DNA of 44,235 nucleotides. Origin: a bacterium (GTDB lineage Bacteria > Patescibacteriota > Minisyncoccia > UBA6257 > MFKM01). The DNA lies in contig JAUYAV010000011.1 of NCBI GenBank assembly GCA_030693325.1, forward strand, positions 65,368-109,602. Reading direction: 5' to 3'. Numbering within the stretch: the first letter of the stretch is position 1; each line of letters opens with the position of its first letter. Shown here in pieces: positions 1 to 44,235 of the stretch. The position numbers and the translations under genes are program-made. The notes below the pieces were generated by a model. It ran no database searches. It saw only the letters and a list, made by a program, of their open reading frames with translations, and was not told where the DNA came from.

Positions 1-446
1 GTTTTAAAATCTTTATCATTCAAACCGACTAAAATCGTTTTGCCATTGGCTGTTCCTTCGGCATCTTTGGCCGGCGCCGTTATTACCACTCTTTTCGCGC
101 CAGCTCCAAGATGAACTTTCGCCTTTTCAAAAGATTCAAAAATGCCGGTGGCCTCAACAACGACATCAATACCCAACTTCCCCCAGGGCAAATTAAGCGG
201 GTCTTTTTCCTGTAAAACCAGAATTTTTTTGCCGTCAACTATAAGATATTTTTCATCCCCGTTTACGACAGTTTCTATTTCGCCAGGGAAAGTCCGATAA
301 ACGGAATCATGTTTTAATAAGTAAGCTAAATTTTCCAAATCGCCCAAATCATTAATGGCCGCAATTTCTAAAGACGGCTCATTTAAGGCCTGCCTGAAAA
401 ACAAGCGGCCAATTCTCCCAAAACCATTAATTGCGATTTTCGCCAT
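1..446 (-). CDS. gap: Glyceraldehyde-3-phosphate dehydrogenase, N-terminal part (cut by window edge)
   Basis: Conceptual translation of the minus strand from the ATG at 446 reads MAKIAINGFGRIGR, the NAD-binding Rossmann start typical of phosphorylating GAPDH (glyceraldehyde-3-phosphate + NAD + Pi to 1,3-bisphosphoglycerate; cytosolic glycolysis). About 148 residues are present, including a stretch like VVEATGIF and VVITAPAKD that matches the family. The catalytic Cys (SNASCTTN region) and the whole catalytic domain lie beyond base 1, so intactness cannot be judged. A TATAAT box sits 9 nt before the ATG, suggesting a near-leaderless transcript. GH57 and glycogen synthase genes lie just upstream on the same strand, so this is a carbohydrate-metabolism neighbourhood. 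Confidence 0.95.
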   Translation of the reverse strand, partial: MAKIAINGFGRIGRLFFRQALNEPSLEIAAINDLGDLENLAYLLKHDSVYRTFPGEIETVVNGDEKYLIVDGKKILVLQEKDPLNLPWGKLGIDVVVEATGIFESFEKAKVHLGAGAKRVVITAPAKDAEGTANGKTILVGLNDKDFK

Positions 447-455
447 AATAATTTT

Positions 456-483
456 ATTATAACAAATTAATAGAAATTAGTAA
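456..483 (-). promoter_or_regulatory. Putative promoter of the GAPDH gene
   Basis: On the minus strand TTACTA (478-483), a 16-nt spacer and a perfect TATAAT (456-461) precede the GAPDH ATG at 446. Only 9 nt separate the -10 box from the ATG, which would give a leaderless or nearly leaderless mRNA. No Shine-Dalgarno is visible. The same geometry recurs at several other genes in the window. Confidence 0.5.
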
Positions 484-1857
484 TTAAGGGTTTTTCTTCA
501 TTTCTTCTTTTAATTCCCTGATCCGGTCCTGAATCATCCCGGCTCGGTGATATTCTTCGTTTTTGGCGGCGGCGTACATTTGCTCTCTTAAGGTCTCAAT
601 CATTTTTTCGTATTCCTCTTCGGTGATAAAAAGTTTTTCTTTCTCCTCTAATCGTTCTCTCGTTTCTTCATCTTCTTGCCGGGAGATTTCATCAACCAAG
701 CCGGAACGCTGCCATTCAAAGCCGGTAAAAATAATTTTTTCATATAAATCTTGGGCTGATTTTTTGTCTTGAACGGACGAACCCGGGGCAATTAAAACCG
801 TATCTTTCAATTCCTTGGCGCCCCGCTCAATCATTTCCAAACTCCACCAGGGACGCGCCGAAGCCCACCAATACTGGTCTGAATGCAGAGCGGCATCCAA
901 AAGATTTCTGGCTTTTTGACATTTTTTCTTTTTAACCGCCTTCAGGGCAAGATTTGTTAATTGCCACTGCCAGACCTGAATTTTATTTTTGGGGTCAGCC
1001 CAGCGGGCATAAGGCAATTTTCTGGCCAAATCATGAGGCACCAAAGCCCAGGTTGAATCTCTAGGTTCAACCACTTCTCTTTTCGGGAATGAAGAAATAA
1101 GTTCGGAAATCGTAACCGTTTTTAATTGAGGGCTGGTGGAAATTTCAAAAAGTAATTTTTCCAAGCCGGGACGATGATGCCCGAAAGTTTCGCCGTCCAT
1201 CGCCGTAAACAAATACTCATTTTTGGAAAGCCGTTCTCCTAATTCGCGCAAAAGAACGGAAACAACGCCAATTTGAGCCGATAAAATCCGAAAAGAAAAA
1301 TTTCTTTCCCTGAAAAACACGAAAAAATCTTTCAGCCCTTTGATTTCATAAATTTGGTCGGCTTTAATCTGATTTTCCTGATAAACTTTTTTAACCTGAA
1401 CACTCGGAAACGCCAACTCATCAACTAAAATATATCGGTAGCCCAATTTTTTGGCTGCCTCGGCTACTTTTTTAGAATAAGCCATTTCCGGCGGGAAAAA
1501 ACCTCTTCGTTGCCAAGCGGAGCCAAAATATTTTTTCAGGGTTTCTTCGTTTAATTTTATCTGTCTGATAATTTCCGACGACGGCAGTTTCGGCAAAAAA
1601 GCGTGGTATTTGGCGCTGCCGGTCAATTCAATCTGACCTCTTTGGGCCAAAAATTTAATATCGGAGATAACATCGCGGCAATTATTTTTATCCAACAGCT
1701 CGCATAAAATGCCGTTTATATTTAAAGTAGTTTTAACCTGAGGCGCTTTTTTTAACTCGGCGAGAATTTTACGATAAGATTCATCGGCAATTCTTTTGAC
1801 CCAAATTGGTTTTTGCGTCGGCGGCTGATAAATGTGCAAAAAATTAGCCCAGTACAT
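484..1857 (-). CDS. GH57-family glycoside hydrolase with C-terminal UVR-like motif
   Basis: This 457-residue protein starts with the GH57 N-terminal signature HIYQPP (residues 8-13). It carries a candidate catalytic nucleophile E124 in FFPPEMAYS and a candidate acid in AMDGETFGHH (D221, E223, H227, H228). GH57 enzymes act on alpha-glucans (alpha-amylase, 4-alpha-glucanotransferase or branching activity); the exact specificity cannot be read from sequence. Residues about 420-450 (IETLREQM...DRIRELK) match the UvrB/UvrC-interaction (UVR) helical hairpin, an unexpected appendage on a glycosidase. The gene begins 2 nt after the glycogen synthase stop, so the two are almost certainly co-transcribed and act together in cytosolic glycogen metabolism. 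The ATG at 1857 begins directly with the conserved core. Confidence 0.85.
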   Translation of the reverse strand: MYWANFLHIYQPPTQKPIWVKRIADESYRKILAELKKAPQVKTTLNINGILCELLDKNNCRDVISDIKFLAQRGQIELTGSAKYHAFLPKLPSSEIIRQIKLNEETLKKYFGSAWQRRGFFPPEMAYSKKVAEAAKKLGYRYILVDELAFPSVQVKKVYQENQIKADQIYEIKGLKDFFVFFRERNFSFRILSAQIGVVSVLLRELGERLSKNEYLFTAMDGETFGHHRPGLEKLLFEISTSPQLKTVTISELISSFPKREVVEPRDSTWALVPHDLARKLPYARWADPKNKIQVWQWQLTNLALKAVKKKKCQKARNLLDAALHSDQYWWASARPWWSLEMIERGAKELKDTVLIAPGSSVQDKKSAQDLYEKIIFTGFEWQRSGLVDEISRQEDEETRERLEEKEKLFITEEEYEKMIETLREQMYAAAKNEEYHRAGMIQDRIRELKEEMKKNP

Positions 1858-1859
1858 TT

Positions 1860-3386
1860 TTAAGCGTTTTTCTTTTTTAAATCTATGGCTTTAAAAAATA
1901 AATCCATGTATTTCTGGGCTGACTTTTCCCAGGAGAAATCTTTTTCCATCCCCCGTTTCTGAATTTCCTGCCAAACTTGACGATGCCGATAATTTTCAAA
2001 AGCCCGGGTTATGGCTATGCTCAAAGCCAATGAATCAAATTCTTTAAAAACGAAACCTGTGCCCGTATTGGTTCGCGGATTATAATCTTCAACCGTGTCG
2101 GCCAAACCGCCAGTTTTTCTGACTATCGGAACGACCCCGTACCGCATTGATTCCATCTGGACTAATCCCGCGGGTTCAAACTTTGAAGGAATTAAAACGG
2201 CATCAGCCCCGGACCGAATCAAATGTGGTAAAACTTCATCAAAAGTCAAATGAGAAGCCACCTGTTCCGGAAATTTTTCTCCCAAATCCTGGAAAAACTT
2301 CATATAGCGTCCATCACCCGAACCCAAAACCACTAATTGAAAACCTAGTTGTTTTAATAATGGTTCAACTATCGGAAACAACAAATCAAACCCTTTTTGT
2401 TCGTCCATCCGAGAAACAATACCGACGACAAAAACATCTTTTTTAACCGGCAGATTGAATTTTTCCTGAAGTTCTATTTTGTTTTCGACTCGTTTTTCCA
2501 AACTTTTGACATTATAATGCTTAACCAGATAAGGGTCGGTTTCCGGATTAATCGTTTCATAATCAATGCCGTTTAAAACGCCGTAAACCCGGGAACGCCG
2601 TTCCCGCAACAGATCATCCAGAAGCTCACCGTATTCCGGAGTCATAATCTCTTTGGAGTAATTTGAAGAAACGGTATTGACAATATCGGCGTATTTGATT
2701 CCCCGGCGCATGGCGTTTATTTTTAAAAGACGGGGATTAAAAAAAGAAGGAATCAAAGAATGGCCGTCGTCAAAATCCATTTCGGTAATGAAACGATGGT
2801 CAAACATTCCCTGATAATACAAATTGTGAATGGAAAAAACAGTAGCAATGGAATTAAGTTTCGGGTCATCTTTATAATTTTGATGCAAATAACTGACTAG
2901 AAATCCGCTCTGCCAATCGGAAGACACAATCACATCAGGCGTCCAGTCTTTAGTGGCTCTTAAAAACTCCAAAACGCCGCGGGAAAGTAAAGCCCAACGG
3001 ACCGCGTCATCGCCATAGCCGTAAATATTCGCCCGCTTTTCGTAATATTCCTCATTTTCCAAAAAATAAGAGGTAACCGGCGCCCGAAGGTCGCCCGATG
3101 GAGATTCAAATTTTTTTACATTACAAATCAAGTGTTCAGGCTGACCCGCCTCTTCGGCGTCAGTGGGAACTTTAAGCCCTTCGTATATATTTCTTAATTT
3201 ATATTTTTCCTGGTCAACGCCGGCGTATAACGGAATCATTACCCGGGCGTCATAACCCAGATGGCGCAAAGCCCGGGGCAAAGAAAACATCACCTCTCCG
3301 AGCCCGCCAGCCTTAACGAAAGGAGCGGCTTCGGAGGCCACAAAAAGAATTTTCGGAAAAGATTTTTTAATAGCAAAAAATGACAT
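1860..3386 (-). CDS. glgA: Glycogen (starch) synthase, GT5 family
   Basis: The enzyme transfers glucose from ADP- or UDP-glucose to the non-reducing end of a growing alpha-1,4-glucan in the cytosol. The 508 residues match GlgA length. Key signatures are the N-terminal substrate loop KAGGLGEV (residues 25-32, a variant of KTGGLADV), VSSDWQSGF in the N-terminal Rossmann domain, and the C-terminal SKFEPAGLVQMESMRYG with TGGLADTV, which form the nucleotide-sugar site of GT-B retaining transferases. It lies directly upstream of the GH57 gene (2-nt gap), forming a two-gene glycogen operon. The ATG at 3386 is followed by the usual short lead into the KILFVASEAAP core. No Shine-Dalgarno is apparent. 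Confidence 0.93.
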   Translation of the reverse strand: MSFFAIKKSFPKILFVASEAAPFVKAGGLGEVMFSLPRALRHLGYDARVMIPLYAGVDQEKYKLRNIYEGLKVPTDAEEAGQPEHLICNVKKFESPSGDLRAPVTSYFLENEEYYEKRANIYGYGDDAVRWALLSRGVLEFLRATKDWTPDVIVSSDWQSGFLVSYLHQNYKDDPKLNSIATVFSIHNLYYQGMFDHRFITEMDFDDGHSLIPSFFNPRLLKINAMRRGIKYADIVNTVSSNYSKEIMTPEYGELLDDLLRERRSRVYGVLNGIDYETINPETDPYLVKHYNVKSLEKRVENKIELQEKFNLPVKKDVFVVGIVSRMDEQKGFDLLFPIVEPLLKQLGFQLVVLGSGDGRYMKFFQDLGEKFPEQVASHLTFDEVLPHLIRSGADAVLIPSKFEPAGLVQMESMRYGVVPIVRKTGGLADTVEDYNPRTNTGTGFVFKEFDSLALSIAITRAFENYRHRQVWQEIQKRGMEKDFSWEKSAQKYMDLFFKAIDLKKKNA

Positions 3387-3449
3387 GATCGTATTTATCT
3401 ATTTTAACATAGTTTACGCTTATCTCTTAATATAGAGATATTAAACGAA

Positions 3450-4397
3450 TTATTTTTTCTTTAAAAATCGCTTCATCGACAAAGCGTAAAGATAACTGTC
3501 AATATTCAAAGCCGCCTTAATGGCATCGCCAATGGCAATGTTCACCTGGCGATACAAACCGTCGGTAACATCGCCGGCGGCCCAAATTCCTTTACAGGAA
3601 GTTTCCTGAGTTTTAGGGTCAATTATAATTTCGTTATTTTTATTCAGTTTGACCAAATTTTTGGCAATCTCGCTGTTGGGCTGATAGCCGACGCTGACAA
3701 ACACGCCCTGGAGATTTAATTTTTTAATCTTGCCGTTGCGGCGGTCTTTATACTCTAATCCTTTGACGAATTCCCCGCCGAAAATTTCCCGCGCCTCGGC
3801 CATCGTGATGATTTCAACTTTTTTCGATTTTTTTACTTTTTCTTTGGTAATCAAATCGGCGCTTAAAACATCAGTGTATTCCAGGAGATAAATTTTGGAA
3901 GCGTAAGCTAAAAGGTCGGAAACCGCCTCAAAGCCGGAATTTCCGCCTCCGATAACGGCCACGGTTTTATTTCTCATCAAAGGAGCGTCGCAGATGGAAC
4001 AATAAAAAACTCCCCGGCCTTCAAATTCTTTTTCCCCGGGAATGTTTATTTTTTTCCGGCGGCTGCCGGAAACGATCAAAATAGTTTTGGTGTCAAAATT
4101 TTTCCTTTCTTTGGTAAAAATCTTGAATCCCGCTTTATTTTTTTTGATTTCCGTGACGGAATCGCCCTCAATGATTTTTATATTTTTTTGGAATTCCAGC
4201 TGGTCTTTGAGCGTTTTGGCCAAATTTAAGCCGGATATTGATTTAATACCGATAAAATTCTGGATTTCCGCGGAAACCACCGCTTGCCCGCCGACGGAAT
4301 CGCTTATTAAAATTCCTTTAAGTTTTTTTCGGGCGGCGTAAATTCCGGCGGCCACTCCGGCCGGTCCCCCGCCGACGATTATCAGATCGTGTACCAT
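3450..4397 (-). CDS. trxB: Thioredoxin reductase (FAD/NAD(P)H-dependent)
   Basis: The low-Mr thioredoxin reductase family moves electrons from NAD(P)H through FAD and an active-site disulfide to thioredoxin- or glutaredoxin-like partners. The 315 residues contain the FAD motif GGGPAG (9-14), the redox pair C133-S-I-C136, the second dinucleotide motif GGGNSG (about 150-155), and the C-terminal FAD motif AAGDVTDG. The start ATG at 4397 has no Shine-Dalgarno and lies inside the upstream glutaredoxin frame, which overlaps by 80 nt. An in-frame TAA lies a few codons upstream, so the N-terminus is fixed near here. The partner glutaredoxin-like gene directly upstream suggests a matched reductase-redoxin pair. 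Confidence 0.93.
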   Translation of the reverse strand: MVHDLIIVGGGPAGVAAGIYAARKKLKGILISDSVGGQAVVSAEIQNFIGIKSISGLNLAKTLKDQLEFQKNIKIIEGDSVTEIKKNKAGFKIFTKERKNFDTKTILIVSGSRRKKINIPGEKEFEGRGVFYCSICDAPLMRNKTVAVIGGGNSGFEAVSDLLAYASKIYLLEYTDVLSADLITKEKVKKSKKVEIITMAEAREIFGGEFVKGLEYKDRRNGKIKKLNLQGVFVSVGYQPNSEIAKNLVKLNKNNEIIIDPKTQETSCKGIWAAGDVTDGLYRQVNIAIGDAIKAALNIDSYLYALSMKRFLKKK

Positions 4398-4692
4398 AAG
4401 ATTTTTTTGTTTTTATTTTTGTCTTAATTCGTTTTTTCCCGGTTGAGGCAATAGATTTGGATTTCTGTTTTTTGATGGCCTCTTCCAATTGAACGCGGTT
4501 GAAATTTATTAAAATCTTTCCGTCAATATCAAAAACCGGCACCGCCAACTGATGGGATTTTTCCAGCATTTCCTTTTGAGCTTTTTCGTCCCTGCTAATA
4601 TCATATTCTTTATAGGCAATCTTTTTCTCTTTAAGAAACTCCTTGGCCATCTCGCAAAAAACGCAGGCGGGAGTAGTATAAATTTTAATCAT
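4318..4692 (-). CDS. Glutaredoxin-like protein with basic C-terminal tail overlapping trxB
   Basis: Residues 1-76 form a glutaredoxin/NrdH-like thioredoxin fold. The redox motif is C10-V-F-C13 in TTPACVFC, followed by the cis-Pro region AVPVFDIDGK. It would act as a small dithiol reductant, probably reduced by the trxB product encoded immediately downstream. Residues about 77-124 form a Lys/Arg-rich tail. Its last 27 residues are read from trxB coding DNA in another frame, an 80-nt overlap that is extreme for this genome. An A7 run just before the trxB ATG could join the two frames by slippage, or hide an indel in an original Grx-TrxB fusion. The domain call is firm; whether the tail is functional is uncertain. 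Confidence 0.85.
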   Translation of the reverse strand: MIKIYTTPACVFCEMAKEFLKEKKIAYKEYDISRDEKAQKEMLEKSHQLAVPVFDIDGKILINFNRVQLEEAIKKQKSKSIASTGKKRIKTKIKTKKSYGTRSDNRRRGTGRSGRRNLRRPKKT

Positions 4693-4700
4693 TTGGTTTA

Positions 4701-4855
4701 AATAATCTGTGAATTACGAAACTCCAATTTTGCCGATAACAGGCAAAAAGATTTTTCTGAAATCTAAACGGAAGCGCAGGATTTGCAAAGCAAATCCGTG
4801 AGCGGATTGAAGAAAATATTTTCGCCTGTTATTAACTCGTAATTCACAGAAATAA
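4701..4855. mobile_element. MITE-like foldback element between divergent genes
   Basis: Terminal inverted repeats of 14 nt (TCTGTGAATTACGA at 4706-4719 and its exact reverse complement at 4837-4850) enclose further nested inverted repeats. ATAACAGGC (4736-4744) pairs with 4824-4832. A tight central hairpin, GGATTTGC-AAA-GCAAATCC, lies at 4779-4797. The 145-bp unit is flanked by AATAA on both sides (4701-4705, 4851-4855), which could be a 5-bp target duplication, although the area is AT-rich. It encodes no protein. It may be a non-autonomous transposon relic or a large regulatory or terminator hairpin between the glutaredoxin and flippase genes. Confidence 0.6.
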
Positions 4856-4871
4856 TAGTAATATTATATCA

Positions 4872-4877
4872 TATAAT
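4872..4877 (+). promoter_or_regulatory. -10 box for flippase gene
   Basis: A perfect TATAAT lies 10 nt before the ATG at 4888. No good -35 hexamer is seen at 16-18 nt upstream, where the right end of the foldback element lies. No Shine-Dalgarno is present, so a leaderless start is plausible. Confidence 0.4.
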
Positions 4878-4887
4878 AAGAAACATA

Positions 4888-6351
4888 ATGTTTAACCGGA
4901 TTAAAAAATTTCTTTTTGAAAATCAGTCTCTTCGTCAGACGGTGATGAAAAACGCTTTCTGGCTTAATTTCGGAGAGATAGCCAGCCGCCTTATCAGGGC
5001 GGTAGTCATTATTTACGCCGCCCGGCTTATCGGCGCGGCCGGCTACGGCGTTTTTTCTTATGCTCTTAACTTAGCCGGCCTGTTTACCATCTTTTCCGAT
5101 ATCGGAGTCAGCAGTATCCTCACCAGGGAAGCGGCAAAAAATCCCGAAACCAGGACTCAATATCTTTCCACCGCTTTCTTCATTAAATTATGCCTGATTG
5201 CCATAAGCATTGTTATGGTGATTTTCCTGGCTCCTTTTTTCACTAAAATCAAAGAATCCGTTCCCCTTTTGCCGGTCATCGCCTTTCTTTTAGCTTTTGA
5301 CAGTTTGCGGGATTTCGCTTTTTCTTTTGTCCGAGCTTTGGAAAAAATGCAGGTTGAAGCGGCAGTAAAAATTTTTACGAACACGGCGATTGTCGCTTTG
5401 GGCTTTCTGGCTCTTTTCATTTCCGCCACCAGCCGCTCTTTCACCGTCGGTTACACTTTGGGCAGCGGTTTGGGTTTGGCCGCCGTTATTTGGATATTAA
5501 GAAAAGAATTCGGAAAAGTTTTCAGCCATTTCCGCAAAGAATTGATTTACCCGATTCTTTCTTCGGCTTGGCCATTTGCCCTTTTTGGTTTATTGGGAGG
5601 CATCATGATAAACACCGACATGATAATGCTCGGCTGGTTCCGCCCGGCCCAGGATTTGGGATTTTACGCCGCCGCTTACAAACCGGTCCAGCTTTTTTGG
5701 ATTTTCCCGGCGCTTTTAGCCAGCAGTTTTTTCCCGATTCTCAGCCGTCTGGCTCATAAAGATAATGAGAAGTTTCGTCTTATTCTTGAAAAATCCATGG
5801 CCGTGGTTTTTTTGGTCGGTTTGCCTTTGGTGGCCGGCGGCCTCATACTCGGCCACGATTTTATCAGAATTATTTTCGGAAACGAATATTTGCCGGCTAT
5901 TCCCGTTTTTCAAATTCTTCTTTTCACCGTTCTTTTGGTTTTCCCGGGAACGTTAATCGGCAATGCCGTTTTCTGCTACGACAAACAAAAAAAATTAATT
6001 GGCTATTTTTTTCTCGGAGCCTTAGGCAATGTTTTCTTCAATTTTCTCCTAATCCCGATTTGGGGAATCAGCGGAGCGGCCATATCAACCATCTTCACTC
6101 AAATTATCAGCAACGGATTCAGTTGGTGGAAAATGAAAAAAGTGAATAATTTTTATACCCTCCGCCACTTGCCGAAAATAATCATCGCCACTATTCTAAT
6201 GTCCTTTTTTGTCTGGGGTTTAAATCTTCTGGGAATAAACTTCTTTATTAATTTTCCGCTGTCAATGTTGGTTTATTTTGGATTTTTATATTTGCTCAAA
6301 GAACCCATATTAATCAAGGGCAAAGAAATAATAAAGGGAATTGTCAGTTAA
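4888..6351 (+). CDS. Wzx-like polysaccharide flippase (MOP superfamily), copy 1
   Basis: A 487-residue integral membrane protein with about 12-14 hydrophobic segments and the N-terminal family pattern YAARLIGAAGYGVFSYALNL, typical of Wzx/RfbX-type exporters (Polysacc_synt). It would move lipid-linked glycan repeat units across the cytoplasmic membrane. It is clearly paralogous to the second flippase at 15196-16689: both start with a short basic helix, then YAAR(I/L)xGAAxYGVFSY, DIGxxS(I/L)LTR, and end in a similar hydrophobic C-terminus. Its 3' end overlaps the convergent DUF192 gene by 8 nt, leaving no room for a terminator. The donor substrate is unknown. Confidence 0.9.
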   Translation: MFNRIKKFLFENQSLRQTVMKNAFWLNFGEIASRLIRAVVIIYAARLIGAAGYGVFSYALNLAGLFTIFSDIGVSSILTREAAKNPETRTQYLSTAFFIKLCLIAISIVMVIFLAPFFTKIKESVPLLPVIAFLLAFDSLRDFAFSFVRALEKMQVEAAVKIFTNTAIVALGFLALFISATSRSFTVGYTLGSGLGLAAVIWILRKEFGKVFSHFRKELIYPILSSAWPFALFGLLGGIMINTDMIMLGWFRPAQDLGFYAAAYKPVQLFWIFPALLASSFFPILSRLAHKDNEKFRLILEKSMAVVFLVGLPLVAGGLILGHDFIRIIFGNEYLPAIPVFQILLFTVLLVFPGTLIGNAVFCYDKQKKLIGYFFLGALGNVFFNFLLIPIWGISGAAISTIFTQIISNGFSWWKMKKVNNFYTLRHLPKIIIATILMSFFVWGLNLLGINFFINFPLSMLVYFGFLYLLKEPILIKGKEIIKGIVS

Positions 6352-6796
6352 TCACCGCTTCGTCGCCGATTTTAATATCAAATTTTTCAGCCGAACCGGC
6401 TGGAATCTCCAAAACTTTATCAGCTTTTGTTAAAGGCGAGACAATAACAGTTAACCTGCCGCTTTTGGACGGCTGAACGTTTTTTGAAATATCAACAATT
6501 TTATTTCCGCTTATCCAAATAATATCCAGCGGAAAATTCATGCCAATCATCCAAAAATTGTATTTACCCGGATTCGTAAAAATAAAAATCATTCCCTTAT
6601 TTTCTCCAAGCGCTTTCCGGCCGGAAAGACCTTTGGCTTTTTTTAGTATCGTGTCGGCGATTTCCGCTTCAAAAATTTTTCCGTTAATGCCAACTTTCGC
6701 AGTTTTGTATTCAAGTTTTACTTCAGTCAAAAAAAACAAACAAACCGCCGGAATAACGATTAAAAATGCCAGAAAAATTATCAGATATTCAGCCAT
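6344..6796 (-). CDS. DUF192 family protein with N-terminal membrane anchor
   Basis: A 150-residue protein. Residues 4-26 are a hydrophobic helix, an uncleaved anchor or signal. The rest matches DUF192 (PF02643): KAKGLSGRKALGENKGMIF, then FWMIGMNFPLDIIWI and KADKVLEIPAGSAEKFDIKIGD. The biochemical role of DUF192 is not established; members are often secreted or membrane-tethered small beta proteins. It is convergent with the flippase and overlaps it by 8 nt. A type A palindrome carrying a possible minus-strand promoter lies 95 nt upstream (6891-6928), so expression could be driven from that element. The ATG at 6796 places the anchor at the extreme N-terminus. Confidence 0.88.
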   Translation of the reverse strand: MAEYLIIFLAFLIVIPAVCLFFLTEVKLEYKTAKVGINGKIFEAEIADTILKKAKGLSGRKALGENKGMIFIFTNPGKYNFWMIGMNFPLDIIWISGNKIVDISKNVQPSKSGRLTVIVSPLTKADKVLEIPAGSAEKFDIKIGDEAVIN

Positions 6797-6890
6797 TTAA
6801 TTAAATAAAAAAAATAGAATTCCTAAAAAATTAGAATTACCTATTATTTGTCCAATCTAAAATTTCTCCCCATTTAACCTTCTCCTCAGC

Positions 6891-6928
6891 TACTATTGTA
6901 ATTCCACGATCGTGGAATTACAATAGTA
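6891..6928. repeat. Type A 38-bp perfect palindrome, copy A1
   Basis: Arm TACTATTGTAATTCCACGA (6891-6909) is followed with no loop by its exact reverse complement (6910-6928). It lies 2 bp beyond the trmH stop codon. On each strand it contains TTGTAA-N17-TACAAT, a possible outward promoter. The flanks AGC (left) and AATT-then-T-run (right) are shared with copy A3. No U-run follows immediately on either strand, so a classical terminator is unlikely. Confidence 0.97.
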
Positions 6929-6930
6929 AA

Positions 6931-7431
6931 TTATTTTTTGGCTTTATACTCCAGGGAGAAAACCACTATCCCGAAAGCAACCGCCACGTTAAGCGATTCT
7001 TTTTTGCCTTTCATCGGGATTTCCAAAATTTTATCCGAACGTTTTAAAATTGATGCGGGCAAACCCTTAATCTCATTTCCTAAAACCAAAGCAATCTTCG
7101 GGGCACTATCACGCGTGATAGTGCCTTTAGTTTTAATTAAAACACTGGAGTAAGGAATGGATTTTTTGCTTTGCTCAATGCTAAAAATTTTATAGCCGTC
7201 CCCTTTTAACTTATCTATCAATTTTGTGGTTGAGTCAATTTTTTCCCAGGCCACGTATTTTTCCGCGCCTAAGGAAACCTTGGTCAATTGCGGCCGGTAT
7301 TTCCCGAATTGGTCAATTGGCGCCGGCGTAATGCCGCAAAGATAAATTTTTTCTATCCCGGCCGCATCGGCAGTCCGAAAAATAGAACCAACATTATGCA
7401 AACTGCGGATATTGTGAAGGATAATAATCAT
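6931..7431 (-). CDS. SpoU/TrmH-family RNA 2'-O-methyltransferase
   Basis: This protein shows the three SPOUT knot motifs: NIRSLHNVGSIFRTADAAG near the N-terminus, LVLGNEIKGLP, and the C-terminal IPMKGKKESLNVAVAFG with the SAM-binding trefoil knot. It would methylate a ribose 2'-OH in tRNA or rRNA using S-adenosylmethionine; the target is unknown. I choose the ATG at 7431 (166 residues) because it starts just before the first motif. A TTG at 7446 is an in-frame alternative. The gene is bracketed by two identical 38-bp palindromes (6891-6928 and 7456-7493). A third, unrelated 24-bp palindrome lies in frame inside it (7102-7125), encoding roughly GTITRDSA just before the second motif. Confidence 0.9.
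   Translation of the reverse strand: MIIILHNIRSLHNVGSIFRTADAAGIEKIYLCGITPAPIDQFGKYRPQLTKVSLGAEKYVAWEKIDSTTKLIDKLKGDGYKIFSIEQSKKSIPYSSVLIKTKGTITRDSAPKIALVLGNEIKGLPASILKRSDKILEIPMKGKKESLNVAVAFGIVVFSLEYKAKK
7102..7125. repeat. 24-bp perfect palindrome inside the trmH-like coding sequence
   Basis: GGCACTATCACG (7102-7113) is followed directly by its reverse complement (7114-7125). It is exactly 8 codons, in frame, and falls in the variable linker just before the LVLGNE motif, where family members tolerate length change. It resembles in principle the in-frame palindromic elements known from Rickettsia. Whether it is an insertion cannot be proven without homologues. Confidence 0.9.
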
Positions 7432-7455
7432 TTTAATTTTAATCAATTTTTGATT

Positions 7456-7493
7456 TACTATTGTAATTCCACGATCGTGGAATTACAATAGTA
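7456..7493. repeat. Type A 38-bp perfect palindrome, copy A2
   Basis: This copy is identical in all 38 bases to A1 and A3, and extends to 40 bp of perfect symmetry (7455-7494). It lies 24 bp upstream of the chosen trmH ATG. Its minus-strand TTGTAA-N17-TACAAT (with -10 at 7460-7465) is correctly placed to drive trmH. Together with A1 it brackets a 603-bp unit containing only trmH. Confidence 0.97.
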
Positions 7494-7593
7494 ATGACAA
7501 TTTTAAATTAATATTTATTGATCTTTTGTTACTCCGATTTTCATATACCAATCACTATTTGAAAACAAGTCGCGGAAAAGCAATGCTAATTGT

Positions 7594-10500
7594 TTAGGGG
7601 GCTATTCCAAAATGGAAATATATATCACCGACGCATTGCCAAGAAAAAGCAGGGGCGCCGATGTAATAGCAAGCGTCATAACTGCTATTTTCATAAGAGT
7701 TAGAACCTGCCCCATAGATACGAAAATTATCATCGCCGTAACGAGTGCCAGCGTAATGAATAAAATAATACAAACCAGGGTCTAATGTAATACTATTGTC
7801 TAAAAGAATACAAACCTCGCCGGCAATTTCAGGGGGAATCCCCCACCAACCAGTAATTTGAGTGTACCCGGTCATATTAGCCCCATTTTGGGGGTCGGTC
7901 GGTTGAGAATATAATTCAAAACCAGTAGCAAACGCTCCCCATTTGGGGTCAACTCTTTGCTGGAGCCAAAGACATACTCGGTTAATTGTTTGGGAATTTC
8001 CTTTATTGATAAATTGAGTTATAGCATTTGACCATTGGCTATTAGCCCATATCAAATTATCATGATTTAGTTGACCCACGGGAACGGCGATGGAAGCGGT
8101 GCTGATTGCCGAACCTAATCTCTCTTTATCAAACGTCTGAATGGAAAATTGGTAATCACGGCCCACTTCGTTAATGGAAATTTCGGCCGTTGTTGAGGCG
8201 GTATTAATTACCTCTAAAGTTGAACTGGTATTGCTAATATCGGTAATTTTGTAAGTTAAACTTGAAGTGGCGCCGGAATAATCCTGCGACGCCTGCCAAT
8301 TGAAAATTAATTTCATTGTTGAAGAAGAGTATCGCACGACAAAGTCGGCGGGAGCGGCAGGCGCGGAACGCGGCTCAGGGAAACTTAAAGAATTTTGAGG
8401 ATTGGGAATTGAGCGAATTTCAAAATCAATAGCGTCATCGGTATCGCAACCGTTGCCTAAAAATTCACCGTCATTTTGGCTGGAAATACACTGGTTATTA
8501 TAGAAAGCTTTTCGCTCTAAACTTTGCCCTTCGGATATTCCAACATTCTCAAGAATGTTGGAATAATTTATTTGATCAATTCCAGAGCCTTGATTATCAA
8601 TTAAATAAATGGTGCTTGTGCTATTAGGTAAAGTGGCTGACCGGATAATATCGGCAGGCGTACTGGTACTAATATAACTATTAAATCCAACCAAAAGAAA
8701 ACTTTTCCTTTTTATTAGAGTAATATCTTCGGGCTTGGAACCAAATTTAGCTAATGAATCGGTTGAGGTGGCACCATTCTTTAAAATTCTTAAAGACCAA
8801 TCGTTGATATCAATCTCACTATTGGTGGGATTATAAAGTTCAATAAATTCTTTGCCTTCGTCTAGTCCTTGGGGATTAAAAAGAATTTCACTGATAACAA
8901 TATGATTAGCTTCACCTAATTGTCCAACAGAAATAATAGTTGAAGTCGCGGTTGAAGAAGTATTCTGGTCGTCAAAAACAACTAAACCGACTTGGTAATC
9001 GCCGGCTTGAAAATAAGTATGAATAGTGGTGGTGGTTGTTGCCGAAGAAGTCGCATTATCACCAAAATCCCACTGATAAGAAATAATTTGACCATCATCA
9101 GTTGAAGAGGCGGCATTAAACGTAATTACATCGCCGACCTTCGGATTTTGTGGAGAATAACTGAAAGAGGCATCAGGAGCTTGATTAGGTTGCTCAATGG
9201 AACTAACAGAAATAGTAGAAGTGGCAGTGGAAGAAGCGTTTTGATTATCAAAAACAATTAAGCTTACTTGATAATCACCAGCTTGGGAATAATTATGCGT
9301 AGTAGTGGCGATAGAAATTGTTGAAGTGGCATTGTCGCCAAAATCCCATTGATAAAGTGAAATTGTTCCATCGGAATCGGGATCGCTTGAAGAAGCGGCG
9401 TTAAAAGTAATTAAATCACCAACAACAGGATTCGTTGGAGTATAAACAAAAAAAGCGCTCGGCGCCTGATTAGTCGCAGAACAATTTTTTGGCTGGGCTT
9501 TCGGGCTCGGACAAGTTTGAATTTCAAAATCCTGAGAGTTATTATTGGTATCAATAAAAGTATTATTTTGAAATTTTCTCTGAATGCTTTGATTTTCGTT
9601 GGGATTGACAGCTGAACCTGATCCCTCAAAATCCACAACACTTCCCCAGCCAACTTTATCGGCTACTTCCTGATTGGGATTTTTTAATTGAAGAGTGTTG
9701 TCTTCCGTTAAAGCCATGCCGGAAACGACAACATCGGAATAAGTTGAAGTTGCCCGAAAAATCACAAAATAACTTTTAGCCTCTATTATTTTACCTTCGA
9801 AATTATTTTTAGAAACAAATGAATTGAAATCACTGCCAGTTTGAGTTTTTCTTTGAAGGTACCAACCACTCAAACTGACAGCTTGGTCGTTTGGGTTGTA
9901 AAGTTCTATAAATCTATTCTCGATTGGAGAAATTTGAATTTCATTAATTAAAATTTTTGAATATTGGATAGCGACGGTTGATTGGTTTAAATTGCCGGCT
10001 GGCGGATTATTTACTCCGCCTCCTCCGCCGCCATAAATAATAATATAACCGGAACTATTAACCGCTTTTGGCGTGCCGCCGGCATTAGCCGATGTCTGCC
10101 AACTCAAATCATTTTTTCTTTCCATTGTCTGTTTGGAAACATTATCGCCCGCTGGCCAGCTTGGATTCGCTAAAACCTCATCGATTAAATTACATTGACC
10201 GTCAAAAAGCCGCAAACCTTCATTAGTATTGGAAAGCCCGCCGGTATAAATTTTATCGGCTGAAATATTTGGCACCGAATTATCATCGGTACGCTCCAAA
10301 AGATAAAATCCTCCAGTCGGAATTTTATCTCCATTTTCAAAAGTGATTTTGATTTGCTCGCCTTGGTCAATTAATTGGTGTCCACTCAGGTTTAATTCGG
10401 CGCCGGAAATATTTTTCAGTTCAATCCATTCGTCATTGGCGCTATTAGCGGTTCCCATCCAAGCCACTTCGTTGATAATAATTTTTTGTCGAGACGGAGA

Positions 10501-11121
10501 TTGGGAAGTTGCGAAACTACACTGTTTAAAACTCACTGCCTGTGGCGGGCTACTGGTTGCTTGTTGGATTTGTTCTTGTTGTTTTATCTGTTCTTCTTGT
10601 CGAGGCGTTATCTCTTCGCCCTGTTCTTCTGTTTCTTCTGAAATATCTATCAGCGATTCTTGTTTTTTAACAACAACCGGCTGGGAATTTTCTTTTTTCG
10701 GCGTACCGCCGATTGCGGCTGAGGTATGCCAAGTTAAATCGCTGTTATTTCGTTCCATTGTTTTTTTAGCGGCGTTATCCCCCGCCGGCCATTTAGAATT
10801 AGCCAAAACCTCGTCGATAAGATTGCATCCGCCGTCAAACAATCTTAACCCTTCATCGGTGTTTGAAAGAGCGCCGCTATAAATCAAATCGGCTTTTACC
10901 GAAGAAACCGCCTCATCTCCATTTCTTTCTAAAAGAAAAAATCCGCCGGCTGGAATAACCGTGTTTTTATCAAAAACAATTTTTATCTGCTCGCCTCGGT
11001 CCAAAAGCTGATAGCCGGAAATATCAATAGAATTGCCGGAAATATTTTTTAATTCAATCCATTCATCGTTGGCGTTGCTACCCCCCCCCCCCCCCGCTCC
11101 CGCCCATCCAAGCGACTTCAT
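7594..11121 (-). CDS. Large secreted lamin-tail/PKD repeat protein, downstream part of a frame-split gene
   Basis: This reading frame continues the gene starting at 12226, but in a different frame after the poly-G tract (11081-11095). An isolated start (ATG 11121 or TTG 11178) would give an out-of-frame lead of little meaning and no signal peptide. Modules after the tract, in order, are: lamin-tail domain 1 (SNANDEWIELKNIS...), a Q/E-rich linker, lamin-tail 2 (KIIINEVAWMGTANSANDEW), a Gly linker, lamin-tail 3 (INEIQISPIENRFIELYNP), two PKD domains (YQWDFGDNATS twice), lamin-tail 4 (FIELYNPTNSEIDINDW), an FN3-like domain, and a C-terminal beta-rich domain ending FHFGIAP. Such extracellular adhesion or scaffold modules are common in CPR cell-surface proteins. 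A 28-bp palindrome lies within lamin-tail 4. The function is inferred from modules only. Confidence 0.85.
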   Translation of the reverse strand: MKSLGWAGAGGGGGSNANDEWIELKNISGNSIDISGYQLLDRGEQIKIVFDKNTVIPAGGFFLLERNGDEAVSSVKADLIYSGALSNTDEGLRLFDGGCNLIDEVLANSKWPAGDNAAKKTMERNNSDLTWHTSAAIGGTPKKENSQPVVVKKQESLIDISEETEEQGEEITPRQEEQIKQQEQIQQATSSPPQAVSFKQCSFATSQSPSRQKIIINEVAWMGTANSANDEWIELKNISGAELNLSGHQLIDQGEQIKITFENGDKIPTGGFYLLERTDDNSVPNISADKIYTGGLSNTNEGLRLFDGQCNLIDEVLANPSWPAGDNVSKQTMERKNDLSWQTSANAGGTPKAVNSSGYIIIYGGGGGGVNNPPAGNLNQSTVAIQYSKILINEIQISPIENRFIELYNPNDQAVSLSGWYLQRKTQTGSDFNSFVSKNNFEGKIIEAKSYFVIFRATSTYSDVVVSGMALTEDNTLQLKNPNQEVADKVGWGSVVDFEGSGSAVNPNENQSIQRKFQNNTFIDTNNNSQDFEIQTCPSPKAQPKNCSATNQAPSAFFVYTPTNPVVGDLITFNAASSSDPDSDGTISLYQWDFGDNATSTISIATTTHNYSQAGDYQVSLIVFDNQNASSTATSTISVSSIEQPNQAPDASFSYSPQNPKVGDVITFNAASSTDDGQIISYQWDFGDNATSSATTTTTIHTYFQAGDYQVGLVVFDDQNTSSTATSTIISVGQLGEANHIVISEILFNPQGLDEGKEFIELYNPTNSEIDINDWSLRILKNGATSTDSLAKFGSKPEDITLIKRKSFLLVGFNSYISTSTPADIIRSATLPNSTSTIYLIDNQGSGIDQINYSNILENVGISEGQSLERKAFYNNQCISSQNDGEFLGNGCDTDDAIDFEIRSIPNPQNSLSFPEPRSAPAAPADFVVRYSSSTMKLIFNWQASQDYSGATSSLTYKITDISNTSSTLEVINTASTTAEISINEVGRDYQFSIQTFDKERLGSAISTASIAVPVGQLNHDNLIWANSQWSNAITQFINKGNSQTINRVCLWLQQRVDPKWGAFATGFELYSQPTDPQNGANMTGYTQITGWWGIPPEIAGEVCILLDNSITLDPGLYYFIHYAGTRYGDDNFRIYGAGSNSYENSSYDACYYIGAPAFSWQCVGDIYFHFGIAP
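8537..8564. repeat. 28-bp palindrome inside lamin-tail module 4 coding sequence
   Basis: Arms ATTCCAACATTCT (8537-8549) and its reverse complement (8552-8564) are separated by CA. In the protein it encodes most of YSNILENVGIS, between the end of the lamin-tail fold and the conserved SEGQSLERK segment. It resembles the trmH internal palindrome in style but not in sequence. Confidence 0.85.
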
Positions 11122-12226
11122 TGATGATGACTTTTGAATGCGACGCTGATTTTTGAGTATCAAAAGAACACTGTTCAAAATTCGCTGACCGAGACGCCTG
11201 TCCAGATTGATCCAACTGCGTTTCTTGAGATAAATCTATTACCTGCGCCAACTGAAATTCATCCTTTTTAAAAACATTGGAAAATGTTTCTTTGATTGCT
11301 TGAGCAACCTCAACAACTTTTTCAACTCCAGCATTAACTATAGAAACAGCGGCCCGTCCAATGGCTACGGGTAGCTTAAAAGCAACAAAGGACACTCCAT
11401 TTGCAATATGGTCTGCGACAGCAAACATCGCCCCTTCTATTTTATGCACTATAGAAAGTTTTGGCGAAGCAAGGCACGGTTTCTGCGCGTCTTGTACATT
11501 ATTTGTTTTTAACTGATCAAGCGAAGATTCAATACCAGAAACGATTTTATCACCTTGATATTTTAGGTAGATATCAGAAAAACCATGCCCTGAAGAACTA
11601 TCACCTTCTTGTAATTCAATATGAACATTGGACGGTAAAATTTTTCTAGTAAATTGAATACGAGCCACAAGGCCAGTAATAACCTTATCAGTATCAGAGG
11701 TGATCCATTTACCGCTACCAGCAACCCGAGATGAAGGAGTTGCCACGCTATAAATAGCAAGGGATTGAGAAGGAACCCCGCCATCTTTGTCAGCAACTAC
11801 ATCATAAAAACTATTAGCATAAAAATTTCCTTGAGAATGAGCGACGAGGAGCAATTTTTGGGTGGCAACTTTTTCACTGGCGGTCTTGAGCATTTCTACG
11901 AGATCATAATCCTCTACTGTTTCAGAATCAAAAAGCCCTTGATAAATTGATTTTAAAATATCGCCGAGTCCGGCGAGATGGGATTCGTTATGGAGATAAT
12001 CAACGGCCAGGGGTTCGCCATTGTAATTTTTTCCAAAATAATATTTTAAGGCATCTCTATTAGAAATAGCACCATCTTTATTAGTTAGAATCCCGTTAAT
12101 CGTGATGATTGTATAGCCATTCGACGAACAAGTTTGGCTCCCTGTTTGAGCAAAAACAGCAAATGGAGACATAGCAAACAAAACAGCCATTATGGCTATT
12201 TTAAATTTTATTGAAAAATAGTTCAT
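11078..12226 (-). CDS. Secreted alpha/beta-hydrolase-like N-terminal part of the lamin-tail/PKD protein (frame-split)
   Basis: The 382-residue frame begins with a signal peptide (residues 1-26, ending AVFA before QTGSQ). Residues about 38-230 resemble an alpha/beta-hydrolase or lipase fold: ITINGILTN oxyanion-like strand and nucleophile elbow A-H-S131-Q-G. The catalytic Asp and His are not certain. It ends in KVIINEVAWMGGSGGGGG, the beginning of a lamin-tail domain whose remainder lies in the next frame after the poly-G tract. An internal homologue, VAWMGTANSANDEW, shows the expected continuation, so this and the downstream frame are one gene of about 1540 codons. In the present 15-G state translation stops right after the tract, releasing a short secreted hydrolase-like protein without the adhesive modules. 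It starts 6 nt after the 12233-12868 gene. Confidence 0.85.
   Translation of the reverse strand: MNYFSIKFKIAIMAVLFAMSPFAVFAQTGSQTCSSNGYTIITINGILTNKDGAISNRDALKYYFGKNYNGEPLAVDYLHNESHLAGLGDILKSIYQGLFDSETVEDYDLVEMLKTASEKVATQKLLLVAHSQGNFYANSFYDVVADKDGGVPSQSLAIYSVATPSSRVAGSGKWITSDTDKVITGLVARIQFTRKILPSNVHIELQEGDSSSGHGFSDIYLKYQGDKIVSGIESSLDQLKTNNVQDAQKPCLASPKLSIVHKIEGAMFAVADHIANGVSFVAFKLPVAIGRAAVSIVNAGVEKVVEVAQAIKETFSNVFKKDEFQLAQVIDLSQETQLDQSGQASRSANFEQCSFDTQKSASHSKVIINEVAWMGGSGGGGG
11081..11095 (-). repeat. 15-nt poly-G (coding strand) tract: candidate phase-variation switch
   Basis: Fifteen consecutive C on the plus strand (G on the coding strand) lie inside the first lamin-tail domain of the secreted protein. 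With 15 G the frame reaches TAG immediately. With 14 or 17 G it reads through into SNANDEWIELKN. Such a run in a low-GC genome, in a surface-protein gene, is the hallmark of a slipped-strand contingency locus. A sequencing or assembly miscount of the homopolymer is the main alternative. Confidence 0.9.
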
Positions 12227-12232
12227 AAAACT

Positions 12233-12868
12233 CTAGTTAGGTAATACCGATAGATTAATATCGCATACTTCATTTTCTGATTCGCTATAACTCCCTATGT
12301 TTCCAACAAAATCTTTACGGGCTTTTTTTCTTTCTGGTGTATTTCGTTGTTTATTTTCAATAAATCCATGAAGCTTGTCGCCAATTTCAATAAATTTTTT
12401 CATATCATCTCGTGAAGTTATTTCACCAACACAATAATGTGCCCTGCTCTGTTCCCTCACTACTTCAGTCACCGTTTCCTTATTCACAATCTTCTGCGTC
12501 GCTTCCATCTGCAACGCGAACGCATATTGTAAAAGCACCGCGCGGGTTTTCGCAGAATCCGGATATTCCTTAAAAATAACCAGCTCCACATCATCGCGAA
12601 TGCCGTTTTGATTCGCGTCAATTCCCTCAATGGTTGAGTCATTGAGTTCTTGGTTAGGTTCCGGCGGGAGTTTTATCCCCATCACATCGTCAAGTGTAAT
12701 TTTTTGCGCGTGTATGCGAAGTACGGCTTCTTCCGTTTTCTGTTTTTCAATTACAGCCGGTATGCGATAGATAACAAGACCGATAAAGAGAAGGAGGATT
12801 ATACCCAAGGGGATGCGAACAATGCGCCAAAAAATTATCCAATGCTTATTCTCAAAAAATTTCTTCAC
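12233..12868 (-). CDS. Hypothetical membrane-anchored protein with EF-hand/dockerin-like loop
   Basis: I do not recognise this 211-residue family. A single membrane helix spans residues about 15-36 (IVRIPLGIILLLFIGLVIY) after a basic N-terminus, so the rest is probably outside the cell. GIDANQNGIRDDVEL (residues about 83-97) fits a dockerin/EF-hand-type calcium loop (D-x-N-x-N/D-G). A charged helical C-terminal half has two Cys (in AHYCVGE and NEVCDIN) that could form a disulfide. The start is GTG at 12868, with a TATAAT 9 nt upstream. It ends 6 nt before the secreted hydrolase/lamin-tail gene, so the two are likely co-transcribed and may cooperate at the surface. Confidence 0.75.
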   Translation of the reverse strand: MKKFFENKHWIIFWRIVRIPLGIILLLFIGLVIYRIPAVIEKQKTEEAVLRIHAQKITLDDVMGIKLPPEPNQELNDSTIEGIDANQNGIRDDVELVIFKEYPDSAKTRAVLLQYAFALQMEATQKIVNKETVTEVVREQSRAHYCVGEITSRDDMKKFIEIGDKLHGFIENKQRNTPERKKARKDFVGNIGSYSESENEVCDINLSVLPN

Positions 12869-12877
12869 GATATTTTT

Positions 12878-12904
12878 ATTATATCAAAAAATTCCAACAA
12901 TCAA
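12878..12904 (-). promoter_or_regulatory. Putative promoter of the 12233-12226 surface-protein operon
   Basis: Minus strand: TTGATT (12899-12904), 15-nt spacer, perfect TATAAT (12878-12883), then 9 nt to the GTG start at 12868. The spacer is short; CAGTTG with 18 nt is an alternative -35. The geometry implies a leaderless mRNA. Confidence 0.45.
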
Positions 12905-12972
12905 CTGTGGATAACTAATTTTTCCAATTTTTTTAAATCTTTTTTCTTTCTAATTTCTACCAAATATTGAGC

Positions 12973-13010
12973 TACTATTGTAATTCCACGATCGTGGAAT
13001 TACAATAGTA
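12973..13010. repeat. Type A 38-bp perfect palindrome, copy A3
   Basis: Identical to A1 and A2 over all 38 bases. Like A1 it is preceded by AGC and followed by AATT and a T-rich stretch. It lies 224 bp downstream of the first PaaX/Cas2-like gene and about 105 bp upstream of the 12868 start. With the degenerate copy A4 it brackets an 857-bp unit carrying that gene. Confidence 0.97.
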
Positions 13011-13234
13011 AATTGTTTTTGAGCAATTTATGGATTTTGAAATAAAAATTTTAATTATCTTCGTCAATCTCTAGCGCTTTTGCGGAAAATCAGCAATTTG
13101 AATTCGGCAATCCGGCAAAATAATGCGGCAATTGCCGATTTAAATAAGGATAATGCGATAATTATAGAAATAATCCGGCAAATCTAAAATTGCCGGATTA
13201 AGGACAGGTTTGCCGCATTCCCGAGAATTAAAGA
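13011..13234. repeat. Non-coding spacer with cluster of CGGCAA inverted repeats
   Basis: No convincing gene is seen in 12869-13234. Besides copy A3 it holds many copies of a CGGCAA/TTGCCG core. There is a perfect stem TAATCCGGCAA (13171-13181) with its complement at 13190-13200 (8-nt loop). CGGCAATTGCCG (13126-13137) is a perfect palindrome. AATGCGGCAA (13122-13131) pairs with 13210-13219. This could fold as nested hairpins on either strand, lying just 3' of the PaaX/Cas2-like gene: a possible structured 3' end, element terminus or small RNA. Confidence 0.7.
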
Positions 13235-13786
13235 TTAAGGTTTTATATTAAGGGTGCCTTGTTTCTCTTTGTTTACTGCGAAAATATGGATATAAGGCAA
13301 TAAATTCAATTCTTTCAGGAAATGAAAAAATTCTTCCGGCAATTGGCTGTCCCCCGTCCAAACGCTTTTCTGAAGCAAGGAAAAATTGAAGTTAATAAGG
13401 GTATTTCTTAACCAATCCCTCTTTTTCTTTTGATTTTCCGGAATGTCAAAAACTATAATCTTCAAATAATCTTTTTTCTTTTCAATGGATTTTAGGGGAG
13501 ACAAAAGTTTTTTATTTTTTAAAATTTTTAAACGCTCCAACCCTTTTGACGTCAATTTCCAAATCGTCTTTTTGTCCTCGCTTTTTTTCTTTTCAACAAA
13601 TCCCTGCTTTTGGAGCTGATAAAGAAGGTTGTGGAATTTTTGGTGTTCTTCTTTTGAGCTTTGTGACCGGCCGGAATGCGAATATTGCCGGAGGTTTTTG
13701 TAAGAAGTGTGATAATCATTAAAAACAACATTCGTTGCTATCCATTTTAAATTCCTAAGAATTTCTAAAACTATTTCTGTTGACAT
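13235..13786 (-). CDS. PaaX-like winged-helix protein with Cas2-like C-terminal domain, copy 1
   Basis: Of the 183 residues, the N-terminal half (about 1-100) is a predicted winged helix-turn-helix (LLYQLQKQGFVEKKK...IWKLTSKGLERLK). The C-terminal half (about 105-175) is a ferredoxin-like Cas2/PaaX_M-type domain with LKIIVFDIPENQKKKRDWLR (D114), FSLLQKSVWTG and LPEEFFHFLKELNLLPYIHIF. PaaX proteins are DNA-binding repressors, and Cas2 proteins are structural subunits or nucleases. No cas1 or CRISPR array is nearby, so this is not an adaptation module. The start ATG at 13786 is 9 nt after TACAAT inside degenerate palindrome A4, and perfect copy A3 lies downstream. A second homologue at 22572-23087 has the same arrangement with different palindromes. 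It may be an autoregulator or part of a mobile element. Confidence 0.8.
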   Translation of the reverse strand: MSTEIVLEILRNLKWIATNVVFNDYHTSYKNLRQYSHSGRSQSSKEEHQKFHNLLYQLQKQGFVEKKKSEDKKTIWKLTSKGLERLKILKNKKLLSPLKSIEKKKDYLKIIVFDIPENQKKKRDWLRNTLINFNFSLLQKSVWTGDSQLPEEFFHFLKELNLLPYIHIFAVNKEKQGTLNIKP

Positions 13787-13791
13787 ATGTT

Positions 13792-13829
13792 TACTATTGT
13801 AATTCCACGATCGCAGAATTACAATAGTT
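13792..13829. repeat. Type A palindrome, degenerate copy A4 over the PaaX/Cas2-like promoter
   Basis: This copy matches A1-A3 except for three bases in the right half (centre CGATCGCAG instead of CGATCGTGG, and the last base). It sits in the divergent spacer between the PaaX-like gene and the sugar transferase. On the minus strand TTGTAA (13819-13824)-N17-TACAAT (13796-13801) ends 9 nt before the PaaX-like ATG. On the plus strand TTGTAA (13797-13802)-N17-TACAAT (13820-13825) points at the sugar transferase. It is a plausible promoter-operator. Confidence 0.9.
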
Positions 13830-13856
13830 GATGATTTGGCTGATTTATTGTAAAAT
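13828..13856 (+). promoter_or_regulatory. Putative promoter of the sugar transferase-flippase operon
   Basis: TTGATG (13828-13833), exactly 17 nt, then TAAAAT (13851-13856), with 14 nt to the ATG at 13871. It starts at the edge of palindrome A4, so binding of the PaaX-like protein there could affect it. Confidence 0.5.
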
Positions 13857-13870
13857 AAAATGAATTTTAT

Positions 13871-15199
13871 ATGAGCTTTAATTTCAAATTAAAACAATTA
13901 ATTGTCTTACTTGGCGATGTTTTTTTGTTCTACGGAGCGCTGATTTTGACTTTGTTAATCCGCTACGGCCAGCCGGCCTGGATAAATTCTTTCGGGGATC
14001 ACTTAAGGCCATTTTCTTGGGTTTTGATTGTCTGGCTGTCAATTTTTTTTCTGACTGATTTATACCAGGTGAAAATTCTTAAAAACGACCGCAATCTGAT
14101 CGGCAATCTTTTTCTGGCGGTAATTATCGCCACGGCGATTTCGGTAATACTTTTTTATTTGTTGGCTCCGGTTTCCAATTTAACCCCAAAAACTAACCTT
14201 TTGGTTTTCGGGGTTATCTTTGGGGTTCTAAGTTATCTTTGGCGATTACTGATAGCCAACGCCCTGCTCTTCGGCGGCTGGCGCTATCGCGTGCTGGTTA
14301 TAGGAGATTCGCCGAGAATCCAGGAAACAGTCGCTTTTCTGAAATCCAACCCTCTCCTCGGGTATGATATCGTTTTACAACTCAAAAAAAATCAAGAAAT
14401 CAACCAGCAAAATCTTTTGAAAATTATCAGCGAAAATAAAATTAACACTGTTGTTCTTCCACCTCAAATCAAAAAAGAATTTGCGGTTGTTAAATCAATT
14501 TACCGATTACTACCTCTTGAACTAACAATCACCGATTTCGTCAGTTTTTATGAAACAATCTTTGCAAAGATTCCTTTAGAAGAGCTGGAAGAGAGCTGGT
14601 TTATTGAAAAAATAATCACCAAGCGGCCTTTATTTGACGCTATTAAAAGATTATCCGATATAATTTTATCTCTTATTTCACTTATCGTTTTTTCGCCGAT
14701 AATTTTATTGATTGCCGTTCTGACTAAAATCACTTCCAAAGGGCCGGTTATTTTCAAACAGCAAAGAACGGGGAAAAATGACAAAGTTTTCTGGCTTTAT
14801 AAATTCAGAACTATGAGAGTTGAAATAAAGGGCCCGCTCTGGACAACGGAAAATGACAAACGCCTGACGCCGACGGGAAAAATCCTCCGCTTCAGCCATT
14901 TAGATGAGCTCCCCCAGCTCTGGAATATTCTCAAAGGCAATATCGCTTTTGTCGGGCCCAGAGCCGAAAGGATAGAACTGGTGGAACAATATAAAAAACT
15001 TCCCTATTATGAAATCCGACACATCATCAAGCCGGGATTCACCGGCTGGGCTCAAATCTCTTACCGCCCCAGCGCCTCCTTGGAAGAAGCGTTTGAAAAA
15101 CTGAAGTATGACATTTACTATATTAAAAACCGCTCGCTGTTTTTGGATTTACTGATTATTTTCAAAACCATAAGATACGTTTTCACTAAAGTAAAATGA
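13871..15199 (+). CDS. Polyprenyl-phosphate glycosyl-1-phosphate transferase (bacterial sugar transferase)
   Basis: A 442-residue protein of the WbaP/WcaJ type that starts glycan assembly by moving a sugar-1-phosphate from a nucleotide sugar to undecaprenyl phosphate at the inner membrane. N-terminal hydrophobic segments lie at about 9-30, 48-65, 79-99 and 108-126, followed by a CoA-binding-like Rossmann part (WRYRVLVIGDSP). The C-terminal catalytic domain follows a re-entrant helix at about 264-288 and contains FKQQRTGKNDKVFWLYKFRTM-type residues, IAFVGPRAER and KPGFTGWAQISYR. The gene overlaps the following flippase by 4 nt (ATGA), so initiation and export are translationally coupled. The sugar specificity is unknown. 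Confidence 0.92.
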   Translation: MSFNFKLKQLIVLLGDVFLFYGALILTLLIRYGQPAWINSFGDHLRPFSWVLIVWLSIFFLTDLYQVKILKNDRNLIGNLFLAVIIATAISVILFYLLAPVSNLTPKTNLLVFGVIFGVLSYLWRLLIANALLFGGWRYRVLVIGDSPRIQETVAFLKSNPLLGYDIVLQLKKNQEINQQNLLKIISENKINTVVLPPQIKKEFAVVKSIYRLLPLELTITDFVSFYETIFAKIPLEELEESWFIEKIITKRPLFDAIKRLSDIILSLISLIVFSPIILLIAVLTKITSKGPVIFKQQRTGKNDKVFWLYKFRTMRVEIKGPLWTTENDKRLTPTGKILRFSHLDELPQLWNILKGNIAFVGPRAERIELVEQYKKLPYYEIRHIIKPGFTGWAQISYRPSASLEEAFEKLKYDIYYIKNRSLFLDLLIIFKTIRYVFTKVK

Positions 15200-16689
15200 T
15201 TTCCAAGTTAAAAACTTTTCTCTTCAAAAATATTTCTCCTCGCCAAACTATAACCAAAAATATTTTTTGGTTAAGCGCCAGCCAAATCGGAACCCGCATT
15301 TTTCGGGTAATTATAATAATTTACGCGGCGCGGATTTTAGGCGCCGCGGAATACGGCGTTTTTTCTTACGTCTTGGGTTTCGCCGGTTTTTTTGCCGCCT
15401 TTGCCGATATCGGCATCAATTCTTTGCTTACCAGAGACATTGCCGGCCATCCGGAACAAAGAAACAGCTATTTCTCCACCAGTTTCTGGATAAAAATGGT
15501 TTTGTTGTTCTTCACCGCTCTTTTGATCGCCCTCGTGGCTCCTCATTTCTCAAATATTAAAGAGGCTTCTTTTTTGATTCCTTTTGTGGCGCTAATGGTT
15601 ATTTTTGACGGTATCGGAGAATTCGCCATCGCTTTTCTCCGCGGCATGGAAAAAATGCAATGGGAAGCTCTCATTTTGTCTGTTGAAAATATAGCCCTTA
15701 TGGTAATAGGATTTATTTTCCTTGTCATTTCCCCCACTTCAAAATCGCTGACTTTTTCATATATCGCCAGTTCCGGTTTGGCGACGCTTTTGGCGATTTT
15801 CATTCTCAGAAATCAATTTTCTAAAATTTTCCGTTATTTTGACAAAAAATTGGCTTATAGAACCATTAAAGCGGCTCTGCCTATCGCCTTCTCAACGGCG
15901 ATGGGAGTTTTTATGATCAACAACGATATGGTAATGCTCGGCTGGTGGCGAACGGCTACGGAAATCGGCTATTATTCGGTTGGCCAGCGCATTGTCCCCT
16001 TTCTTTATATCTTGTCTTCTCTTTTTGCCGGCGCAATTTTCCCCGTCCTCTCCCGCTTTGCCCAGCAAAATGAAAAAGAAAAAGAAAAAAATCTTAATGA
16101 AAAATCAATGGCCTCACTTTTTTTGGTAGCCATTCCCTTGGTAGTTGGAGGCATTATTTTAGCCGAACCAATCATTGGATTAACTTTTGGCCAGGTCTAC
16201 TTGCCGGGAGTTCCCGCTTTTCGCGTCTTGCTCGCCACCCTGCTCTGGATATACCCCATCACTTTTCTTTCTTATTTGGTTTTGGCCCATAATCAGCAGA
16301 AAAAAATTGTTAAATACGCAATAATCTGTTCTTTGGCAAATGTGCTTTTTAACGTCCTTCTAATCCCTGTATGGGGAATTATCGGCGCCGCTATCGCCAC
16401 TTTTGTCAGCCAAATTTTTTATGTCTTCCCAACGTGGAAATATATGAAAAAATTTAGCGACTTTAAAACTCTGCGTCATCTGAAAAAAATAATCGTGGGG
16501 GCGATTATTATGGGAGTAGTCAGCTTTATCCTTAATTACTTCAATGTAAACGTTATCTTGAATATCATTGTTTCCGCGGGGGTTTATTTCGGAGCGCTCT
16601 ATTTATTCAAAGAAAAAGTTTTAGGAGAAGTTTTAATTTTATTTAAAAAATTTCAAGACGCGCCCTCGCAATCTAATAATTTAAATTAG
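15196..16689 (+). CDS. Wzx-like polysaccharide flippase (MOP superfamily), copy 2
   Basis: A 497-residue polytopic membrane protein, paralogous to the flippase at 4888-6351. It has the same start pattern (LKTFLFKN then KNIFWLS), YAARILGAAEYGVFSYVLGF, FADIGINSLLTRDIA, and the later MVMLGWWRTATEIGYYSVGQR. It probably flips the lipid-linked oligosaccharide made by the neighbouring sugar transferase and glycosyltransferases. It is translationally coupled to the sugar transferase (ATGA overlap). It ends 1 nt from the convergent WecB-like gene with no terminator between them. Confidence 0.9.
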   Translation: MISKLKTFLFKNISPRQTITKNIFWLSASQIGTRIFRVIIIIYAARILGAAEYGVFSYVLGFAGFFAAFADIGINSLLTRDIAGHPEQRNSYFSTSFWIKMVLLFFTALLIALVAPHFSNIKEASFLIPFVALMVIFDGIGEFAIAFLRGMEKMQWEALILSVENIALMVIGFIFLVISPTSKSLTFSYIASSGLATLLAIFILRNQFSKIFRYFDKKLAYRTIKAALPIAFSTAMGVFMINNDMVMLGWWRTATEIGYYSVGQRIVPFLYILSSLFAGAIFPVLSRFAQQNEKEKEKNLNEKSMASLFLVAIPLVVGGIILAEPIIGLTFGQVYLPGVPAFRVLLATLLWIYPITFLSYLVLAHNQQKKIVKYAIICSLANVLFNVLLIPVWGIIGAAIATFVSQIFYVFPTWKYMKKFSDFKTLRHLKKIIVGAIIMGVVSFILNYFNVNVILNIIVSAGVYFGALYLFKEKVLGEVLILFKKFQDAPSQSNNLN

Positions 16690-16690
16690 A

Positions 16691-17881
16691 TCAAGATTGA
16701 TTCTTAAAATTACTAATGGCCTCAATAATTCTTTTGGCCGCTTTCCCATCGCCATAGGGATTTTGATCCTTTATCATCGCATTATAAGTGTTTTTATCAT
16801 CCAACAAATTTAAAGTTTCATTAATAATCTTTTCCGAACTTGTTCCTACTAATTTAGATGTTCCCGCCTCAACTCCTTCCTGCCGTTCCGTGTTTTCCCG
16901 CATAACCAGCACAGGTTTCCCCAGAGATGGGGCTTCTTCCTGTATGCCTCCTGAATCCGTAAGAATAAAATAAGAAATGCCCATCAAAAAAATAAATTCA
17001 TCATATTCCACCGGATTAATCAAATAAATATTAGGGCTATCTTTAAGCATTTCCCGCGCCAAATGCTGGACATTCGGATTGGGATGAACCGGATAAATAA
17101 TAACCACATCTTCCCGCCTTTTAACAATTTCTTTTATGGCGGAAAAAATATTCCTTAGCCCTTCTCCGAAGCTTTCTCTGCGGTGGGCCGTTAATAAAAT
17201 TATTTTTTTGTTTGTTTTTAAATCAATCTTATATTTATCTTTGAATATTTTTACGTAATTTTCCCGCATATTTTCTTCAGATTGCCTGTTTCTGACAAAC
17301 AGCAAAGAATCAATTGCGGTGTTGCCCGTTAATATAATATTGCTTTTTGATATTCCTTCTTTTAAGAGATTATCCGCGTCTCGCTCTGTCGGCGTAAAAT
17401 GAAGGTCGGCCAATCTTGAAATAAGCTGGCGGTTCATTTCTTCGGGGAAAGGACTGTATTTATTGTATGTTCTTAGCCCGGCTTCTATATGAGCTATGGG
17501 TATTTTGAAATGAAACCCAAGGAATGCGGCAAGAAACGCCGTTGAGGTATCCCCTTGGATAATCAGAAGGTCTGGTTTTTCTGTTTTTAAAATTCTTAAA
17601 AATTTAATTAATGAAAATCCGGTGTTGATTAGACTCATTGCTTTCTTGAATATATTGATATTTTTACCAAATAAGGCCTTATCATTAAGCGTAATTTTAA
17701 GATCATAATCGGGGGTTATTTTAAAAACCCTCAAAACCTGATTAAGCATTTCTTCATGTTGCCGAAAAACGCAAACTATACCATTTAAGGAAGGAGTGTT
17801 TTTTATTTCATTTATTAATGGGGCGAGTTTAATCGCTTCGGGGCGCGTTCCAAAAATTATAAGAATTTTTTTTGTTGGCAT
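16691..17881 (-). CDS. wecB: UDP-N-acetylglucosamine 2-epimerase (non-hydrolysing)
   Basis: This enzyme interconverts UDP-GlcNAc and UDP-ManNAc for surface glycans. Family signatures are IFGTRPEAIKLAPLI at the N-terminus, HIEAGLRTYNKYSPFPEEMN, LLTAHRRESFGEG, and ILTDSGGIQEEAPSLGKP with MRENTERQEGVEAGT. I choose the ATG at 17881 (396 residues), which begins MPTKKILIIFGTRPEA and leaves a 4-nt gap to the upstream gene. A TTG at 17902 would add 7 residues and overlap that gene. It is the last gene of the minus-strand run 16691-20739. Confidence 0.93.
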   Translation of the reverse strand: MPTKKILIIFGTRPEAIKLAPLINEIKNTPSLNGIVCVFRQHEEMLNQVLRVFKITPDYDLKITLNDKALFGKNINIFKKAMSLINTGFSLIKFLRILKTEKPDLLIIQGDTSTAFLAAFLGFHFKIPIAHIEAGLRTYNKYSPFPEEMNRQLISRLADLHFTPTERDADNLLKEGISKSNIILTGNTAIDSLLFVRNRQSEENMRENYVKIFKDKYKIDLKTNKKIILLTAHRRESFGEGLRNIFSAIKEIVKRREDVVIIYPVHPNPNVQHLAREMLKDSPNIYLINPVEYDEFIFLMGISYFILTDSGGIQEEAPSLGKPVLVMRENTERQEGVEAGTSKLVGTSSEKIINETLNLLDDKNTYNAMIKDQNPYGDGKAAKRIIEAISNFKNQS

Positions 17882-17885
17882 TTTT

Positions 17886-19097
17886 TTAAAATAAATTTTC
17901 AAATTTTCTCAAACAAATATCCTTGGTAAAATTAGCAAGAAGATATTTAAACCCATTATCACCGTATTCCCTTAGTTTATTCTTTTCCTGATAAATTTTC
18001 AAAACGATATCCAGGGCTTTTTTATCATCATCAGAAATTGCGCTAAAACCGCATTCGGCCTCTTTGACAATCCTATGAATGTCGCTTTCTTTGTGGACAA
18101 AAGCGATAACCGGGATGGCGGCGGCCATATACCCCAGAAGCTTTGCGGGAACCGCCGGCGTGGTATTTTTTGCGCTTAAACTTATCAGTCCCACATCCGA
18201 ATCTTTCGCAAGCTCCGGATAATCCTCTTTGGAAACGAATGGTTGAAAAATGACATTATCAAGTTTGTAATTTTTTACTAATTCCAATAGTCGATTTTTA
18301 TCCGAACCGTCGCCGACAAGAAGAAAACAGATCTCTTTATTATCTTTCAATTCCAGAGCCAAACGGACAATCAAATCAAGGCCCTGTGATGGGCCCAAAA
18401 CGCCCGCAAAGAGAAAAATAAATTTATTTTCCAAACCGTATAATTTTCTGAATTTGCCGCTTTTTTTCGCATTTTCAAATGGCTTGGTATCTATCCAATG
18501 CGGAATAACAAACACTTTTTCATCAGAAATTCCCCTTTGTTCCTTCAAAAATTTTTTGTGCTCTTCGGAAGGCACCGCAATCGTATCGGCATTTTTATAG
18601 GCATCTCTTTCCATGCCCTCAAAAAATTTTATCAAGGGCTTATTTGTCAGAATGCCCAAATCAACCGCATTTTGAGGAAAAAAATCATGAAGATTCAAAA
18701 TATACTTTGCCTTATAAATCTTTTTTATTTTGTGAGCGGTCATTGTCAAAGGCAAAGGCGGACTATGTAAAATGACAACATCAAGCTTATCCTTTATATT
18801 CTTTTTAATGGCGTGAAAAAAAATATACGGCATTGTCAATTGGGCTATGCCCCTTATGACAAAATTAGCCTTATGGTGCGGCAGGGTTTTTATTCTTAAA
18901 ACCCTTATGCCGTTTTCATTTGAAATCTTCGGCCAAACAATGCTTTCGGAATCCGCCAAATTATATTTAGGATAAGAAGTGGCGACAAAAACATTATGCC
19001 CTTTATCGCGCAGCCCATCAGCTAAATCTTTCATCAATTGCGCAGCAGAACGAATTTCCGGCGGATAAGAATCCGTAATAATTAAAATATTTTTCAT
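17886..19097 (-). CDS. Glycosyltransferase family 4 (WbuB-like)
   Basis: A 403-residue GT-B retaining glycosyltransferase. The N-terminal acceptor domain starts NILIITDSYPPEIRSAAQ. The C-terminal GT4 domain includes FLFAGVLGPSQGLD, ILVGDGSDKNRL-type residues and TPAVPAKLLGYMAAAIPVIA, with the donor-binding region near VKEAECGF. The N-terminal layout resembles WbuB/WcaI-type transferases that use aminosugar or fucosamine donors, but the exact sugar is unknown. It sits immediately upstream of the UDP-GlcNAc 2-epimerase gene, whose product or a derivative could be its donor. It is probably cytosolic or peripheral to the membrane. Confidence 0.88.
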   Translation of the reverse strand: MKNILIITDSYPPEIRSAAQLMKDLADGLRDKGHNVFVATSYPKYNLADSESIVWPKISNENGIRVLRIKTLPHHKANFVIRGIAQLTMPYIFFHAIKKNIKDKLDVVILHSPPLPLTMTAHKIKKIYKAKYILNLHDFFPQNAVDLGILTNKPLIKFFEGMERDAYKNADTIAVPSEEHKKFLKEQRGISDEKVFVIPHWIDTKPFENAKKSGKFRKLYGLENKFIFLFAGVLGPSQGLDLIVRLALELKDNKEICFLLVGDGSDKNRLLELVKNYKLDNVIFQPFVSKEDYPELAKDSDVGLISLSAKNTTPAVPAKLLGYMAAAIPVIAFVHKESDIHRIVKEAECGFSAISDDDKKALDIVLKIYQEKNKLREYGDNGFKYLLANFTKDICLRKFENLF

Positions 19098-19116
19098 TGT
19101 TAAAATGGGTTAACGG

Positions 19117-20739
19117 CTATTTAAAATAATTTGAGAATCTTTCTTTGGCTCTTTCGTATTTATCGCCCCATCCTTTCATTACCCGAAGCTGTTCCTCAAG
19201 ATCCAACATCAATTTTGCCGAAATGAGAATTGACTCTATGGAATCCCCCTCTTCGTTGTTCGCTATTTTTCTGCCTATTGTCCGGTACATATCCCTGTAG
19301 CTGTTCGTTTTGAAGATTCTCTTTTTTCTGATTATTTTATGATTATCTTCGGACTGGTATTTTATAGCATCTGTTATTCTCACGTTTCTTCCATAAACCT
19401 TTAGCTCCACGTGATCTCTCGGCCCTACTCTTGAGGTGCCTTTTTCACTGAAAGTCGTAGTGAAGGCCGCGCCGTTTTCAAGTTCTATCCATACTTCAAT
19501 GGAATCATCCTGTAAGAGCTTGATATTGAAATTTTTCGGTTTGCTGAAATTATTAAGATGAAGAAAATGGTCAATCTGATGGCAACCGTTCGCAAGAAAA
19601 GTGCTTCTTGAAACCGGCCAGTTGTACCAAAAAAATTCGGGTTGAATTAATTCATAAACTATTGAATGATACGAAATCGGATCGCCATATTTTACGCCAA
19701 GGTCTTTAAGGGCCATTTTGTTAAATATTCCGTAACGCTTGTGAAACCCGACAAAAAAACGCCTGCCGACTCTTTTAAGGACTTCTTCCAACTCATTTAG
19801 TTCGTCATAGTCCATAACAATCGGTTTTTCTTCCATAACATACGCTCCCTGATTTAAGGCATGCGAAACTATTGGGAAATGAGTATGGTTGTAGCTGGCA
19901 ACGAAATAAACATCATGTTTTTCATCTTTTCCCGGGAAAGGCGACGAGTCCCATTTTTGGACTCTCCGTTCTAAAAATATTTGCGTTGGGTCAATTTCGT
20001 GGACTGATTTTATGTCTACAAACGGCCTGGTGTAAGGAAGGATATTGATTTTTGCGTAATTACCATAACCGAACAAAACTCCGCTCTTTTTTTTGGAGTT
20101 TGTCTTTTTGATTTGGCCTTTCGTTTCTAACACTGGACTCGCGTCTCGCGCGTCAATTTTTTGAGATTCAAGCCATGTATTATTTTCAATCTCCTTTTTC
20201 AATCCATCCGCCAATCCCCTTTGTGTTTCCTCGGAAATTTCTATTCCCGAATAAATGCTCCACCCTTTGATATTTTTCCACCAAACATTTTGTGATTCAT
20301 TTTTTTTAACCGGAGAATATAAAATTGTATCCGCCGGTATTTCGGGGATGCCTGATTTATCAATTTTAAAAATAAGTTCTTTAGGCAAGACAACCCGTTC
20401 CACAAGAGCCGGATGTAAAGGAGCTACGAAACCGACCAATTCTCCTTCGGGAAAACTTTGATTATCGGCGCTTTCAATAATTTTTCCAAAACCGCAGGAA
20501 ATATATTTTTCATTGCGCCTGTCTTCTCTGATTCTGGACCAAATTTTTGTAAATAATCCCTGGGGACCGACAACGGGAAAATAATTAATCAGCAACCTTA
20601 AGCTCTTGGGTCTCGTGTGATAAACATTTTCAAGTTTTTCAAGATTTTTCCAAGTCAAAACTTGAATCCTGTACTCATTTTTGTTTCGGCAGTAATCCAA
20701 AAAACCGCCCAGCCATTTTTTCCCCGTAAGTATTCTCAT
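19117..20739 (-). CDS. Gfo/Idh/MocA-family oxidoreductase with N-terminal alcohol-dehydrogenase-like segment
   Basis: The 540 residues contain a Gfo/Idh/MocA NAD(P)-dependent oxidoreductase in the C-terminal part: the Rossmann motif VLFGYGNYAK near residue 220, the EKP motif in YVMEEKPIVMDYDEL, and GCHQIDHFLHL with the catalytic His region. Residues about 1-210 are not typical of the family; YISCGFGKIIES...GELVGFVAPLHPALVERVVLP resembles the GroES-like part of medium-chain (zinc) dehydrogenases. It probably oxidises or isomerises a nucleotide or lipid-linked sugar in the glycan pathway. The N-terminal part seems to lack a full second Rossmann domain, so it may be a remnant of a longer MDR-Gfo/Idh fusion. 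Confidence 0.8.
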   Translation of the reverse strand: MRILTGKKWLGGFLDYCRNKNEYRIQVLTWKNLEKLENVYHTRPKSLRLLINYFPVVGPQGLFTKIWSRIREDRRNEKYISCGFGKIIESADNQSFPEGELVGFVAPLHPALVERVVLPKELIFKIDKSGIPEIPADTILYSPVKKNESQNVWWKNIKGWSIYSGIEISEETQRGLADGLKKEIENNTWLESQKIDARDASPVLETKGQIKKTNSKKKSGVLFGYGNYAKINILPYTRPFVDIKSVHEIDPTQIFLERRVQKWDSSPFPGKDEKHDVYFVASYNHTHFPIVSHALNQGAYVMEEKPIVMDYDELNELEEVLKRVGRRFFVGFHKRYGIFNKMALKDLGVKYGDPISYHSIVYELIQPEFFWYNWPVSRSTFLANGCHQIDHFLHLNNFSKPKNFNIKLLQDDSIEVWIELENGAAFTTTFSEKGTSRVGPRDHVELKVYGRNVRITDAIKYQSEDNHKIIRKKRIFKTNSYRDMYRTIGRKIANNEEGDSIESILISAKLMLDLEEQLRVMKGWGDKYERAKERFSNYFK

Positions 20740-20784
20740 AATGCTATTAAATCACAATTAACGAAAAAAGTTAATTAATTATTT

Positions 20785-21615
20785 TTATTTCTTTCTGCCG
20801 TATTTATCCTCAAATCTTATGATATCGTCTTCTTCTAAATAATCGCCGCTCTGAACTTCAATTATTTCCAAATTCTTGCCGGTCGGGTTTTCCAACCGGT
20901 GTTTGAAACCGATCGGAACATCAAAAGTTTGATGCGGATTCAAGTTAAAAATTTTTTCGTTTAAATTCACTTTCGCCTTTCCTTTCAAAACTACCCAGTG
21001 CTCCGCTCTTTTATGATGAAGCTGCAAACTTAATTTCTGTTTCGGCTTCACTAAAATATTTTTCACTTTAAAGCCATTCCCTTCTTCAATAACTCCAAAA
21101 TACCCCCAGGGCCGATGGACTTTAGCTTGCAGCTCATTAACGCATTTTTTTAAAAGCCATGAGCTGGACTGGATTTTCCCGCCTGGCCCGACATTAAAAA
21201 CCATTTTACAATTAATTTTTTCACAAACCGCCACTTCGGGAATATTCTTTTTGGTTCTGTCGCCGCCGTTGGCAAAAATATCAGGCCGGATTTTTTTTAA
21301 TTCCCCGGAAACGCTCATATCAGCCGGATTTTTAGGATGACCGGTCAGAATCACTTTATCAACGACTGCCAGCGCTTTTAACAATTCCCTTCTCTCTTTC
21401 TGGGGCATAAAAACAAATCCCTTCTTCTTCATCAGCCAATTATCGTTATTCAAGATAACGACCAGTTTGTCGCCTAATTTTTTTGCCGTTTCAAAAAGCC
21501 GGATATGTCCGATATGGACCGGGTCAAACCCTCCGCTGACAGCGACAATCACCGGTTTTCTATTTTTTCCGGCATTTTTCATAAAGTTTATTTTCTGATT
21601 TATTTTTAATTTCAT
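20785..21615 (-). CDS. Nucleotidyltransferase-cupin fusion (RfaE/TagD-like plus ManC-type isomerase domain)
   Basis: The N-terminal domain (about 20-160) is a cytidylyltransferase-type fold with SGGFDPVHIGH (H34, H37), the ANGGDR strand and a QSSSWLL motif like the ISSS motif. The C-terminal domain (about 165-270) is a cupin of the mannose-6-phosphate isomerase type II family: HRPWGYF, then QLHHKRAEHWVVLKG with candidate metal ligands H200/H201, E205, H206, and H239. Normally this cupin follows a GDP-mannose pyrophosphorylase domain; here it follows a different nucleotidyltransferase fold. It may make an activated sugar or sugar-alcohol. It overlaps the upstream GT2 gene by 56 nt from ATG 21615; ATG 21582 is an alternative. 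Confidence 0.85.
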   Translation of the reverse strand: MKLKINQKINFMKNAGKNRKPVIVAVSGGFDPVHIGHIRLFETAKKLGDKLVVILNNDNWLMKKKGFVFMPQKERRELLKALAVVDKVILTGHPKNPADMSVSGELKKIRPDIFANGGDRTKKNIPEVAVCEKINCKMVFNVGPGGKIQSSSWLLKKCVNELQAKVHRPWGYFGVIEEGNGFKVKNILVKPKQKLSLQLHHKRAEHWVVLKGKAKVNLNEKIFNLNPHQTFDVPIGFKHRLENPTGKNLEIIEVQSGDYLEEDDIIRFEDKYGRKK

Positions 21616-22384
21616 AAATCTTGGAGTCCACTAGAAAACGATACCAAAAAGCGTGCAAGAAATGGAATATCATACCTTCTTTGCCGTCAAGAAAACCGAG
21701 AAGGAAAAAATACCGATAAACAAAATAGAGAAACGGCCGGCAAAAAAGCGGCAGATTGTAATAAAAAACCCTCTTTTTTTTATCGCCATAATTCTCCTTA
21801 ATCGCCTCTTTCGCTTCCCGCGAAGAATAATTATTATGTTTTTCAATCCACCAAGTTAAATCTTTTTTATTATCGTCAATGAAATCATTTTCCAATTTCC
21901 CGGCTTGACCGGCCGATAAAATAATGTGTTCGTCCATTTCTCTTTCTTCGGAGCGCGCTTTCCCGTTTTTAAAAAGCCGCAAAATCCAAGTCGGATAATA
22001 ACCGCCGTGCTTTATCCAGCGGCCCATAAAATATACGCGCCGTTTTATGCAGTAGCCGTTTATATTATCGGATTCGTTTTTTAGTTTTTCAGTTATTTCA
22101 GCTTTCAATTCTTCGGTCAGATATTCATCGGCGTCTAAACGCAAAATCCAGTCGTTTTTTATTTTCAAATTATCCAGAGCCCAGTTGAATTGTTCGGCCT
22201 GATTAACAAAGGAATGTTTTACGATATTCAGAGTATATTTTTTGGCGATTTCCAAGGTTTTATCACTGCTGAAAGAATCAACAATAATAATTTCACTCGC
22301 CCAGCCGGCGATGCTTTTAAGGCAATTTTCAAGATTCAATTCCTCGTTATAGGTTAAAATAATTACCGAAATTGGAAGTTTCAT
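21560..22384 (-). CDS. Glycosyltransferase family 2 (WaaE/KdtX-like)
   Basis: A 274-residue inverting GT-A transferase. The start PISVIILTYNEELNLENCLKSI and EIIIVDSFSSDKT are typical, and the donor-metal motif lies in ILRLDADEYL. The C-terminal part contains aromatic stretches (YFFLLGFLDGKEGMIFHFLHAFWYRFLV) that may contact the membrane, as in the WaaE-like group which adds glucose or similar sugars to core glycans. The next gene overlaps it by 56 nt. It starts the 20785-22384 operon after the inserted PaaX/Cas2-like unit, and a good promoter lies at 22442-22471. Confidence 0.88.
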   Translation of the reverse strand: MKLPISVIILTYNEELNLENCLKSIAGWASEIIIVDSFSSDKTLEIAKKYTLNIVKHSFVNQAEQFNWALDNLKIKNDWILRLDADEYLTEELKAEITEKLKNESDNINGYCIKRRVYFMGRWIKHGGYYPTWILRLFKNGKARSEEREMDEHIILSAGQAGKLENDFIDDNKKDLTWWIEKHNNYSSREAKEAIKENYGDKKKRVFYYNLPLFCRPFLYFVYRYFFLLGFLDGKEGMIFHFLHAFWYRFLVDSKIYEIKNKSENKLYEKCRKK

Positions 22385-22441
22385 AATTCATCTGGAAAAT
22401 TTCTTTAATTCCCGAAAATTAACACTAATTAGCTTTTAAGA

Positions 22442-22471
22442 ATTATACATCTTTGCCGTTAATGCCGTCAA
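22442..22471 (-). promoter_or_regulatory. Putative promoter of the GT2/nucleotidyltransferase operon
   Basis: Minus strand: TTGACG (22466-22471), 18-nt spacer, perfect TATAAT (22442-22447), then 57 nt to the ATG at 22384. It lies just downstream of palindrome B1, so the operon restarts after the inserted unit. The leader has no strong Shine-Dalgarno. Confidence 0.5.
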
Positions 22472-22488
22472 TTTTTTAAGTTTTCTGC

Positions 22489-22534
22489 ATATTTATATAC
22501 ACTTCTTGCGACCGCAAGAAGTGTATATAAATAT
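22489..22534. repeat. Type B 46-bp perfect palindrome, copy B1
   Basis: Two exactly complementary 22-nt arms (22489-22510 and 22513-22534) enclose AC. The core is TTATATACACTTCTTGCG and its complement. It lies 37 bp beyond the stop of the second PaaX/Cas2-like gene, mirroring copy A3 beside the first one. The sequence is unrelated to type A arms. Confidence 0.97.
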
Positions 22535-22571
22535 AAAACCGCGATCTTTTTTTCTATCTTAATAATTTATC

Positions 22572-23087
22572 TTAATTGCTGCTAACTATATCTTCTTCCG
22601 TGGCTTTAAAAAACCTTAAATATGGCAAAAGATTGGTATCGCTTAAATATTTTATGAATTCTTTGGGCAACGGCGCCGGACCAAGCCAAACGCTTTTTTG
22701 TAAAAGAATAAAACCCAAAAGCGTCAATTCTCCCCTCAACCAATTTCTCTGCTTTTTTCTTATTTCAGGAATATCAAAAATAACCACTAGCTCTTTCTTT
22801 TTGTTTTTAATTTTTAAATGTCCGAAGTGGGGAATTTTAGAAATTAATTTATTTTTTAAAAATTTCCTTCCTTGTTTAGTAATCGCCCAAATGCCATTTT
22901 TATTCTCTACTAAACCCCGTTTTTTAAGACGGGATAGAGTTATCCTCAAAGTTTGCTCTTTTAATTTTTGATAATCTATTCTTTTTAGTATAGGAACATC
23001 TTCCCAGCCCCTCATTCTTTTCCGTAACAATTTATAGCCGCCTGAATAATCGGTTAAAACAATAAGTAAATCATCTAATAAACTCAT
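22572..23087 (-). CDS. PaaX-like winged-helix protein with Cas2-like C-terminal domain, copy 2
   Basis: A 171-residue homologue of the 13235-13786 protein, clearly diverged. Its N-terminal winged helix includes TLRITLSRLKKRGLV, IWAITKQGRKFL. The C-terminal Cas2/PaaX_M-type domain has LVVIFDIPEIRKKQRNWLRG (D105), FILLQKSVWLGPAPLP and LLPYLRFFKATEED. The match between the two copies is strongest in this domain (FDIPE, RxWLR, LLQKSVW, LLPY). It interrupts an otherwise continuous glycan operon and is bracketed by type B palindromes (B1 downstream, degenerate B2 at the promoter). A TATAAT at 23097-23102 ends 9 nt before the ATG. It may be a self-regulating repressor or a component of a palindrome-bounded mobile unit. 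Confidence 0.8.
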   Translation of the reverse strand: MSLLDDLLIVLTDYSGGYKLLRKRMRGWEDVPILKRIDYQKLKEQTLRITLSRLKKRGLVENKNGIWAITKQGRKFLKNKLISKIPHFGHLKIKNKKKELVVIFDIPEIRKKQRNWLRGELTLLGFILLQKSVWLGPAPLPKEFIKYLSDTNLLPYLRFFKATEEDIVSSN

Positions 23088-23097
23088 ATTTATATTA

Positions 23098-23135
23098 TTA
23101 TATACATTTTAAACGATCGCAAGAGATGTATATAA
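23098..23135. repeat. Type B palindrome, degenerate copy B2 over the second PaaX/Cas2-like promoter
   Basis: The 38-nt copy keeps the outer arms TTATATACAT (23098-23107) and ATGTATATAA (23126-23135), and the right inner part CGCAAGAG like B1. The left inner arm has diverged (TTTAAACGA instead of TTCTTGCGA). It lies 10 bp upstream of the ATG and overlaps the -10 box. The centre CGATCGCA is also found in degenerate copy A4. Confidence 0.85.
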
Positions 23136-23258
23136 AAACAATATTATTTCGTTTCATTTGTTTCGTCTGTTCCGCTGATATTTGATATATTTAAATTTTT
23201 CTGGCACGAATAATCAAATAGGCGCCGAAGAAGAATTATTTTTTCAAAAAATCTCATA

Positions 23259-24449
23259 TTAATTAATAATTATCTTTTTATACTCCCCTATCATCTCATC
23301 AGCCACTTTGTCTATGTCGAATTTTTCTCTGATTAATCTTTGGGCGTTTTCTTTTATGTTTTGACGAAGCATTTTATTGTTTAAAAGATTATCTATTGCT
23401 TCTGCCAACTGAATAGGATTGCAAGGCGCAACAATGCCGGCGCGATTATTGCTTATTTCCCGATGTATTCCGACACCATCGCTTATAATCGTTGGCAAAC
23501 CACAGGCCATCGCCTCAACCACGGCCATTCCGAAATTCTCGGAATAAGAAGGAAGAGCGAATATGTCGCTTCCGACATATGCTTCCAGCTTTTTCCTGCC
23601 GGTAAGCATGCCGGCAAACGTCAGTTTGTCCATGACTTTTTCGTCTTCAAACCATTTTTTGACTTTTGCTTTAAAACTTTCTTCGCCGTCTCCGACAATT
23701 AGAAGATGAACATCGTCTCTTTTTTGGACGACTAAGCCGTAGGCCTTTGCTAAGATATCCAAACCCTTTTTCCAGTTTAAACGGCTTAAAAACAAAATTA
23801 CTTTTTTATTTTTCAATATCGGATAACTATTTACCAAATCGCTTTTTAAAGGCAAATTAACGAACTCGGACAAGTCAATTCCGTTGGGAACAACAAACGC
23901 TTTCTTGTTTTTTAATTTCAGGAATGAATTGGTTTTTTCAAATTCATCCCGCGCAGTGTAGTGGATAGATGCCGCGCTCTCCAAATCTTTTTTGGCAATC
24001 AATTCGTAATAAAGCCTTTTTTTCCAACCCTTTTTGTTGAAAGTGTAGGAATAAAGCGTTCCTCGGGGAGCAATAATATAAGGCTTCCCGTATTTTCGGC
24101 AATAATGAGCGGCGACGGCAGTCGGATAATTCCAAACCGCCGACAAATAAACGAGATCAAAATTATTTACATTTTTTTTCAAGGCCCGGGTTAAAGGCCG
24201 GGAAAATTGCCAGCCGTTCGGACCGACAAATTCAAAAATTTTGGAGAAATTGAAATAAATCACTTTCACGCCGTCAACGTTAATTTCCTGCCCTGTCGTA
24301 ACCTTTCCGGCTAAACCGATATTAGTGGTGTAAACCGTCACGTCAGCGCCTTTTTTAACCAAGGCTTTATTTAAATTATGGACGGAAGCGATAGGACCGC
24401 CGAACTTAAAGGCCGGATAATACGAGGGTATGACGCAAAGAATTTTCAT
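23259..24449 (-). CDS. Glycosyltransferase family 4
   Basis: A 396-residue GT-B enzyme with an acceptor domain (ILCVIPSYYPAFKFGGPIASVHNL) and a canonical GT4 donor domain: PNGIDLSEF, VILFLSRLNWKKGLDIL, LLIVGDGEESF, and PSYSENFGMAVVEAMACGLPTI with the E-x7-E nucleotide-sugar site. It transfers an unknown sugar in a retaining reaction on the cytosolic side of the membrane. It overlaps the upstream epimerase by 4 nt (ATGA), so both are co-translated. Downstream, the palindrome-bounded PaaX/Cas2 unit separates it from the next GT2 gene. Confidence 0.9.
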   Translation of the reverse strand: MKILCVIPSYYPAFKFGGPIASVHNLNKALVKKGADVTVYTTNIGLAGKVTTGQEINVDGVKVIYFNFSKIFEFVGPNGWQFSRPLTRALKKNVNNFDLVYLSAVWNYPTAVAAHYCRKYGKPYIIAPRGTLYSYTFNKKGWKKRLYYELIAKKDLESAASIHYTARDEFEKTNSFLKLKNKKAFVVPNGIDLSEFVNLPLKSDLVNSYPILKNKKVILFLSRLNWKKGLDILAKAYGLVVQKRDDVHLLIVGDGEESFKAKVKKWFEDEKVMDKLTFAGMLTGRKKLEAYVGSDIFALPSYSENFGMAVVEAMACGLPTIISDGVGIHREISNNRAGIVAPCNPIQLAEAIDNLLNNKMLRQNIKENAQRLIREKFDIDKVADEMIGEYKKIIIN

Positions 24450-25375
24450 AAATTATTTAAATATTTTTTTACTCCTTCTTGAAAACTGATTTTCGGTTGC
24501 CATTTAAGAATTTTTCTCGCCCGAGAACAGTTCAGAGCAATCCGGTTAACTTCGCCTTTGCGGAAAGGAGCGTAAATCGGCGGTTTTTTAAATTTAAGTT
24601 CCCGGGCCAAAGTGTCAAAAACTTTTTGGTCGGCGGTTTCTTTGCCGCTACCGAGATTTAAAATCTCATTTTTCCCTTTTTTAAGCCCCAGAACATTCGC
24701 CTCAACAATGTCGCCGACATAGACATAATCGCGGGTTTTGCCGCCGTCGCCGAAAATCGTCGGCCGGATTCCTTTTTTCATCAATCCACTGAAAATAGCA
24801 ACCACCCCGGCTTCTCCTTTCGGATTCTGCCGCGGCCCGTAAACGTTGCCGCAGCGCAAAATCAGATAATTGAAATTATGATTACGGGCGTAAAATTTCA
24901 CTAATTTCTCTCCGGCTAATTTGGAAATCGGATAAGGTGATAGTGGGTCAACCGGAGATTTCTCGGTGGCTAATGGTTTTTTCTGTCTGCCGTAAACCGT
25001 GCCGCCGCTTGAAATAAAAATGAATTTTTTTATGCCGACTTTGGCTCCGGCCAATAAAACATTTGCCGTTCCCAAAATGTTTACCTGATACGTCAAAGTG
25101 GGATCTTTAAGAGATTTAATAACCTCGGCAACGGCCGCGTAATGATTAATGATTTGGGGTTTTTCTTTTTTAAAAATTTTTTCCAGCAACGGCAAATTTC
25201 TGATGTCGGCTTTGTAAAATTTCGCCCGCTTATTCAGATTTTTCTTGAAGCCCGTTGAAAAATTGTCTATAACGACAACTTTATAACCAAGGTCAATATA
25301 CTTATCAACGATATGACTTCCTATGAATCCCGCACCACCGGTAAAAATAATTTTTTCGGAAAATTTTTTAACCAT
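24446..25375 (-). CDS. NAD-dependent sugar epimerase (GalE-like extended SDR)
   Basis: An extended short-chain dehydrogenase acting on a nucleotide sugar, probably a 4-epimerase of UDP-glucose type. Visible motifs are the NAD-binding FTGGAGFIGSH, the Ser region ISSGGTVYG, catalytic YPISK (YxxxK) and the substrate-binding RCGNVYGPRQNPKGEAGVV. I choose the ATG at 25375 (about 309 residues), which reads MVKKFSEKIIFTGG; an upstream TTG at 25387 is less likely. It is coupled to the downstream GT4 gene by a 4-nt overlap, suggesting it supplies that enzyme with its donor. Confidence 0.9.
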   Translation of the reverse strand: MVKKFSEKIIFTGGAGFIGSHIVDKYIDLGYKVVVIDNFSTGFKKNLNKRAKFYKADIRNLPLLEKIFKKEKPQIINHYAAVAEVIKSLKDPTLTYQVNILGTANVLLAGAKVGIKKFIFISSGGTVYGRQKKPLATEKSPVDPLSPYPISKLAGEKLVKFYARNHNFNYLILRCGNVYGPRQNPKGEAGVVAIFSGLMKKGIRPTIFGDGGKTRDYVYVGDIVEANVLGLKKGKNEILNLGSGKETADQKVFDTLARELKFKKPPIYAPFRKGEVNRIALNCSRARKILKWQPKISFQEGVKKYLNNL

Positions 25376-25392
25376 AATAATTTTCAAAAATT

Positions 25393-26508
25393 TTAAGAAG
25401 TATAATTATTACGATGATAAGCAATTTGTTTCTTGATGAAAGACCTGACTCCCATCAAGCAAGGAATTCTTTTTAAGAAAGGCTTAAGACGCTCAAAATT
25501 ATTTAGATATCCTCTTTTTTTTATATTTGCTAATTTTTGCAGATGCCGCTCATAGGTCGTCGCGCGTCCCAAAAAACCCGAGGTGACAAGATCACGAAAT
25601 TTATCCATATTTATTTTTTCGGAATCAGTGATAATTTTGTTTTTAAATGCCGTATCAATAAGTTCTATGGCGCAATCAGGCAAACGAAAAACCTCAAACA
25701 AGGAAGCGGCTTTTAAAATTCTGGTTTCGTCCCAGTCGGATAGTAATATTTTTTTATTTTCTATTTCAGCCACGGGGTCTCGAAAAAATATTGCCTGACC
25801 CAAAACAATTTGGCCATAGTGAGCCGTACCGCCGGCAAAAGGAGCCACGCTATCTATGCCAGGAAACGACTTTTTCGCATAGCGATACAGATTTAAATCG
25901 TATAACTTAAAACCAAGGGGTCTTAAAAATTGCTCTATCTCGCTAAATCCCCTGCCCTCCCCGCGCCAAGGCGCAAAAAGAACCTCACAACTGATTCCGA
26001 GAACTGACTTTTTAAGTTGATTAACAGACCCTTTAAGAATATCAAGATCGGCCCCTTCGGCATCAATCTTCATGAAATCAATATCAGGGATATTATAATC
26101 TTTAATAAAAGAATCAAAGTCGGTGGTATGAATAATTGACGTTTTTCTAATTTTAAGGTTTTCTTCATCCGGAAAACGGCTTACAATTTTTTGATCCGCA
26201 GGGTAAAGACCTGAAGCAGCCGACGCCTGATTGTGATAGAAAACATAAGAACCTTTATCTTTGTAAAGAGCAACCGGGTAAAACCTGGATTTTGACTCGG
26301 GATCTAAGGAGTTATTTAACCTTTCGCACTCCTCTGGATCCGGCTCAAAACCAACAAATCTAACCGCATTGCCGTAATTGGTCCAGTGGTGTTCAGGCCC
26401 ACCGCGGCTACCGACATCAACGACAGCCAAGGAACGATTTTTTAAAATCTCATTTTTAACAAGATATTTAGTAAATCGAGGGTTAGGCGCGAATGATGAA
26501 TAAAACAT
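25393..26508 (-). CDS. FkbM-family methyltransferase
   Basis: A 371-residue protein with a SAM-dependent FkbM-type domain: VVDVGSRGGPEHHWTNYG (SAM loop), FVGFEPDPEECERLN, and DIDFMKIDAEGADLDILKGS, the family's signature acidic motif. FkbM enzymes O-methylate sugars or polyketides; here a sugar hydroxyl of the surface glycan is the likely target. The C-terminal about 120 residues form an extra helical region of unknown role. It lies between an aminotransferase gene upstream and an epimerase gene downstream in the same minus-strand run. Confidence 0.87.
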   Translation of the reverse strand: MFYSSFAPNPRFTKYLVKNEILKNRSLAVVDVGSRGGPEHHWTNYGNAVRFVGFEPDPEECERLNNSLDPESKSRFYPVALYKDKGSYVFYHNQASAASGLYPADQKIVSRFPDEENLKIRKTSIIHTTDFDSFIKDYNIPDIDFMKIDAEGADLDILKGSVNQLKKSVLGISCEVLFAPWRGEGRGFSEIEQFLRPLGFKLYDLNLYRYAKKSFPGIDSVAPFAGGTAHYGQIVLGQAIFFRDPVAEIENKKILLSDWDETRILKAASLFEVFRLPDCAIELIDTAFKNKIITDSEKINMDKFRDLVTSGFLGRATTYERHLQKLANIKKRGYLNNFERLKPFLKRIPCLMGVRSFIKKQIAYHRNNYTS

Positions 26509-26542
26509 TTAATTTATAAATAAATTCGGCAGTCCACCGCTC

Positions 26543-27685
26543 TTATGAGCAATCGTATGCTTTCACTTTGTCAATAATATATTTTATTTGATCTTCGGTT
26601 AGGTCTCCATGAATAGGGAGAAGAATCACGTCTTCGTCGGCACGCGCGGTTACCGGGATATCATCGCGTTTCCCTCCGAACATCGGGTAAATATCATTTC
26701 TCCGATTATTGATTTTAACCATAATTTTATGGTCATGCATATGCTTCGCGAATGCAGAACGATCAACCACATGGACAGGAAAAATCTGATAATTCGGTTC
26801 TCGGTCGTTATAGTAAGTAAGTAACTTCACTTTCTTGCAATCCGCAAGTTCTTTTCTGTACCTTTCACCAATTTCCTTCCTTTTCTTAGCAGGCTCATCG
26901 AAATGATCCACTCCAGTACAAGCTAAAGTGGCGACGATGTCATTCATATTGTACTTGAAGCCCAGCTTTTCACCCTTGAAAGACGGCGGAAGCGGATCAA
27001 TAAAATTTGGTTCTTTATCTTCTCGGTCTATGCCGTACCAAATGATTTTTTTTAGATCTTTATAATAATCTTCTCTCTCAGTGACAATAAGTCCACCATC
27101 CCCGGAATTAATGATTTTAACCACTTGGAAAGAAAAACAAACAATATTTCCCGTAGCTCCAATGTATTTCCCTTTGTATTTGCTTCCAAGCGCGTGAGCA
27201 GAATCTTCAATAAGTGGAAGGTTGTGTTTCTTGGCGATTGCTCTTATCTCATCCAGGTCGCATGGGTTTCCGCCGTAGTGTACGATTGAGATTGCTTTTG
27301 TTCTCTCTGTTATTCTCTCTTCTATGCTTTGCGGATCTATATTCAGGTCGTCATACCGAATATCAGCAAACACCGGCTTGGCTCCTTGTTCCAAAATAGC
27401 GGTGTTGGTAGCAATAAACGTGAAAGGAGTGGAAACTACCTCATCTCCGGGACCAACGCCAAGCATTGCCAGACTCGCTCGTAACGCGGATGTGCCGCTG
27501 TTCACCGCGACGCAATACGGAAACCCCCACCTTTTGCAGGCTTTCTCGCGCAATTCTTTCTCTCGGGGACCAGTGTTAATCCATTTAGAGCGTAGTGTTT
27601 CTCCTACTCTTTCAATAGCTTCCTCCGGAACAAAAGCTCCCCATGGCCGGATTTCATCTCCAATCTCATAATCTTTTTTTAGCAT
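26543..27685 (-). CDS. DegT/DnrJ/EryC1/StrS-family sugar aminotransferase
   Basis: A PLP-dependent aminotransferase that adds an amino group to a keto-sugar nucleotide. The 380 residues include NSGTSALRASL (phosphate cup), DSAHALGSKY with D161 for the pyridine nitrogen, and FSFQVVKIINSGDGG with the PLP lysine K190. A typical N-terminus (EIRPWGAFVPEEAIERVGET...WINTGP) is present. The keto sugar may come from the 4,6-dehydratase (Gmd) pathway, giving a perosamine-like sugar, although pairing is not certain. The codon usage and style of this gene and the next two differ slightly from neighbours, hinting at transfer as a block. Confidence 0.92.
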   Translation of the reverse strand: MLKKDYEIGDEIRPWGAFVPEEAIERVGETLRSKWINTGPREKELREKACKRWGFPYCVAVNSGTSALRASLAMLGVGPGDEVVSTPFTFIATNTAILEQGAKPVFADIRYDDLNIDPQSIEERITERTKAISIVHYGGNPCDLDEIRAIAKKHNLPLIEDSAHALGSKYKGKYIGATGNIVCFSFQVVKIINSGDGGLIVTEREDYYKDLKKIIWYGIDREDKEPNFIDPLPPSFKGEKLGFKYNMNDIVATLACTGVDHFDEPAKKRKEIGERYRKELADCKKVKLLTYYNDREPNYQIFPVHVVDRSAFAKHMHDHKIMVKINNRRNDIYPMFGGKRDDIPVTARADEDVILLPIHGDLTEDQIKYIIDKVKAYDCS

Positions 27686-27708
27686 AAGTATATTTTATTT
27701 AATTATAA

Positions 27709-28518
27709 TCAAGACTTTAACGAAAGCAACTTGCCGCTGGAAAGAAAAAATTCTTGAAGATACTCTTCCGAGGTCTTTAAAGGATATATCCCCCCAAGTT
27801 TTTCAACATTCATTTCATATATCTGCTTTTCGACCCCACTATCCGGCGGAACAATACTTCCAATATACTTTGTCATATTTTTTAATAGGAAGGTTCCACG
27901 CCCACCGACATTATAAATCTCATTTTTCGACAATCGCCCCAAAAGATACTGAACAATATTGGCAATCTCTTCAGTAGTCACCAACTGAATTTGAGAATCA
28001 AGCCCCACAAAAGGTTTCTTCCCGCAAAGAATATCAAAAATAGGGCCTTTTTTGAGTCCTGTCCCCAGAATTGCAGCTGAACGTAAAATCAAATAATTAC
28101 TCTTACATCTTCGCACAATTAATTCTCCCAGATGTTTATGAAAACCATAGGGGGAAAGTTTTTGAGGATCTATAATCCTGTCCTCCTTCGTTGACCCCGG
28201 GTTTGAATAATCCTCATAAACATCCGGGGAAGAAATAAAGACGTACATTCCAAAACTAAAATCAAAAAGACTCTTGTAAACGGAGAATGTTGATTTCTCG
28301 AAATCCTCAAGTGGATGCTCATTAGCCCAAAATCTTTTACTGTTCCCGTTGGCATTGATAACAACATCATAATGCTTCCCTCGGAACGTATCATAATTCT
28401 CTCGGGTTATTCCATCTACTTTATAATTTTTTTGCAAAAACCGGACCAAATCCAACCCCAGCAGGCCCATGCCCCCGATAACTCCTATCGTTTTTTTTTG
28501 ATCAATACGAACGGACAT
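27709..28518 (-). CDS. NAD(P)-dependent epimerase/reductase, extended SDR family
   Basis: A 269-residue short-chain dehydrogenase relative with GVIGGMGLLGLDLV as NAD(P)-binding motif, FISSPDVYEDY as the Ser region and SPYGFHKHLGE as YxxxK. It lacks the long C-terminal region of GalE or Gmd, which suits RmlD-like 4-reductases or small epimerases. Its N-terminus (MSVRIDQKKT) precedes the motif. It starts 2 nt after the stop of the Fcl-like gene. Together with the aminotransferase and that gene it likely completes one deoxy- or aminosugar branch. Confidence 0.85.
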   Translation of the reverse strand: MSVRIDQKKTIGVIGGMGLLGLDLVRFLQKNYKVDGITRENYDTFRGKHYDVVINANGNSKRFWANEHPLEDFEKSTFSVYKSLFDFSFGMYVFISSPDVYEDYSNPGSTKEDRIIDPQKLSPYGFHKHLGELIVRRCKSNYLILRSAAILGTGLKKGPIFDILCGKKPFVGLDSQIQLVTTEEIANIVQYLLGRLSKNEIYNVGGRGTFLLKNMTKYIGSIVPPDSGVEKQIYEMNVEKLGGIYPLKTSEEYLQEFFLSSGKLLSLKS

Positions 28519-28520
28519 AC

Positions 28521-29444
28521 TTAAATTATGCTTTTGTAATAATGGATCGTATTTTTAATGCCTTCTTCAAGAGAGGTAAATTTAAAATCCGGGTATTTTT
28601 CACGGAATTTTCTGTCATCCAGTATCTTGAAAGGAGCACCATCGGCGTATTTAGTATTAAAAGAAAACTCAACATTGTAGTTTAGAATTTCCGCGGCTAT
28701 CTTTGCTATCTCCGCTATGGAGTATGCTTTGTTTTGAGCAAAGTTGATCGGGTAAACCTGTTCTTCTATTTCGTTGATTGATTTAACCAATATCTTGGCC
28801 ACGTCCTTTATGTAAACCCATTCCCTGGTTGGTTTGCCGGACCCCCAAATTTCAAATTGTTTTTCTTGGGTTCTTTGAGCCTTAATCATTCTTATTATTA
28901 TTCCGTTTAAAGCGTGAACTTTATTCGGATCAGTATAGTCACCGGGGCCATAAGCATTGGCAATCAGCCAATTTACTGTTTTTACGCCATACTGCTTGCG
29001 ATAACATTCAGATACAGCATAAATCATTCTGCGAACCGAAGCATAGGCCAACACCGAATCATGCACTGGCCCTTTTTCCCAATCGGGCTCGTAATGGGTA
29101 TTAGCTTCGCCGGAATAAGAGCAATTAGAGATTGGGTTAATTATTTTTGCTAGAGGGCAGACCGCTGTCACCCCTTTATAGATGTTCAACACTATACGCA
29201 TATTATCGTCTATCACGTCACCCGCGTATTGAGCCACATAATGAATACCACCGACATGAGCGGCGCAATTAATAATTGTGTCGGGATTTATTTCTTTTAA
29301 TCTTCTTGAAAAATCCTCCAAAATCCGAATATCCGTACCCTCGTGGCGAGACAAAGAGAAAACTTCATAATTTTCTTCTTTAAGAGCTTCCACCACGTGC
29401 TGGCCAAGAAATCCATTTCCACCCAAAATTAGTATTTTTCGCAT
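28521..29444 (-). CDS. GDP-L-fucose synthase-like epimerase/reductase with Y-x3-R in place of Y-x3-K
   Basis: The 307 residues align by eye with the GDP-fucose synthase (Fcl/WcaG) group: ILGGNGFLGQHVV, AAHVGGIHYV, ANAYGPGDYTDPNKVHALNGIIIR and WGSGKPTREWVYIKDVA. Such enzymes convert GDP-4-keto-6-deoxymannose, the Gmd product (gmd at 43085-44104), to GDP-fucose. The catalytic lysine of the YxxxK motif is replaced by arginine (Y134-A-S-V-R138; codon CGC seen directly). The Ser region reads SNCSYSG. The enzyme may therefore be altered in specificity or act as epimerase only. The start ATG at 29444 fits the Rossmann start. Confidence 0.85.
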   Translation of the reverse strand: MRKILILGGNGFLGQHVVEALKEENYEVFSLSRHEGTDIRILEDFSRRLKEINPDTIINCAAHVGGIHYVAQYAGDVIDDNMRIVLNIYKGVTAVCPLAKIINPISNCSYSGEANTHYEPDWEKGPVHDSVLAYASVRRMIYAVSECYRKQYGVKTVNWLIANAYGPGDYTDPNKVHALNGIIIRMIKAQRTQEKQFEIWGSGKPTREWVYIKDVAKILVKSINEIEEQVYPINFAQNKAYSIAEIAKIAAEILNYNVEFSFNTKYADGAPFKILDDRKFREKYPDFKFTSLEEGIKNTIHYYKSII

Positions 29445-29463
29445 ATACCTAAATTATACCTGA

Positions 29464-30630
29464 TTATCCATTAGCTTTAAAACGCCCTTCCGAATCCAAA
29501 AAATTTTCCTGAGTGAATACAAAAGATTTTCCTACGTTAGTTTTCGTAAATTTTCTTACGACGAAATCAAAACAACGGCCTAGAGTCATCGAAACCGAAT
29601 AAATCACCGCCATCGTGATTTCAAAAAACGAGAGTTCGCCGAAAAAATCATAAATCAGTTTCTTGCTTTCTTTTATATTTAAAAAAGACAAACGAAAACC
29701 GCATTGAAAAAAACCGATAAATGACGCTGATAATACTTGAGCTCCCATAAAAATCTTCATTTTCGGATAAAATCTTGGCCATTTAAGCTTATAAATATAT
29801 TTGTATATAAGAAAATAGTAATAAGATTTTTTAAAAACTTCAGATAATGAATTTTGTTTAAGAGGGATATAGCTATTATCCGAGTGCGCGATTTTTATAT
29901 AATTTAACGAATTATCAAAAATAAAACTTTTATATCGGGTAAGAACTTCCGTAAACAATACTGAATCGATACCGAACGCCCTCCTGAAAAACTCTCTTAA
30001 TTCTTCCGGAACGGATTTAGATGGATTATGATAATAATTTTCAACAAAATACTCCATGGCGCTCACGAAATCCTTACTCCTCACTAACGCAAACCCACTT
30101 ATGTAAAGATGCGTCGGTCGGTATATGCGTCTTATAAACCATTCGGCCGAGCGCGTTCCCGGAGAAAAATGTTCTCGGCAGTCAAATGTAAAGATGCCAT
30201 TATCGCCATGTTCAAACAAAGCTGTTAAATCCGGCACCACGCCGGCGATGTCAGGATGTCTCAAAAAGGCACGCACTCCATTTTCTATATAATCCCTCGC
30301 AAGCCAATCATCTGCTCCCATCATCATGGCAAAATCTCCCTTCGCAAGCTTGGACATTTTCAAAAATCCCTCCGCGACGAATCCCTTACTATTTAAAACA
30401 TTAGCTCTTTTGTCGTTTCTGAAATATTTTACTCTGGAATCTCGCGCCATATATTCCCTTACCACTCTCTCGCTGTCATCGGTACTCGCGTCATCAACTA
30501 TCACTATTTCTATATTTTTATATGTTTGATTCAAACAACTTTCAATAACCCTGTGGATATATCTTCCTGCGTTAAAAAATGTCGTACAGATACTCACCAG
30601 TGGATTTTTATCTGATGCGCTTTTATCCAT
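29464..30630 (-). CDS. Glycosyltransferase family 2
   Basis: An inverting GT-A transferase of 388 residues with N-terminal PLVSICTTFFNAGRYIHRVIESCLNQTYKNIEIVIVDDASTDD-type residues and the metal motif in MMGADDWLARDY. The C-terminal half has hydrophobic and amphipathic segments (about 285-360) that may dock it to the membrane. The donor and acceptor are unknown. It is the first gene of the long minus-strand run ending at 16691 and lies divergent from the plus-strand epimerase at 30766. Confidence 0.88.
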   Translation of the reverse strand: MDKSASDKNPLVSICTTFFNAGRYIHRVIESCLNQTYKNIEIVIVDDASTDDSERVVREYMARDSRVKYFRNDKRANVLNSKGFVAEGFLKMSKLAKGDFAMMMGADDWLARDYIENGVRAFLRHPDIAGVVPDLTALFEHGDNGIFTFDCREHFSPGTRSAEWFIRRIYRPTHLYISGFALVRSKDFVSAMEYFVENYYHNPSKSVPEELREFFRRAFGIDSVLFTEVLTRYKSFIFDNSLNYIKIAHSDNSYIPLKQNSLSEVFKKSYYYFLIYKYIYKLKWPRFYPKMKIFMGAQVLSASFIGFFQCGFRLSFLNIKESKKLIYDFFGELSFFEITMAVIYSVSMTLGRCFDFVVRKFTKTNVGKSFVFTQENFLDSEGRFKANG

Positions 30631-30718
30631 ACGTAAAATTTTAGCAAGGCTACCTCACAAAATCAACGCTGTAGCAAGCACGGCCGCGGCCCGCCATACG
30701 CCGTCAATATCAATACAC

Positions 30719-30746
30719 TTGCAGAAAACGCCACTTTAATTATACT
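30719..30746 (+). promoter_or_regulatory. Putative promoter of the plus-strand epimerase
   Basis: TTGCAG (30719-30724), 16-nt spacer, TATACT (30741-30746), with transcription expected near 30753. This gives a leader of about 13 nt to the first ATG (30766) and 34 nt to the second (30787). The rest of the divergent spacer 30631-30765 holds nothing else recognised. Confidence 0.45.
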
Positions 30747-30765
30747 AATTAAGTAGTAATTAAAA

Positions 30766-31716
30766 ATGGTGCATAATTATAAACATATGAAGATACTCAT
30801 TACCGGAGGCGCGGGATTCGTTGGGTCAACATTAGTTCCACTACTCCTTAAGGAGGGTCTTGATGTCACGGTGGTTGATAATTTGATGTATCACCAAGAC
30901 AGCCTTCTTGGGAACGCAATGTTTAAAAATTTTCATTTCATTCTTGGCGACGTGCGGGATGAAATAGTGATGAAACCGGCTATCCGCAACGCCGATGTTA
31001 TAATTCATCTCGCCGCCATTGTGGGAGAGCCGGCTTGTCGCATGCGTCCCGACCTCGCAAAAAGCGTGAATCTCCAGGCAAGTAAAATTATCAATAAACT
31101 CCGAAGTAAAAATCAAACTCTTATCTTTGCCTCAACGGGCAGTAATTACGGTAAAGTGAGAACCATCTGTACCGAGAAAACGCCGCTCAACCCGTTATCT
31201 CTTTACGGAGTTACAAAAACCGAGTCGGAAAAAATTTTTCTCACGAAGGGCAATTGTATTATTTATCGGTTCGCGACGGGGTTCGGCATCTCGCCGCGCC
31301 TCCGCCTTGATTTACTACCGAACGATTTCACTTATAAGGCGGTTCATGAACGAAACCTTATTGTGTACCAGAAAGATTATCGGCGAACCTTTATTCATGT
31401 CAAAGATATGGCGAAGGCGTTCGCGTTCGCACTCGCGCACATCCCGCAGATGAAAAACGATGTTTTTAATGTCGGGCACGAATCAATGAACCTCACGAAA
31501 GAAAATATCGCCAAAAAAATCAAGGAGAAAATCGATTTTTATCTCTACTTCGCGCCAATCGGCCACGACCCTGATTTTCGCAACTATGAAGTTTCATATA
31601 AAAAAATTCGTAAAATTGGTTTTACTACCGATATTTCAATAGACGAAGGCCTAGAAGAGCTCATCAAGGCGTTTAAGATGATACTGGTAGTTAGCCCGCA
31701 CTCAAACTTAAATTGA
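30766..31716 (+). CDS. NAD-dependent nucleotide-sugar epimerase/dehydratase (extended SDR)
   Basis: A 316-residue protein with ILITGGAGFVGSTLVPLLL, IIHLAAIVGEPACRMRP, FASTGSNYG and the YxxxK motif LYGVTK. The family acts on UDP- or NDP-sugars (4-epimerase, 4,6-dehydratase or decarboxylase); specificity cannot be set. The AAIVGEPAC loop is characteristic of a subgroup seen in exopolysaccharide clusters. Either ATG 30766 (MVHNYKH...) or ATG 30787 (MKILITGG) may be used; the latter is the usual family start. It ends before a classical terminator (31765-31801). Its plus orientation and richer base composition set it apart from the surrounding genes. Confidence 0.87.
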   Translation: MVHNYKHMKILITGGAGFVGSTLVPLLLKEGLDVTVVDNLMYHQDSLLGNAMFKNFHFILGDVRDEIVMKPAIRNADVIIHLAAIVGEPACRMRPDLAKSVNLQASKIINKLRSKNQTLIFASTGSNYGKVRTICTEKTPLNPLSLYGVTKTESEKIFLTKGNCIIYRFATGFGISPRLRLDLLPNDFTYKAVHERNLIVYQKDYRRTFIHVKDMAKAFAFALAHIPQMKNDVFNVGHESMNLTKENIAKKIKEKIDFYLYFAPIGHDPDFRNYEVSYKKIRKIGFTTDISIDEGLEELIKAFKMILVVSPHSNLN

Positions 31717-31764
31717 TTCAGCTTCGGCTGTATGCTTTAAACCACTATCGCAACTGTGATAAGC

Positions 31765-31801
31765 AAAAAGGAACACGGTGATAAATACCGTGTTCCTTTT
31801 T
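31765..31801 (+). terminator. Rho-independent (bidirectional) terminator
   Basis: A 15-bp perfect stem, AAAAAGGAACACGGT (31765-31779) with its complement (31787-31801), around a 7-nt loop, ends in a T-run. It lies 48 bp after the epimerase stop. The A-run and T-run on the two sides would allow termination in both directions. Confidence 0.9.
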
Positions 31802-31854
31802 GTATTTACAAAAATTACCCAGCGGACAACAGCTAAACGCAACCACAACTGGAC

Positions 31855-31883
31855 TTGACTTATTTTGAAATACAGTTTAAAAT
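31855..31883 (+). promoter_or_regulatory. Putative strong promoter of the radical-SAM gene
   Basis: TTGACT (31855-31860), exactly 17 nt, TAAAAT (31878-31883). The mRNA leader would be about 75 nt and includes the strong Shine-Dalgarno at 31951-31959. Confidence 0.55.
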
Positions 31884-31950
31884 AAAAAAAGCATGGATAA
31901 TGGATTATAAGTGTTTCCATATCCGATTGACAAATTAATAATTAAATAAC

Positions 31951-31960
31951 GAAAGGGGGG
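31951..31960 (+). promoter_or_regulatory. Strong Shine-Dalgarno of the radical-SAM gene
   Basis: GAAAGGGGGG ends 5 nt before the ATG at 31966. It stands out because almost no other gene in the window has a recognisable ribosome-binding site, which supports a different origin for this gene. Confidence 0.7.
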
Positions 31961-31965
31961 TTTTA

Positions 31966-33267
31966 ATGAAAATTCTTTTTGTTGAGAAGAAGCTTCGCAT
32001 GGATAAACTGGGTATCTGCTATCTTAGCGCTGTGCTTAAAAAAGCCGGGCATGAAGTAGATTTAGTGCAAGACGAAGAAGAAAACGCGGATAAATATCTT
32101 GCCGCAAACCCAGTCGATTTCGTAATGTATTCCGTAACGAGCGACGAGGCGGATTGGTTTGCCAAGCGCAACCAAGAGCTCAAAACTAAACACCATCGAT
32201 TTATTTCTGTGGTTGGGGGGTCAGACCCCACTTTTATGCCCTCCCGATGGACGCAAGACCCAGCAATTGATTATGTGGTCCAAGGGCCGGGAGAAAGTGT
32301 GATTTTGAGTATCGTAAATGGTTTAGCGCCACGACTGTCGCGAGGCGAACTGCTCGGCCGATTTGAATATTCCTCGCCAGACCGAAGTATCATCTATAAG
32401 TATGATGAGCTCGGGAAAGCAAGGATGAAACGATTTATCGCCTGCCGCTACTGCCTTTTTTCCTGTACCCACTGTTTTAACCACGCCTTCAAAAAGATGT
32501 ACTTGGACCAAAAGTCGTTTTTTACTTATCGTCCCTCGCCGGAAATAATGATTCAGGAAGTCATCGCGGTGAAAAATGAATATGGGCTTGAATTGGCCTA
32601 TTTCAACGACGACGACTTAGCGGATAATCCGGACTGGCTTGAAAAATTCTGCAAACTTTTGTTAGCCAACGACATTCCGAGTTTTTGTGGTTCTATCCGT
32701 GCGAATAGTGTGGACGAAAAAACGGTGATAATGATGGCCAGAAGCGGATGTAAGCTTCTTAATGTCTCCATCGAATCCGCTAACGCGGAAACGCAGAAAC
32801 TTTTGCGGCGCGGAGGAGTAACTAATGACGATGTTTATAAGGCCGTGCGCTGGTGCGAGGAAGCAGGAATCAAGGTCCGTACTCAAAATATGATTGGCCT
32901 TCCCGTTGAGGATCCGCTTGCTGATGCTCTGGAAACATTCGAATTCAACAAGAGATGCCACCCACTGGAATCTGTCGTGACCATTTATCAACCACTTCCC
33001 GGTACCGAGCTTTGGTCTTATTGCATCAAAAAGGGCTTGATTGACGGCAACGTGCAACCGACTAACTTCCAAGACAAAACAGTACTTAAGATTAAAGACA
33101 CAGAAAAAATCAATCGGTTAGCGAGATATTGGTACTGGGCAATCAAGAAGGAATGGTCTGTAGAATTCCTGAAAGAACAATTAAATAACCCCATCCCTGA
33201 CGAGGTATTAAAGGAGATGACGCAAACCCGTTGGGCAACATCAAAAAAAGAACTTTATGGGCTATAA
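31966..33267 (+). CDS. Radical SAM protein with B12-binding-like N-terminal domain
   Basis: A 433-residue enzyme. The N-terminal 140 residues resemble the cobalamin-binding-type Rossmann domain of class B radical SAM proteins (LGICYLSAVLKKAGHEV, VVGGSDPTFMP, YVVQGPGE), although the DxHxxG motif that binds B12 is not evident. The radical-SAM core has C163-LFS-C167-TH-C170 for the 4Fe-4S cluster, an extra C160 just before, and FNDDDLADNP, VSIESANAETQKLL and QNMIGLPVEDP further on. It could methylate, rearrange or couple a glycan or lipid substrate. It stands alone on the plus strand with its own promoter, Shine-Dalgarno and terminator. Confidence 0.88.
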   Translation: MKILFVEKKLRMDKLGICYLSAVLKKAGHEVDLVQDEEENADKYLAANPVDFVMYSVTSDEADWFAKRNQELKTKHHRFISVVGGSDPTFMPSRWTQDPAIDYVVQGPGESVILSIVNGLAPRLSRGELLGRFEYSSPDRSIIYKYDELGKARMKRFIACRYCLFSCTHCFNHAFKKMYLDQKSFFTYRPSPEIMIQEVIAVKNEYGLELAYFNDDDLADNPDWLEKFCKLLLANDIPSFCGSIRANSVDEKTVIMMARSGCKLLNVSIESANAETQKLLRRGGVTNDDVYKAVRWCEEAGIKVRTQNMIGLPVEDPLADALETFEFNKRCHPLESVVTIYQPLPGTELWSYCIKKGLIDGNVQPTNFQDKTVLKIKDTEKINRLARYWYWAIKKEWSVEFLKEQLNNPIPDEVLKEMTQTRWATSKKELYGL

Positions 33268-33289
33268 AAAGGCCGATAAAGCAATAAAT

Positions 33290-33318
33290 AAAACACCAGG
33301 ATTCATTCCTGGTGTTTT
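33290..33318 (+). terminator. Rho-independent terminator between convergent genes
   Basis: A 12-bp stem, AAAACACCAGGA (33290-33301) with its complement (33307-33318), loop TTCAT, then a T-run. It follows the radical-SAM stop by 22 bp and also faces the minus-strand methyltransferase that ends at 33342, so it likely serves both directions. Confidence 0.88.
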
Positions 33319-33341
33319 TTATTTCCTTATTATTGTTTAGC

Positions 33342-34100
33342 TCATTTTTTTACCGCAATCACGCCAATTGAAAGATAGGGATATTTAATAATCTTTCCAC
33401 CAAATAAATCTAAAAACGAAGATAATCTTAAAGGCAAAACAATCAACCAAGCCAATTTTGGATTTATTTTAGACGCTAAAAAACGTTCTAGATTAATCAG
33501 TTGTTGGGAAAAATAACCACTAATGTATTCTAGTGTTTCAATTTCAAAACCGGATTTTTTTAATAAATCTGCCATTTCTTCGTGAGTATATCCGTATCTG
33601 ACATGGCCTCCATCCTCGTAAGTTGATACTTTATCCTTGTCCTCGCCATAAAGTGGTCTGTAATATTTATACGGAGTGGTTAAAAATAATTTTCCTCCTG
33701 ATTTCAGCAGCGAAAAAAAATCTTTAACAAGTTTTTTATCGTTTAAAATATGCTCAATCGTTTCAAAACAAATAATTTGGTCAAATTTTCCCAAAACTTC
33801 AGACATTTCGTCTAATTTTCTTAAATCCCCGTCAATAAAATTAACATTGGGAATGTTTAAAATTTTTGCCCTTTCAGCCGCGACTTTATTATTTCTTTTA
33901 TCGAAAGAAATTCCTACGGCTTCATTGCCGATTTTTGCCGCGTACATTGTAAAAGCCCCCGAACCACAGCCGGCATCTAAGGTGCGTAAAGGACCAGATA
34001 GGAGATTTTTTTTAAGCCATCTGTACCTATCAAAAACAGCCGCATCCCCATGCAAAATCGTCGCTGGATAACCGATTAATTTTACCAAAATATTAATCAT
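33342..34100 (-). CDS. Class I SAM-dependent methyltransferase
   Basis: A 252-residue Rossmann-type methyltransferase with the SAM loop LDAGCGSGAFTMYAAKIG, acidic post-II residue region GISFDKRNN, FIDGDLRKL, and IICFETIEHI in motif IV. The methyl acceptor is unknown; neighbours suggest a glycan sugar or lipid carrier. A hydrophobic C-terminal stretch may contact the membrane. It begins 6 nt after the stop of the upstream GT4 gene (34107-35270), so it is co-transcribed with it. Confidence 0.88.
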   Translation of the reverse strand: MINILVKLIGYPATILHGDAAVFDRYRWLKKNLLSGPLRTLDAGCGSGAFTMYAAKIGNEAVGISFDKRNNKVAAERAKILNIPNVNFIDGDLRKLDEMSEVLGKFDQIICFETIEHILNDKKLVKDFFSLLKSGGKLFLTTPYKYYRPLYGEDKDKVSTYEDGGHVRYGYTHEEMADLLKKSGFEIETLEYISGYFSQQLINLERFLASKINPKLAWLIVLPLRLSSFLDLFGGKIIKYPYLSIGVIAVKK

Positions 34101-34106
34101 AATTTT

Positions 34107-35270
34107 TTAGCCATGATGCTTTTCTAAAATTTTTTGATAGGCTGAGATCATTTTATTTCCGTAATCATCCCAGGTGAAACCGCTCTTAACCCTTTGTTTA
34201 GCCGACTCCCCCATTTTCCGGCAAATCTCCGGATTATTATAAAGATAATAAATCTTTTCTTTCAGTGCTTCAACGTCGCGGATAGGGATCACAAAACCGT
34301 CAATTCCATTGCGGATAATATCTTCGCCGCCAGTATTAACGGTGCAAATTACCGGCAAACCACAAGCCATCGCTTGGGGCTGAACCAAAGCTAAGCCCTC
34401 CTCGATGGAAGCTATCACGAAAACCGAGCCCTGAGAATAATACTTGTAAAGCTCCTTCTGGGGCATATGACCAAGCCATTTAAATTTACCTTCGTATTTT
34501 TTAAAAAACGGTTTAATCTCATCGTTGATTGACCCGATAAGTGTTAATTCTGACTTTGGTAGATTTAATTCGGAAAACGCCTGAAGTAAATAATGGACAC
34601 CTTTTCGCAAGCTTATTCCGCCGACAAATACAACGCGGAAAATATTGTCATTTTTAGGAACTTGTCTAAAAGCGGATAAGTCAACCCCGTAAGGAACCTG
34701 GATAATCTTGTTTTCCGGAACGCCTTTTTCCAGAAAAGTTCTTTTGGCGTAAGAAGAAGGAACGGAAATATAATCGGCCTCTTCGTATTCTTTCAGTTCT
34801 TTTTTGATAACTTCCGGGTGGGGCAATAAGAACGTTCTCATTTTTATGCCGAATTTTTCGTATTCTTCTTTAAGAAGATCATTTTGATAAATAATATGAG
34901 AACTGCCGCGTTCGGTAACGGTGATAGCACCCATTTGTTTCGCTTTTCTTAAAGTATGAAGGAATGTTGAGGAAATACCGATCACTATATCGGATTTCTT
35001 CAGAGAACGGGAAGCTAGCTTATCAAAAATTTCAGAAATTAAATAATGCGGATTATAAACATTTTGTAAAAACTGCGGCAAATTCTGAAAGCCCCGAAAC
35101 ATAATTTCTTTGATTAAAATAGAACTGACTTTCCCAGGGGGAATGCCATATTTTTTAGTTTCAAATTTTGGGTAAGAAGTTATGAGCTGAGATAAATAAT
35201 CTCGTTTCAATAGTTGCTGAGCTAAATTAAAAAGATGAAATCTTCCCGGAACCGAAATCGCGATTTTCAT
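34107..35270 (-). CDS. Glycosyltransferase family 4
   Basis: A 387-residue GT-B enzyme. The acceptor domain begins KIAISVPGRFHLFNLAQQLLKR and contains TVTERGSSH. The donor domain shows VPYGVDLSAF, RVVFVGGISLRKGVHYLL and ASIEEGLALVQPQAMACGLPVI with the E-x7-E-like nucleotide-sugar site. Specificity is unknown. Its start codon overlaps the stop of the upstream methyltransferase by 4 nt (ATGA), and the next methyltransferase follows after 6 nt, giving a methyltransferase-GT4-methyltransferase triplet. Confidence 0.9.
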   Translation of the reverse strand: MKIAISVPGRFHLFNLAQQLLKRDYLSQLITSYPKFETKKYGIPPGKVSSILIKEIMFRGFQNLPQFLQNVYNPHYLISEIFDKLASRSLKKSDIVIGISSTFLHTLRKAKQMGAITVTERGSSHIIYQNDLLKEEYEKFGIKMRTFLLPHPEVIKKELKEYEEADYISVPSSYAKRTFLEKGVPENKIIQVPYGVDLSAFRQVPKNDNIFRVVFVGGISLRKGVHYLLQAFSELNLPKSELTLIGSINDEIKPFFKKYEGKFKWLGHMPQKELYKYYSQGSVFVIASIEEGLALVQPQAMACGLPVICTVNTGGEDIIRNGIDGFVIPIRDVEALKEKIYYLYNNPEICRKMGESAKQRVKSGFTWDDYGNKMISAYQKILEKHHG

Positions 35271-36082
35271 AGGGATTTTTTTGCTATACCGATTAAGGTG
35301 CTTGCATGTTTTAAGGCAAAATTGAATGGCACGCCAGAGGAAGGTATTATTTGAAAAAAATAATAGATAATTCTTCTAAGGGCATTGATTATAAAATTTT
35401 TATTGTCAATCAAAAAATATCCCAAAATATTATGAGGAAGAATTTTTATATCTTCAGCTCCACATTCTTTGAATTCTTTCGTAATAAGAGAAGGGTTGTA
35501 GTCAATTTCCGGAATATTATAGCCACCTAATTTGAATTGTCTCATCTTTTGTCGCAAAGGATGGATTCCGCTTGGCACAATTGAAATTATATAACCTCCC
35601 GGCTTTGACAAATCAAACATTTTCTTAAGAAACATCAGCCTTTCTGATTCATCTAAAAAATGTTCCAACACCCCGACATGGAAAACAACGTCAAATTTTA
35701 AACCGCCTGATGGTTTATAATTTAAAAAATCTTCGCAAATCAAAGTTATGTTCAAATCCTCCTTGCGTATAGCCGATGCTTCTTGGATGTAATTCCCGGC
35801 TCTTTTTAAAACCTCTTCTGAACAATCAAGCCCGACGCATTTCCAGCCATTTAAAGCGAACATCATGAGTTGTCCCCCTCCACCGCAACCGACTTCAAAA
35901 ATATTTAAATCATTCCGGAAAAAAGGATTCAATTTTATCTCTCTGAATATCCTTCTCCAAACTCTGGAGAAGTTTCTTACTTTTCTGTAATCCCCTTTTT
36001 TTGATATATGCTGCTCGTAACCTTTCTCTTTCAGGAATTCGCACCATGCGGCGCTTATTGGTTTTTTATTTTCGTCTTGCAT
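35267..36082 (-). CDS. Class I SAM-dependent methyltransferase
   Basis: The 271 residues contain a methyltransferase core with IFEVGCGGGGQLMMFALNGWKC (SAM loop), VGLDCSEEVLKRA and VVFHVGVLEHFLDESER in motif IV. The N-terminal segment (WCEFLKEKGYEQ) and the hydrophobic C-terminus are specific to this protein. The target is unknown and presumably a glycan or lipid-linked intermediate. It overlaps the next GT4 gene by 4 nt. The upstream spacer to the 36143 gene is only 60 bp. Confidence 0.86.
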   Translation of the reverse strand: MQDENKKPISAAWCEFLKEKGYEQHISKKGDYRKVRNFSRVWRRIFREIKLNPFFRNDLNIFEVGCGGGGQLMMFALNGWKCVGLDCSEEVLKRAGNYIQEASAIRKEDLNITLICEDFLNYKPSGGLKFDVVFHVGVLEHFLDESERLMFLKKMFDLSKPGGYIISIVPSGIHPLRQKMRQFKLGGYNIPEIDYNPSLITKEFKECGAEDIKILPHNILGYFLIDNKNFIINALRRIIYYFFQIIPSSGVPFNFALKHASTLIGIAKKSL

Positions 36083-36142
36083 AATTACTATTCTAGAAAT
36101 AGCGCCTTGGGCAAAAAATATTTAAAGAGAATTTTAGCGAAA

Positions 36143-37177
36143 TTAAAGCAGTTTGTCTTTCCAAATTTTAGGAGTAGCGCTGCTTTCCAAGTCGAGTTCT
36201 GACAAATATCTGAATTTTTGAGGCCCCATGGATTTAGCCCATTCAATCATTATTCTTATTCCTTTCCTCAAAGCAGTTTTTTCTTTGAAGTTTATCAATT
36301 TCTTGGCGATATCATGATTACTATAGGCATATTTCACTTCTTGAGGCCTAGCCGGAAAATATTTAGGCATAAAATGGGCCGGTATTTTCTTAGTCTCAAA
36401 AAATTCTTCAAGTACGATTTTTGCCAAATCATTCAGGGTTATCGCCTTGTCGCCGCCAAGATTTATTATTTTCCCCTCGCATTTTCGGCTGAAAGCGGCT
36501 TTAGCTGTCCCGTCTACAATCTCGTCAATGTAAGAAAAAGCTCGCTTTTGCTCGCCATCTCCGTAAATGAAAAAATTCTTGCCATTTAATAACCGGTTGA
36601 TAAAGATACCGACAACATTCCTATAAGGATCCGATAAATTCTGCTTAGGACCATAAACATTATGGGGCCGAATAACGACATATTCGAATCCGTAAACGTT
36701 AGACATTACCCGCGTCACCGTCTCCATGGCCGCTTTGGAAGTTCCGTAAACATCCTCAGGTTGAGTTATGAGATTTTCCCGGAAAGGAACCTGTTGCGAT
36801 CCATAAACACTCATTGAACTCATCAGTATCATTTTTTTTAAACCGTTTTTGATAGCCGGCACTAAAACGTTCATGTAAGCGACCAGATTGCGGTCAACAG
36901 CGCTAAAAGGAGTAAATTGACTCCTGCCCTCTGTCGCATCAGCCGCCAGATGAAAAATTACTTCCGGCTTTAACTCTTTGATGTATTGAGCGGTTTTCTC
37001 GCGTTCCCTCAAATCAAGTTTTTTGAAAAATTTTTTGTTAACGACGTTTCTTAAAAAACCTCCGGACAAATCATCGACATCGTAAACGGAAAACCCCTTA
37101 TTATTAAGATAAGCGGATAAGTGGCTACCAATAAAACCGGCCGAACCAGTAATTAAAACTTTTGTTTTTTTTGCCAT
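36143..37177 (-). CDS. NAD-dependent epimerase/dehydratase (GalE-like extended SDR)
   Basis: A 344-residue extended SDR with VLITGSAGFIGSHLSAYL, VIFHLAADATEGRSQFTP, LMSSMSVYGSQ, catalytic VYGTSK (YxxxK) and RPHNVYGPKQNLSDPYRNVVG. The substrate-binding pattern resembles UDP-glucose/GlcNAc 4-epimerases and related UDP-sugar enzymes. It likely provides an epimerised sugar for the glycosyltransferases in this half of the cluster. The ATG at 37177 begins MAKKTKVLITG. It is flanked by short spacers on both sides and no clear promoter was seen. Confidence 0.9.
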   Translation of the reverse strand: MAKKTKVLITGSAGFIGSHLSAYLNNKGFSVYDVDDLSGGFLRNVVNKKFFKKLDLREREKTAQYIKELKPEVIFHLAADATEGRSQFTPFSAVDRNLVAYMNVLVPAIKNGLKKMILMSSMSVYGSQQVPFRENLITQPEDVYGTSKAAMETVTRVMSNVYGFEYVVIRPHNVYGPKQNLSDPYRNVVGIFINRLLNGKNFFIYGDGEQKRAFSYIDEIVDGTAKAAFSRKCEGKIINLGGDKAITLNDLAKIVLEEFFETKKIPAHFMPKYFPARPQEVKYAYSNHDIAKKLINFKEKTALRKGIRIMIEWAKSMGPQKFRYLSELDLESSATPKIWKDKLL

Positions 37178-37245
37178 AGTTTTGATAATTAATTATTAAT
37201 AAAGATATAAATATAATTATAGAATCCTTTTTTATTTTAATCAAA

Positions 37246-38280
37246 TTAAACTCTGCCAGCCGTCAATTCTTGATAAGTCGCAATTATCTTTTTCGCCGAA
37301 TTCACGTATTCGTATCGCCCCACTTTCTTATGCGCCGCTTCGGCAATCTTCGCTCTGAGTTCGTCGTGTTTTAAGAAAAAATTAAGTTTACTGAGCATTT
37401 CTTCCGGATTTTCAAAAGTAGCTATTTCTTCTCCCTCATCAAAGAAATCGCCGAATTCCCCTCCCCGGCTGGAAAGAAGAAATCCTTTGCAACCTGAAAT
37501 TTCAAAAATCTTCATTGTGTGGGCCGGCAACATATGCGGGCGCAGAATATCCAAGATTATTTTGGAGCTGTCGCAAACTTTAGCCAATTCTTCGCCGAAC
37601 ACCGCTCTTCCTTGCCATTTTTTCTTTAATTGTGGGTTAGCCTTAGCCCAGCTATCCCCCCATATTTTCAAATCATAATCGGCAACGCGATTCAATAACT
37701 GTTCACGCTCTTTATCCCAACTGCCAATAAAAGCTACATCCGAACCATAATATTTTTTTTCTTCAACCGTTGCCTTAACCGGATAATGAATATCGGGGTC
37801 ATAACCGAAAGGAATATATTCGGCTCTTTTGGCGCCGAAATCCAATAATTTGCCAATTAGAAACTTTCCCCAGATGAAATAGGCGTCGTATATCGGGATA
37901 GATCTCCGAATCCATTTATTGCTCACGCCATAATATTTTGTATCAAAAACATTGTCTGGAGCGTAGCAAAAAAGAGGAATTGCGGGCCATTTGTCCTTAA
38001 TACTTTTAAGAAACTCGGGACTATAATACGCGCCTTTAAAAATAAGTATTAAATCCGGATTACTTTTTTTGATTGAATTAAAGAATTTTTCTCTCACAAG
38101 AACCGAGAAAAACTTCCAGAATAATCTATGGGTATATTTATTCTTGAAAACCCTGAAACTTTCTTCATAAGCTTCATCATCAAAAAACAATTCCGTCTCA
38201 ATTGAGAGCTTCTGGAAACTTCTCGCAAAAGACATGCCTAATAAATATTTAACTTTGGAACAACTGATTAAAATTTTCAT
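37246..38280 (-). CDS. CgeB-like glycosyltransferase (GT-B)
   Basis: I choose the ATG at 38280 (344 residues, MKILISCSKVKYL), because it forms a 4-nt ATGA overlap with the upstream methyltransferase; the upstream TTG at 38331 would extend deep into that gene. The protein matches the CgeB/spore-maturation-type glycosyltransferase pattern: FCYAPDNVFD, EYIPFGYDPDIHYP, DVAFIGSWDKEREQLL, and the C-terminal MLPAHTMKIFEISGCKGFLLSS with E and G positioned as in GT-B donor sites. The substrate is unknown. The C-terminal domain ends with KKVGRYEYVNSAKKIIATY, usual for the family. Confidence 0.83.
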   Translation of the reverse strand: MKILISCSKVKYLLGMSFARSFQKLSIETELFFDDEAYEESFRVFKNKYTHRLFWKFFSVLVREKFFNSIKKSNPDLILIFKGAYYSPEFLKSIKDKWPAIPLFCYAPDNVFDTKYYGVSNKWIRRSIPIYDAYFIWGKFLIGKLLDFGAKRAEYIPFGYDPDIHYPVKATVEEKKYYGSDVAFIGSWDKEREQLLNRVADYDLKIWGDSWAKANPQLKKKWQGRAVFGEELAKVCDSSKIILDILRPHMLPAHTMKIFEISGCKGFLLSSRGGEFGDFFDEGEEIATFENPEEMLSKLNFFLKHDELRAKIAEAAHKKVGRYEYVNSAKKIIATYQELTAGRV

Positions 38281-39062
38281 ATGTTTTTTGAAATCATTAA
38301 AATGCCCGACCTTACAAAAAACGCTTTCCAAGGATTGGAATAATTCATGATTTTACAATTGTTCGCCCTAAAATAAAGAATCATCGCGAATGGGTCAACG
38401 GAATTACAGGCATCAGAGTCGGAAGACCAAAAAGTTTCATAGTTCGGCTTAAGTTTTTTGTATTTTAACTCATTTCTGAAGTTATTTCTATTCAAAATAA
38501 AACCTAACGCCCAAATTATTCTTTTCGGCATAACCGAACAAATCCGAAAAAACATGTTTTCTCTTAAAGGGACTAACGCTTTGATTAATTTGCCTTTTAA
38601 GCCGAAATCCGAATAAGGCCTGACAGCATAGCCGTCCGCCGCCCAGGGTCTTACCTGCCAAGCCATGTGAAAAAATAAATATCCTTTATTTTCCAACACC
38701 CGGAGTGTTTCTTTTAAAGAAAATTCTATGTTCGGGATATGCTCAAAAACTGAAGTCGTGAATACCAAATCAAAATTTTGGTCAAGAAAGGGATATTTTT
38801 CGTTTTCTTCCAAAACCACGTATCTTTTATGATAAAAATTTGAAAGGGAATCGCTGATATCCGCGCCCGTGTAATCCCCGATTATATCCTGGTATTTCCC
38901 GTTGCCGCTGCCTATTTCCAAGGCCTTTCCATTTTCCAAACCATATTTTTTTATAAATCCGGAAAATTCTTTGTAAAAAAGGTCATTGCTTAAATCTTTG
39001 CCCGAAGCATATTTTCCCCTGTCTACGCTCTCGTAAAATTTTTTATATTCGTTTATCGGCAT
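38277..39062 (-). CDS. Class I SAM-dependent methyltransferase
   Basis: A 261-residue protein with a methyltransferase type 11-like core: ALEIGSGNGKYQDII (SAM loop), GADISDSLSNFYH, and DLVFTTSVFEHIPNIEFSL in motif IV. The C-terminal half (RPYSDFGLKGKLIKALVPL) is less typical and may bind a lipid-linked or membrane-associated substrate. The acceptor is unknown. It overlaps the radical-SAM/SPASM gene upstream by 20 nt and the CgeB-like gene downstream by 4 nt, so it is tightly built into the operon. Confidence 0.86.
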   Translation of the reverse strand: MPINEYKKFYESVDRGKYASGKDLSNDLFYKEFSGFIKKYGLENGKALEIGSGNGKYQDIIGDYTGADISDSLSNFYHKRYVVLEENEKYPFLDQNFDLVFTTSVFEHIPNIEFSLKETLRVLENKGYLFFHMAWQVRPWAADGYAVRPYSDFGLKGKLIKALVPLRENMFFRICSVMPKRIIWALGFILNRNNFRNELKYKKLKPNYETFWSSDSDACNSVDPFAMILYFRANNCKIMNYSNPWKAFFVRSGILMISKNI

Positions 39063-40185
39063 TTTCGGTTTTTTTGACGTATTCGGAATTCAAATAGGCC
39101 TTATAATTCTCCGAAGCGGCTTTAAAGGATTCCGGGTTCCTGAAATGATCCAATCCGCTGTAATGTTCGCATTTTCGGCAAATCAAAGGCGGCTTCCCTT
39201 TTATAAATGACTCGCGAAAATTTATCATCTTTTCCCCTTTCCAGATATCTATCAAAGAATTTTCCATTATGTTTCCGATTTTAAGATCTATTTCTATATC
39301 TCCGCACCAGCAAGGAGTGACGTCGCCGTTCCAGGCGACCCGCAATCCCGAATAAGAAAGTCCGCAGGGTTCTTTTATTTTATTGACCGGCAACGGCGAC
39401 ATCCTCATTTCACCTTTTAAATCATCTTGTTTAATCAGCCCTCCCCAGCTGTGATAGTTATACTGATAATCAATCCGAAAATCCCTGCTTAACGCCTTAA
39501 ATAAATCGGTTTTTGTAAAAAGGGATAATTTCTTGGAAGTCCGGAAAGATATCGCAAGCGAAACCGGACGGTTTAACCGCCGGTTTGTTTCCCCTAACTT
39601 AATTAAATTGCCAGACACCCGGTCGAACATATCCACCCCGAAAATTTCCCGGTATTCTTCCCGGTCGGTTCCGCCAAAAGTGACGGTGATGTTGTTCACA
39701 CCCGAAGCCAGTAATTCTTCCATATCAAAATTATTAAGAAAAATTCCGTTGGTGTAAAAACTTATCTCCTTTATTTCTTCAAAGGAACGCAAAAATTTTA
39801 TTCTTTCAATCGCTTTTTTGTCCAAAAAAACTTCTCCCGGAACTGGTGTCAATTCCACCCTGCCCCCTCCGATTTCAACATAATCTTTGACTGTTTTTTC
39901 AAAAATTTCATCGCTCATCATTCCCTTCGGGCGTTTCATATATTTATACGGGCAAAAACAGCAACGGGCGTTGCAGGTGTTCGTTATTTCTATGTCTAAA
40001 TAAGAGGGCTTAACCAATAATTTATCAAAAACATACCGGGAAAAAACTTTTTGGGGAATGAGGCCGACCAAAAATTCCTGAATAATCCGAAACGCTCTTT
40101 GAAAAATTTTCTTAAAAAACAAAAAACTGAAACCCGCTTTGGAGTATTCGGCGCGCAGTTTTTTGATGATAGAATTTAAACTCAT
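39043..40185 (-). CDS. Radical SAM/SPASM domain protein
   Basis: A 380-residue enzyme. The radical-SAM cluster site is C71-NAR-C75-CF-C78 in TNTCNARCCFCPY, followed by GGGRVELTPVPGEVFLDK and FYTNGIFL. The C-terminal SPASM region has CGLSYSGLRVAWNGDVTPCWCGD and CRKCEH, binding auxiliary 4Fe-4S clusters. Such proteins modify peptides or sugars by radical chemistry; in glycan clusters their target is usually unclear. The first 60 residues form an extra amphipathic or hydrophobic N-terminal segment. It overlaps the YdjC/ChbG-like deacetylase by 4 nt and the next methyltransferase by 20 nt, so it belongs to this operon. Confidence 0.9.
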   Translation of the reverse strand: MSLNSIIKKLRAEYSKAGFSFLFFKKIFQRAFRIIQEFLVGLIPQKVFSRYVFDKLLVKPSYLDIEITNTCNARCCFCPYKYMKRPKGMMSDEIFEKTVKDYVEIGGGRVELTPVPGEVFLDKKAIERIKFLRSFEEIKEISFYTNGIFLNNFDMEELLASGVNNITVTFGGTDREEYREIFGVDMFDRVSGNLIKLGETNRRLNRPVSLAISFRTSKKLSLFTKTDLFKALSRDFRIDYQYNYHSWGGLIKQDDLKGEMRMSPLPVNKIKEPCGLSYSGLRVAWNGDVTPCWCGDIEIDLKIGNIMENSLIDIWKGEKMINFRESFIKGKPPLICRKCEHYSGLDHFRNPESFKAASENYKAYLNSEYVKKTENADKRI

Positions 40186-40979
40186 AATTCGTTGAAAGAA
40201 ATAAACTTAACGCCTAAGTCGCTATTTAACAAACGGAACAAATTTTTGTCTGTCAGTATCTTCAGATCACTAATCCCGGCGCCGCTAATATCCGGGTGAG
40301 ACATGAAAAGGTAGGTGGCGTCGGATAAATTACCAAGAAATTTCTCATCGTTAAAAATTCGGTCCAAACTGCCTTCACAAAAATAATCGGGCATTATAAA
40401 ACGCCGCCTAAAATAATTATTTATCATCTTTTTATAAGCCAATTTCAGCGACGTCGGAAAAAAATTCCGGTAATTGATTTTTTGAGCCGTAAAATAATTT
40501 GAAGAGGGCCTGATTTTTGAAATCCCGTATTTTTTCGCCAATTTGGCGGTTATCATCGCCACGGTGGGAAGCGTATGAATATGATGATGGGAATCAATAT
40601 GACTCGGCTTTAAACCGTAACCGAGAAACTTAAGAATCTGATTTTCCAATTCTTTGTAAATTTGCCTGCCGGAAACGCCGAACCGAAAATATTTTTTCCG
40701 GAATTCTTCCGAACTCAAAAAATTATCATTTTTTACAAGCGAGGAGACTTCTCTTAAATTCTTGGTGGCGGGTTTTCCTCCGGTAAGGTTCAAGTGAATA
40801 CCGATGCTGAAATTTTTATGATTCTTCGCGAATTCCATGGCTTTATCAAAAGCCGAGCCGTTCGCCAAAACGCTCGCGCTGGTCAAAAAACCGTCGTTGA
40901 AACATTTTATGACCGCTTCGTTGATTTCGTCATTTTGCCCGAAATCGTCGGCGTTGATAATAAAATTCGGCTTATTCAT
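40182..40979 (-). CDS. YdjC/ChbG/HpnK-family carbohydrate deacetylase
   Basis: The 265 residues fit the YdjC (ChbG/HpnK) fold: FIINADDFGQNDEINEAV with metal-binding D11/D12, SIGIHLNLTGGKPA and HIDSHHHIHTLPTVA containing the metal-ligand histidines. Family members remove N-acetyl groups from chitooligosaccharides or from hopanoid or lipid-linked aminosugars. Here it could deacetylate a GlcNAc- or ManNAc-type residue of the surface glycan, or a lipid carrier-linked precursor. It overlaps both neighbours by 4 nt. The ATG at 40979 starts MNKPNFIINADD. Confidence 0.9.
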   Translation of the reverse strand: MNKPNFIINADDFGQNDEINEAVIKCFNDGFLTSASVLANGSAFDKAMEFAKNHKNFSIGIHLNLTGGKPATKNLREVSSLVKNDNFLSSEEFRKKYFRFGVSGRQIYKELENQILKFLGYGLKPSHIDSHHHIHTLPTVAMITAKLAKKYGISKIRPSSNYFTAQKINYRNFFPTSLKLAYKKMINNYFRRRFIMPDYFCEGSLDRIFNDEKFLGNLSDATYLFMSHPDISGAGISDLKILTDKNLFRLLNSDLGVKFISFNEL

Positions 40980-42160
40980 TGTTTTGAAACATATTCTAAG
41001 GCCCTGAGAATTCCTTCAACGCAGGAATCGTAATTCCAGCTTGAAATAATTTTAAGGGAATTTTCGCTCATTTTATTTCTTAAAGCGGGATCCACTATCG
41101 TTTTTTCAATACATAATTTCAACTCTTCAATATCTCCCGCCCTGTAAACGAAGCCATTAAATCCCTGCTTAATTAAATCATGAGATGCTCCCACAAAACC
41201 AGTGGCAATAACCGGAAGGCCGCAAGCCATGGCTTCATTTACCACCAAGCCCCAGCTGTCTATTTTTGAAGGAAAAACAAACACATCCGAGACGGCGTAA
41301 AAAGCGGGCAACTCGCTCTGGTTTTTAAAACCCTGAAAATAAACGTTTTTGATATTTTTTTCTTTGACATAATTCTCCAAGTAGATTTTCTCCTCCCCTT
41401 CCCCGATAAAAACAAGAGCGGATTCCAAAGAACCCGAAATTTTCTCAAAGGCCTTTAATAAATCAAAAGCACCTTTTCCTTTATAAATTTTTCCCACGTA
41501 TAAAATTATGGGAATTTTAAGCGGCAAATTAAATTTTTTCCGGATTTCTTCTTTTCTTCCTTTATATTTTTCCGATTCTTTTTGAAAAAAATCATTATCT
41601 ATGGAATAAGGAGTCAGAAATATTTTTTTATCGGGCGCGCCGAAATATTTATAATATTCTTTATTTGACGCGCCGACTGAAAGAAACGCGGAAATTCCTT
41701 TGAAAAATAACGGGAATAATAATCTTTTGACAAAATGGGCCCACAAACGGGGCCTTTTCAATAAATTGGAATCACCGTGAAGAAAAACAGGCGTCCGGCT
41801 CAGCCAAGCGCCGAAAAAAGCAAACCAATTGGAAACACTGGAATAACCCCGCACTAAAATCGCGTCATAATGATTTGAAAAAAGTTCTTTGATAATTGAG
41901 GGGTTTACCAAGCCGAAAAAACCCGGGCGGGGCCTCAAGCTGTAATTTTTTAAAAATTTATATTTATAGCCGTCAAGCAAAGGAATATCCCATTTTATTT
42001 TTTTGCCGAAACCGGGGTCAAATTCCTCTTTTATCCCGTAATCACAGCAAAAATAAACCATCAGCTCTATTTCGGGGTGCTGGGCCAATTTTCTGAAAAG
42101 AGGCGCCTGATACTGAATGGGATGAGAAGTTAAAACGGCTAATTTGTATTTTTTTTTCAT
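40976..42160 (-). CDS. Glycosyltransferase family 4
   Basis: A 394-residue GT-B transferase with an N-terminal domain starting KLAVLTSHPIQYQAPLFRKL and a C-terminal GT4 donor domain: PYSIDNDFF, ILYVGKIYKGKGAFDLL, LVFIGEGEEKIYL, and PSKIDSWGLVVNEAMACGLPVIA (E-x7-E region with a W in place of the usual F). It is retaining and cytosolic, with unknown donor. It overlaps the neighbouring deacetylase and methyltransferase by 4 nt each, forming a continuous operon from gmd to the CgeB-like gene. Confidence 0.9.
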   Translation of the reverse strand: MKKKYKLAVLTSHPIQYQAPLFRKLAQHPEIELMVYFCCDYGIKEEFDPGFGKKIKWDIPLLDGYKYKFLKNYSLRPRPGFFGLVNPSIIKELFSNHYDAILVRGYSSVSNWFAFFGAWLSRTPVFLHGDSNLLKRPRLWAHFVKRLLFPLFFKGISAFLSVGASNKEYYKYFGAPDKKIFLTPYSIDNDFFQKESEKYKGRKEEIRKKFNLPLKIPIILYVGKIYKGKGAFDLLKAFEKISGSLESALVFIGEGEEKIYLENYVKEKNIKNVYFQGFKNQSELPAFYAVSDVFVFPSKIDSWGLVVNEAMACGLPVIATGFVGASHDLIKQGFNGFVYRAGDIEELKLCIEKTIVDPALRNKMSENSLKIISSWNYDSCVEGILRALEYVSKQ

Positions 42161-43092
42161 ACTTTTGTTTTCTCAAATATCGCTTCCATCTCAAAAGCGG
42201 TTCCCTCTCTGATTGATTTTGAATTCGCCAGGCGGCGTGTTAAAAAAATCATTTCCCATAAAAATTTATTCAAAATAGGCGTGTTTAAAAGAATTTTGCG
42301 GATTTTCGTTCGGCTACTGGATTTTTCGTAATTGATGTTTTTCTTGCCTATTATGCCGCCGGTCTGGGGCAAATAGAAAAATTTAATCGGCTTTAAATCC
42401 AAACGGCTCAAGGCGTAAGTCAAACTGCGTTTATTAAAATAAAAAATATGTTCAAAATCCTTGTAAAAACCCGGCCATTTGTTTCCGTATTCCTTGGTGG
42501 CGTCGTAATTCGGGGTTGAAAAATACACGATGCCGGCCGGAGCCAAAACGCGGTCCAGTCGGGAGAAAAAACCGATTGGGTCCGAAAGATGCTCTATTAA
42601 ATTACTGCAAACCACGATGTCAAAACTCGCTAAAGATAAACTGGAATTTTCCAATGTCCCCTCCTGGATATCCAAACCCAATTCCTTCCGGCCGAAAGAA
42701 ACAAGGGCTTTAGAAATTTCCAAGCCGGTTCCTTTCGCTCCGGCTTTTTTTAAATCATACAAAAGAAAACCCGGGCCGCAGCCAATGTCTAAAATCCGGC
42801 TGCCGGAAATTTTTTTAAATTTAGAAATGCGCCTGATAATCGATTTATTGCTGCCGGTTTTTTTCTGGTCGTAAAATTTATTTTTAAGCGTTTCAAAATC
42901 TATATTCTGATTTTTATAAATTTCAAGAATATTTTCCTTGGAAGGCATCGGATTGACAAAGGCCAGCCCGCAATTCTGGCACTCAAAAACCCCCAACCCG
43001 TCAGGCCGATTGAAAACAAAATGAGTATTTTTATTCCCGCAAATATTACAAATGTTTTGATAAAACTTATCTTTATAGATTAATTTATTCAA
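42157..43092 (-). CDS. SAM-dependent methyltransferase with N-terminal zinc ribbon
   Basis: The 311 residues begin with a four-Cys zinc ribbon (C15-NI-C18 and C38-QN-C41) followed by AFVNPMPSKENI, and then a class I methyltransferase core: ILDIGCGPGFLLYDLKKAG, TGLEISKAL and IVVCSNLIEHLSDP. This zinc-ribbon/methyltransferase architecture is known from TDP-sugar C-methyltransferases and relatives; a nucleotide-sugar or lipid-linked glycan is the likely substrate. The start must be the TTG at 43092, since a stop lies just upstream and no ATG precedes the zinc ribbon. It overlaps gmd by 8 nt. Confidence 0.88.
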   Translation of the reverse strand: MNKLIYKDKFYQNICNICGNKNTHFVFNRPDGLGVFECQNCGLAFVNPMPSKENILEIYKNQNIDFETLKNKFYDQKKTGSNKSIIRRISKFKKISGSRILDIGCGPGFLLYDLKKAGAKGTGLEISKALVSFGRKELGLDIQEGTLENSSLSLASFDIVVCSNLIEHLSDPIGFFSRLDRVLAPAGIVYFSTPNYDATKEYGNKWPGFYKDFEHIFYFNKRSLTYALSRLDLKPIKFFYLPQTGGIIGKKNINYEKSSSRTKIRKILLNTPILNKFLWEMIFLTRRLANSKSIREGTAFEMEAIFEKTKV

Positions 43093-44104
43093 TTGATTCT
43101 AAGTCAGATTTAATCATAAGTCCGACAAGATCTTTGAATTTTTTTTCTGGTTTCCAGTTTAATTTTTCTTTCGCCTTGGATGCGTCAGCTAATAATTTAT
43201 TTACATCCAGTGGCCGGAAATATTCTTCTTTCACAAAAATCAAATCTCTACCAGTGTTCTTATTAGCGCCTCTTTCATTAATGCCTTCTCCTTTCCACTC
43301 GATATCAATACCAATGCCTTTGAAGGCAAGTTCAACAAACTCTCGCACGCTATGATTTTCTCCAGTACCTATTACAAAGTCCTCTGGCTTGTCTTGCTGT
43401 AGCATCAGCCACATAGCTCTTACGTAATCGCCGGCGAAACCCCAATCCCTTTTAGCGCTCAAGTTGCCGAGCTCCAATCTATCTTCGAGATTAAACTTAA
43501 TTTTTGCCGCTGTTGAGGTAATCTTTCTCGTCACAAACTCAAAACCTCGCCTAGGCGATTCATGATTAAATAAAATTCCAGTACAAGCAAAAACTCCATA
43601 CGCATCTCTGTACATCTTGGTAAGATAGAAAGAAGCCAGCTTGGAAATACCGTATGGAGACACGGGATTAAATAAAGAATCCTCATTCTGCGGAGATTCC
43701 TTGACGTCCCCGAACATTTCGCTGGTGCCCGCAAAATAAAATTTGCAATCGGGTTTTATATTTTTAACGGCATCTAACAAATAATGAGTTCCGTTTGTGT
43801 TTATTTGAAACGTGCCAAAATCATCCTCGAAAGACACGCCAACCTGGCTTTGAGCAGCGAGATGATATAATTCATCCGGCTTAATCTTTTCTATTAATCG
43901 CCAGATGGCAGGATAATCTCTCACATCTCCGTAATGCATCTCTATTCTGTTTAAAATATGTTTTATGCGAGAAAATCTTTCATCCTTTTTCTCAACCGCA
44001 GAACGGCGCACCAAACCATGCACTTGATAATTTTTATCTAACAATAATTCCGCAAGATAAGAACCATCTTGCCCCGTTATCCCTGTAATTAACGCTTTTT
44101 TCAT
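43085..44104 (-). CDS. gmd: GDP-mannose 4,6-dehydratase
   Basis: This NADP-dependent extended SDR converts GDP-mannose to GDP-4-keto-6-deoxymannose, the precursor of fucose, rhamnose and perosamine. The ATG at 44104 (339 residues) is chosen over the TTG at 44113. Motifs are ALITGITGQDGSYLAELLL, LAAQSQVGVSFE, YFAGTSEMFG, the catalytic YGISK (YxxxK), and the GMD-specific NHESPRRGFEFVTRKIT and NLSAKRDWGFAGDYV. The product could feed the Fcl-like enzyme (28521-29444) and the DegT aminotransferase (26543-27685) elsewhere in the locus. It overlaps the downstream methyltransferase by 8 nt. Confidence 0.96.
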   Translation of the reverse strand: MKKALITGITGQDGSYLAELLLDKNYQVHGLVRRSAVEKKDERFSRIKHILNRIEMHYGDVRDYPAIWRLIEKIKPDELYHLAAQSQVGVSFEDDFGTFQINTNGTHYLLDAVKNIKPDCKFYFAGTSEMFGDVKESPQNEDSLFNPVSPYGISKLASFYLTKMYRDAYGVFACTGILFNHESPRRGFEFVTRKITSTAAKIKFNLEDRLELGNLSAKRDWGFAGDYVRAMWLMLQQDKPEDFVIGTGENHSVREFVELAFKGIGIDIEWKGEGINERGANKNTGRDLIFVKEEYFRPLDVNKLLADASKAKEKLNWKPEKKFKDLVGLMIKSDLESIE

Positions 44105-44105
44105 G

Positions 44106-44235
44106 TTATTCAATAGACTTTATTAAATTGGCCACTTTATCTTGAAACCTTTTAGGCCCGAAATGCAGGATTACTTCTCCTCTTAATGTTTCACCTTCTT
44201 TGATTTTACTATCTGATTTTTTTTTCACAACTTCC
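44106..44235 (-). CDS. C-terminal end of an unrecognised protein (cut by window edge)
   Basis: The minus strand is open from the window end to a TAA at 44106-44108. The last 42 residues include EGETLRGEVILHFGPKRF and end in ANLIKSIE. No family is recognised from this fragment. It ends 1 nt beyond the gmd ATG, so it is the preceding gene of the same operon and probably belongs to the glycan pathway. Confidence 0.6.
   Translation of the reverse strand, partial: EVVKKKSDSKIKEGETLRGEVILHFGPKRFQDKVANLIKSIE

Follow-up and report, generated by a model that had tools for sequence, protein, structure and literature searches.

A 15-G tract in the gene of a predicted secreted modular protein as a candidate contingency locus in a Patescibacterium

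Introduction

Is a gene that is broken at a run of 15 G a lost gene, a wrongly counted one, or one that can be switched on again? The question was raised by a gene in a 44,235-nucleotide stretch of a 661-kb bacterial genome (NCBI GenBank assembly GCA_030693325.1, contig JAUYAV010000011.1, positions 65,368 to 109,602), hereafter called the window. The genome's size and its genes are consistent with a Patescibacterium, and from this a host-attached (episymbiont) life is presumed. How the surface is varied matters for cells with half-megabase genomes that presumably live on other microbes. A switch based on slippage needs no extra genes, and would give such cells bet-hedging against host changes, rival epibionts, and phages.

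Poly-G phase variation is described for meningococcal hmbR and hpuAB in an excerpt of PMC3786947, and the G/C tracts of Campylobacter in an excerpt of PMC8355987. The available portion of PMC11868660 defines phase variation by single-locus change, reversibility and a minimal (high) switching rate, in the strict sense for a surface molecule, and cautions that homopolymer indels without demonstrated reversal should not be given this name. Since that source requires reversibility and rate to be shown, the window gene is called a candidate here. A single locus that could switch is present in one assembly, as a 15-G tract within the reading frame, with its phase arithmetic.

Results

A 15-G tract divides one gene

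The tract was located at 11081-11095 on the minus strand (15 G on the coding strand, 15 C on the plus strand), and the TAG stop of the upstream frame follows it directly, as the first-pass annotation had stated. The upstream frame (11078-12226, minus strand, 382 aa) starts with a hydrophobic, signal-like N-terminus (about residues 1-26, MNYFSIKFKIAIMAVLFAMSPFAVFAQ) and runs through a serine-hydrolase-like domain and a linker into the first residues of a lamin-tail domain (LTD). The continuation of this LTD, SNANDEWIELKN, was found in the downstream frame (7594-11080, minus strand), one frame away from the 382-aa ORF. The LTD that is cut in two by the tract spans 10701-11131, and a second, intact internal copy (VAWMGTANSANDEW) lies in the downstream frame at 10059-10476, both on the minus strand with limits drawn by eye from the translations; the resumption of the domain and the intact copy had both been read correctly. 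The downstream frame holds the rest of the first LTD, more LTDs, two PKD domains, a weak fn3 domain and a C-terminal region without a domain assignment. PF00932 (lamin tail domain) matched it in four stretches with 178 bits against a cut-off of 34.3, and Pfam also reported the two PKD domains, with the fn3 match below threshold.

After the tract, 1161 codons remain open up to the downstream frame's own stop. The ORF listed for this part (7594-11178) begins with a TTG 5ʹ of the tract and has no signal-like N-terminus; in the ORF list and translation, no convincing start of its own was seen for it. When the product was computed by script for different tract lengths, 14 G gave 1543 aa, 15 G gave 382 aa, 16 G gave 392 aa and 17 G gave 1544 aa, which agreed with the earlier prediction that 14 or 17 G would restore an intact protein of about 1540 residues. 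The signal-like N-terminus and the LTD and PKD domains suggest that the protein is secreted and displayed on the surface, and from their domain content the LTD and PKD parts of the long form would act as adhesion modules.

Alpha/beta serine hydrolases have a GxSxG-type nucleophile motif together with Asp and His. As candidates for these in the hydrolase-like domain, HSQG (residues 130-133), Asp180 and His214 were invariant in 13 of 13 hydrolase sequences. The label of serine-hydrolase-like is taken from these invariant motifs, and not from a family model or a structure: no Pfam or NCBIfam family scored above its cut-off in this domain, the best match among PDB sequences was a lipase with an unconvincing E value of 0.28, and AlphaFold run on the window protein alone (without alignment) gave a mean pLDDT of 30.8 and no usable model.

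The gene is unbroken in relatives

When the 382-aa protein was searched against 244 genomes of the order, 59 gave matches, this genome included. Of the 58 other genomes, 12 had a match across the hydrolase domain, and in 46 the match was confined to the neighbourhood of the query's LTD end. All 12 hydrolase-bearing genomes had the gene as one long open frame of 803-1637 aa (two cut by contig ends) in which the longest G run was 5, and an LTD match was present in the hydrolase frame in 10 of them (not in G035 and G076). The same-genus genome carried an unbroken ORF of 1452 aa with 61% identity over the query, and its loop reads AWMGGLNSANDEW, without the tract. Since all 12 relatives were unbroken and tract-free, the tract and the break are specific to this genome. 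The ancestral state was most likely an unbroken, tract-free gene, and the tract most likely arose within the lineage of this genome, in a loop rich in glycine codons. Poly-glycine stretches of mixed GGN codons were found elsewhere in the window protein and in five relatives, suggesting how a G run could arise.

The contigs of 84,980 species genomes were scanned for 9 G followed within 24 bases by codons for DEW[IV]E. Only one stretch was retrieved, in a Saprospiraceae record, and it was not an LTD frame. The idea of an LTD switch as a general device was discarded, with no other poly-G in an LTD loop among these 84,980 genomes. The tract was missing from the same-genus relative, from the 11 others and from LTD loops elsewhere; therefore the switch is not conserved, and the tract may be young or accidental.

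The tract and its length

Apart from the tract, the longest run of G in the window is 6, and the 661-kb genome has only two runs of at least 8 on both strands, this tract and one G10. Eight G8 matches were observed in the window, a number that 0 of 100 window shuffles reached. A first-order Markov model fitted to the window expected 0.0009 runs of at least 15 in 661 kb on both strands, and this model is generous, because it predicts about 13 runs of at least 8 and the genome has 2. Long G runs in general are rarer in this genome than the model expects, and the 15-G run is far outside it. A chance run was ruled out by the shuffle, genome-wide and Markov counts. A false join through poly-G was also judged unlikely: the tract sits inside a 186-kb contig and both flanks match one ortholog, and therefore the tract itself is not an artefact.

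Runs of 15 are difficult for most sequencing chemistries and assemblers. The main rival to a contingency locus is accordingly a miscounted homopolymer, in which the true length is fixed and in frame, sequencing or consensus calling went wrong in giving 15, and the gene is permanently on. The in-frame orthologs in all 12 relatives would fit a miscount, as would further very long G runs, described below, that adjoin contig ends or N gaps and look artefactual. The position inside the contig, between the flanks of one ortholog, argues that the tract is real, and the repair capacity of these bacteria argues against a fixed length. None of 41 genomes (this one and 40 relatives) matched the MutS family PF00488, with a control that was positive in 11 of 14 known genomes. 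Without MutS-dependent repair, a 15-G run should change length often, and a constant length would be surprising in this run. We consider a miscount unlikely.

The downstream part has remained open

Decay of the downstream frame had been named beforehand as a ground for rejecting a switch, and it was absent. Over the downstream part, its own frame has one stop, at its end, and the other two frames contain 123 and 60. In the comparison with the same-genus ortholog, pN/pS was 0.51 downstream and 0.40 upstream; these values mostly reflect selection before the tract arose, and no decay since then is visible.

These results bear on the possibility of a one-way loss, in which an accidental tract made a fresh pseudogene in this strain and there is no selected switch. 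Such a loss would agree with the presence of the tract in 0 of 12 other genomes, with a state known from a single genome, and with the caution on homopolymer indels without reversal in the available portion of PMC11868660. The 1161 downstream codons that are still open argue against it, as does the run itself, for 15 G are far more than a frameshift needs and a G run can slip back. A one-way loss thus appears quite improbable to us.

A programmed slippage site would be expected to be conserved, and the orthologs have no conserved tract, which speaks against slippage during expression. An excerpt of PMC2831843 describes polymerase slippage on poly(A) tracts of B. aphidicola that leads to in-frame mRNAs, and the 15-G run could act like these, with RNA polymerase or the ribosome slipping on a fixed 15-G gene to give short and long protein in a set ratio, but we regard this as very improbable.

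On balance, we find it fairly probable that the gene, for a secreted modular protein, is a contingency locus driven by slippage, and propose it as a candidate. It would encode one large secreted protein with lamin-tail and PKD modules after a serine-hydrolase-like domain, and the glycine-rich loop of the first LTD would have turned into a G run in this genome's lineage. Replication slippage would add or remove G's. One phase in three would give the full protein of about 1543 residues, and in the other two, translation would end no more than about ten residues past the tract and give the secreted hydrolase part only; the assembled 15 G would be an OFF length. We would expect slippage at a high rate, reversibility and a mixed population, and the benefit would be a varied display of the cell towards host, rivals or phages.

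G tracts elsewhere in the genome and the order

Other surface genes of the genome had been proposed as places to look for G tracts. This was borne out in part, by the G10 upstream of a pilin gene; no third run of at least 8 was found in the genome. The G10 run (L013:5247-5256, on contig C19 of this genome, G000) has a response-regulator gene on one side and a pilin-motif gene on the other; the latter is an ORF with the prokaryotic N-terminal methylation (type IV pilin) motif, and the run precedes it by 111 bases. The same response-regulator/pilin layout occurs with G12 in L059 (G189), which was taken from the order-wide survey of G runs and is outside the 30 loci below, and with shorter runs in L140, L141 and L154. 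From 189 genomes with a match, 30 response-regulator loci were read. The pilin motif was recognizable in 28 of them, and a run of G7 or longer was present within 300 bases upstream in four of these 28 (L134, which is in this genome, L140, L141 and L154). L160 had G8 and no pilin motif, and the same-genus locus (L148) had no such tract. A conserved pilin-promoter tract was only partly upheld, with G7 or longer at 4 of 28 loci.

Across the order, G runs of at least 12 were found in 20 of 244 genomes at 21 places (two facing tracts in G068 counted as one). All neighbourhoods were read, and Pfam was run on chosen neighbours; two places are doubtful, the one in G010 because it is at a contig end and the one in G068 because it adjoins N's. 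Seven of the 21 places were in or beside reverse transcriptase (RT) genes (L047, L051, L054, L057, L058, L060 and L061, the L047 tract also adjoining N's), a clustering for which a crude binomial estimate gave 4e-10. Five others were inside non-RT genes, a small sample in which a hydrophobic N-terminus was seen by eye in all five and three were out of frame. The broken genes were the window gene, with its 15 G; a membrane-anchored dCache domain protein (L055, G163), broken into two frames by G13 at 4525-4537; and a secreted Big/dockerin protein (L052, G109), whose split by G19 at a Gly linker (4736-4754) makes it a close parallel to the window gene. The tract was in frame in a prepilin-like protein without a Pfam match (L050) and in a solute-binding protein (L053).

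Four places were 38-65 bases upstream of a gene, namely those for a pilin (L059), an NHL/DUF2341 protein (L056), a bPH_2 protein (L044) and a glycosyltransferase (L046). The remaining five (L025, L045, L048, L049 and L062) were intergenic or doubtful and without pattern, with the tract behind a ParE-like gene in L025 and behind a queuosine-salvage gene in L048. An even draw of 379 genomes of the phylum had runs of at least 13 in 21 genomes. Tracts were just upstream of exported-protein genes in L200 and L204 and between avd-like and RT-like frames in L206, and many tracts fit no pattern. The distribution of tracts in the order and phylum resembles that of pathogen contingency loci and provides candidate cases.

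Very long G/C runs were also observed at contig ends or N gaps, at L195:1-61, L213:1-23, L199:1501-1524 and L049:4494-4609. These are probably sequencing or assembly artefacts and are better excluded from surveys of G tracts.

G tracts at diversity-generating retroelements

The RT of L060 was used as a query and gave matches in 104 of 244 genomes, from which the 30 best-scoring loci (L103-L132), not a random sample, were read. In 26 of these 30 loci, the space between the divergently oriented avd and RT genes held a run of G7-14 (RT strand), 13-51 bases before the RT start (once 155); L104, L107, L121 and L123 had no such tract, and avd was not found in L108, where the contig was too short. 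In the example locus L060, the tract is at 4491-4502, and RVT_1 and bAvd were above cut-off in Pfam. Six loci were tested for template/variable repeat pairs, and five of them had pairs whose mismatches all fall on A (or T) of one copy; no such pair was found in L051. Judged by RVT_1 and bAvd in L060 and by these repeat pairs, the avd/RT loci are diversity-generating retroelements (DGRs).

The N-terminal block of Avd (near RNxLPIIQKL) starts directly after the tract. On the far side, 25 of the 26 loci have an ATG at most 60 bases away that opens into the tract, versus 9.4 expected from shuffles, and in 4 of the 25 (L108, L115, L118 and L120) this ATG shares the frame of Avd. L119 has in-frame ATGs at greater distance, the tract-free L121 has one as well, and some far-side ATGs are inside the RT coding region; in the wider test for in-frame ATGs, Avd was not recognized in L104, L108 and L130, and the results for L107 and L123 appear to be erroneous. 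In some loci, Avd could start at a GTG or TTG that follows the tract. From their layout, the tracts in 26 of the 30 best-scoring DGR loci are placed so that slippage could switch Avd translation, as in a candidate phase-variable mutator. Slippage of the DGR tract would then turn targeted hypermutation on or off.

RT genes that are themselves broken were also noticed, in loci picked because their matches were split. The split into two frames was near query residue 122-135 in 11 loci (L164-L169, L171, L173 and L175-L177) and near query residue 180-198 in five (L179-L183). G11 or G12 was at the break in 2 of the 11 (L166 and L177), and most breaks were without a homopolymer. L178 has a G12 in frame at the first break site.

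Discussion

The wider idea of contingency loci in such bacteria gains support from the other loci of the order. We put forward tentatively, at somewhat less than an even chance, that MutS-less bacteria of this order with tiny genomes use G tracts as contingency switches on their display towards other cells, at secreted modular proteins, pilin promoters and even the mutator machinery (DGR avd). Should the DGR tract switch as well, two diversification systems would be connected in series, slippage and targeted hypermutation.

Among titles and the starts of abstracts, in a literature with preprints and most subscription journals outside its scope, we found no report of homopolymer phase variation in Patescibacteria, of phase-variable avd, or of G tracts switching DGRs. 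The match for phase variation in Patescibacteria was, by the start of its abstract, about archaeal methylation, and the listed titles on phase-variable DGRs mostly concerned gut phages or Bacteroidales. The large DGR survey PMC8144416, in its main text, names Patescibacteria once, under DGR clade 2, and a word search of that text gave no homopolymer, poly-G, phase varia, frameshift or Avd.

Compared with the DGRs of Patescibacteria (clade 2 in the main text of PMC8144416), which are a diversification system of related genomes and also have G tracts, the window gene has no adjoining RT, Avd or template repeat, and only the type of tract is in common. Like other exported proteins with PF00932, which matches in many genomes of the order, its product would carry several LTD copies in one large protein; unlike them, it has a G tract in an LTD loop, found in this genome only. 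The meningococcal and Campylobacter loci share with it a long G tract within the reading frame of a gene for an exported (here, predicted exported) protein, two truncated phases out of three, and a downstream frame that is kept open. Unlike those loci, the window gene is a candidate known here from one assembly, it probably comes from an uncultured bacterium of a host-attached lineage, and its tract is in the middle of the gene. Because the tract follows a complete secreted domain, the OFF state of the window gene would still leave a short secreted product.

Follow-up and report, generated by a model that had tools for sequence, protein, structure and literature searches.

What are two small genes doing in a patescibacterial genome when each lies between two palindromes belonging to a family of its own? 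The question is raised by a stretch of 44,235 nucleotides, here called the window, which covers positions 65,368 to 109,602 of contig C11 in a 661-kb genome (G000). Patescibacteria (the candidate phyla radiation) have tiny genomes and few known mobile elements. To our knowledge, the REP/RAYT association is the main case known from bacteria in which a small palindrome and its cognate gene are dispersed jointly.

The two units of the window and their protein family

The features of the window are collected in Table 1. Palindrome A reads TACTATTGTAATTCCACGATCGTGGAATTACAATAGTA, and the arms of palindrome B, TATATACACTTCTTGCG, flank a CGACCG centre. Perfect arms of at least 16 bp occur at seven centre positions in the window, compared with a mean and a maximum of 0 in 60 Markov-1 shuffles. 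Since perfect arms of even 14 bp or more never arose when the window was shuffled, the palindromes are not there by chance. Units A and B are both surrounded by glycan genes encoding a sugar transferase, glycosyltransferases, and a flippase. A preliminary description, made from sequence alone, had claimed that both genes are PaaX/Cas2-like winged-helix genes of the same architecture in a glycan locus, with perfect copies (A3, B1) downstream and degenerate copies (A4, B2) upstream, and that no HUH motif is visible; each of these claims held.

Table 1. Features of the window, with positions counted from its first nucleotide
Feature	Position	Strand	Description
Palindrome A1	6891..6928		Lone, perfect; not present at the syntenic SpoU locus of the congener G001
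SpoU methylase gene	6931..7446		Between A1 and A2
Palindrome A2	7456..7493		Lone, perfect; upstream of the SpoU gene
Palindrome A3	12973..13010		Perfect 38-bp dyad, centre CGATCG; downstream of the unit A gene
A3-gene spacer	13103..13215		Looser run of NCGGCAA
Unit A gene (P0001)	13235..13786	-	183 aa; winged helix and PaaX_M/Cas2-like domain; PaaX_M score 49.3 bits
Palindrome A4	13792..13829		Degenerate copy, 3/38 mismatches to A; 5-6 bp upstream of the unit A start codon
Palindrome B1	22489..22534		46 bp; perfect arms of 22 bp each, separated by 2 bp; central motif CGACCG; downstream of the unit B gene
Unit B gene (P0002)	22572..23087	-	171 aa; winged helix and PaaX_M/Cas2-like domain; PaaX_M score 56.9 bits
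Palindrome B2	23099..23134		Degenerate, centre CGATCG; upstream of the unit B gene; coordinates counted on the sequence
Hairpin	31764..31802		Strong, terminator-like, short loop; unrelated to the palindrome families
Hairpin	33286..33322		Strong, terminator-like, short loop; unrelated to the palindrome families

The SpoU gene was considered as a cargo cassette of A1 and A2. This was ruled out: G001 has SpoU at the same position without A1, and the gene is therefore native. No A-like copy corresponding to A2 was seen next to the SpoU gene in the G001 sequence.

The two proteins are 36% identical across 155 residues. Both pass the gathering cut-off of PaaX_M (PF20803, 24 bits), and neither meets the curated cut-off of the PaaX equivalog (TIGR02277, 264.55 bits; scores of 24.7 and 20.5 bits). 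The curated Cas2 cut-offs (Pfam 23.8, NCBIfam 24.5) are also unmet, with P0001 scoring 23.2 and 24.3 bits and P0002 scoring 19.1 bits in NCBIfam and being unlisted in Pfam. An AlphaFold model of P0001 (mean pLDDT 86) predicts a winged helix at residues ∼42 to 94 and a ferredoxin domain of β-α-β-β-α-β order at residues 105 to 171. When this model was used for a structure search, the sole match below an E value of 0.001 was PaaX of E. coli W (8a39), followed by a PaaX-like regulator and then, among others, by Cas2 chains; with a second structural aligner, coverage was mainly of the winged helix. Residues L58, D114, R123, S141, and W143 are invariant in 83 sequences. An invariant aspartate is common to Cas2 and this family; nuclease activity cannot be concluded from its conservation. 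The PaaX_M/Cas2-like protein is not known to cleave DNA, and PaaX_M proteins are not known to carry out strand-transfer chemistry. No conserved histidine column that could form an HUH motif was found among 101 homologues, an HxH-like string being present in only nine, and Pfam found PaaX_M rather than a Y1_Tnp domain in the window proteins.

Other mobilizing agents and origins were sought. A Y1 (IS200-type) transposase is present in four of the 12 genomes examined and was not found in G000 (the window's genome), G001, G010, G020, G027, G029, G037, or G051, all of which bear palindromes; HUH/RAYT mobilization in the window's genome was rejected on the absence of a Y1_Tnp match. CRISPR adaptation was rejected because Cas1 was found in none of these 12 genomes, compared with a match in 9/14 control genomes. 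A phage or plasmid origin was likewise rejected, since tblastn with the family hit nothing among 72,556 plasmid records and 50,697 phage records, and no hit was confirmed in viral contigs. In the open-access literature searched, we found nothing joining PaaX with Cas2 and nothing joining REP sequences, palindromes, and the Candidate Phyla Radiation; judging by title and abstract, the Patescibacteria or Parcubacteria papers that use a word beginning with palindrom- apparently do so in the name of CRISPR or for unrelated sites.

Palindromes around homologues and at lone sites

Homologue loci were initially taken from 40 genomes besides the window's own, namely one congener and 39 members of its order, the relatives of the window's genome being MAGs named as Paceibacteria or Parcubacteria type. 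At most of these loci, CGATCG-centred palindromes lie on both sides of the gene; the two copies at one locus are nearly identical, and those of separate loci differ. Scanning named genomes added 80 loci, which belong to Wolfebacteria, Jorgensenbacteria, Harrisonbacteria, Giovannonibacteria, Sungbacteria, Liptonbacteria, and others. One mechanical rule was applied to homologue loci and control ORFs alike: of 78 independent homologue loci, 34 had matched palindromes on both sides, and of 328 control genes from those contigs, none did (Fisher p = 4e-28). When the units were pooled, a palindrome lay within 350 bp of 69/97, and 49/97 had palindromes on both sides. The palindromes are mostly 34 to 48 bp long, and the upstream copy lies near the start codon at many loci. 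Their arms are locus-specific and their centre is almost always CGRYCG, a core seen in 65 of the 69 units (CGATCG 52, CGACCG 5, CGGTCG 4, CGGCCG 4). Gene calls were simple longest-ORF calls. All the genomes are MAGs; the pattern nonetheless recurs in dozens of independent assemblies.

Of 287 genomes sampled across the phylum, 90 carry the family; its distribution is patchy, with up to 11 copies per genome. Among mostly more distant relatives, matched pairs were present at only 6 of 27 genes, with centres mostly CGGCCG or related; many homologues outside the window's order lack palindromes, which counts against the REP/RAYT-like reading given below. The preliminary description had proposed checking whether palindromes covary with protein clade. 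Arm sequence and protein phylogeny are weakly correlated (Mantel r = 0.15, p = 0.0005) and the signal is gone below ∼40% protein identity. We therefore infer fast arm turnover and reject the idea that arms track the deep phylogeny of the protein.

Palindromes are also found away from the gene. The window's genome holds 17 A-like copies, 12 of them with an identical 32-bp core, and palindrome A is present in G001 too; no lone copy of palindrome B was found in the stretches searched. In another genome, G051, each of the five units has a palindrome family of its own, and four of these families were also seen as lone copies. Compared with the units of other genomes, 42 of 56 lone palindromes best match a unit of their own genome, with five ties and ∼3% expected. 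Bracketing of the gene and the cognate match of palindromes to the units of their own genome are thus shown. Sites per genome were counted with a covariance model of the palindrome: at least three were present in 16 of 21 genomes carrying the gene versus 0 of 20 without it. After subtraction of two sites per gene, the counts were 6/21 versus 0/20 (p = 0.012; Mann-Whitney p = 0.12). The excess in gene-carrying genomes consists in part of the gene-flanking copies and is weaker once these are removed. Nearly all lone sites (74 of 76) are intergenic. They lie between convergent, divergent, and tandem gene pairs in 21, 11, and 39 cases versus 13, 19, and 39 expected (p = 0.013), and this lean to convergent over divergent pairs is the opposite of operator placement.

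Some further palindromes were observed along the way. At G001 sites orthologous to A sites (L058 ∼11019, L048:992, L067:141, L084:19794), the outer TACTAT..ATAGTA is partly kept and the centre ACGATCGT is kept, the arms being otherwise different; one case has a compensated change in both arms. In G015 (L245, L246, L248), a second palindrome type with the centre CCATGG matches that genome's own more distant homologue (L037), and at L245 and L248 it stands close beside CGATCG palindromes, two families side by side. Another short palindrome, unlike these and built around ATGTACGTCATCCGATGACGTACA, occurs many times in G058 (L348 and elsewhere) and G059.

Gain, loss, and joint divergence between congeners

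Units and lone palindromes turn over between congeners. G027 and G051 belong to the same genus and have ∼85 to 90% DNA identity. In G051, a 759-bp unit lies between an IscU-type and a NifU-type gene; in G027, the reading frames of these two genes overlap (gap of -1). The gene names, like trxB below, are what we take the genes to be from sequence and were not scored. Because the G027 genes overlap, insertion is likelier than deletion. In an outgroup check, two other family members gave only a partial match to the upstream gene, leaving the direction unsettled. A second G051 unit, of 747 bp, is likewise missing in G027 (gap of -15). The two clean unit-empty sites of G027 contain no palindrome. 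In addition, a lone 38-bp palindrome stands directly after a stop codon in G051 and is absent from G027, the gap there being 78 versus 37 bases, that is, a clean insertion of ∼40 bp. A-palindrome sites also differ between G000 and G001 at several syntenic positions. The unit junctions in the empty-site comparisons fall some tens of bases outside the palindromes, and no target-site duplication was seen in the congener comparisons. These were made at 77 to 90% identity, so that junctions are mostly blurred and only one lone insertion is clean to the base.

At one orthologous locus, the protein and both its palindromes have diverged jointly. G027 and G051 each carry a unit at the same place behind trxB, and the two unit proteins are 57% identical versus 80 to 90% for the neighbouring proteins; both palindromes have altered together, from TTACTAcaATAacctgCGATCG to TTACTAtgATAtgggcCGATCG. 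At an orthologous lone site, each genome has the centre of its own unit (GGGCCGATCGGCCC in G051, AGCGATCGCT in G027). Faster change of the unit protein is clear in some orthologous pairs (57 versus 80-90, 73 versus 81-90, and 68 versus 82% identity) and absent in others (85 versus 78 and 73 versus 63-75).

In G027 and G051, an octamer (TTGCCGAA/TTCGGCAA) forms dense clusters (L310:15610-15911, L313:1850-2172, L140:5316-5687, L295:1311-1605) that adjoin units or mark a site where the congener has a unit; compared with these, the NCGGCAA run in the A3-gene spacer of the window (Table 1) is looser. This short repeat, TTGCCGAA, was considered as a second component and rejected, as it lies beside units only in the G027/G051 genus.

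Likeness to known systems and competing explanations

The closest parallel is with the RAYT/TnpA-REP systems (REPtrons; PMC2817692, PMC8266576), in which a gene likewise lies between two palindromes, cognate copies are dispersed between genes, and protein and palindrome coevolve. Orthologous RAYT genes stay put while their palindromes change yet remain palindromic, and the gene can evolve faster than its neighbours (PMC2817692); the trxB-locus pattern is the one reported there. The criterion of two flanking copies of the gene's own palindrome is met by the counts given above, and that of cognate palindromes dispersed in the host genome is met except for palindrome B in the stretches searched. 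The criterion of an HUH motif with the catalytic tyrosine of Y1 transposases is not met, the Patescibacteria family lacking an HUH/Y1 motif and having an unrelated fold. REP sequences are hairpins with a GTAG-type head, whereas the palindromes here are mostly dyads with a CGRYCG centre; up to ∼17 copies were found per genome, compared with >100 for REP, and no BIME arrays were seen in the Patescibacteria genomes. The system thus meets the comparative criteria once used to recognize RAYT/REP and is REPtron-like without being a REPtron. PaaX repressors (PF20803; 8a39) share the winged helix with a PaaX_M Cas2-like domain and give the best structural match. The family differs from them in size (∼170-200 aa versus ∼300), in scoring far below the equivalog, in lacking a catabolic operon context, and in having a palindrome pair on both sides. 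With the Cas2/VapD fold it shares the ferredoxin-type domain, the invariant aspartate after strand 1 (FDIPE), and a Cas2-like QKSVW motif; it differs in scores just below the cut-offs, a fused winged helix, and the lack of Cas1 noted above.

On balance, we favour, by a modest margin, an apparently undescribed selfish system that resembles REP/RAYT but rests on an unrelated protein, in which binding and copying by the protein are inferred. In this view, the autonomous unit would be palindrome-gene-palindrome. The protein would most likely bind its own palindrome as a dimer, an inference without binding data, its winged helices reading the variable arms and its Cas2-like dimer lying over the CGRYCG centre. 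Lone palindromes would be non-autonomous elements, copies that are inserted in intergenic DNA and continue to fit the protein encoded in the same genome. The protein, alone or with host recombination, would cause the copying; this too is inferred, and any RAYT-type cleavage and strand transfer by it would be hypothetical. The upstream copy may double as the operator of its gene, and such an autoregulatory role is compatible with the REP/RAYT-like reading and likely.

A possible alternative is an autoregulated transcription factor with a regulon, whose palindromes are operators: the flanking pair would serve autorepression or looping, lone copies would be regulon sites coevolving with the regulator, and the gene would spread by horizontal transfer. 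PaaX is itself a repressor, the closest solved structure is E. coli PaaX, and at many loci only a short distance separates the upstream copy from the start codon. Against this reading, lone sites have no promoter bias (p = 0.013), one of them is a block insertion, the sets of sites differ between congeners, and the dyads are long, often perfect, and identical at up to a dozen sites, unlike ordinary degenerate operators. The preliminary description had offered an autorepressor as its own alternative. This remains possible as an added role of the upstream copy; alone, it does not explain the block insertion, the intergenic non-promoter sites, or the cognate match per genome. We consider a homing-type element unlikely. 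In that scheme, palindromes would be cut by the Cas2-like protein, either at their CGRYCG centre or when extruded as cruciforms; repair templated by another copy would then convert sites and place units at lone palindromes already there, resulting in concerted evolution. Gene-flanking and lone palindromes do change in concert within a genome, the Cas2-like domain has an invariant aspartate and arginine, and Cas2 chains are among the structural matches. However, no palindrome is present at the two clean unit-empty sites of G027, so the corresponding G051 units did not take the place of one that G027 has kept, and the protein has no known cleavage activity. Homing-type conversion is a serious mechanistic variant. 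It is very unlikely that another agency, such as a host or foreign transposase or replication errors, spreads the palindromes and that the protein merely uses them as binding sites. Some of the genomes examined do have a Y1 transposase, and template switching can make long palindromes perfect; against this stand the eight palindrome-bearing genomes, G000 included, in which no Y1 transposase was found, the lack of Cas1, and the cognate relation of lone palindromes to resident units.

The REP/RAYT-like reading agrees with the proposal in the preliminary description of a palindrome-associated family with a Cas2-fold protein analogous to RAYT-REP, which is supported, although movement of palindromes by the protein is not shown. 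Two outcomes that it had named as refuting came out otherwise: flanking palindromes are the general case among homologues, and close relatives (G027 and G051) are not alike in where their units lie. In a bolder form, the winged-helix/Cas2-fold protein alone would be the enzyme that copies its own palindrome and the palindrome-bracketed gene, making it a new class of mobile-element machinery and the REP/RAYT lifestyle one reached independently in Patescibacteria; we hold this to be slightly less probable than its contrary.

The claim is directly testable, as palindrome-protein pairs are short and can be synthesized. For annotation, genes of this family that resemble Cas2 or PaaX should not be taken for CRISPR Cas2 or ordinary PaaX regulators. 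If the REP/RAYT-like reading is true, the arrangement would have been invented a second time and independently, a hint that dispersing palindromes in this way is a general solution. Beyond CRISPR, the Cas2/PaaX fold may then also have a part in moving DNA, and the reading would account for a class of repeats present in about one third of the sampled Patescibacteria, whose genomes are streamlined.

Follow-up and report, generated by a model that had tools for sequence, protein, structure and literature searches.

We report that a compact unit in a Patescibacteria genome, in which a gene for a winged-helix and Cas2-fold protein lies between two palindromes, is explained best, and with modest confidence, as a gene-palindrome system resembling REP/RAYT. 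Most genes of this family are paired with two copies of a palindrome, the palindromes are scattered in some genomes, the class of their core matches the phylogeny of the protein, their symmetry is kept at the DNA level, and the protein keeps its active-site residues. We tentatively propose that such units make up a novel kind of selfish or domesticated DNA that is driven by palindromes and widespread among Patescibacteria, in which a winged-helix (wHTH) Cas2-fold nuclease would recognise, cut and propagate its own perfect CNATNG-core palindromes, as an independent analogue of REP/RAYT.

A palindrome-bounded gene fills the only large gap of a glycan operon

The window (the whole stretch of 44,235 nucleotides that was analysed, G000:C11:65368-109602) comes from a source genome, G000, of 661 kb in 25 contigs that is 96% complete. 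The type B gene (22572..23087, minus strand) encodes a 171-aa winged-helix and Cas2-fold protein that matches PaaX_M, a Cas2-like domain, in Pfam (E 2.3e-15), with Asp105, Gln130 and Ser132 as predicted catalytic residues. Downstream lies B1 (22489..22534), a perfect 46-bp palindrome with core CGACCG, centred about 60 nt past the stop codon and made of two perfect arms of 22 nt each and a 2-nt spacer. B2 (23098..23141), a degenerate copy with core CGATCG, lies immediately upstream of the start codon and is 77% identical to B1. As single-stranded DNA, B1 folds at -18.5 kcal/mol (z -11.8; 0/200 shuffles equally stable) and B2 folds poorly (-4.4).

An earlier note, made from the sequence alone, had described a PaaX/Cas2-like gene bounded by type B palindromes and set between two glycosyltransferase genes in a tightly packed same-strand run, and both descriptions are borne out. 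Pfam identifies the downstream gene as GT2 (21560..22384, minus strand) and the upstream one as GT4 (23259..24449, minus strand), and the unit occupies the sole large gap of the packed glycan run, the gap with the type B gene measuring 874 bp while the remaining gaps of the same-strand run 16691-30630 are at most 46 bp. The note had also read a promoter in the sequence TTGACG-N18-TATAAT between B1 and GT2 (22442..22471, minus strand). The sequence is there and matches 11/12 positions, as a consensus match only, but promoter-like sites number 6 in the type B region and 4.6 +/- 2.5 in its shuffled versions. A weaker promoter-like match (23122 to 23094; 9/12) is overlapped by B2. Rfam gave a single chance-level match on 21500-24500 (24.8 bits vs a 135-bit cut-off, E 0.057), which we rejected. 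Elsewhere in the window, a perfect stem of 16 bp closed by a 7-nt loop at 31764-31802, just past the ORF 30766-31716, looks like an ordinary terminator.

The setting recalls a compact insertion element, a gene with palindromic ends, that would have reached its place between GT4 and GT2 by a recent jump. We consider this improbable: the unit does sit in the only long gap of a packed operon, but an element that needs matched ends is not expected to show, soon after jumping, an end as degenerate as B2. The combination of one perfect and one degenerate end, which the earlier note had described for its proposed insertion, is a common state among the pairs described below and no sign of a recent insertion.

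Palindrome pairs accompany the gene family across Patescibacteria

PF20803 (PaaX_M) is present in 113/200 genomes of the order and in 90/286 genomes drawn across the phylum, with named homologs in Ca. Wolfebacteria, Jorgensenbacteria, Liptonbacteria, Zambryskibacteria and other Patescibacteria. The open frames of the family are mostly 165-250 aa long. Among the matches listed, we examined 113 genes with their flanks (30, plus 3 from the source genome, plus 80 more), following the order of the list and skipping a few, so that weaker matches are under-sampled. For the 108 genes with enough flank, the upstream side was aligned with the downstream side and compared with a control of 2967 mismatched pairings: 84 genes scored beyond the control's 99th percentile, and 9 exceeded its maximum.

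A strict test for palindrome pairs (36-mers with at least 22 identical positions, both palindromic; even-centred palindromes within 350 nt) was passed by 87/113 genes, a count in which genes near contig ends are kept in the denominator and odd-length palindromes (e.g. L119) are missed. Contig ends, palindromes of odd length or wrongly placed starts account for at least some of the 26 genes without a strict pair; two genes of the source genome, L002 and L003, failed the test with pairs visible by eye. In an independent second set 26/42 genes passed (19/31 among genes new to the analysis), compared with 0/79 control ORFs from the same loci. A phylum-wide draw gave 12/30, the misses including most of the longer frames (240-280 aa). 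The palindrome-gene-palindrome layout recurs in three paralogs of the source genome and in dozens of relatives. The earlier reading of a compact unit stands in this part; the insertion into a GT4-GT2 operon that it also proposed is the less likely part.

The position of the copies is regular, the upstream one being centred a median of 48 nt before the start codon and the downstream one a median of 53 nt after the stop. Such an upstream site, together with the overlap of B2 with its weak promoter-like match, would suit a PaaX-like transcription regulator whose palindromes are operators, serving autoregulation upstream of the gene and a dispersed regulon elsewhere, with neither movement nor cutting. 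This reading, the main rival of the REP/RAYT-like one, seems to us unlikely on balance: the downstream copy is placed just as regularly and is perfect more often, with 18/18 arms in 41/87 downstream copies against 24/87 upstream ones.

Several PaaX_M frames carry in-frame stops (places in G414, G259, G223 and G466; G187:C20), indicating that decayed copies exist. Among viral contigs, 106 stretches matched the peptide pattern and none encodes a relative, and a search of 50,697 phage records for relatives gave no match. Plasmid matches are only actinobacterial sequences, several of them annotated as PaaX regulators, and carriage on phages or plasmids was rejected. PADLOC and PHROGs returned Cas2-like and generic regulator matches only.

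Palindromes keep their symmetry and follow the protein tree

The symmetric span of the palindromes reaches about +/-18 bp from the centre (~36 bp; range ~36-46 bp). Their sequence differs from gene to gene, with a CNATNG-like core common to most: in the consensus half-site, position -3 is C (93%), -1 is mostly A and -4 is often G, positions -9 and -10 are nearly only A/T, and the left arm is G-poor from -8 to -16. The most frequent cores are CGATCG (27), CTATAG (14), CCATGG (13) and CATATG (9), followed by rarer ones, and some copies are bordered by an A-run or T-run. Mapped on the protein tree, with 87 labels assigned by script, core class requires 28 changes, compared with a mean of 50.4 in shuffles, and 0/200 shuffles are as low.

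Comparison of the upstream and downstream copies of a gene gives 122 position pairs with a difference in both arms, where independent change of the arms would give 28.4, and 88 of these 122 are still paired in both copies. A dispersed palindrome at orthologous places of G163 and G169 (L280 1235, L281 1651) shows a symmetric double change, and its flanks are 88% identical. A hairpin function at the RNA level was tested and rejected: the comparison of G.U with A.C showed no bias (mismatches G.T 76 vs A.C 61, p 0.23). In view of the lack of a significant G.U excess, the symmetry of the palindromes appears to be kept at the DNA level. Perfect copies, as single-stranded DNA, form hairpins with a four-base loop that is the inner core, and this hairpin form is a possible substrate.

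The protein keeps a Cas2-type active site behind a winged helix

In the alignment of 113 proteins, Asp105 and Ser132 are each present in 113/113, Gln130 in 109/113 and Arg114 in 104/113. A profile search of the PDB aligned the active-site stretch with Cas2 6jhz (E 0.0066), among PadR, Cas2 and other entries at E 0.0015 to 0.1; phmmer against the PDB returned nothing useful. The type B protein was modelled by AlphaFold2 (pLDDT 86.6, pTM 0.58), and matches listed by VIA assign its N-terminal half to a MarR/PadR-like wHTH. The VIA list is filled by this half (mostly model residues 1-84) and therefore says little about the Cas2 half. Foldseek gave no match at E <= 0.001, with PadR, Cas2 and PaaX at E 0.002 to 0.1. 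According to one study, the equivalent Asp has a central part in the catalysis of Cas2 and VapD nucleases, and mutation of Q33, Y34 and S35 slightly reduces the activity of Sso_Cas2 (PMC10491678).

A wHTH domain of the MarR/PadR type is what a regulator would carry, but the Cas2 Asp, kept throughout the family, is lost in four/four actinobacterial PaaX regulators, which have Ser in its place, no Q.S motif and no palindrome pair. The TIGR02277 (PaaX) scores of 20.5 and 24.7 bits fall far below a cut-off of 264.55, and the PaaX_M domain score of 56.9 bits lies above a cut-off of 24. By model score or active site, the family is not a PaaX regulator. Nor is it, by cut-off, a CRISPR Cas2: the type B protein scores 19.1 vs 24.5 bits with a Cas2 model, and the type A protein 24.3 vs 24.5 and 23.2 vs 23.8. 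Neither the type A nor the type B protein has a Pfam match to Y1 transposase at E <= 1, and the low-entropy columns of the 113 proteins include no conserved His. We picture the family as a palindrome-binding Cas2-fold protein, probably a nuclease, that would regulate its own gene and help to spread its palindromes.

Some palindromes are dispersed between genes

The source genome has three PaaX_M genes (types A, B and C), each with a palindrome of its own on either side, and the palindrome centres of all three types are CGATCG, CGACCG or its reverse complement. The type A paralog (13235..13786, minus strand; 183 aa, PaaX_M E 5.3e-13) has a perfect palindrome downstream (12973..13010) and a degenerate one (89%) just upstream (13793..13828). 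The type C pair, read by eye, lies at 1438-1475 and 2073-2114 of L003. With up to 3 changes allowed, the type A palindrome occurs at 17 places in 661 kb, 12 of them exact, and its reversed control at 0. The relaxed type B pattern (up to 3 changes) finds B1 and B2 only, with 0 sites in 661 kb for the reversed-pattern control; type B is confined to its own pair, and dispersal of palindromes is thus not universal.

Exact-pattern searches with up to 3 changes, six genomes per search, found dispersed copies in other genomes. The palindrome of L027 has 9 copies in G133, that of L032 has 5 in G073 and that of L074 has 3 in G161, each with 0 copies in the five other genomes searched, and the palindrome of L066 (genus g70) has one additional site in G163 and two additional sites in G169. 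Copy numbers are low overall, from 2 to 17 per genome. In genus g70 we also noticed a separate REP-like family of GC-rich inverted repeats (CATTCCCGCG..CGGGAATCC; L066 ~300-340 and 508-576), present in dozens of copies.

We examined 15 type A sites in the source genome and 3 in its congener G001, the one other genome of the genus that was compared. All 18 are intergenic, 13 between co-directional, 4 between convergent and 1 between divergent genes. This preference for joints between mostly co-directional genes, with the A-run/T-run borders of some copies, could indicate DNA-architecture or termination elements. The palindromes would then serve as hairpins, or as boundaries with protein bound to them, where operons join, and the protein would be a nucleoid or insulation factor. 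We hold this to be very improbable, since the type B unit received no terminator-like call, RNA pairing shows no bias, and gene-specific sequences with fast turnover at one locus (see below) are unexpected for a housekeeping boundary. Nor do the dispersed sites favour a regulon: their distances to gene starts are scattered, and the four between convergent genes count against operators. By eye, no target-site duplication was evident in 16 type A flanks.

A gene for a SpoU methyltransferase (6931-7446) has a dispersed type A palindrome on either side (6891..6928 and 7455..7494). The interval 6891-7494 holds a gene of the SpoU family, not PaaX/Cas2-like, bracketed by type A palindromes, as a possible composite or a chance pair. 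Within this gene, a 24-bp palindrome, GGCACTATCACGCGTGATAGTGCC, lies in frame at 7102-7125, and it recurs in an rsmA-like ORF (L003 740-771), adding the peptide GTITRDSA in both unrelated genes; the syntenic SpoU gene of the congener is without it. This palindrome resembles the in-frame palindromic elements of Rickettsia. Beside SpoU in the congener, at L139 ~1990-2065, a ~20-bp inverted repeat lies within an apparent partial duplication of the SpoU start.

Synteny fits both relocation and vertical descent

The congener carries about 10 type A palindromes at 79-100% identity by BLAST, most above 93%, compared with 69-81% for syntenic genes. Two type A sites are common to both genomes at orthologous places (L017/L157, L018/L155); there the palindrome is nearly unchanged while its flanks are 78-83% identical. 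Conservation of this kind is what a regulator would predict, but neither of the type A copies flanking SpoU is present beside the syntenic gene of the congener. That genome has no PaaX_M match at E <= 0.001, and the only PaaX relative found in it, cut by a contig end, adjoins a different palindrome; type A palindromes are thus common there although its PaaX relative is associated with another.

The earlier note had suggested looking in relatives for a locus with GT4 and GT2 directly adjacent. In the congener, an RNase-P-RNA-like sequence comes after GT2, together with an RNase H-like ORF; the relative of GT4 lies on a different contig, beside a methyltransferase-like ORF (names from reading the sequences). 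With GT2 and GT4 unlinked, the congener offers no empty GT4-GT2 junction to inspect. The insertion-element reading gains from the lack of a unit at GT2 in the congener and from the position of the nearest homologs among unrelated genes, but no empty GT4-GT2 site was found, and orthologous genes of family f22 stay in place.

The nearest type B homologs (50-60% identity) have no flanking genes in common with the window, which fits relocation. More broadly, any flanking homology was detected in 23/160 pairs of homologs with 50-70% protein identity and in 3/6 pairs with at least 70%, on flanks compared over at most 1.5 kb, so that some synteny may be missed. Relocation seems to be frequent on the time scale of 50-70% identity. 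In family f22 (L025, L036, L037, L040, L042 and L043), flanking genes are shared in many pairs. Here the gene stays at one locus, which fits vertical descent, while both its palindromes change together, the cores being, in that order, CTATAG, CTATAG, CATATG, CTATAG, CGTACG and CCATGG. The orthologous type A sites and the stability of the f22 locus indicate that part of the pattern is vertical.

A precise empty site was found for no unit in comparisons with the congener or within genus g70. In the g70 attempts, G150 was rearranged, and G078 was without palindromes and its junction had diverged. The place of one G169 palindrome is taken up by 2.9 kb of other genes in G150 and by 1.5 kb in G078, and G163 gave no match to the flanks, which is not diagnostic.

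A model for the spread of the palindromes

From the layout and the conserved residues, we infer that a dimer of the protein would bind the palindrome symmetrically, with the wHTH domains on the arms and the Cas2-like dimer over the CNATNG centre. Binding at the upstream copy, which would overlap the promoter, could lead to self-repression. The Asp-dependent Cas2 centre may cut or nick the palindrome, perhaps when extruded as a hairpin or cruciform, and repair or re-ligation after cutting would let palindromes spread into intergenic sites; the same process might occasionally move the gene with its two palindromes. The nuclease and spreading steps are the weak part of this model, and a pure regulator with a scattered regulon is the chief alternative to it.

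If these proteins are the partners of the dispersed palindromes, a second, unrelated protein fold has yielded REP-like intragenomic elements, in notably small genomes. Domain models label the family merely PaaX-like or Cas2-like, and where these genomes are annotated with a 'PaaX regulator', the label may be mistaken. For decoding the recognition rule, about 90 proteins with their matched DNA are at hand, core class tracking the protein tree, and the family would allow a direct test of Cas2-type active sites outside CRISPR. An analogue of REP/RAYT derived from the Cas2 fold, if true, might illuminate the role of Cas2-like proteins beyond CRISPR.

Comparison with known systems

We found no paper joining PaaX/Cas2-like genes with flanking palindromes in the literature searched, most subscription journals and bioRxiv lying outside that search. 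Regulators of the PaaX type (TIGR02277; E. coli PaaX, PDB 8a39) have a similar layout, a wHTH followed by a Cas2-like domain. They differ in length, the frames here being mostly 165-250 aa as opposed to 285-303 aa in the four PaaX regulators, and in that the family has kept the Cas2 Asp and Gln/Ser and has flanking palindrome pairs, while the four regulators are without both.

With the nucleases Cas2, VapD and BPSL1038 the family shares a ferredoxin-like fold in which an Asp ends strand 1 and the turn that follows carries a Q.S motif. Unlike them, it is fused to a wHTH, and the type B protein falls below the Cas2 cut-off; as far as seen, the genes accompany palindromes rather than a CRISPR or toxin-antitoxin setting.

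Elements of the IS200/IS605 type consist of a small ORF with hairpin-forming ends. The protein here is unrelated to theirs, and the ends are full, long palindromes.

The closest likeness is to REP/RAYT. In published descriptions, RAYT genes are always flanked by two REPs, co-evolve with them and correlate with REP abundance (PMC2817692), and RAYTs act by HuH chemistry on single-stranded REP (PMC8266576). The family agrees with these descriptions in three respects: an ORF between two palindromes (87/113, 26/42 and 12/30 genes; controls 0/79), dispersal of the cognate palindromes (17, 9, 5 and 3 copies in four families and genomes), and co-evolution of gene and palindrome with genome-specific sequences, seen here as the agreement of core class with the protein tree. 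The differences are as clear. RAYTs are HuH proteins related to IS200, whereas the family combines a winged helix with a Cas2 fold and has no Y1/HUH match, and its palindromes are ~36 bp long and centred on CNATNG. Classical REPs reach high copy numbers, above 100 per genome, compared with 3-17 in the four dispersed families. In layout the family looks like a REP/RAYT system, and its protein is not a RAYT.
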